Below are positions 1 through 24,510 of a DNA stretch of 24,510 nucleotides, in pieces. Made by a program: the position numbers and the translations under genes. Origin of the DNA: Symbiobacteriaceae bacterium (GTDB taxonomy: Bacteria; Bacillota_E; Symbiobacteriia; Symbiobacteriales; Symbiobacteriaceae); NCBI GenBank assembly GCA_027356675.1, contig DAHVXO010000241.1:1-24510 (forward strand), written 5' to 3'. Numbering within the stretch: position 1 is the stretch's first letter; each line of letters begins with the position of its first letter. The notes beneath the pieces are model-generated. The model was given only the letters and a program-made list of their open reading frames with translations. It was not told the origin of the DNA and searched no databases.

Positions 1-107
1 CCAAGTACCGCAAGGACGGGAAACTGGTCTATTACAGGCTCGCTGACAGCCACATCGGGAACCTGGTACATGAGGTTCTGCAGCACGTTGAGGAGCAGCA
101 AGGGTAA
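1..107 (+). CDS. ArsR/CadC-family metal-responsive repressor, C-terminal fragment
   Basis: An open frame enters from the left edge (first full codon at 3) and ends at TAA 105-107, giving 34 residues. It reads through a basic Arg-Lys-Asp-Gly-Lys turn and Val-Tyr-Tyr-Arg-Leu, then an amphipathic helix ending in Glu-Glu-Gln-Gln-Gly. This is the beta-wing plus last helix typical of ArsR/SmtB winged-helix repressors of the CadC/CmtR/CzrA kind. The gene lies 26 bases upstream of a CadA-type ATPase on the same strand, the usual repressor-pump arrangement, so it probably senses Cd, Pb or Zn. The metal ligands and DNA-recognition helix lie outside the window, so the specificity cannot be read. Confidence 0.72.
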   Translation, partial: KYRKDGKLVYYRLADSHIGNLVHEVLQHVEEQQG

Positions 108-133
108 GGACGGCAGAAGGAGGGAGTAAGACT

Positions 134-2461
134 ATGGATCAGGCAGAAGGGAAGACAATCCTGCAAGTGCAGGGCATTAGCTGTCTGGACTGCGCTGCCA
201 AGTTCGAGAAGAACGTAGCGGCGCTCCCTGGCGTGGCCAGGGCTACACTGAATGCTACCGCAGGTAAGCTGACGATCGAAGGTAACGTGGATCTCGAAGC
301 GATCCGACGTGAGGGCAAAAAGGAGAACTACACAATCGTTGCCCCGAATGCCCAGCGAGAGACGACACTGCGAATCGAAGGCATTACGTGTCTGGACTGC
401 GCTGCCAAGTTCGAGAAGAATGTAGCGGCGCTCCCTGGCGTGGCCAGGGCTAAACTGAATGCTACTGCAGGAAAGCTGATGATCGAAGGTGTCGTGGACC
501 TTGATGCCATCCGTCGGGAAGCGCAAAAGGAGAACTACACCGTCATAGCCCAGGGCGAGCTGCAGAACACGGGCGAGGCGAAGTCTTCCAAGATCGACTG
601 GGAACTGGTTCGTACCTGCGTCTCCGGGGTGGCGCTGGTTGCTGGCTATATCACCGGAAACGCCGGTGCAGCTCCGACCGTTGTCATCCCACTCTTCGTC
701 ACCGCCATGGTTCTCGGTGGGTGGGGCAACTTCCGTAAGGCGTTCTTCTCCCTCCGCAGCTTTGACTTCAACATGAGCGTCCTGATGAGCGTAGCCGTTC
801 TCGGTGCCATAGCCATCGGGGAGTGGGAAGAGGGCGCCGTGGTCGCTTTCCTTTACGCGGTCTCCGAAATGCTGGAGTCCTGGTCGATGGAGCGGGCCCG
901 GCGTTCCATCCGTGATCTCATGGACATTGCCCCGAAGGTGGCTCGTGTTCGCCGGGACGGTCGGGAAGTAGAGGTTCCGGTTGAGGCGATTCGGCTTGGC
1001 GACGTCATGATTATCCGCCCGGGCGAGAAGCTCGCCATGGACGGCCGGATTCTCAAGGGCGAGTCAGCCATCAACCAGGCAGCCATCACGGGTGAGTCGG
1101 TTCCCACAGAGAAGGGGCCGGGGGATGAGGTCTATGCCGGCACCCTGAACACCCACGGTTCGCTGGAGGTTGAGGTTACCAAGCTGGTGGAGGACACCAC
1201 GATCGCGAAGATCATCCACATGGTGGAGGATGCCCAGACCCAGCGAGCCCCTTCGCAAGCGTTTGTGGACCGCTTTGCCAAGGTATACACGCCCATCGTG
1301 CTCAGTCTCGCTGCCGGCATTGTGCTGATCCCGCCGTTGCTGATGGGCGCGCAATGGGCTCCCTGGATCTACCGTGGGCTGTCGCTCCTTGTGGTTGCCT
1401 GCCCGTGCGCTCTGGTGGTATCCACCCCGGTGGCGATTGTCAGCGCAATCGGTAACGCTGCCAAGAACGGTGTGCTGATCAAGGGCGGCATCCACCTTGA
1501 ACAGGCCGGCGCCTTAGAGGCCATTGCGTTTGACAAGACCGGCACGTTGACCAAGGGCGAGCCGGCCGTTACCGACATCGTCCCCCTCGGCTCTTTGACT
1601 GAGGTGGAACTGCTACAGATGGCGGCCAACCTGGAAGTCCGCTCAGAGCATCCGCTGGCGGTGGCCATCGTGAAAGCCGCTGAGGCCAGCGGCCTTAAGG
1701 CAGAAGCAGTCGAAGGGTTCAGCGCCCTCATGGGCCGTGGTGCCCAAGGCCAGGTCGATGGGCAGACCATCTACATTGGCAATTTGCGCCTCTTTGACGA
1801 GCAGGGGATTAGTACAGCACAGATCCTTGACCGTGTCCGCCATCTCCAGGAGGAGGGTAAGACGGCCATGGTCATGGGGACCGAGCAGACCTTCCTCGGG
1901 ATCATCGCAGTGGCCGACGAGGTCCGTGAGGTTAGCAAGAAGGCCGTAGCTGAGCTTAAGCGGGCCGGAATCCGCAAGACGATCATGCTCACCGGTGACA
2001 ACGAGGCAACAGCCAGAGCCATGACCGCCCGTGTTGGCGTTGACGAGTTTCGGGCCGAACTGCTGCCCCAAGACAAGGTCAGCGCCATCCAGGGGCTCCT
2101 GAAGGACTACGGCAAGGTGGCCATGGTGGGTGATGGCATCAACGATGCGCCGGCACTGGCGCTCTCCACCGTTGGCATTGCGATGGGTGGTGCCGGCACG
2201 GACACCGCCCTGGAAACGGCCGATATTGCCCTGATGGCGGACGACCTGTCCAAGCTCCCGTTCACGATTCGCCTGAGCCGGGCCGCGTTGCGTATCATCC
2301 GGCAGAACATCGCCTTCTCGCTGGCGATCAAGCTGATTGCCGTCGTGGCGGTGTTCCCGGGCTGGCTTACGCTGTGGCTGGCGATCCTGGCCGACATGGG
2401 AGCGTCGGTGCTCGTGACCTTGAACGGCATCCGGCTGCTGCGCATGAACCCCGAGAAGTGA
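134..2461 (+). CDS. cadA: CadA-like heavy-metal exporting P1B-type ATPase with tandem HMA domains
   Basis: This 775-residue protein is an inner-membrane pump that uses ATP to expel soft divalent metals (Cd, Zn, Pb). Two N-terminal heavy-metal-associated domains carry Cys-Leu-Asp-Cys sites at C17/C20 and C86/C89 in the CadA-style 'CxxCAxKFEKNV' context. Then come the membrane helices, the phosphatase TGES motif, the CPC transport motif (C423-P-C425), the phosphorylated Asp in DKTGTLT (D467), and a C-terminal GDGxNDAPAL hinge with two more helices. CPC plus the CadA-style HMA points to divalent metals rather than copper, although exact specificity is an inference. The ATG is preceded by AAGGAGGG at 117-124. 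It probably forms an operon with the upstream repressor gene. A strong hairpin follows the stop. Confidence 0.95.
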   Translation: MDQAEGKTILQVQGISCLDCAAKFEKNVAALPGVARATLNATAGKLTIEGNVDLEAIRREGKKENYTIVAPNAQRETTLRIEGITCLDCAAKFEKNVAALPGVARAKLNATAGKLMIEGVVDLDAIRREAQKENYTVIAQGELQNTGEAKSSKIDWELVRTCVSGVALVAGYITGNAGAAPTVVIPLFVTAMVLGGWGNFRKAFFSLRSFDFNMSVLMSVAVLGAIAIGEWEEGAVVAFLYAVSEMLESWSMERARRSIRDLMDIAPKVARVRRDGREVEVPVEAIRLGDVMIIRPGEKLAMDGRILKGESAINQAAITGESVPTEKGPGDEVYAGTLNTHGSLEVEVTKLVEDTTIAKIIHMVEDAQTQRAPSQAFVDRFAKVYTPIVLSLAAGIVLIPPLLMGAQWAPWIYRGLSLLVVACPCALVVSTPVAIVSAIGNAAKNGVLIKGGIHLEQAGALEAIAFDKTGTLTKGEPAVTDIVPLGSLTEVELLQMAANLEVRSEHPLAVAIVKAAEASGLKAEAVEGFSALMGRGAQGQVDGQTIYIGNLRLFDEQGISTAQILDRVRHLQEEGKTAMVMGTEQTFLGIIAVADEVREVSKKAVAELKRAGIRKTIMLTGDNEATARAMTARVGVDEFRAELLPQDKVSAIQGLLKDYGKVAMVGDGINDAPALALSTVGIAMGGAGTDTALETADIALMADDLSKLPFTIRLSRAALRIIRQNIAFSLAIKLIAVVAVFPGWLTLWLAILADMGASVLVTLNGIRLLRMNPEK
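173..547 (+). repeat. Tandem HMA-domain duplication inside cadA
   Basis: Two direct copies, about 173-340 and 380-547, are offset by 207 bases (69 codons) and encode the two metal-binding domains. Across 182-283 against 389-490 I count 97 identical bases of 102, including synonymous positions. This implies recent duplication or gene conversion rather than two old domains. Confidence 0.9.
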
Positions 2462-2468
2462 GACTCGG

Positions 2469-2506
2469 GAGCACCCGGGGGAAGTAGAGGACTCCCCCGG
2501 GTGCTC
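2469..2506 (+). terminator. Rho-independent-type terminator after cadA
   Basis: A perfect 14-bp inverted repeat (GAGCACCCGGGGGA at 2469-2482 and its complement at 2493-2506) encloses a 10-base loop, 8 bases after the cadA stop. The tail TTCCTG is only weakly T-rich. Confidence 0.75.
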
Positions 2507-2750
2507 TTCCTGCCACCGCTTGATCGAGTCGCCGAATGACTCACCGTCCGGCGACTGCGGACACGGAAGGGACGTGTTCATGGTCAGGATGCACACGGAT
2601 ACAGCAGTGGTGCTGCGTCTGGCTCCCGGTCGCTGACTACTCCGCTGATGATCATCGGTACGCTCGTATTCTTGGGCCTCGTTGGCGATGGGCTAGCTGT
2701 CCATTATCAAGTGGTAACGGATCGGTTGCCACGGTGGGGGGAAGAGCAAT
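2507..2750. other. Intergenic stretch between cadA and lspA, no gene assigned
   Basis: No convincing gene is visible. A micro-ORF of 18 codons (ATG 2580, TGA 2634-2636) follows a GGAAGGG sequence at 2565-2571. Another frame opens at ATG 2648 with a short hydrophobic stretch but no ribosome binding site, and it runs into lspA out of frame. Either could be a leader or a decayed gene. Confidence 0.4.
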
Positions 2751-3209
2751 TTGCGGTTGGTGCTGGCAGTAGCGGTCCTGTGGGCCACCCTGGATCTTGG
2801 ATCCAAGGTGGCTGTCATGCGGAGCCTGGTCGAAGGACAGGCAATTCCCGTTGTGGACGGGCTCTTGACGCTGCACTACGTGCGGAACCCGGGAGCGGCA
2901 TACGGAATACTGCTCGGGCAACGCTGGCTTCTGGCAATCCTTGCGGCCGGGATATGCGTGGGAATCCTGTGGTACGCTCGGCAGGTTACGGCGGTCCGGG
3001 AGCGCATTGCCCTGGGGATGCTCCTTGGTGGAGCGGTCGGGAACATGCACAACCGGCTCGTCTGGGGCGCAGTCACTGACATGATTGAAATCAACCCGCT
3101 GACGGCGGTGTTTCGGGTTTTCAACGTGGCGGACATTGCGATCACCTTTGGAGTACTCCTCCTCGCCTGGAGTATGGTCCGAGGTCCCCGCCCGCAGGGT
3201 GAAGGGTAG
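2751..3209 (+). CDS. lspA: Signal peptidase II (LspA/PbrC-like) with a catalytic Asp replaced by Asn
   Basis: A 152-residue membrane protein with four hydrophobic segments. LspA cleaves the signal peptide of prolipoproteins just before the lipidated Cys, in the membrane. The family boxes are present: Asp15...Lys19 near the first helix, NPGAAYG at 46-52, GGAVGNMHNR at 93-102 and FNVADIAI at 124-131. The catalytic dyad should be the Asp of GNxxDR plus the Asp of FNxAD. D128 is present, but residue 101 is Asn (AAC 3051-3053). The TTG start is chosen because GGGGGGAA (2735-2742) sits 8 bases upstream. LspA paralogues next to P1B ATPases are known from lead-resistance operons (pbrC). The substitution may mean an inactive or altered enzyme. 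Confidence 0.88.
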   Translation: MRLVLAVAVLWATLDLGSKVAVMRSLVEGQAIPVVDGLLTLHYVRNPGAAYGILLGQRWLLAILAAGICVGILWYARQVTAVRERIALGMLLGGAVGNMHNRLVWGAVTDMIEINPLTAVFRVFNVADIAITFGVLLLAWSMVRGPRPQGEG

Positions 3210-3284
3210 CGACTATCCTCCCATCTTCTTTCCAGAAGGCTGTCGCCACCTTGGATTACGGACGATTATCCGGAGGTAGACGTA

Positions 3285-3803
3285 ATGGACAGCACCACTC
3301 ACGATGGCCCTGTCATCGTCAACTGCCCCGTATCGGGCAGTAATGGGAAGCTGGTGATGCCGGTCACGCTCCGCTCCTTGATCAAGGAGGAGCAACAGCA
3401 CCGAATCACGGAGGGGCGGTACCGGTTCTGCGACGCACAGGGGTGCGACGTGGTCTACTTCGCCGAGGGCGGGAGCCATGTGTTTACCAAGGGTGACTTG
3501 AAGGTTCGGGTGGGCGTGAAGGAGACCGAAGCGCCGCGACCGATCTGCTACTGCTTCAACCACACCGTTGAAGAGATCTTTGACGAAATCCAGCGGACCG
3601 GGGCGACAACCGTTCCAGATGATGTTGCCAGTCGGCTGAACACTGAGGGCTGCGACTGTGTGCATACCAATCCGCAGGGCTCCTGCTGCCTGGGCGTCCT
3701 CAACGCCTTTGCCAAGGAAGGTATGCTGCGTTTTGGCCCTTCCCAAGAGGAAGCCTGCCAGACAGAGAAATGCGATCTTAATTCCGAGGACTGCTGCAAG
3801 TAG
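3285..3803 (+). CDS. CopZ-N-like [2Fe-2S]/zinc protein with Cys-rich tail
   Basis: 172 residues, no signal peptide, probably cytosolic. It resembles the N-terminal zinc/[2Fe-2S] domain of archaeal-type CopZ: C14-Pro-Val-Ser-Gly, then YRFC(49)xxxGC(54)DVVYF (zinc-binding half), FTKGDLKVRVGxKE, PxC(88)YC(90)F (BFD-like cluster half), EGC(123)DC(125) and NPQGSCC (134/135). Known relatives pass metal or electrons to copper-handling partners; the role beside a CadA pump and ars genes is inferred. Beyond the domain, residues 150-172 add C158, C163, C170 and C171, which the second copy at 4261-4698 lacks. The ATG follows CGGAGGT at 3270-3276. It starts 75 bases after lspA and ends before a hairpin terminator. 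Confidence 0.8.
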   Translation: MDSTTHDGPVIVNCPVSGSNGKLVMPVTLRSLIKEEQQHRITEGRYRFCDAQGCDVVYFAEGGSHVFTKGDLKVRVGVKETEAPRPICYCFNHTVEEIFDEIQRTGATTVPDDVASRLNTEGCDCVHTNPQGSCCLGVLNAFAKEGMLRFGPSQEEACQTEKCDLNSEDCCK

Positions 3804-3818
3804 CCCCCGCATACCACC

Positions 3819-3857
3819 AACGGCGCTACCGTCCCCATGAAGGGAACGAGCGCCGTT
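3819..3857 (+). terminator. Terminator after the first CopZ-like gene
   Basis: AACGGCGCT (3819-3827) pairs with AGCGCCGTT (3849-3857). The 21-base loop can pair partly (TCCC with GGGA). The tail is TTTCGTCTT. Confidence 0.75.
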
Positions 3858-3928
3858 TCGTCTTCCTGCGGAAATACCCCATCGCCTTTAGCGTTGTTCA
3901 TTTTGGCCTCGGACCTCAGTTTTGGAGC

Positions 3929-4189
3929 TTAGCGTTGTAAAACGCGCGCTCGCTCGTAATAGGCCTTAAGGGCGATCCCCGCCGTAGCGCAGGTGTCCAC
4001 CTGAACGCGGCGATGCGAGTGGATCCGCACCTCAAGAACGTGGCGCTGCAGGACCTCGCTGGTGGCTCGGTGGTCTTCTATGATACCCGGGTGAAGCTGG
4101 TAAAGGTCTAGCTTCAGCACAGAGGCCGCACCGCTGGCTAACGCCATGGTAGCGGCCTCTCGTCGTTCCCGAGTCACGTTGCTGCTCAA
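3929..4189 (-). CDS. Hypothetical small ORF, doubtful
   Basis: This frame could encode up to 86 residues (TTG start), or about 72 from the internal ATG at 4150. I do not recognise the product and see no clear ribosome binding site. About 70% of third positions are G or C from the internal ATG, but an overlapping plus-strand frame (ATG near 4013 to TAG near 4108) is equally GC3-biased, so base composition does not decide. The 338-base stretch between the two CopZ-like genes may be a decayed gene. The word TAGCGTTGT occurs twice at its left edge (about 3889 and 3930). Confidence 0.22.
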
Positions 4190-4230
4190 GTTAGTTTAGC
4201 GGTGCGTACGGTCTGAGCATGGAACGAAAC

Positions 4231-4254
4231 AGGCGCACCAATTGAGGTGCGCCT
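4231..4254 (-). terminator. Terminator of the leftward CopZ-like gene
   Basis: AGGCGCACC (4231-4239) and GGTGCGCCT (4246-4254) form a perfect 9-bp stem with a 6-base loop. On the minus strand it lies just after the stop at 4261 and is followed by GTTTCGTT. Confidence 0.85.
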
Positions 4255-4260
4255 GCTTTC

Positions 4261-4698
4261 TCATACTGAGGGCTTCAACTCCTCGGCTATCGCCATGACC
4301 GTACCGAGGCAACAGGACCCCTGGGGATTGGTTTCCTCGCAGTGGCAGCCCTGGGACTCCAACTTGGTACGAATCCGGTCGGGTACGGTGGTGCGCCCGG
4401 TCAGCCGGACTTCTTCGATCATGTCCTCGACCGAGTACCCGAAACAATAGCAGACGGGCCTGGGGGGTTCTGCCTCCTTGATGCCGACGCGCACCGAGAG
4501 ATCGGAGCGCGTGAAGACATGGCTGCCGTCTTCCGCAAAGTATACGACGTCACAACCAGGAGTGGCGCAGAAACGGTAGCGGGTCGGTAGAACAGCAGGG
4601 TGCCTTTCAGGCCGAAGCAACGCTCGAAGCGTGTGTTCCGACACCCGTTTTCCAGGAGTGCCGGCGACCGGGCACAGTGGCGTGGCCAGGATGATCAC
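4261..4698 (-). CDS. Second CopZ-N-like [2Fe-2S]/zinc protein
   Basis: 145 residues, paralogous to the product of 3285-3803. Shared landmarks are C9-Pro-Val-Ala-Gly, YRFC(44)xxxGC(49)DVVYFAE, GSHVFTRSDL, VGIKEAE, PVC(83)YC(85)FGYS, QGC(118)HC(120) and NPQGSCC (129/130). It stops soon after that motif, without the extra Cys tail. The start is uncertain: GTG at 4698 has no good ribosome binding site. A four-residue ATG frame just upstream ends on a TGA that overlaps this GTG, so coupled initiation is possible. It is downstream of acr3 on the same strand with a 126-base gap containing a weak hairpin, so it may be the last gene of the ars operon. An Fe-S or metal-transfer role is inferred from the family. 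Confidence 0.78.
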   Translation of the reverse strand: MIILATPLCPVAGTPGKRVSEHTLRALLRPERHPAVLPTRYRFCATPGCDVVYFAEDGSHVFTRSDLSVRVGIKEAEPPRPVCYCFGYSVEDMIEEVRLTGRTTVPDRIRTKLESQGCHCEETNPQGSCCLGTVMAIAEELKPSV

Positions 4699-4781
4699 GT
4701 CCAGTTCATAAGCTGGGTTGATTGGTGAGAGTTCGCTGGCTTTTGATCAGGTCCTTCAGCTCGGGACGATTGTAAGCAGTC

Positions 4782-4803
4782 ACCCGGGTACAGGCTCCCG
4801 GGT
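4782..4803 (-). terminator. Possible weak terminator after acr3
   Basis: ACCCGGG (4782-4788) and CCCGGGT (4797-4803) form a 7-bp GC-rich stem with an 8-base loop in the acr3-CopZ gap. No T-run follows on the minus strand, so it may only attenuate read-through. Confidence 0.35.
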
Positions 4804-4824
4804 TCCTGTTTTCTGTCCTCTGAA

Positions 4825-5877
<1,053 letters not shown>

Positions 5878-5914
5878 GATTGGGCCTCCTCCGGGTGGTG
5901 ATCGTGAACCGGGC

Positions 5915-6340
5915 CTAAGCCCCCAGTTCGGTCAGCAGGGCCGCGATGCGCAGGCGGATATCGTCGCGAACGGCCCGGAACTGAGCCAAGATCTCTTCTT
6001 CCGTGCCCTTCGCCTTGGCCGGGTCCGGCAGGTCCCAGTGGCGCCGGACCAGGGCAGTTGGCGGCACGATGGGGCACCGTTCGTTAGCGTCTCCGCACAG
6101 GGTGATGATCACCTGTTGCTCACGATAGATCTCGAAGTCCAGGGTCTTCGAGGTCTGGCCCGTGATATCGACCCCGGCCTCCGCCATGACTTGCACGGCC
6201 CGGGGGTTCACCCCATGTGCCTCCAGGCCGGCGCTGTAAATCTCCCACTGATCGCCCGCCAGGGCCCTGGCCCACCCTTCGGCCATCTGGCTGCGGCACG
6301 AGTTGCCGGTGCAGATAAACGCGACCCGTCGCTTTGTCAC
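5915..6340 (-). CDS. arsC: Arsenate reductase, thioredoxin-coupled
   Basis: 141 residues, of the low-molecular-weight phosphatase fold type found in Bacillus and Staphylococcus. It reduces As(V) to As(III) in the cytosol using a Cys relay regenerated by thioredoxin. The nucleophile lies in the P-loop C10-TGNSC(15)RS. The relay cysteines are C82 and C89 in [11 protein letters not shown], and the DP pair at about 105-106 supplies the general acid. All positions match the classical C10/C82/C89 scheme. It lies 23 bases after arsA. The arsenite it makes is exported by ACR3, encoded directly downstream. Confidence 0.96.
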
Positions 6341-6363
6341 ATTCGTCTCCCCCTATTTCTTGG

Positions 6364-8118
6364 TCAGGCCCGAAGCAGCTGTAACAGACGTTCTGTCCCG
6401 ACGGGGTCCGATGCGACCCAGGGAATCAGGGCGCAGCGGACGGCAAGCTGCCGCCGGACCTGCTCGATCAGGGGCAGCTCATAGCTGGCCCGCTGCTGCA
6501 GGAGCGGATCGTGCGTGCCGCTGGCCGACAGACTCTGGTTGATGACCCAGCCGTACGGCTCGATGCCGGCGCGGCGGAGGTCCGCCTGGAGCCGCTCAGC
6601 CTCAAAGACCGGTGTCGCCTCGGCCAAGGTAACCAGCAGGATGCGGGTAAACGCCGGATCCCGCAGCCTTGGAAGGAGCTGCTTCACCGACTCGGGCGTG
6701 TTGTCCGCCTGCATGCCGACCTCACGATGGTACGCCTGGGTCGCATCCAGCAGGAGAATGGTGTGGCCGGTCGGCGCCGTATCGAGGATGACGAAACCGT
6801 CCCGGCCCTGCTCGACCATCTCGGCAAAGGCCCGGAAAACGGCGATCTCTTCGGTGCAGGGGGAACGCAGATCCTCCTCCAGAAGCGCCCGCCCCTCGGC
6901 ATCTAGATCCGTTCCGGCGGTGCCCATGACTTCGGCTGTGTAGGCCGCCACCTCAGCCTTGGGGTCAATCCGGCTGACCGTCAGATCGGGGAGGCCTTTG
7001 CCTACCGCATCCGCCACATGGGCCGCGGGGTCTGTGGTGGAAAGATGGACCCGGTGGCCCCGGGACGCCAGTTCAACGGCGATGGCGGCGGCCACCGTCG
7101 TCTTGCCGACGCCGCCTTTTCCCATGGTCATGATCACGCCACGGCCCTGCCCGGCGAGGCCATCCACCAGCTCCACAAGGGGGGCTGGCAAGGCTTCTCG
7201 GTCGGTGGCAACGCTGTCCGCCTGGATCGTCGAATCGGCCGGCGCCAGCATCTGCCGCAACGCCTCGACTCCGACCAGGGATCGGGGGACCAGGGGAATC
7301 TCCTCCCGGGGCAGCCCGGCGAGGGCATCAGGAATCGACCGCAGCGCCGTGTTGCCGCGCAGCTCAAGCGCAGCAGCGATGGGGTCGGCCTGCTCCCGGG
7401 CATGGAAAACGCCGTTGATCAGGAGCCACTGGTTGCGAACGCCCAGTTCGGCCAACTCGCCGCTGGCCCGCGCCGCCTCGGTTAGGGCCGCCCGCTCGGG
7501 CCGGCTCACGAGCAGCAGGGCGGTGCGGCTGCCGTCGGCTAGGGCCTCGACGGCGGCATGATATAGGTCGCGCTGTCCCTGCAGGCCCGCGAGGGGGCCA
7601 AGGCAGGAGCCGCCGTGGGTGTTGGTGTCGATGAACCCCTGCCAGGCCATCGGCAGGGAGAGCAGCCGCAGGGTGTGGCCCGTCGGCGCCGTATCAAAGA
7701 CGACATGATCGAACGCAGCGGTTGCCGCCGGGTTACCCAGGAGCCGGGCAAACTCGTCAAATGCGGCAATCTCCATGGTGCATGCCCCGGAGAGTTGCTC
7801 CTCCATGTTGGCCACGGCAGCCTCGGGGAGAATACCCCGGTAGGGGCTGACGACCTTCTCCCGGTATGCGGCAGCGGCGGCTTCGGGATCAAGGTTTGCG
7901 GCCATCAGGTTGGCGACGCCGGGGATGGGCTCTGGAGCCGGCCCCAGTTTCACCTGCAGTACATCATCCAGGTTGGATGCCGGGTCTGTGCTGATCAGGA
8001 GTACCCGGCGCCCAATGTCCGCCAGCCTGAGAGCGGTGGCACAGGAGAGTGAGGTCTTACCGACGCCGCCCTTGCCGGTGAAGAAGAGAAACCGCGTAGC
8101 TAGGTCGATGAAGCGCAT
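6364..8118 (-). CDS. arsA: Arsenite-stimulated ATPase ArsA, two-domain
   Basis: 584 residues, the full double-domain length. ArsA is the soluble ATPase that binds As(III) or Sb(III) and energises the arsenite permease. P-loops are FTGKGGVGKTS at 13-23 and MGKGGVGKTT at 332-341. Each half has a DTAPTGHT switch motif. The metal-site cysteines are all present: C113 (SGACTMEIA), C172 (GGSCLGPL) and C421 (RSPCTEEIA), placed as in the enterobacterial enzyme. The ATG follows AAGGAAGAAGGG. It lies 19 bases after arsD, the metallochaperone that loads it. Pairing with ACR3 rather than ArsB is common outside Enterobacteria. Confidence 0.96.
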   Translation of the reverse strand: MRFIDLATRFLFFTGKGGVGKTSLSCATALRLADIGRRVLLISTDPASNLDDVLQVKLGPAPEPIPGVANLMAANLDPEAAAAAYREKVVSPYRGILPEAAVANMEEQLSGACTMEIAAFDEFARLLGNPAATAAFDHVVFDTAPTGHTLRLLSLPMAWQGFIDTNTHGGSCLGPLAGLQGQRDLYHAAVEALADGSRTALLLVSRPERAALTEAARASGELAELGVRNQWLLINGVFHAREQADPIAAALELRGNTALRSIPDALAGLPREEIPLVPRSLVGVEALRQMLAPADSTIQADSVATDREALPAPLVELVDGLAGQGRGVIMTMGKGGVGKTTVAAAIAVELASRGHRVHLSTTDPAAHVADAVGKGLPDLTVSRIDPKAEVAAYTAEVMGTAGTDLDAEGRALLEEDLRSPCTEEIAVFRAFAEMVEQGRDGFVILDTAPTGHTILLLDATQAYHREVGMQADNTPESVKQLLPRLRDPAFTRILLVTLAEATPVFEAERLQADLRRAGIEPYGWVINQSLSASGTHDPLLQQRASYELPLIEQVRRQLAVRCALIPWVASDPVGTERLLQLLRA

Positions 8119-8137
8119 AAAGACCCTTCTTCCTTGA

Positions 8138-8494
8138 TTAGCAGCAGTTGCCGGGCTGAATGACTGTCAGTTCATCGTTATCGTTCGGCGCGGGCATGCC
8201 CAGCCGGACAGCGAGGTCAGCCCGGGTCGGGTAGGCACCCTCAAAGGCGACCTGACCGTCGACCAGAACCATGGGCAAGACCTTCAGGCCTCGGGAGTGC
8301 ATGGCGTTCTTGACCAGTTCCGCAGTGGCGAAGGCTTGGGGCTGTTGGGAGAGGTTGTTCCGCTCGACGTTGACGCCCTGGCCCTTCAGCCAGTCGAGAT
8401 CGGCTGCAAAGCGTACCAGGACCGGATCAACGCTGGGGCCGCAGACGCCGGTGGAGCAACACATGGCACGCTCAAACACTTGAACCTTGGACAT
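8138..8494 (-). CDS. arsD: Arsenite metallochaperone ArsD
   Basis: 118 residues with a thioredoxin-like fold. ArsD hands As(III) to ArsA and weakly represses the operon in some bacteria. The essential metal site C12-C13...C18 is intact (RAMCCSTGVCGPSVD), and a vicinal pair C117-C118 ends the protein; the other C-terminal pair of the plasmid R773 form is absent. I choose ATG 8494 because GAGGAGA lies close upstream and it places the cysteines at the canonical 12/13/18. The upstream in-frame GTG at 8530 would add 12 residues. It is separated from arsR by 113 bases that hold an 11-bp palindrome (CCATACTATGG) but no clear promoter. Confidence 0.95.
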   Translation of the reverse strand: MSKVQVFERAMCCSTGVCGPSVDPVLVRFAADLDWLKGQGVNVERNNLSQQPQAFATAELVKNAMHSRGLKVLPMVLVDGQVAFEGAYPTRADLAVRLGMPAPNDNDELTVIQPGNCC

Positions 8495-8607
8495 GGTGCA
8501 TCTCTCCTCATTCTCGTTGATGGAGGCCACGACTCTCTGCCATAGTATGGCGGTTGCATCAAAAATTCTTGTTCAAAGGGCGAAAAAAGAGGAGCGGACT
8601 AGGGCCG

Positions 8608-8934
8608 CTAAAGGACGTCCAACGCTCGGACTTGCGCCAGGAGATCTGGCTTGACCAGGCTGTAGTGGCTCCAGGTACCGGCCACACGGCGGGTGATCAG
8701 GTTGGCGTCCAGGAGCACCTTCAGGTGATAGGAAATCTTGGACTGCGTCAACCCTAGCATCTCTTCGAGGTCGCAGTTGCACAGGTCAGCGTGCTGTTCC
8801 AGGAGGTGAACGATCTGCACCCGAATCGGGTCACTGAGGGCTTTGGCAAGCCCGGCTAGTCTAGCCGCCTCCGTTTCCGGCAACAGCCTCAGCCCGGGAA
8901 CACGTTGGCAGCCAGGACCGGAGCACTCGCTCAC
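8608..8934 (-). CDS. arsR: ArsR-family arsenite-responsive repressor
   Basis: 108 residues, winged helix. The inducer site is in the third helix: ADLC(52)NC(54)DLEEMLGL, the ELCxCDL signature of As(III)/Sb(III) sensors, followed by the recognition helix TQSKISYHLK and a wing ending WSHYSL. Extra cysteines C4 and C9 near the N-terminus could supply a third thiol. The frame extends upstream, but GTG 8934 is the start because AAGGAGGT lies directly before it and translation matches family length. It is the first gene of the leftward operon and diverges from the CC/Se gene. Overlapping promoters at 8961-9008 place both under its likely control. Confidence 0.94.
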   Translation of the reverse strand: MSECSGPGCQRVPGLRLLPETEAARLAGLAKALSDPIRVQIVHLLEQHADLCNCDLEEMLGLTQSKISYHLKVLLDANLITRRVAGTWSHYSLVKPDLLAQVRALDVL

Positions 8935-8960
8935 GCGGGCACCTCCTTCAACAACCTTTC

Positions 8961-8989
8961 TTGATGTATGTGCCCCCCTAGTATATGCT
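8961..8989 (+). promoter_or_regulatory. Sigma-A-type promoter of the CC/Se-motif gene
   Basis: TTGATG (8961-8966), a 17-base spacer and TATGCT (8984-8989), reading toward the gene at 9028. Its -10 box overlaps that of the arsR promoter by two bases. Confidence 0.65.
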
Positions 8990-9008
8990 GGGTACGACCG
9001 GATTACAA
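8980..9008 (-). promoter_or_regulatory. Sigma-A-type promoter of the arsR operon with overlapping operator candidate
   Basis: On the minus strand: TTGTAA (9003-9008), a 17-base spacer and TATACT (8980-8985). The imperfect palindrome AGTATATGCT (8980-8989) covers both divergent -10 boxes and is a natural place for ArsR to block both directions. That it is the operator is inference. Confidence 0.72.
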
Positions 9009-9027
9009 GTACACAAAGGGTGGTGGC

Positions 9028-9318
9028 ATGGTGCGAGTCTTTCTGGAGCCTGAGGCGGCCGCCTTGATTCGGGAGAGCGGCGGGCAACTGATTCTTTATG
9101 AGGCGCCCTTCAGCGGGTGCTGCGGGATTGGCTCCGTGCCCGTTCCGTCCTGGGAAATTGGCCGGCCACGTCGACCTTTGGATGAATACCGGCTGGTAAT
9201 CTCCGATGGTGTGGAGGTGTACCTGGACAAGCAGTTCGACAGGTCCGACCGGACTGTGCAGGTCCGTTTGACGAAGATGCTCGGGTGGCGGTCCTTGTCG
9301 CTCTTTGTTCCCAATTGA
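9028..9318 (+). CDS. CC/Se-motif family protein (HesB-like small thiol protein)
   Basis: 96 residues, no signal peptide. It matches the small family described as 'CC/Se motif (seleno)proteins': a beta-rich start (VRVFLEPEAAALI), a glycine-flanked vicinal pair G30-C31-C32-G, a Pro-rich strand (VPVPSWEIGRP), then a 'DGVEVYLDK' strand and a C-terminal strand pair. In selenoprotein members one Cys is Sec; here both are TGC codons, so this is the all-Cys form. Function in the family is unknown; the vicinal thiols could bind As(III), but this is inference. ATG 9028 follows AAAGGGTGG. It diverges from arsR and has its own promoter and terminator. Confidence 0.75.
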   Translation: MVRVFLEPEAAALIRESGGQLILYEAPFSGCCGIGSVPVPSWEIGRPRRPLDEYRLVISDGVEVYLDKQFDRSDRTVQVRLTKMLGWRSLSLFVPN

Positions 9319-9333
9319 TGACCGCTCAGACAG

Positions 9334-9373
9334 ATAGCAGACAGTACGTCAGTCACGACGGGCTGTCTGCTAT
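9334..9373 (+). terminator. Terminator after the CC/Se-motif gene
   Basis: ATAGCAGACAG (9334-9344) pairs perfectly with CTGTCTGCTAT (9363-9373), followed directly by TTTTCATT. It isolates this gene from the MarR operon. Confidence 0.9.
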
Positions 9374-9381
9374 TTTTCATT

Positions 9382-9445
9382 GTTGTGCTTGACAACGAAT
9401 CTCGCACCAAATATTATTGCCTCAGACAACGTTGTGTCAGACAAC
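9382..9445 (+). promoter_or_regulatory. Paired MarR-type operators GTTGT-N5-ACAAC
   Basis: Two copies of GTTGT-N5-ACAAC lie at 9382-9396 and 9431-9445, identical at 12 of 15 positions. The first covers the -35 box, and the second lies downstream of the expected transcription start, before the ribosome binding site. A third, abutting palindrome ACAACGTTGT occupies 9426-9435. The layout suggests autorepression by the MarR protein encoded next. Confidence 0.7.
9389..9417 (+). promoter_or_regulatory. Near-consensus promoter of the marR-arsN-MFS-arsM operon
   Basis: TTGACA (9389-9394), 17-base spacer, TATTAT (9412-9417). It is the best promoter match in the window, consistent with an operon that is strong when derepressed. 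Confidence 0.82.
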
Positions 9446-9468
9446 AATCTCGGCGGAGGGTCAACCCT

Positions 9469-9936
9469 ATGGACGAAATGCGTGCGGGGTGGCTATTGCG
9501 TGAGGTGGCCCGGCTGCACAGCCAGCTCCAGCGGAACGAGGTCGTCATCTGCTGCGACACTTCCTCGACCCAGTGTCATCTCTTGACCGAACTGGATCGG
9601 AGCGGTCCCCTGCCGTTTGCAGAGCTGGTCCAACGGCTTAACACGGACAAAGGGTGGGTCAGCCGTACGGTGGAGGCGATGGCCCAGGACGGGGTGCTCA
9701 CAAAAGAACCGAAGCCTACTGATAAACGTACCGTTATCGTCGCTCTTACTCCAGCGGGCGGAGCCAAAGCCGCTGAGGTGGGTGCCACACTCAACAGCCA
9801 GTCGGGACGGGTCCTGCAGCGCGTTCCTGAGCGGGAGCGGCCCAATGTGCTCAGGGCGCTCGAACTACTGCATCAGGCCCTGGTAAGCGAAAGCACTGGC
9901 GACCCGGTTCAGATCCAGCTGGAGGAGGACGTGTAA
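9469..9936 (+). CDS. MarR-family transcriptional regulator
   Basis: 155 residues. The helix-turn-helix is at about 48-75 (PLPFAELVQRLNTDKGWVSRTVEAM) with a charged wing containing PTDKR at 83-87, then C-terminal dimerisation helices. MarR proteins usually repress their own operon until an organic ligand or thiol reagent binds. The second helix carries C28-C29 and C36, spaced so that three thiols could meet an arsenical. ATG 9469 is chosen over an upstream in-frame start because GGCGGAGGG (9452-9460) precedes it and the earlier codons lie in the operator region. The stop overlaps the next ATG by one base, so it is translationally coupled to the acetyltransferase. Confidence 0.9.
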   Translation: MDEMRAGWLLREVARLHSQLQRNEVVICCDTSSTQCHLLTELDRSGPLPFAELVQRLNTDKGWVSRTVEAMAQDGVLTKEPKPTDKRTVIVALTPAGGAKAAEVGATLNSQSGRVLQRVPERERPNVLRALELLHQALVSESTGDPVQIQLEEDV

Positions 9937-10862
9937 TGGAGACCGTTAACTTCCGCAGCGCCACCGGGGCTGACTGGCCGGCGGTATCGACGCTCCTGAC
10001 CCAGGCGGAACTGCCGACCGCTGGTGCCGAAGCCCGCCTGGAGCACTTCCTCCTGGCCTTCCGGGGCGAATATCTGGTGGCCAGTGCCGGACTTGAGGTC
10101 TACGGAACCACGGCGCTGCTTCGTTCGGTGGCCGTCAGCAAGACGGAACGGGGAACGGGCCTGGGCCAGGAGATTGCTCGCCGCCTGCTCGACCAGGCCT
10201 ATGAAGCCGGGCTGAAGCTGGTGGCACTCTTGACCACGACGGCCGACCGGTTCTTCCCCCGGTTCGGCTTTGCCACGGTAACCCGTGCGGGTCTGCCGGC
10301 CGAGATCTTCGCTTCGCCGGAGTTCCAGGGGGTCTGCCCCTTGTCGTCCACCGTCATGCGGCTTGACCTGGACCGGGCGCCCCTCCTGGTCCGGCCCGCG
10401 ACGGAGGCAGACATCCCGGCCATCACCCGCATCTACAACCAAGGCATTGAAGACAGGTCCACCCTCGAAACCCAACTCCGTACATACGATGAGCGCCAGC
10501 AGTGGCTGTCCGGCCATGGCGAACGTCACCCTGTTACCGTTGCGGTACGGCAGGGTGAGGTAATCGGCTGGGCATCGATCAACCAGTTCAACGTGCGCCA
10601 GGCCTACCGATTTGTCGGTGACGTCTCCGTCTACGTGGCTCGTGACGCTCGCCGAACCGGCGCCGGGCTGCGCCTCATGCAGGACCTGGTAGACCGGGCG
10701 AAGGGGCTTGACTATCACAAGTTGGTCCTGACCACCTTCCCGCACCTGCCAGCCGTGAAGCTGTATGAAAAGCTGGGGTTCCGACATGTGGGGGATTACC
10801 GGGAGCAGGGGCTCCTGGACGGAACCTGGGTCGACACACGGATTATGGAGTTCATTCTCTAG
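9936..10862 (+). CDS. arsN: Fused GNAT acetyltransferase, ArsN2-like domain plus ArsN1-like domain
   Basis: 308 residues, two complete GNAT domains. Residues 1-145 resemble ArsN2: LRSVAVSKTERGTGLG (acetyl-CoA loop about 71-77), LLTTTADRFFPRFGF and the conserved SPEFQGVCP with C134. Residues 150-308 resemble ArsN1 and phosphinothricin/methionine-sulfoximine acetyltransferases: VRPATEADIPAITRIYNQGIED, a second CoA loop at about 239-245, FPHLPAVKLYEKLGF and a C-terminal strand. ArsN1 detoxifies the antibiotic arsinothricin by N-acetylating its alpha-amino group; the ArsN2 substrate is unsettled. The two are normally separate genes, and I see no stop or shift between them. GGAGGAGG at 9921-9928 serves the ATG. 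Substrate is inferred from family and operon. Confidence 0.85.
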   Translation: METVNFRSATGADWPAVSTLLTQAELPTAGAEARLEHFLLAFRGEYLVASAGLEVYGTTALLRSVAVSKTERGTGLGQEIARRLLDQAYEAGLKLVALLTTTADRFFPRFGFATVTRAGLPAEIFASPEFQGVCPLSSTVMRLDLDRAPLLVRPATEADIPAITRIYNQGIEDRSTLETQLRTYDERQQWLSGHGERHPVTVAVRQGEVIGWASINQFNVRQAYRFVGDVSVYVARDARRTGAGLRLMQDLVDRAKGLDYHKLVLTTFPHLPAVKLYEKLGFRHVGDYREQGLLDGTWVDTRIMEFIL

Positions 10863-10876
10863 GAGGGTTCCTCGTC

Positions 10877-12100
10877 ATGGTCGCTGCAGTGGGGGTTCGC
10901 AAACGTCTTGCCACCTTTACAGGCCTTTCCCGCTCCTTCGGCATCTTCCTTGCTGGCCTTACGATTTCCAAGCTGGGCGATGCGCTTTACATGTTTGCCC
11001 TTCCGTGGATCGCCTACGACCTGAGCGGCTCCGCTGTTGTCATGGGCGCCCTGTACGCCACAGAGATCATCCCGATTCTGCTCTTCGGTGCCCTTGCCGG
11101 TGTCTTCGTCGACCGGATGGACCGTCGCAAGCTGATGATCATCTCCGACCTGCTGCGTGGGCTGATCGTGACCGCCATTCCAATCTTGGCGCTGCTCGGG
11201 ATGCTCCAAGTCTGGCACCTGTTCGTCGTGGCCTTCTCCCTGGCGCTCATCTCACTGATGTTTGACGTGGCAACGACCATTGCCATTCCGGAACTGGCCG
11301 GCAACGACTTGACCCGGGCAAATGCGGCGCACCAGCTGATTATGCAGCTTGGCTCGATGGGCGGCCCTGCTCTTGCTGGTCTGGTGATCGCAGCGTTCGG
11401 CGGCTACGGCGCCATGTGGATAAACGCACTCTCCTTCGGCGCAACGCTAGTGGCCATCCTGATGTTGCCCGCCTTCAAAAAGGTGAACAGCGGAGCCACC
11501 ACCAGCGGCGTGTTTACCGGCATGGTGGAAGGGTTCCGGTGGCTGTGGGGCAACGCTGTGATCAAGGTGCTCAGCTTCCAGGCCATGATCGGCAACTTCG
11601 GTTTCGGCATGGTCAGCGCTGTACTCATGTTCTACCTGCGCAGCGTGCTGGGCCTCACCTCAGAGATCAGCGGCCTGAACTACTCGATGTTGGGTGTGGG
11701 CGGCGTCATCGGCTCGCTGGCGATTGTGCCCCTGACCCGGCGGTTCCGGCGTGGCCAACTCTATCCTGCCATGCTGCTCTTGGGCATGACCGGCCTGCTG
11801 ATTATGGCGATGGTCCGGACCTGGTGGGCACCCGGCCTTGGCTTCGGTATGGTGTCAGCCTGCAACGTGGCCTGGGTCGTGCTCTCCACGTCGGTGCGTC
11901 AGGAGAATATCCCGTCCGATCTGATGGGGCGGGTACTCTCGTTCACCCGGGTGCTATCCACCGCTGCGATGCCGGTTGGCGCCACGCTGGGCGGCCTTCT
12001 GGTGGAACGGTTTGACCCGATGGTTGTCTTCTTGATTGCTGCGGGCACCAAGCTGGCTGAGGCGATGATCGCTCGGTTCTCTGCGATGCGGGCCCTGTAA
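10877..12100 (+). CDS. MFS efflux transporter (EntS/DHA3-like) in the arsN operon
   Basis: 407 residues, about twelve membrane helices. The MFS motif between helices 2 and 3 is at 75-85 (GVFVDRMDRRK). The general pattern matches the MFS_3 (EntS-like) drug or siderophore exporter group. Such carriers occur in ars operons and are proposed to export organoarsenicals; in arsinothricin producers a permease (ArsQ) has that job. Which arsenical, if any, this one carries cannot be read from sequence. TAGGAGGG precedes the ATG, and it starts 14 bases after the acetyltransferase gene. One plausible division of labour is acetylate, then export. Confidence 0.85.
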   Translation: MVAAVGVRKRLATFTGLSRSFGIFLAGLTISKLGDALYMFALPWIAYDLSGSAVVMGALYATEIIPILLFGALAGVFVDRMDRRKLMIISDLLRGLIVTAIPILALLGMLQVWHLFVVAFSLALISLMFDVATTIAIPELAGNDLTRANAAHQLIMQLGSMGGPALAGLVIAAFGGYGAMWINALSFGATLVAILMLPAFKKVNSGATTSGVFTGMVEGFRWLWGNAVIKVLSFQAMIGNFGFGMVSAVLMFYLRSVLGLTSEISGLNYSMLGVGGVIGSLAIVPLTRRFRRGQLYPAMLLLGMTGLLIMAMVRTWWAPGLGFGMVSACNVAWVVLSTSVRQENIPSDLMGRVLSFTRVLSTAAMPVGATLGGLLVERFDPMVVFLIAAGTKLAEAMIARFSAMRAL

Positions 12101-12127
12101 CGGGCCAAAGAAACGGAGGGTTCCGAA

Positions 12128-12928
12128 ATGGATGCACATGAGACGCGTACAGTTGTCCGGAATCGATACGCACAGACCGCTCAGGAAGGTGGCTGCTGCG
12201 CCACACCGACGAGGCCTGATTCGACCGGATGTTGCGGGGGCGGCAGCATCATCTCTGTTGCAGATCTTGCCAAGACGATCGGTTATTCCGATGATGAACT
12301 GGCGGTGGTCCCCGCTGGGGCGAACCTCGGGCTGGGCTGCGGCAACCCCCAGGCCATTGCATCGATCCGGCCAGGCGAAACAATGCTCGACCTGGGATCG
12401 GGTGCCGGTTTCGACTGCTTCCTCGCTGCCCGCCAGGTGGGGGAGAGCGGCCGTGTCATTGGGGTCGACATGACGCCCGAAATGCTAGCGAAGGCCCGGG
12501 CGAACGCCCGGACCGGCGGATGGCAAAACGTCGAGTTCCGCCTGGGCGAGATCGAGCACCTGCCTTTGGCGGATCAGAGCGTAGACGTGATCATCTCCAA
12601 CTGCGTCATTAACCTGTCGCCCGAGAAGCCTTTGGTCTTCCGGGAGGCGTTCCGGGTGTTGAAGCCCGGCGGCCGCCTCGCCGTTTCCGATATGGTGGCG
12701 AGTATGGCGCTGCCGCCCGAAGTGCAGCAGGACCTGGCGCTTTACGCCGGGTGTATCGCCGGGGCGGCTACGATCCAGGAGCTTAACACAATGCTGGCCG
12801 AGGTCGGGTTCGTGGAGATCAACATTACTCCCAAGGACAGCCGTGAGCTACTGCAGACCTGGGGCACCGATACGAGGCTGGAAGACGTGGTCTTCTCGGC
12901 AAATATCCAGGCCGTTCGCCCGCGATAG
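12128..12928 (+). CDS. arsM: Arsenite S-adenosylmethionine methyltransferase
   Basis: 266 residues, class I SAM methyltransferase. It methylates As(III) stepwise to mono-, di- and trimethyl arsenicals. The SAM site is MLDLGSGAGFDCF at 86-98, with acidic GVD at about 112-114. The three conserved arsenic-binding cysteines are C71 (GLGCGNP), C159 (ISNCVINLSP) and C209 (AGCIAGA). Two further Cys pairs at 23-24 and 35-36 are typical N-terminal ArsM thiols. The ATG follows GGAGGG, 27 bases after the MFS gene, making it the last gene of the operon. Methylarsenite is more toxic than arsenite, so an exporter in the same operon makes sense. A strong hairpin follows. Confidence 0.96.
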   Translation: MDAHETRTVVRNRYAQTAQEGGCCATPTRPDSTGCCGGGSIISVADLAKTIGYSDDELAVVPAGANLGLGCGNPQAIASIRPGETMLDLGSGAGFDCFLAARQVGESGRVIGVDMTPEMLAKARANARTGGWQNVEFRLGEIEHLPLADQSVDVIISNCVINLSPEKPLVFREAFRVLKPGGRLAVSDMVASMALPPEVQQDLALYAGCIAGAATIQELNTMLAEVGFVEINITPKDSRELLQTWGTDTRLEDVVFSANIQAVRPR

Positions 12929-13003
12929 AGTGAACGCTGGTGACTAGCAGACACCTCTCTTGATAGTCGGCTATCCACGAAAGCCGCACCGTTTTTGCGC
13001 ACT

Positions 13004-13036
13004 ACAAAGGCCGAGGACGTCATCCTCGGCCTTTGT
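13004..13036 (+). terminator. Hairpin terminator after arsM
   Basis: A perfect 14-bp stem: ACAAAGGCCGAGGA (13004-13017) with its complement (13023-13036), 5-base loop. A clear T-run is missing, but its position 75 bases after arsM fits an operon end. Confidence 0.72.
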
Positions 13037-13151
13037 ATGCGTCGCCGTCGTCGCATCAGGGAGGACGCCACCGCCCGCCCTTGGGGATGTTAGCAGGCAA
13101 CGCGGCAAACGACGCCGAAGTCATGGTAGTGGCTTAAACGCGGGAGAGGTG

Positions 13152-14081
13152 ATGCGTCTGTCGGATTGGCTGGAACAACTGCATCACTGGGCCATCACCG
13201 AGCGTCAGCCACGGCTGACGGCAAAGACGCTGAAAGACTACAGCCAAGATCTGAGGAACTTTGCGAGGTGGGTTGACACCGCTCGAGGTCAGCCATTTCT
13301 GCCCGCACTACTTAGGCATGAGGATGCCGAAGCATGGAAGCAGCACGAACTCGCCCGAGGGCGTCGCCCCAGTAGCATCAACCGGGCCCTGGCCGCCTTG
13401 CGTTTTCTTGCCGAATGGCTGAAGAAAACCGGACAGACGGAGGATCGGCTGCTAGACAAACTGAAGCAGGTCCCACGCGAAGAAGTCGAAAGCTATCGAT
13501 GGCTTGAACTCACAGAGATCGTTCGGCTCTATCGGGCCATTAGGACGGTGCCGGGATGGAGCGACCGTCGCCGCGTCATGACAGAAGCTCTACTCCGAAT
13601 CATGCTGGAGGCCGGCCTTCGAGTCGATGAAACGGCAAATCTCCGCCTGGACGATCTCTCCCTGACCCCCTTGGACCAAGCGCACCTAACAGTGCGAGCC
13701 GGAAGAGGCGGCCATAGTAGACGAGTTCCATTCGGGCAGGATCTTCAACAATCCCTCACGGCATGGCTCGCGCTACGTAAAGGCAGCACTCCATGGCTCT
13801 TCCCTGGCTCAAGAGCGTCTCGATTAGGGCACAGTGCCATTGGCAATTCGGTGCGGGTGCTGGCAAAGACCGCTGGCATCCAAGCAGTGACGTGCCAGAC
13901 CCTACGGGTTACCTGCGGGCACATGCTCTACCTCAAGACGAAGAATCTGTGGATCGTAGCAGCCCTGATGGGCCACTTTTCCGCCGACGGACAACCGCTC
14001 CCTTCTGGCTGCGCCAACTATGTGTACCGGCCTGGCCAGGAACTGGAAATGCCGGATCTGGACGCCTATCTTTGTGAGTGA
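13152..14081 (+). CDS. Degenerate tyrosine recombinase of the Tn3-type transposon
   Basis: 309 residues. The N-terminal SAM-like DNA-binding domain (about 1-100) and the C-terminal catalytic fold are recognisable: arginine I at R157 (AGLRVDE), arginine II at R252, the Leu/Met-Gly-His motif at H275 and tyrosine candidates Y290/Y292. Two expected residues differ: the beta-hairpin Lys is replaced (GRGGHSR at 184-190), and the first His of HxxR is Gln (QTLR, 249-252). The LGH-Tyr spacing is also long. It may be a partner subunit or accessory protein rather than a full recombinase. I chose ATG 13152 with GGGAGAGG upstream. The upstream extension of the frame runs into the arsM terminator. It precedes the intact recombinase and transposase genes. 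Confidence 0.8.
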   Translation: MRLSDWLEQLHHWAITERQPRLTAKTLKDYSQDLRNFARWVDTARGQPFLPALLRHEDAEAWKQHELARGRRPSSINRALAALRFLAEWLKKTGQTEDRLLDKLKQVPREEVESYRWLELTEIVRLYRAIRTVPGWSDRRRVMTEALLRIMLEAGLRVDETANLRLDDLSLTPLDQAHLTVRAGRGGHSRRVPFGQDLQQSLTAWLALRKGSTPWLFPGSRASRLGHSAIGNSVRVLAKTAGIQAVTCQTLRVTCGHMLYLKTKNLWIVAALMGHFSADGQPLPSGCANYVYRPGQELEMPDLDAYLCE

Positions 14082-14106
14082 CAAGACAAACACAACAAAT
14101 GTTGAA

Positions 14107-14144
14107 AGAGCGGCCCAGGCAACTACTAGCCTGTTGGCCGCTCT
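14107..14144 (+). terminator. Hairpin after the first recombinase gene
   Basis: AGAGCGGCC-CAGGC pairs with GCCTG-TT-GGCCGCTCT (14107-14120 with 14129-14144), 8-base loop and a two-base bulge. No T-run follows. It may terminate transcription or form part of the recombination region. Confidence 0.5.
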
Positions 14145-14204
14145 CGTGCTGTGAATGGGGTCCTTGAAGATTGGCGCCGCGTGACTTCCGATCAGGTATG
14201 GGCA

Positions 14205-14244
14205 CGGACAGATAAATCCGCCACAATGCGGACAAATAACTCCG
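14205..14244. other. Candidate tyrosine-recombinase core site
   Basis: CGGACAGATAAATCCG (14205-14220) and CGGACAAATAACTCCG (14229-14244) flank an 8-base spacer CCACAATG. Each unit begins CGGA and ends TCCG, so the pair reads both as direct and as inverted arms. Two roughly 15-bp arms around a 6-8 base spacer is the usual crossover architecture. It lies between the two recombinase genes, where such Tn3 elements keep their resolution site. This is inference from layout. Confidence 0.5.
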
Positions 14245-14310
14245 TCCGTAACAAGCGGCCTGTGTTTCGCAGAGGTATTTCTTAGATTATCTTGGACACG
14301 GGGGATTTCC

Positions 14311-15222
14311 ATGCTGATCAGTGAACTGGCTGATGCCTTTCTGACCGCAAATCAGAACAGTTACTTGGCCAACACTCGCCGAGCCTATGGTTACGACCTT
14401 GGCTTATTCACCCGCGCCTTTCCCGAACTCCCCGTTGAGGAGATCACCGTTCAGCATCTACGGGCATTCCTGACAGCCACGGCCGTCCTGGCCCCGTCCA
14501 CTCTCGCCCGGCGGCAGGCAACGCTCCGCTCCTGCTTCGGCTGGGCATTTCGTAACGACCTGGTGGGCGCTGACCCAACCGGAAAGCTGGAGCCGATCAA
14601 GGTTCCGCAACGAGACCCGCGGCCCCTAACGGAAGCCCAGGTGGAGGCCATTCTGGCGGCGGTACCCACCGCCGAGAAGCGTAACCGCCTCTTCTTCACC
14701 TTGCTCTATGAGACAGGGATGCGCGTCGGGGAGGCGCTGGGGCTGCAGGTGCAGCAGGTGAACCTCAACGAAGTAGACGGTGGATACCTCCGGGTAATCG
14801 GCAAGGGCGACAAGGAACGGATCGTTCCCTTGATCGACGCCCCGCGCACGGTCCGGCTGCTGCGCGAGGTCTTGAAGAAGGTTGGTACCGTGGGCCCCCT
14901 CTTCCGTGGAGACGCCAGTAAGGGTGGCCACGCCGGCCAGGCGCTGGACTACACGACCATGTACTATCACTTTGAGCGATACGTGGCGGCCGTACAGGAG
15001 AAGCACGCCGGTTCGTTCCAGGGGGAAGCCGAACCCATTACGATTCACCGCTTCCGACACACCTTTGCGACTCTCCGGCTAAAGGACGGGGTGAGCCTGC
15101 CTTCCGTGCGGAAACTTCTGGGGCACAAGAACCTCCAGACCACCCTCCGGTACGCTGAAACGGACCTCGATACGATCAAAAAGGAGCTCTCCGAGGCCCG
15201 GCGCCGCCGCAACCGTAGATAG
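14311..15222 (+). CDS. Tyrosine recombinase (XerC/D-like, TnpI role)
   Basis: 303 residues. Residues 1-85 form the core-binding domain, and the rest is the catalytic domain. All six active-site residues can be placed: R138 (GMRVGE), K165 or K168 (GKGDKER), H246 and R249 (HRFRH), H272 (LLGHKN) and Y281 (TTLRYAE). In Tn3-family elements such as Tn4430 the tyrosine recombinase resolves the cointegrate made by the transposase at an internal site; that role is likely here from position. ATG 14311 is preceded by GGGGG with short spacing. It ends 77 bases before tnpA and shares its direction. Confidence 0.92.
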   Translation: MLISELADAFLTANQNSYLANTRRAYGYDLGLFTRAFPELPVEEITVQHLRAFLTATAVLAPSTLARRQATLRSCFGWAFRNDLVGADPTGKLEPIKVPQRDPRPLTEAQVEAILAAVPTAEKRNRLFFTLLYETGMRVGEALGLQVQQVNLNEVDGGYLRVIGKGDKERIVPLIDAPRTVRLLREVLKKVGTVGPLFRGDASKGGHAGQALDYTTMYYHFERYVAAVQEKHAGSFQGEAEPITIHRFRHTFATLRLKDGVSLPSVRKLLGHKNLQTTLRYAETDLDTIKKELSEARRRRNRR

Positions 15223-15299
15223 CCTCGCAGGGACAAAGGGCGCTTCGTCCGAAGATTGGTAAAGCAGCTTGTACCCAGCAAGGGAGGCAGCCTACCGCC

Positions 15300-18257
15300 A
15301 TGGCGTCCATCGAACGGACAGCGTACCCACGCCTAAAGCGAGCACCGACCGCAAAAGAGCTTCAGGAGGTTTATACGCCGACGCCCCGGGAGACACAGTT
15401 TGCCTACGGCGGTGCCCGTGGCCCGGAACCCCTGCTTCACATTTTGGTCCTACTGAAGGTATTCCAACGGCTGGGCTACTTCCCGAGCGTTAATGACGTT
15501 CCTGCGCCGATCGTCAACCACATCAGGCAGCATCTGAGCCTTTCGCCCGATGTACAGCCTGACGTTTCGCCCAGAACCCGCTACAAGCACCATGTAGCCA
15601 TCCGGGAGTATCTGGAGATCATCCCGTTTGGGAGCCACGCACGTCGCGTCTGTACGGGGGCGGTCTACCGTTCAGCTCACGTCATGGATAACCCGGCGGA
15701 CCTGATCAACGTAGCCATTGAGGAACTGATCAAGGAGCGATGTGAGCTTCCCGGGTTCACCACGCTCGACAAGTTGGCCAGGCGCATCCGCACCCTGGTG
15801 AACCGGCGATTCTTCAATACCGTGTTGTCCCGGTTGTCGGCCGATGAGCAGCGCCAGCTTGACCGGCTGCTAACTCCCGATGATCCCAACCACAAGAGCA
15901 CCTTTCACTACTTCAAAGAGCCACCAAAGAGCGCCACCCTGAGCCACATGCACGAGCTGCAGGTGCGCTTCTCCTGGCTTCTTACCATAGGCGACGTGGA
16001 GCGGGTTCTGGAGGGGATCCCGAATGCCAAGATCAAGCACTTTGCGGCAGAGGCTCGAGCCCTTGACGCCGCAGAGTTACGGGATTTCACGCCGCCAAAG
16101 CGATACACCCTTGTGCTCGCCATGTTGCAGCGGGCTCGGATCACTGTCCGCGACAACCTGGTGGGGACCTTCCTGAAGCGGATCGGCGCCATTCACAACC
16201 GTGGCAAGCAGGCCCTGGCGGAACTCCAGGAAAAGCACCGGGCCAAGACAGAGCGGCTGATCTCCGTGTTTGCGGAGGTCCTTCAGACCTCAGAGAACAG
16301 CCAAGCCGACGACGCCTCCCTTGGCCGCCAGGTGAAGGACTTGCTGGCCGCCCGCGGCGGCGCCGGCGTCCTGCTGGACGACTATGAATCCGTCTCGGCC
16401 TACAGCGGCAACAACTACCTGCCGCTACTCTGGAAGTTCTACAAGAGCCATCGTTCGGAGCTTTTTCGCATGGTTCGGCTGCTCACCATCAAGCCAACGA
16501 CTCGGGATCGGTCGTTGATGACCGCTCTGGATTTCCTGCTCGAGAACGAAAACCGACGCAGCGAGTTCCTCAAAGCTGACCTGGACCTCTCCTTTGCCAG
16601 TGACCAGTGGATCCGCACCGTCCTGGTTCGGCAGAATCGTGAGATCGTCTACAATCGGCGCCACCTGGAAGTCTGCGTGTTCTCCCACATCGCCGCCGAG
16701 CTGAAGAGTGGTGACCTGTGCGTACAGGGGTCCGAGAACTTCGCTGACTACCGCGACCAACTGCTACCCTGGAGCGACTGCGAACCCATGGTGGCCCAGT
16801 ACTGCCGAGAGATGGGCTTCGAGGCTACCCCCAGCACCTTCGTGGAGCAGCTGCGCACTTGGTTAACGCAGACAGCCCTGGACGTGGACCGCAACTACCC
16901 GGACAACGGCCAGGTCGTCATCAGCGAAAGCGGAGAGCCGGTCCTGAAACGAATCCCACGGAAAGAGCTGTCGCGGAGTGTCAGGGACCTCGAAAACACG
17001 ATCCTTGAACGGATGCCAGAGCGGAACATCATCGACGTGCTGTGCAATGGTCAGCACTGTACGAACTGGACCCGCCACCTTGGTCCCCTCTCGGGGTCCG
17101 ATCCAAAGTTGGAGAATGCCGTCGAGCGTTACATCATCACCGCTTTCAGCTATGGATGCAACCTTGGACCAGCTCAGGCGGCCCGCCATATGCGCGGGTT
17201 GGTAACGGCCCATCAGATCTCGTTCGTCAACCGCCGCCATGTCACGGCCGCCAAACTGGACGAGGCGATCCGAGATGTCATCAACCAGTACAACCGCTTC
17301 GGCCTCCCCAAGGTGTGGGGCGACGGGTCTACCGCTGCTGCCGATGGTACGAAGTTTGATCTATACGAAGAGAACCTGGTCTCCGAGTACCATATCCGCT
17401 ATGGCGGCTACGGCGGGATCGCCTACCACCATGTCTCCGACACCTACATCGCCCTGTTCAGCCACTTTATCCCCTGCGGTGTATGGGAAGCTGTGTACAT
17501 CATCGACGGGCTCCTAAAGAACAAGTCGGACATTCAGCCCGACACGGTCCATGCAGACACCCAGGGCCAGTCACTTCCCGTGTTCGCATTGGCCCATCTC
17601 CTAGGCATCAAGTTGATGCCGCGCATCCGCAACTGGAAAGACCAGAAGTTCTTCCGTCCCAGCAAGGATGCGATTTACAAGCACATCGACCCGCTCTTTG
17701 GCGACGAGGTGGACTGGGAGCTCCTCGAAACCCACTGGCAGGATCTCCTGCAGGTGGTCCTCTCCATCAAGGCTGGCAAGGTGTTACCCTCCACTCTGCT
17801 TCGCAAGCTGGGCAACAACAGCCATAAGAACCGCCTCTACAGGGCCTTTCGTGAACTTGGCCGGGTAATGCGAACGGTGTTCCTGCTGCGCTATATCACC
17901 GACATCCAGCTCCGGGAGCAGATCACCGCCACCACCAACAAGGTGGAAGCCTACAACGGCTTTACGAAGTGGGTCTTCTTCGGTGGTGAGGGTGTCATCT
18001 CCGAAAACGACCCTGAAGAGCAGGAAAAGCGAATCAAATATAAGGACCTTGTGTCCAACATCATCGCCGTCCAGAACGTGGTGGACATGACCTACGCCCT
18101 GCGGGAGTTGAAGCGAGAGGGGTATGAGGTTAATCGGGAGGACGTGGCCGGCCTCAGTCCGTACCTGACCAGGCACATCAAGCGGTTTGGGGACTACTAC
18201 ATCGACCTTGGGAACGCCCCACAGCCACTCGACAGCGATATGTCAGTACCCGTGTAG
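15300..18257 (+). CDS. tnpA: Tn3-family DDE transposase
   Basis: 985 residues, the normal length for this family. The N-terminal part (about 1-550) is the DNA-binding and self-association region that recognises the 38-bp ends. The catalytic core shows WGDGSTAAADGTKF (D675, D682), VHADTQGQS (D753) and TNKVEAYNGF (E883), so a complete DDE triad can be placed with D682 as the likely first Asp. Other family landmarks are RYGGYGGIAYHH and RNWKDQKF. There is no internal stop, so the protein is probably functional. It carries out replicative transposition. The ATG is 12 bases after AGGGAGG. The right terminal repeat begins 31 bases after the stop. Confidence 0.96.
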   Translation: MASIERTAYPRLKRAPTAKELQEVYTPTPRETQFAYGGARGPEPLLHILVLLKVFQRLGYFPSVNDVPAPIVNHIRQHLSLSPDVQPDVSPRTRYKHHVAIREYLEIIPFGSHARRVCTGAVYRSAHVMDNPADLINVAIEELIKERCELPGFTTLDKLARRIRTLVNRRFFNTVLSRLSADEQRQLDRLLTPDDPNHKSTFHYFKEPPKSATLSHMHELQVRFSWLLTIGDVERVLEGIPNAKIKHFAAEARALDAAELRDFTPPKRYTLVLAMLQRARITVRDNLVGTFLKRIGAIHNRGKQALAELQEKHRAKTERLISVFAEVLQTSENSQADDASLGRQVKDLLAARGGAGVLLDDYESVSAYSGNNYLPLLWKFYKSHRSELFRMVRLLTIKPTTRDRSLMTALDFLLENENRRSEFLKADLDLSFASDQWIRTVLVRQNREIVYNRRHLEVCVFSHIAAELKSGDLCVQGSENFADYRDQLLPWSDCEPMVAQYCREMGFEATPSTFVEQLRTWLTQTALDVDRNYPDNGQVVISESGEPVLKRIPRKELSRSVRDLENTILERMPERNIIDVLCNGQHCTNWTRHLGPLSGSDPKLENAVERYIITAFSYGCNLGPAQAARHMRGLVTAHQISFVNRRHVTAAKLDEAIRDVINQYNRFGLPKVWGDGSTAAADGTKFDLYEENLVSEYHIRYGGYGGIAYHHVSDTYIALFSHFIPCGVWEAVYIIDGLLKNKSDIQPDTVHADTQGQSLPVFALAHLLGIKLMPRIRNWKDQKFFRPSKDAIYKHIDPLFGDEVDWELLETHWQDLLQVVLSIKAGKVLPSTLLRKLGNNSHKNRLYRAFRELGRVMRTVFLLRYITDIQLREQITATTNKVEAYNGFTKWVFFGGEGVISENDPEEQEKRIKYKDLVSNIIAVQNVVDMTYALRELKREGYEVNREDVAGLSPYLTRHIKRFGDYYIDLGNAPQPLDSDMSVPV

Positions 18258-18287
18258 CCACATCAAAGGCTGGGACATCCTCCCAGT

Positions 18288-18325
18288 CTAATTCCCATTT
18301 TGTCACGTATCTCGGCTGAACCCCC
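18288..18325 (-). repeat. Right terminal inverted repeat of the Tn3-family transposon
   Basis: Read inward from the outer edge on the minus strand it starts GGGGGTTCAGCCGAGATACG, continues with a GACAAAA core and ends AATTAG: 38 bases, matching the family plan (GGGG start, A-rich core, TAAG-like end). The flanking TCTTC (18326-18330) is the expected 5-bp target duplication. No good partner was found in the window. Confidence 0.82.
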
Positions 18326-18570
18326 TCTTCTGGGGATTCGGCCACCCACTGATCAACGATGAAGCAGTCGGATCCCATAGCCCTTGCAACGCCGCCCACT
18401 ACCAGATGCCCGCTGTGAAGACCTGTGGTTTCAATGTCATAGCTGAGCAGCGGCGATTTCAGGTCTGGATGATCCGGGAACATGGGAGCAGGGCGGGCAA
18501 GTGTAACTGCTCGGTGGATCACGGGCCGGTCCCCCTCTGGTAATAGTGGTGTTGGGCAGTACCACGGCAT
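18326..18570 (-). pseudogene. RNase H-like (DEDD) exonuclease, 5' part, cut by the transposon
   Basis: From ATG 18570 the frame gives about 82 residues, then enters the transposon end. LLSYDIETTGL carries the DxE motif that binds the first catalytic metal in DnaQ- or YprB-type exonucleases, followed by a beta-strand region (GHLVVGGVARA) and DQWVAESPEE. After SPEE the next bases are the GGGG of the terminal repeat, and the fused reading frame from there is meaningless. The missing part would hold the remaining Exo II and III acidic residues, so the fragment should be inactive. It starts 27 bases after the winged-helix-like gene and was probably co-transcribed with it. The ribosome binding site is weak. 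Confidence 0.72.
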
Positions 18571-18597
18571 GAGCCTGGTGGTTTCCGGGTGGTTCTC

Positions 18598-19452
18598 TCA
18601 ATGCAGGTCGGGATACAGCCGTTTGTACGCGCGATTTACGAACTCCTCGGCACGATCCAGTGCGGTCCAGAGGTCAGGGCGCCACCGCTCAAGCAGTTGC
18701 TCGCCCGTCGGCGTTAGGGAGATCAGCCGGTTAGTCTTGTCTCTTGCTACGGCACCGAAGTTCTCCTCACCGAGTTGCTGGATGGCCCGCTGAATCAGCT
18801 TGTACCGGGGCCAATGCTCAGGGGAGCGCAAGCCTTCTGGAAGGTAACTGATCTGCCCGGTTGCGCCGTAGATCAACTCTCGAACCGGTCCCACCGAAGC
18901 CGCACCGTGGTGGTGAAGGCTCCAGAGCACCAGCCACCTATACAGCACTGTCATGTTGATCGTGAGACCGCACGATTCGGCAGTAGGCCGCCCAACGAGC
19001 TGTTTCACGGTGCGGAGAAAGTGCCTGCTAGACGCCAGTGCCCCGAGAGGTCCAACCAGGTCGACCTTTTGCTTGTCAAGTTCCGTTAACCCTTTTGAGG
19101 TGACTCGGTAACGCGTGTACTGTTGGTTATAGCGACGGCCCACGGGGGAACGGACATCGGCCGTCTTCGCTTCAGGTTGAGATACCATCACTTTGACCAA
19201 GTCGTCGTCCCGTAGGGGCACGAGAATGCCGTAGGAGGTTCCCTCTGGGGTGTACCCTCCATAGAGGGTATCGTCTGAAAGAGAAGTCCACCCTAGTTCC
19301 GTCGTCAAGTGCATCCGAAAGTCCTCGGGCGTGGCGCCCTGTGGCCGCTCGCTGAGCAGCTGGAGGATTACTACGCGTCCAATGTGGGAAGCAGTGATGG
19401 TGGCCAGGGGCATTCTTGCCAGTGAGTCCTGAAGGCTGCTCTTTGCTGACAA
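18598..19452 (-). CDS. Hypothetical protein with PadR/winged-helix-like segments
   Basis: 284 residues. I do not recognise a named family. Two stretches look like winged-helix wings: TRYRVTSKGLTELDK in the middle, and a C-terminal RLISLTPTGEQLLERW preceded by a helix-rich segment. The repeated 'T-x-x-G' wing pattern is common in PadR-like DNA-binding proteins, and a tandem arrangement would explain the length. There is no signal peptide or membrane helix. The frame is open as far as 19659, but TTG 19452 is the likely start because AGGAGG (19461-19466, minus strand) sits 8 bases before it, and the upstream codons cross a perfect inverted repeat. It heads an operon with the interrupted exonuclease gene. 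Confidence 0.65.
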   Translation of the reverse strand: MSAKSSLQDSLARMPLATITASHIGRVVILQLLSERPQGATPEDFRMHLTTELGWTSLSDDTLYGGYTPEGTSYGILVPLRDDDLVKVMVSQPEAKTADVRSPVGRRYNQQYTRYRVTSKGLTELDKQKVDLVGPLGALASSRHFLRTVKQLVGRPTAESCGLTINMTVLYRWLVLWSLHHHGAASVGPVRELIYGATGQISYLPEGLRSPEHWPRYKLIQRAIQQLGEENFGAVARDKTNRLISLTPTGEQLLERWRPDLWTALDRAEEFVNRAYKRLYPDLH

Positions 19453-19583
19453 CTCTACTACCTCCTGCGAGAGAAGGGGGGGAGGGCCCCCATCGCTCGA
19501 TGATGTTGGTTCCTTGGCCCCGTGCAGAACTTTTCCGTTGGCAGGGCGCTTGCTTTTTGGCTGTGGGCATCTCTGCCCCGTAG

Positions 19584-19628
19584 TGTGGAATACCCCAATC
19601 CGTGTAACTCGGATTGGGGTATTCCACA
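19584..19628. repeat. Perfect 19-bp inverted repeat with 7-base loop
   Basis: TGTGGAATACCCCAATCCG (19584-19602) is exactly complementary to 19610-19628. Neither side has a T-run, so it is not a standard terminator. It lies about 130 bases upstream of the leftward 284-residue gene, and could be an operator, a leader RNA structure or a mobile-element footprint. Confidence 0.8.
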
Positions 19629-19870
19629 GGGATGCCGCAATTCCCTTTGTTTTTGCCATCAGAAACGTTGTCCGGATGATCTCTGAGGGCGAGCGGATGT
19701 GTGGTCTGTACCCGTCTATGCTATGTTCGAAGCATGTCGGCCACCGGGCAGCCGTGCATCTGGCCGGAGAAATGTGGTTTATGGTTGGACGTGCCTATAA
19801 CGGTCGTATCGACCCAGATGTTACCATAACGGTACATCCTGGCAATCGGAACAGTTTTTCAGGGGTAACC
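19629..19870. other. Intergenic stretch, no gene assigned
   Basis: A plus-strand frame crosses this region but has no ribosome binding site and runs through both the 19-bp palindrome and the neighbouring repeat element. I see no supported gene here. Confidence 0.4.
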
Positions 19871-20141
19871 CACAGATTCGTGTCAAAACCCGACACTAGT
19901 TATGTCGACCGCCTGGGGGCCGGCTGCACTGCCGGAAAGTTGGCCTATCGGCCGTGCTTCCCCGGCCAGGACATGCTATCGGTAGAGTGGGGGATCTGAG
20001 CCGACCAAAACCCCGCCGATTCGGCCACTCCGGTGATAACTCGACCCGGCCAGTTGACAGGGGCCATTCCGGCAAAGTCTTGGCCTGCCTGCTCTCCATT
20101 CAGTTGACATAAGTCATGACGGGTTTTTGCACGAATCTATG
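19871..20141. mobile_element. Short non-autonomous element (MITE or IS21-like end pair) with long inverted ends
   Basis: The left end 19871-19910 and right end 20102-20141 are inverted copies matching at about 31 of 40 positions; shared blocks include GATTCGTG, AAAACCCG and TTATGTC. The 190 bases between hold no transposase, but contain CAGTTGACA twice (about 20051 and 20101) and oppositely oriented GCCGGAA words, resembling the multiple end repeats of IS21-type elements. It is about 271 bp, so it is either a mobilisable miniature element or an internal deletion of a larger IS. Family assignment is tentative. The right end lies only about 50 bases before the secreted-precursor gene. Confidence 0.65.
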
Positions 20142-20189
20142 TAGTCCCAGTTTCAGCGCGTCCGATTCGCCAGGAAATCCGCAGACGGG

Positions 20190-20969
20190 GTGAATCTGGT
20201 GAGGCGGTTTCTTGCATGTCTCCTGGTCGTTTGCGTTGCGGTGGCCTCCCTGGCAATCCGGCAGTCCTACGCTTTCGAGCCGCCCGAGGGATGGCACATG
20301 GTCTCAGCCAAAGAGGGAGCGGCCCTAACCCACAACGTAAGGGCATCTGCTCAATACCAGGCTTTCATTAGGTCCCTGACGACCGCGTACACTCCTGAAA
20401 TGGAAGCCATCGTCATGGGGCATGGGGACAAGGCCTTTGTTTACTATCCGATTAAGTATCTCGACCAGAACAACGGCAGTCTCTTCATGGCGGTGGTCGA
20501 TCAGAAGACGGGGAGCGTCCTTGAAACCATGACCTGGCTGGTGGAGAGAGCCGGGGCCGGGCACCGAGCCCGGGTCCGGGTACAGGATCAGTCGGTGATG
20601 GACGTGATGATCGACGATCAGGGGACTGTGGTCGCTGGCTGGTATGTAGATGCGAACGGCAAGCAAGTGGATGCGGCCGGAGCGAACTATGTGAAAGAAG
20701 GCACCTCAAACCTCGATCAGGTGCGCTCAGCTCTGCTCGGTTCGGAAAAGGCTGCTGGCGGCGTCGAGACACAGAGCTTGCGCTGCCTGAATGACTGCTT
20801 GAGCAATGCGGGGGTACCGCTTTTCCTGATTACGCTGGTCGCCATGGTGTGTGCGATCGCCTGTGCCGTCACGGCCGGCCTCGGCTGCGCTATCTGCTTG
20901 GGCGCCACGCTGGGTGCTTGGGCCAGTGTCGGGACTACTTGCTTGCGCCGCTGCGGCTACAGCATATAG
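20190..20969 (+). CDS. Secreted bacteriocin-like precursor with eight-Cys hydrophobic C-terminus
   Basis: 259 residues. Residues 1-28 are a Sec-type signal peptide (VRRF, a hydrophobic core, then SYA-F). A globular, mostly beta middle region (30-190) follows. The last about 62 residues are strongly hydrophobic, with cysteines in four pairs: C199/C203, C221/C225, C233/C236 and C251/C255. A long exported precursor ending in a Cys-rich hydrophobic peptide resembles halocin C8-type bacteriocin precursors, where the C-terminal peptide is the toxin and the N-terminal part gives self-protection. I cannot prove membership. GTG 20190 and GTG 20199 are both possible starts; GGGGTGA at 20187-20193 would better serve the second. 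A small membrane-protein gene follows 12 bases after the stop. Confidence 0.7.
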   Translation: MNLVRRFLACLLVVCVAVASLAIRQSYAFEPPEGWHMVSAKEGAALTHNVRASAQYQAFIRSLTTAYTPEMEAIVMGHGDKAFVYYPIKYLDQNNGSLFMAVVDQKTGSVLETMTWLVERAGAGHRARVRVQDQSVMDVMIDDQGTVVAGWYVDANGKQVDAAGANYVKEGTSNLDQVRSALLGSEKAAGGVETQSLRCLNDCLSNAGVPLFLITLVAMVCAIACAVTAGLGCAICLGATLGAWASVGTTCLRRCGYSI

Positions 20970-20981
20970 GAGGTGGCAACC

Positions 20982-21341
20982 TTGAAATGGTGGGTTCCCT
21001 TTGCTATCGCCGCAGTGATAGCAGCCCTGGCCACTGCCTTTGCCCTCCCGTGGTGGGCAACCGTTCAGGAGAAGTACCAGATCACCGGTCCCACGCTGTG
21101 GGATAGTGCATCCATAATGGCAGGCCTGGCGCTGGGGACCCTCTTACGCGTGGGGCTTGGAAGGGGAGTGCCCAGCCGGGCGCAGGGCTTGTCTATGATG
21201 GCAGTCCTAGTGCTCTTGGGGCTGCTAACCTTCCTGCCCTGGTCGGGTGAATCGGTGGTACGGGTCATTCTCCTCCCCATAGGCGCTCTGGTGACGGCCG
21301 CATGGGGAATCTCAGGGACGCGAAGAGATACTCACCAGTAG
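20982..21341 (+). CDS. Small membrane protein, candidate immunity or accessory protein
   Basis: 119 residues with about four hydrophobic segments (near 4-22, 35-55, 70-87 and 92-108), short loops and a basic C-terminal end (SGTRRDTHQ). I recognise no family. Start TTG 20982 is set by AGGAGGT at 20968-20974, which overlaps the stop of the upstream precursor gene, so the two are co-translated or at least co-transcribed. Bacteriocin operons typically place a small membrane protein directly after the precursor as immunity or export helper; that role is inferred only from position and topology. A strong terminator closes the two-gene unit. Confidence 0.75.
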   Translation: MKWWVPFAIAAVIAALATAFALPWWATVQEKYQITGPTLWDSASIMAGLALGTLLRVGLGRGVPSRAQGLSMMAVLVLLGLLTFLPWSGESVVRVILLPIGALVTAAWGISGTRRDTHQ

Positions 21342-21351
21342 CCAGCACATC

Positions 21352-21390
21352 ATCGCCCCCCGGGATCCACACAGGAGCCCGGGGGGCGAT
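21352..21390 (+). terminator. Terminator closing the precursor/membrane-protein operon
   Basis: ATCGCCCCCCGGG (21352-21364) pairs perfectly with 21378-21390, 13-base loop, then AGTTTGCTTT. Confidence 0.88.
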
Positions 21391-21687
21391 AGTTTGCTTT
21401 GGGCGCGGCAAAGCAGGACGTCGCAACTGGCTATGAGGCGCGACGTCCGTGGGCAGTTCTTCTCCTGGTCGGCGGGTTCGGCAAATGCCTGATTCGCCTT
21501 CGCTCCTCCCACTGAATGGCCTCCCACCGGTAGCGGGACCAAAAATGATGTAGTACAGAGATTACAGAGGTGTCGGTAACACCGACTTTTTCGGCGTCTG
21601 ACAGAGGATTTCGGTACATTGTGAAGAATCTTCGCCATAGTTATTCCAGGCTCGATTCATTAACTTCACAACTGCGGGAGGCTCTCG
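21391..21687. other. Intergenic leader upstream of the HD-GYP gene
   Basis: No gene is seen. It contains inverted repeats GGACGTCGC/GCGACGTCC (21416-21448) and TTGTGAAG/CTTCACAA (21619-21626 with 21664-21671), and a short hairpin with a T-run at 21572-21591. The structured leader could regulate the downstream operon, but I match it to no known riboswitch. Confidence 0.45.
21572..21591 (+). terminator. Possible attenuator hairpin before the HD-GYP gene
   Basis: GTCGGT (21572-21577) and ACCGAC (21581-21586) form a 6-bp stem with a 3-base loop, followed by TTTTT. It is short but has the right shape, about 97 bases before the GTG start. Confidence 0.4.
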
Positions 21688-22437
21688 GTGTTGACCTACT
21701 CGATGCTGATGATCTCTGCGGATCTGCCTGACGTGCCGCCCGAGCTTCCAGCTCAGCTGCGGGCCCTTTTGATGGCAATCGCCGTCCGCGACCGAGGCAC
21801 ATACTCCCACATGCGCCAAGTAGCCTTCCTCGTCGATCGACTCTCGGATTGGCTCGGTCTTCGGGAACTGGAACGCTGTGAGGTGACTGTTGCGGCCATG
21901 GTGCACGACATTGGCAAACTGGGCGTTCCGGAAGCGATCCTGCTGAAGAGCGGCCGCCTTTCGGAGCGTGAAATGCGGGAGTTGGCTACGCACGCTGAAC
22001 TCGGGGCGTCGATGCTCCTGCGGGTCGGCACCGAGGAAGAGGTTGCCAGAGCCGTTCTGCATCACCACGAGTACTTTGATGGAGGCGGATATCCCAGAGG
22101 CCTACGGGGCAGTGAAATCCCGCTAGGTTCACGGCTGATCGCCGTGGCTGATGCATACGACTCGATGACCAGCCCACGCAGTTACAGGCCGGGACTTCAT
22201 TCCAACATCGCCGTAACAGAGATCAACCGATGCATTGGTACGCAATTCGACCCGGATGTCGCCGGCGCTTTCATCGAGATGCTCAAGGCTGCGCAGGCAG
22301 ATGAGGAACAGTGGGCTATTCGACCTGGTTCAGACCCAGCGGCGACAGCCGGCCCGACCCTCGCGTTGCGGTTAGGCGGGGTTCGGCGCCTCAGGATGGT
22401 GGCCGACGGCGCCAAAGGAGAAGTACATACCGGGTAG
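21688..22437 (+). CDS. HD-GYP domain protein, probable cyclic di-GMP phosphodiesterase
   Basis: 249 residues, soluble. The HD-GYP fold spans about 30-200: H41, H73-D74 (HDIGKLGVP), H102, HHHEYFDGGGYP (H126, H127, D131, GYP at 134-136) and D155 (AVADAYDSM). These are the metal ligands and the GYP signature. HD-GYP enzymes hydrolyse c-di-GMP to pGpG and GMP. There is no receiver or membrane sensor domain; the N-terminal 25 residues are too short for one, and the C-terminal about 45 residues are low-complexity. GTG 21688 follows CGGGAGG. A CheX-like gene begins 13 bases downstream, linking it with chemotaxis or motility control. Confidence 0.9.
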   Translation: MLTYSMLMISADLPDVPPELPAQLRALLMAIAVRDRGTYSHMRQVAFLVDRLSDWLGLRELERCEVTVAAMVHDIGKLGVPEAILLKSGRLSEREMRELATHAELGASMLLRVGTEEEVARAVLHHHEYFDGGGYPRGLRGSEIPLGSRLIAVADAYDSMTSPRSYRPGLHSNIAVTEINRCIGTQFDPDVAGAFIEMLKAAQADEEQWAIRPGSDPAATAGPTLALRLGGVRRLRMVADGAKGEVHTG

Positions 22438-22450
22438 GAAGGCGATTGTC

Positions 22451-22909
22451 GTGAAAGTCGTATACATCAACCCGTTCCTGGGGGCTGCAATCGCGGTGCT
22501 CCAGGCGGAGACTCATGCCGAGGTACGCAAGGGGACGATCGGCATGGCAGATGGCCCCCTGGTCTCGGACGACGTTACCGTTCTGGTCGGTGTGACCGGT
22601 CGGGTCCGGGGTGTGGTACTGCTCAATGTCAGCGAGAGGACCGCCAAAGAGCTGGTGGGTGCGATGCAGGGAACCCCAGTGGCTGTTTGGGACACGCTGG
22701 CCGAGTCCGGGATCGCAGAGTTAGGCAACGTGATCACCGGCCGGGCCAGCTCCGAACTGGAGAGCGCCGGTTACCCATGTACGATCTCGCCACCTACCGT
22801 TGTAATCGGGCGTGGGACACAGATCTCCACCATCCACATACAGCGGTTGGTAATCCCTTTGGAGACAAGACATGGCGCCATATCGGTCCACGTGGCACTT
22901 CAAGAGTAG
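22451..22909 (+). CDS. CheX/CheC-like chemotaxis phosphatase family protein
   Basis: 152 residues. The signature helix reads TLAESGIAELGNVITGRAS (82-100), with E90 and N93 filling the ExxN motif that dephosphorylates CheY-P in CheX. The opening MKVVYINPFL and the middle VTGRVRGVVLLNVS strand pair are also CheX-like. CheX proteins remove phosphate from CheY, or serve as adaptors for response-regulator-like partners. Only one ExxN helix is seen, as in CheX rather than CheC. GTG 22451 is preceded by AGGAAGG (22436-22442). It is probably co-transcribed with the HD-GYP gene, so a shared role in motility or surface signalling is likely. Confidence 0.85.
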   Translation: MKVVYINPFLGAAIAVLQAETHAEVRKGTIGMADGPLVSDDVTVLVGVTGRVRGVVLLNVSERTAKELVGAMQGTPVAVWDTLAESGIAELGNVITGRASSELESAGYPCTISPPTVVIGRGTQISTIHIQRLVIPLETRHGAISVHVALQE

Positions 22910-22932
22910 CGAGCCGGGGCCGGGGGGATTCG

Positions 22933-23427
22933 ATGCGCAGCCCTGAATTGGACCGGCCTGATGCCCGCCTCGCTTATCTCCGAACTCGGATTCTTCTTCA
23001 GGCCCGAAGAGACGGGGGTGCTCCCTTGGACGGGCATGCGAAACCCTTACAGCACGCCAGGCAGACCCACGCCTATTACCGGACCTTACGACTCTTAATG
23101 CGGATCCATCGGCTAGGGCAACGTTGCGGGTCACAAGTGCTTCTCGGCACGGCCGGGAGGCTCCGGCAGGTGGTCCGTGAGTGGTATCGGCAAAGTCCCG
23201 CCCGCCGGGAGTTCATTGGCTCGGTGATCATCGCCATGGCGGGGCAAGACGAAGGACGTACCAGACGCCTCCTGGACCGCGTGGAAGCACTTGGACATCG
23301 GTTGCATGCCTCTGGGCTGGTTGAAGCCATCGTCATATGGAGACAGGAGCTTAACGAGGCCTTGGCCCATCTGCGCGTCACGGCGGTGGCTCCGGCGGAT
23401 GATCACAACCAGGAGCAAAAGCACTGA
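22933..23427 (+). CDS. Hypothetical Arg-rich helical protein
   Basis: 164 residues that I do not recognise. It is strongly basic and mostly helical, without signal peptide, membrane helix or Cys pairs. ATG 22933 is preceded by a G-run (GGGGGG, 22922-22927). The same frame is open upstream inside the CheX-like gene, but that part is a shadow. It begins 23 bases after the CheX-like stop and ends before a strong bidirectional terminator, so it is the third gene of the HD-GYP operon and may act in the same signalling process. Confidence 0.6.
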   Translation: MRSPELDRPDARLAYLRTRILLQARRDGGAPLDGHAKPLQHARQTHAYYRTLRLLMRIHRLGQRCGSQVLLGTAGRLRQVVREWYRQSPARREFIGSVIIAMAGQDEGRTRRLLDRVEALGHRLHASGLVEAIVIWRQELNEALAHLRVTAVAPADDHNQEQKH

Positions 23428-23509
23428 CTCCATCCCCGGGATGGTCCGCGACGGTTATTCTATTTGCTTTTCACCGCCGGTTCGCCCGGATGACCTGTTC
23501 ACCATCAAG

Positions 23510-23549
23510 ATGGCCCGCCATGAGAACTAGCAGTTCTCTGGCGGGCCAT
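23510..23549. terminator. Bidirectional terminator between convergent genes
   Basis: ATGGCCCGCCA (23510-23520) pairs with 23539-23549, and the inner GAGAACT/AGTTCTC (23522-23528 with 23532-23538) stacks on top, giving an 18-bp hairpin with a 3-base loop and a single unpaired T. The plus-strand tail is TCTTCTG. It separates the rightward operon from the leftward small genes. Confidence 0.85.
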
Positions 23550-23563
23550 TCTTCTGCCCCAAC

Positions 23564-23830
23564 TTACGCCAGGTCTTCGAAAGCCTCGACGGCGGCCTCC
23601 CTGGAGTTGAACATAACCCGGCGCCAATCATCGGGCTGGAGCAGCTGGTTGCTTGGCAACCCAACATCACAGCCAATCAGACGCTCATCCCCTTCCAAGA
23701 CCCTGACCCATGCCCACCCAGCACGCTCATCTTCGACTAGCCCCTTGACCATCCGGAGTCTGTGCCCAGGTCCAGGGAGAACCGTAACCAGGTCGACCAA
23801 CCGTTGGGGGGATGGCGTTAAGAAACACAC
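23564..23830 (-). CDS. Hypothetical small protein
   Basis: 88 residues from GTG 23830, chosen because AGGGGG lies 9 bases upstream and just 19 bases separate it from the previous gene. A longer frame to 23902 would overlap that gene. The sequence has a mixed beta/alpha look (LVDLVTVLPGPGHRLRMVKGL, then WAWVRVLEGDERLIG) and ends in WRRVMFNSREAAVEAFEDLA. I recognise no family. It forms the downstream part of a leftward cluster with the TM-anchored protein. Confidence 0.55.
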   Translation of the reverse strand: MCFLTPSPQRLVDLVTVLPGPGHRLRMVKGLVEDERAGWAWVRVLEGDERLIGCDVGLPSNQLLQPDDWRRVMFNSREAAVEAFEDLA

Positions 23831-23849
23831 AAACCGATTCCCCCTGGCC

Positions 23850-24287
23850 TCAGAATAGATATCGCAGTATGACTCCAGAGACCAACAAACCGACGGCCGC
23901 ACCGGCGATCAGGCTCCATCTGCGTGCTCGTTTCTTAGCTTCGGCAAGCTCCCAAGGCAGCCCATGCGCTTGCCCATCGGGGTTGTCCATGTCGACCCAG
24001 CCGCTGCCGTGGATACGCATTTCGGGCCGCTTTCTCTCGGCGTTCCAGCGCACCTCAACCCCTGCTTCGCGAAGGGCTTCCTCAAGAATTGCCAGTTCAG
24101 CTTGTATTCGAGCGCCAGGCAAACCCAGCGCCACCTTCACGATCCGCCACCTTACCTCGGCATGAAGTACCGACATCAAGGCCCGTGCCAGAACCTCACC
24201 GTCGCCAGCTTCATCGGGTTGAAGCTGGCGCCATGTCTCCCAAAGCATCTCTTCTGTACGGCTGCGAAGTTCAACGGACTTCGTCAT
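23850..24287 (-). CDS. Hypothetical protein with C-terminal membrane anchor
   Basis: 145 residues. The N-terminal about 110 are charged and helical (LRSRTEEMLWETWRQLQ and similar), followed by a basic KKRARR patch at 117-122 and one hydrophobic segment to the end (LIAGAAVGLLVSGVILRYLF). This is a tail-anchored topology, with the bulk likely in the cytosol. I recognise no family. ATG 24287 follows AGGAGA. It lies 30 bases after a partial gene on the same strand and 19 bases before the 88-residue gene, suggesting a leftward operon of small unknown proteins. Confidence 0.7.
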   Translation of the reverse strand: MTKSVELRSRTEEMLWETWRQLQPDEAGDGEVLARALMSVLHAEVRWRIVKVALGLPGARIQAELAILEEALREAGVEVRWNAERKRPEMRIHGSGWVDMDNPDGQAHGLPWELAEAKKRARRWSLIAGAAVGLLVSGVILRYLF

Positions 24288-24317
24288 AAGGTCTCTCCTG
24301 CCTTGAGGGCAAGACGG

Positions 24318-24510
24318 CTAGGCCGTCTCACCAAGCTCTTGGGGCTTTCTCCAGCAATCCAAAATCATCACAAGTTTTGTCGCTGCTTGGCGCTCGTACC
24401 ATGAGCGCTGAACGACATACATGCGCCGGGTGGGTCGGTCGACAAGGAGTACCGCTGTGGCCACCCTGCCATCCTTACCGATCGGGAACCCCCTCAGATC
24501 CTGGTGCTGC
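24318..24510 (-). CDS. Hypothetical protein, C-terminal part, runs off the window
   Basis: An open frame enters from the right edge and ends at TAG (24318-24320), giving 63 residues. It contains RGFPIGKDGRVATAVLLVD, then RRMYVVQRSWYERQ. Spacing (30 bases to the next ATG) and coding-like composition suggest a real gene in the leftward small-protein cluster. A 7-bp hairpin AGACGGC/GCCGTCT overlaps the stop codon. I do not recognise the product, and its start lies outside. Confidence 0.5.
   Translation of the reverse strand, partial: QHQDLRGFPIGKDGRVATAVLLVDRPTRRMYVVQRSWYERQAATKLVMILDCWRKPQELGETA

Follow-up and report, generated by a model that had tools for sequence, protein, structure and literature searches.

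A candidate MarR-type sensor of trivalent arsenicals and its operon for acetylation, export and methylation in a Symbiobacteriaceae bacterium

The papers available to us name ArsR repressors as the regulators of arsenic methylation and of ars operons. According to PMC11868830, known ArsR sensors rely on three cysteines for As(III) and need two for MAs(III), CgArsR carries a vicinal cysteine pair plus a third cysteine, and ArArsR controls an arsRMC operon. The arsinothricin contacts of the acetyltransferase ArsN1 are given as I31, F33, R75, A76, R77, A124 and V158 in PMC6465285, the paper that named ArsN2 and set it aside. Our literature search, thin for subscription papers, found neither a MarR arsenic sensor nor an ArsN2-ArsN1 fusion.

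We analyzed a window of 24,510 nucleotides from a Symbiobacteriaceae bacterium (contig DAHVXO010000241.1), in which a sequence-only reading had named marR, a fused ArsN2-ArsN1 gene, an MFS exporter and arsM; profile matches located all four at that place and on the plus strand (Table 1). They form one tight operon (9469-12928): the marR stop and the fusion start have one base in common, and gaps of 14 nt and 27 nt precede the MFS gene and arsM, respectively. The hairpin 3′ of arsM is possibly a terminator. An arsR-arsD-arsA-arsC-acr3 operon, identified by profile matches, adjoins on the minus strand, and the true start of its arsR probably lies within the frame listed. A Tn3-type transposase is found downstream of the four genes, and the window's repeats include no evident long terminal inverted repeats delimiting a transposon.

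Table 1 Features of the arsenical operon and of the neighbouring inorganic-arsenic operon.
Feature	Position	Strand	Basis
Promoter-operator region, with promoter TTGACA-N17-TATTAT at 9389-9417	9383..9448	+	sequence
marR, MarR-family repressor (predicted), hinge cysteines C28, C29, C36	9469..9936	+	PF01047 match
ArsN2 half of fused acetyltransferase, residues about 1-145	9936..10370	+	NF040501
ArsN1 family A half of fused acetyltransferase, residues about 149-308	10380..10862	+	NF040503; 5wph-like fold
MFS exporter (MFS_3 / TIGR00900-like)	10877..12100	+	PF07690, PF05977
arsM, arsenite S-adenosylmethionine methyltransferase	12128..12928	+	NF008823
Hairpin 3′ of arsM, without clear T run	about 13005..13035	+	by eye from sequence
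acr3 arsenite exporter, neighbouring inorganic-arsenic operon	4825..5877	-	TIGR00832, 465.7 bits
arsC, thioredoxin type	5915..6340	-	TIGR02691, 190.6 bits (cut-off 174.3)
arsA	6364..8118	-	TIGR04291
arsD	8138..8530	-	NF033727
arsR	8608..9087	-	NF033788

The cysteines of the regulator and its operator, which the sequence-only reading left unmentioned, are in our view the strongest clues to the function of the operon. The protein belongs to the MarR family (PF01047, 47 bits, E 2.4e-12; PF12802, 40.3 bits; both above the gathering score), its structural model resembles MarR structures, and no ArsR model is among its profile matches. Its clade carries a cysteine cluster at the hinge between helices 1 and 2, with C28 and C29 closing helix 1 of the model and C36 lying near the start of helix 2. 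Among 38 aligned proteins, C28 is invariant and C36 is kept in at least 90%. The CC...QC pattern is present in 35 of 57 homologues (two of the 57 being fragments), about a dozen have C28 and C36 without C29, most of these having another cysteine four positions ahead of C28, and five have lost C36 (P0129, P0139, P0141, P0143 and P0144). Bacillus-type relatives have QS where others have QC, and the window protein lacks the C-terminal cysteines that 21 compared MarRs have.

These hinge cysteines go together with arsenic genes, and in several bacterial phyla relatives of the regulator adjoin genes for arsenic methylation and acetylation. Across 96 MarR loci from genome searches, with frames reread from stop to stop, an arsenic gene lay within 1.5 kb of 60 of the 79 loci with two or more hinge cysteines (the other 19 had none in that range) vs 0 of the 17 others. 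When 39 of the 96 were sampled by score order, ignoring cysteines, the neighbour was found at 20/26 loci with CC and 0/13 without. The comparison of 96 loci added 39 loci to an earlier two-way test of 54, which was not significant for CC (36/48 with CC vs 3/6 without, p = 0.33); two of those six non-CC loci have two hinge cysteines and one has a truncated frame. As an in-genome control, none of 27 other MarR_2-family loci in four genomes had a hinge CC or an arsenic neighbour, and pooling these 27 gave a p value of 3e-9; since loci share ancestry, all p values should be taken as rough guidance only. The 20 annotated plasmid records inspected (29 matched) all placed the gene near arsenic genes. 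A Cys-less MarR paralogue (L084) used as plasmid query returned four records, all of them Deinococcus MarRs known from the earlier searches, so that it provides no independent control.

The promoter is overlapped and then trailed by MarR-type sites: TTGTGCTTGACAA at 9383-9395, TTGCCTCAGACAA at 9417-9429 and TTGTGTCAGACAA at 9432-9444. A palindrome spans 9413-9448 with the core ACAACGTTGT at 9426-9435, and a hairpin with a T run lies upstream of the promoter at 9329-9378. Six unique occurrences of ACAACGTTGT were found among the loci examined, each in the promoter of such an arsenic unit (0.54 expected), and TTGTN5ACAA was found around the marR start at 12 of 29 loci (0.26 expected). At one locus (L061), the operator is kept upstream of arsN2 though no marR adjoins there, and the same genome has a marR-arsM unit at another place (L172).

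In the fusion, residues 13-142 match ArsN2 (NF040501, 159.3 bits, cut-off 125) and residues 152-308 match ArsN1 family A, narrowly (NF040503, 173.7 bits, cut-off 170). The fold of the ArsN1 half resembles that of PpArsN1 (5wph); a close homologue of the enzyme for which the arsinothricin structure is published is assigned to family B by score. At the seven arsinothricin contacts, the window protein has S, L, N, V, R, F and T, keeping only R77 (as R221). Most contacts are changed; the family name stands, but it does not by itself identify the substrate, which is uncertain. The exporter matches PF07690 and PF05977 above their cut-offs and TIGR00900 at 203 bits, under its cut-off of 319.6; none of the named arsenic exporters ArsK, ArsQ, ArsP and ArsJ is among its NCBIfam matches listed, which are to other transporters and each below its cut-off. 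ArsM matches the arsenite methyltransferase model NF008823 (360.4 bits, cut-off 263) and has N-terminal CC pairs along with C71, C159 and C209, which lie in GCGNP, SNCVINL and GCIAGA segments that align with solved ArsM chains.

The sequence-only reading had further described a separately regulated arsenical operon, and pairs and triples of its genes do recur elsewhere. We found marR-arsM (L172, L173), acr3-arsM-marR (L168), marR-arsM-arsN1 (L174, L109, and L094 with a small orf between), marR with an ArsM~ArsN2 protein (L175) and marR-N2N1-MFS (L043, L046, L048, L058). Single-chain MarR-N2-N1 proteins were also found (P0050, P0081 and P0082, the last being locus L041, counted once), as were fusions of ArsN2 to ArsM (L052-L056). 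MFS relatives with 26-33% identity lie beside marR/N2N1 in L039, L043, L046, L048, L050 and L058. The operon is thus more than a chance assembly, because the fusion, the gene pairs and the operator recur in other genomes. The complete four-gene order, by contrast, was found only in the window: a genome scan gave one locus, and a search of 398 genomes of the phylum returned two genomes at E ≤ 1e-70. Two marR-arsN2-MFS sets, in Deinococcus ficus (L097) and D. aetherius (L103), contain what appeared by length to be the same fusion; Pfam identified it as ArsN2-DUF6428, and as their MFS proteins have no BLAST match to that of the window, we did not count them with the sets above.

Our computations establish the gene content and linkage and the conservation of the cysteines and of the operator; the ligand, the direction of regulation and the substrates of the acetyltransferase and pump are inferred. 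The operon is probably repressed by a MarR-type sensor of trivalent arsenicals and would acetylate, export and methylate arsenicals. Without arsenical, a MarR dimer would sit on the tandem TTG(T/C)N5ACAA sites of its own promoter, which overlap the predicted -35 box and continue after the -10 box. The C28/C29 thiols, together with C36, might catch a trivalent arsenical (methylarsenite, a trivalent amino-arsenical, or arsenite) where helices 1 and 2 meet, which would bend the hinge and release the DNA. Derepression would supply the fused ArsN2-ArsN1 to acetylate the amino groups of arsenical amino acids, the MFS pump, and ArsM to methylate As(III)/MAs(III).

Some MarR proteins are known to have reactive cysteines, and AbfR, solved in reduced and overoxidized forms, is among the structural neighbours of the model. 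The regulator could therefore be a general thiol sensor of oxidation or electrophiles, like OhrR or MexR, with the arsenic genes as one of several outputs, as the 19 cysteine-bearing loci lacking an arsenic neighbour would allow. We consider this unlikely, as the neighbour is confined to cysteine-bearing loci (60/79 vs 0/17) and oxidation sensing leaves the repeated pairing with arsM and arsN unexplained. Another possibility is that the cassette guards against phosphinothricin-type or other glutamate-analogue antibiotics, its proximity to ars genes being an accident of mobile DNA. ArsN1 is akin to phosphinothricin acetyltransferases, most arsinothricin contacts are changed and the Tn3-type transposase lies downstream. 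Moreover, the MarR-N2N1 sets examined in the Symbiobacteria class (L039-L041, L043, L046-L048, L050 and L058) have no acr3, arsA, arsD, arsR or arsC homologue adjoining (arsB was not among the references), which makes a phosphinothricin-like substrate possible. However, the phosphinothricin acetyltransferase model gives 81.5 bits (cut-off 300), and the ArsN2-ArsM fusions, the marR-arsM pairs at which no acetyltransferase was found and the arsM of the operon itself all point to arsenic, so that this alternative seems quite improbable.

The operon could also belong to an organoarsenical producer's machinery or be left over from it, with ArsM forming methylarsenite or completing an arsenical antibiotic and the fusion and pump providing self-protection. 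Such a role is compatible with the sensor reading, PMC11868830 treats the trivalent methylarsenic that anaerobes produce as having antibiotic action, and MarRs of the cysteine kind adjoin ArsL in one Priestia plasmid, with three more cases by annotation. Against it, ArsM scores below the cut-offs of the arsinothricin-biosynthesis models (NF040538, 156.3 bits, cut-off 500; NF040539, 89 bits, cut-off 240). A tblastn search with an ArsL query found none in the window, agreeing with the sequence-only reading, and none was found in 154 genomes of the class, yet that search matched no control genome either. We regard a producer origin as doubtful.

Beyond the window, we lean slightly towards a second, so far unrecognised lineage of arsenic-responsive repressors outside ArsR. 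It would consist of hinge-cysteine MarRs (typically CC, with QC following within about ten residues) that respond to trivalent arsenicals, probably the mono-organo forms. In Bacillota, Deinococcota and Pseudomonadota they would control arsM, arsN1, arsN2 and exporters; in Priestia they lie beside ArsL. The window operon, joining predicted sensing, acetylation, export and methylation, is the fullest version found here. If these MarRs do sense arsenic, they would represent a new kind of arsenic sensor, explain how the arsM/arsN genes beside them are switched, mark operons aimed at organoarsenicals and offer a component for biosensors. The repeated occurrence of MarR-N2-N1 and ArsM-N2 fusions additionally gives a contextual handle on ArsN2.

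Compared with PpArsN1 of P. putida, the ArsN1 half of the window shares the GNAT fold and the Arg77 equivalent but belongs to family A instead of B, is fused to ArsN2 and differs at six of seven contacts. The arsQML arsinothricin cluster of Burkholderia gladioli likewise combines methyltransferase and exporter genes within an ars operon; its exporter ArsQ is GntP-related according to PMC8552651, whereas that of the window is MFS, and the window operon lacks the ArsL of arsQML, for which ArsR control is proposed. The arsR-arsM operons of arsenic methylators also put arsM under a dedicated repressor, but the window has MarR in place of ArsR and adds acetyltransferase and MFS genes. Finally, the ArsR-family repressors (R773 ArsR, AfArsR, CgArsR, ArArsR and the MAs(III)-selective SpArsR) are, like the window regulator, winged-helix repressors inside their own operons, and in them too the site is likely formed by two or three cysteines. 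In contrast to them, the window regulator is of the MarR family, with a proposed site at the helix 1-helix 2 hinge and the operator TTGTN5ACAA.

The sequence-only reading had placed a MarR-controlled organoarsenical operon of four genes in the window, and both this layout and its arsenical character were confirmed: the genes follow one another on the plus strand, with a 1-base overlap between marR and the fusion gene and gaps of 14 nt (fusion-MFS) and 27 nt (MFS-arsM), and curated models recognize ArsN2, ArsN1 family A, and the arsenite methyltransferase. We propose that MarR would repress the operon and be released when a trivalent arsenical bridges the thiols at its hinge, the junction of helices 1 and 2; the fusion enzyme would then acetylate arsenical amino acids, a product would be exported, and As(III)/MAs(III) would be methylated.

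Features of the window in and around the marR operon
Feature	Positions	Strand	Details
Heavy-metal P-type ATPase	134-2461	+	two heavy-metal-associated domains
arsR-arsD-arsA-arsC-acr3		-	neighbouring operon
CC/Se-motif family (seleno)protein	9028-9318	+	NF041239, 52.4 bits (cut-off 40); between both operons, divergent from arsR
Hairpin with T run	9329-9378		precedes promoter
Consensus promoter	9389-9417		3' of hairpin
36-bp palindrome	9413-9448		found independently by repeat search of the window
marR	9469-9936	+	first gene of operon
ArsN2-ArsN1 fusion	9936-10862	+	308-residue double acetyltransferase; curated models
MFS gene	10877-12100	+	between fusion and arsM
arsM	12128-12928	+	arsenite methyltransferase model, 360 bits (cut-off 263)
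Second hairpin			3' of arsM
Two phage-integrase-family recombinases, Tn3-family transposase	12960-18257	+	directly downstream; transposase NF033527, 726 bits

The CC/Se-motif protein is possibly an arsenic-related small protein. A Tn3 transposase likewise adjoins ars genes at the P. bovis locus L109, and the ars region of the window may belong to a Tn3-type element.

The putative sensor site lies in the MarR hinge. In the structure model (pLDDT 89.9), C28 and C29 (the CC pair) are at the end of helix 1 (residues 3-29), and C36 is early in helix 2 (33-45). Among 57 homologues found, 35 carry the CC...QC pattern, about a dozen lack C29 and retain C28 and C36 (most of them carrying a cysteine four positions ahead of C28), five keep CC and have lost C36, and two are fragments without the hinge part. 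In an alignment of 38 MarRs, C28 never varies, and C36 is conserved in at least 90%.

We then related these cysteines to gene neighbourhood. Window-type MarRs were collected by an alignment search over 398 and 154 genomes (57 loci), and 39 further rows of the 398-genome search were added by score order, leaving out one row already included. At least two hinge cysteines occurred with an arsenic gene within 1.5 kb at 60 of the 96 loci and without one at 19; of the loci with fewer than two, none had an arsenic gene and 17 had neither feature. Scored by CC instead, the counts were 58 (both), 18 (CC only), 2 (arsenic only), and 18 (neither), the added 39 loci contributing 20, 6, 0, and 13, respectively. 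Fisher p values ranged from 1e-5 to 3e-9 and overstate independence because the loci share ancestry; an earlier 54-locus count by itself gave no significant association of CC with arsenic linkage (p=0.33). As an in-genome control, 30 MarR_2-family loci of four genomes were inspected, three being module MarRs; the 27 others all lacked a hinge CC and had no arsenic gene within 1.5 kb.

Plasmid MarRs also lie near arsenic genes. Of 29 plasmid records matching the window MarR (E<=1e-8), 21 were examined, and all 20 annotated ones had an arsenic gene no farther than about 6 kb from the MarR. CC was present in 18 of these 20, and the MarRs of L098 and L104 have one cysteine at the CC position plus C36; L004, from a separate search, likewise has CC. 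The unannotated Nonomuraea record (L101) had no CC pair and, by tblastn with the reference set, no arsenic gene. Gene orders included marR-orf-arsM-arsN1 (L094) and marR-arsM-arsN1 (L109) in Paenibacillus. In Niallia (L096, L105), the gene after marR-arsN1 encodes an NAD(P)-binding protein; in Deinococcus (L003, L098), marR-arsN2 and arsN1 are divergent; and in Priestia (L107), marR-permease adjoins ArsL. At L095, L107, L108, and L110, the nearby arsenic gene is a radical SAM gene with an RCCLKC tail, and that of L107, the one checked, passes the ArsL model NF040542 (696 bits, cut-off 450).

On these four Priestia plasmids, the ArsL-type gene is accompanied by an aquaporin or MIP channel, a GTP-binding protein, an ArsR/SmtB regulator, an ATP-grasp protein, a carboxymuconolactone decarboxylase, and marR-permease, a set that looks like an organoarsenical biosynthesis cluster. 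Two Deinococcus plasmids (L097:5661-6650, L103:5429-6439) encode ArsN2 fused to DUF6428 in the order marR-arsN2-MFS. C-terminal cysteines at about residues 141-159, often a second CC pair, were present in all 21 plasmid MarRs compared and are absent from the window MarR.

Twelve further MarR regions were compared against reference genes. Partners were acr3-arsM-marR (L168), arsM-marR (L169, L170), marR with arsM after it on the same strand (L171), marR-arsM (L173; L172, with a 4-nt overlap and an arsM 74% identical to that of the window), marR-arsM-arsN1 (L174), marR with an ArsM-ArsN2 fusion (L175), and marR-MFS (L176; at L177, together with an N1-like frame); no reference-set partner was found at L178 and L179. 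Metallophosphoesterase-like genes occur near marR-arsM or marR-arsN units at L117, L121, L125, L168, L002, and L104, and a similar protein is described as a putative arsenate reductase in PMC12124457.

Within the class of G001, a Symbiobacteria genome, matches were found in 61 of 154 genomes (E<=1e-25), and 20 places were examined with wide flanks. A marR homologue lay within about 250 nt of the ArsN2-ArsN1 (N2N1) gene, or was fused to it, at nine (L039, L040, L041, L043, L046, L047, L048, L050, L058). Six of these sets include an MFS relative 26-33% identical to that of the window (L039, L043, L046, L048, L050, L058), with marR-N2N1-MFS on one strand at L043, L046, L048, and L058; L050 and L058 have a broken reading frame in the acetyltransferase gene. 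No marR was seen at L042, L044, L045, L049, and L051, and one lay ~1.1 kb from an ArsN2 at L057. At L052-L056, ArsM is fused to ArsN2, all five exceeding the ArsN2 cut-off, and these single chains would link methylation to ArsN2. Beside the class MarR-N2N1 sets, homologues of acr3, arsA, arsD, arsR, and arsC were not seen (arsB was outside the reference set); one weak arsM-like match (32%) near L043 was the exception.

A predicted operator accompanies these units. TTGTN5ACAA occurs around the marR start (-150 to +60) in 12 of 29 regions, where dinucleotide shuffles predict 0.26. The core of the window palindrome, ACAACGTTGT, has six unique places in 180 sequences (1.19 Mb, overlaps included; 0.54 expected), namely the window, L061, L172, L168, L170, and L171, each immediately 5' of a marR, arsM, or arsN2 coding region. 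Deinococcus L002, L003, L098, and L104 have a looser form at unchanged promoter spacing. L061 (relative at 700-1400), with arsN2 and an MFS 93% identical to that of the window, keeps the window-type promoter and the operator, has no adjacent marR, and has lost most of the ArsN1 half. Because it shares genome G001 with the marR-arsM unit L172, one MarR may serve both units.

The fusion protein exceeds the cut-offs for ArsN2 (159.3 bits, cut-off 125) and ArsN1 family A (173.7 bits, cut-off 170) in one chain. A protein search gave 1201 homologues at E<=1e-10 among 7997 scored candidates; as 97 of the best 120, the window's own included, align over 95% or more of the query, the two-domain layout is common in metagenomes. 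The few named taxa among these 120 are Symbiobacteriaceae, Bacillota/Firmicutes, Chloroflexota, a Microcoleus, and one partial record labelled Mycobacterium leprae; three matches (P0050, P0081, and P0082, the last being L041) are single MarR-ArsN2-ArsN1 chains. No ArsN2-ArsN1 fusion was found in the literature searched, which mostly excluded subscription papers.

The PDB matches listed for the confident fusion model (pLDDT 94.5) are phosphinothricin-acetyltransferase-like enzymes, including the Pseudomonas putida arsinothricin acetyltransferase PpArsN1 (5wph). A homologue of PpArsN1 scores as ArsN1 family B, the window half as family A. Of the seven arsinothricin contact residues given in PMC6465285, only Arg77 is kept in the window. 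The arsinothricin defence proposed by the sequence-only reading is weakened because these contacts are mostly changed; the fold and family of the fusion are established, and arsinothricin is a candidate substrate.

The same literature, which included parts of PMC6465285, PMC8552651, PMC8649762, PMC11868830, PMC12124457, PMC8060452, and PMC12608789 and mostly excluded subscription papers, yielded no MarR arsenic sensor. The main value lies in a candidate family of non-ArsR arsenical sensors whose proposed site and operator can be tested. In ArsR proteins, the known sites bind As(III) through three cysteines, and two are enough for MAs(III) (PMC11868830); by analogy, the conserved cysteine pair and variable third cysteine of these MarRs suggest that their ligand would be a mono-organo-arsenical.
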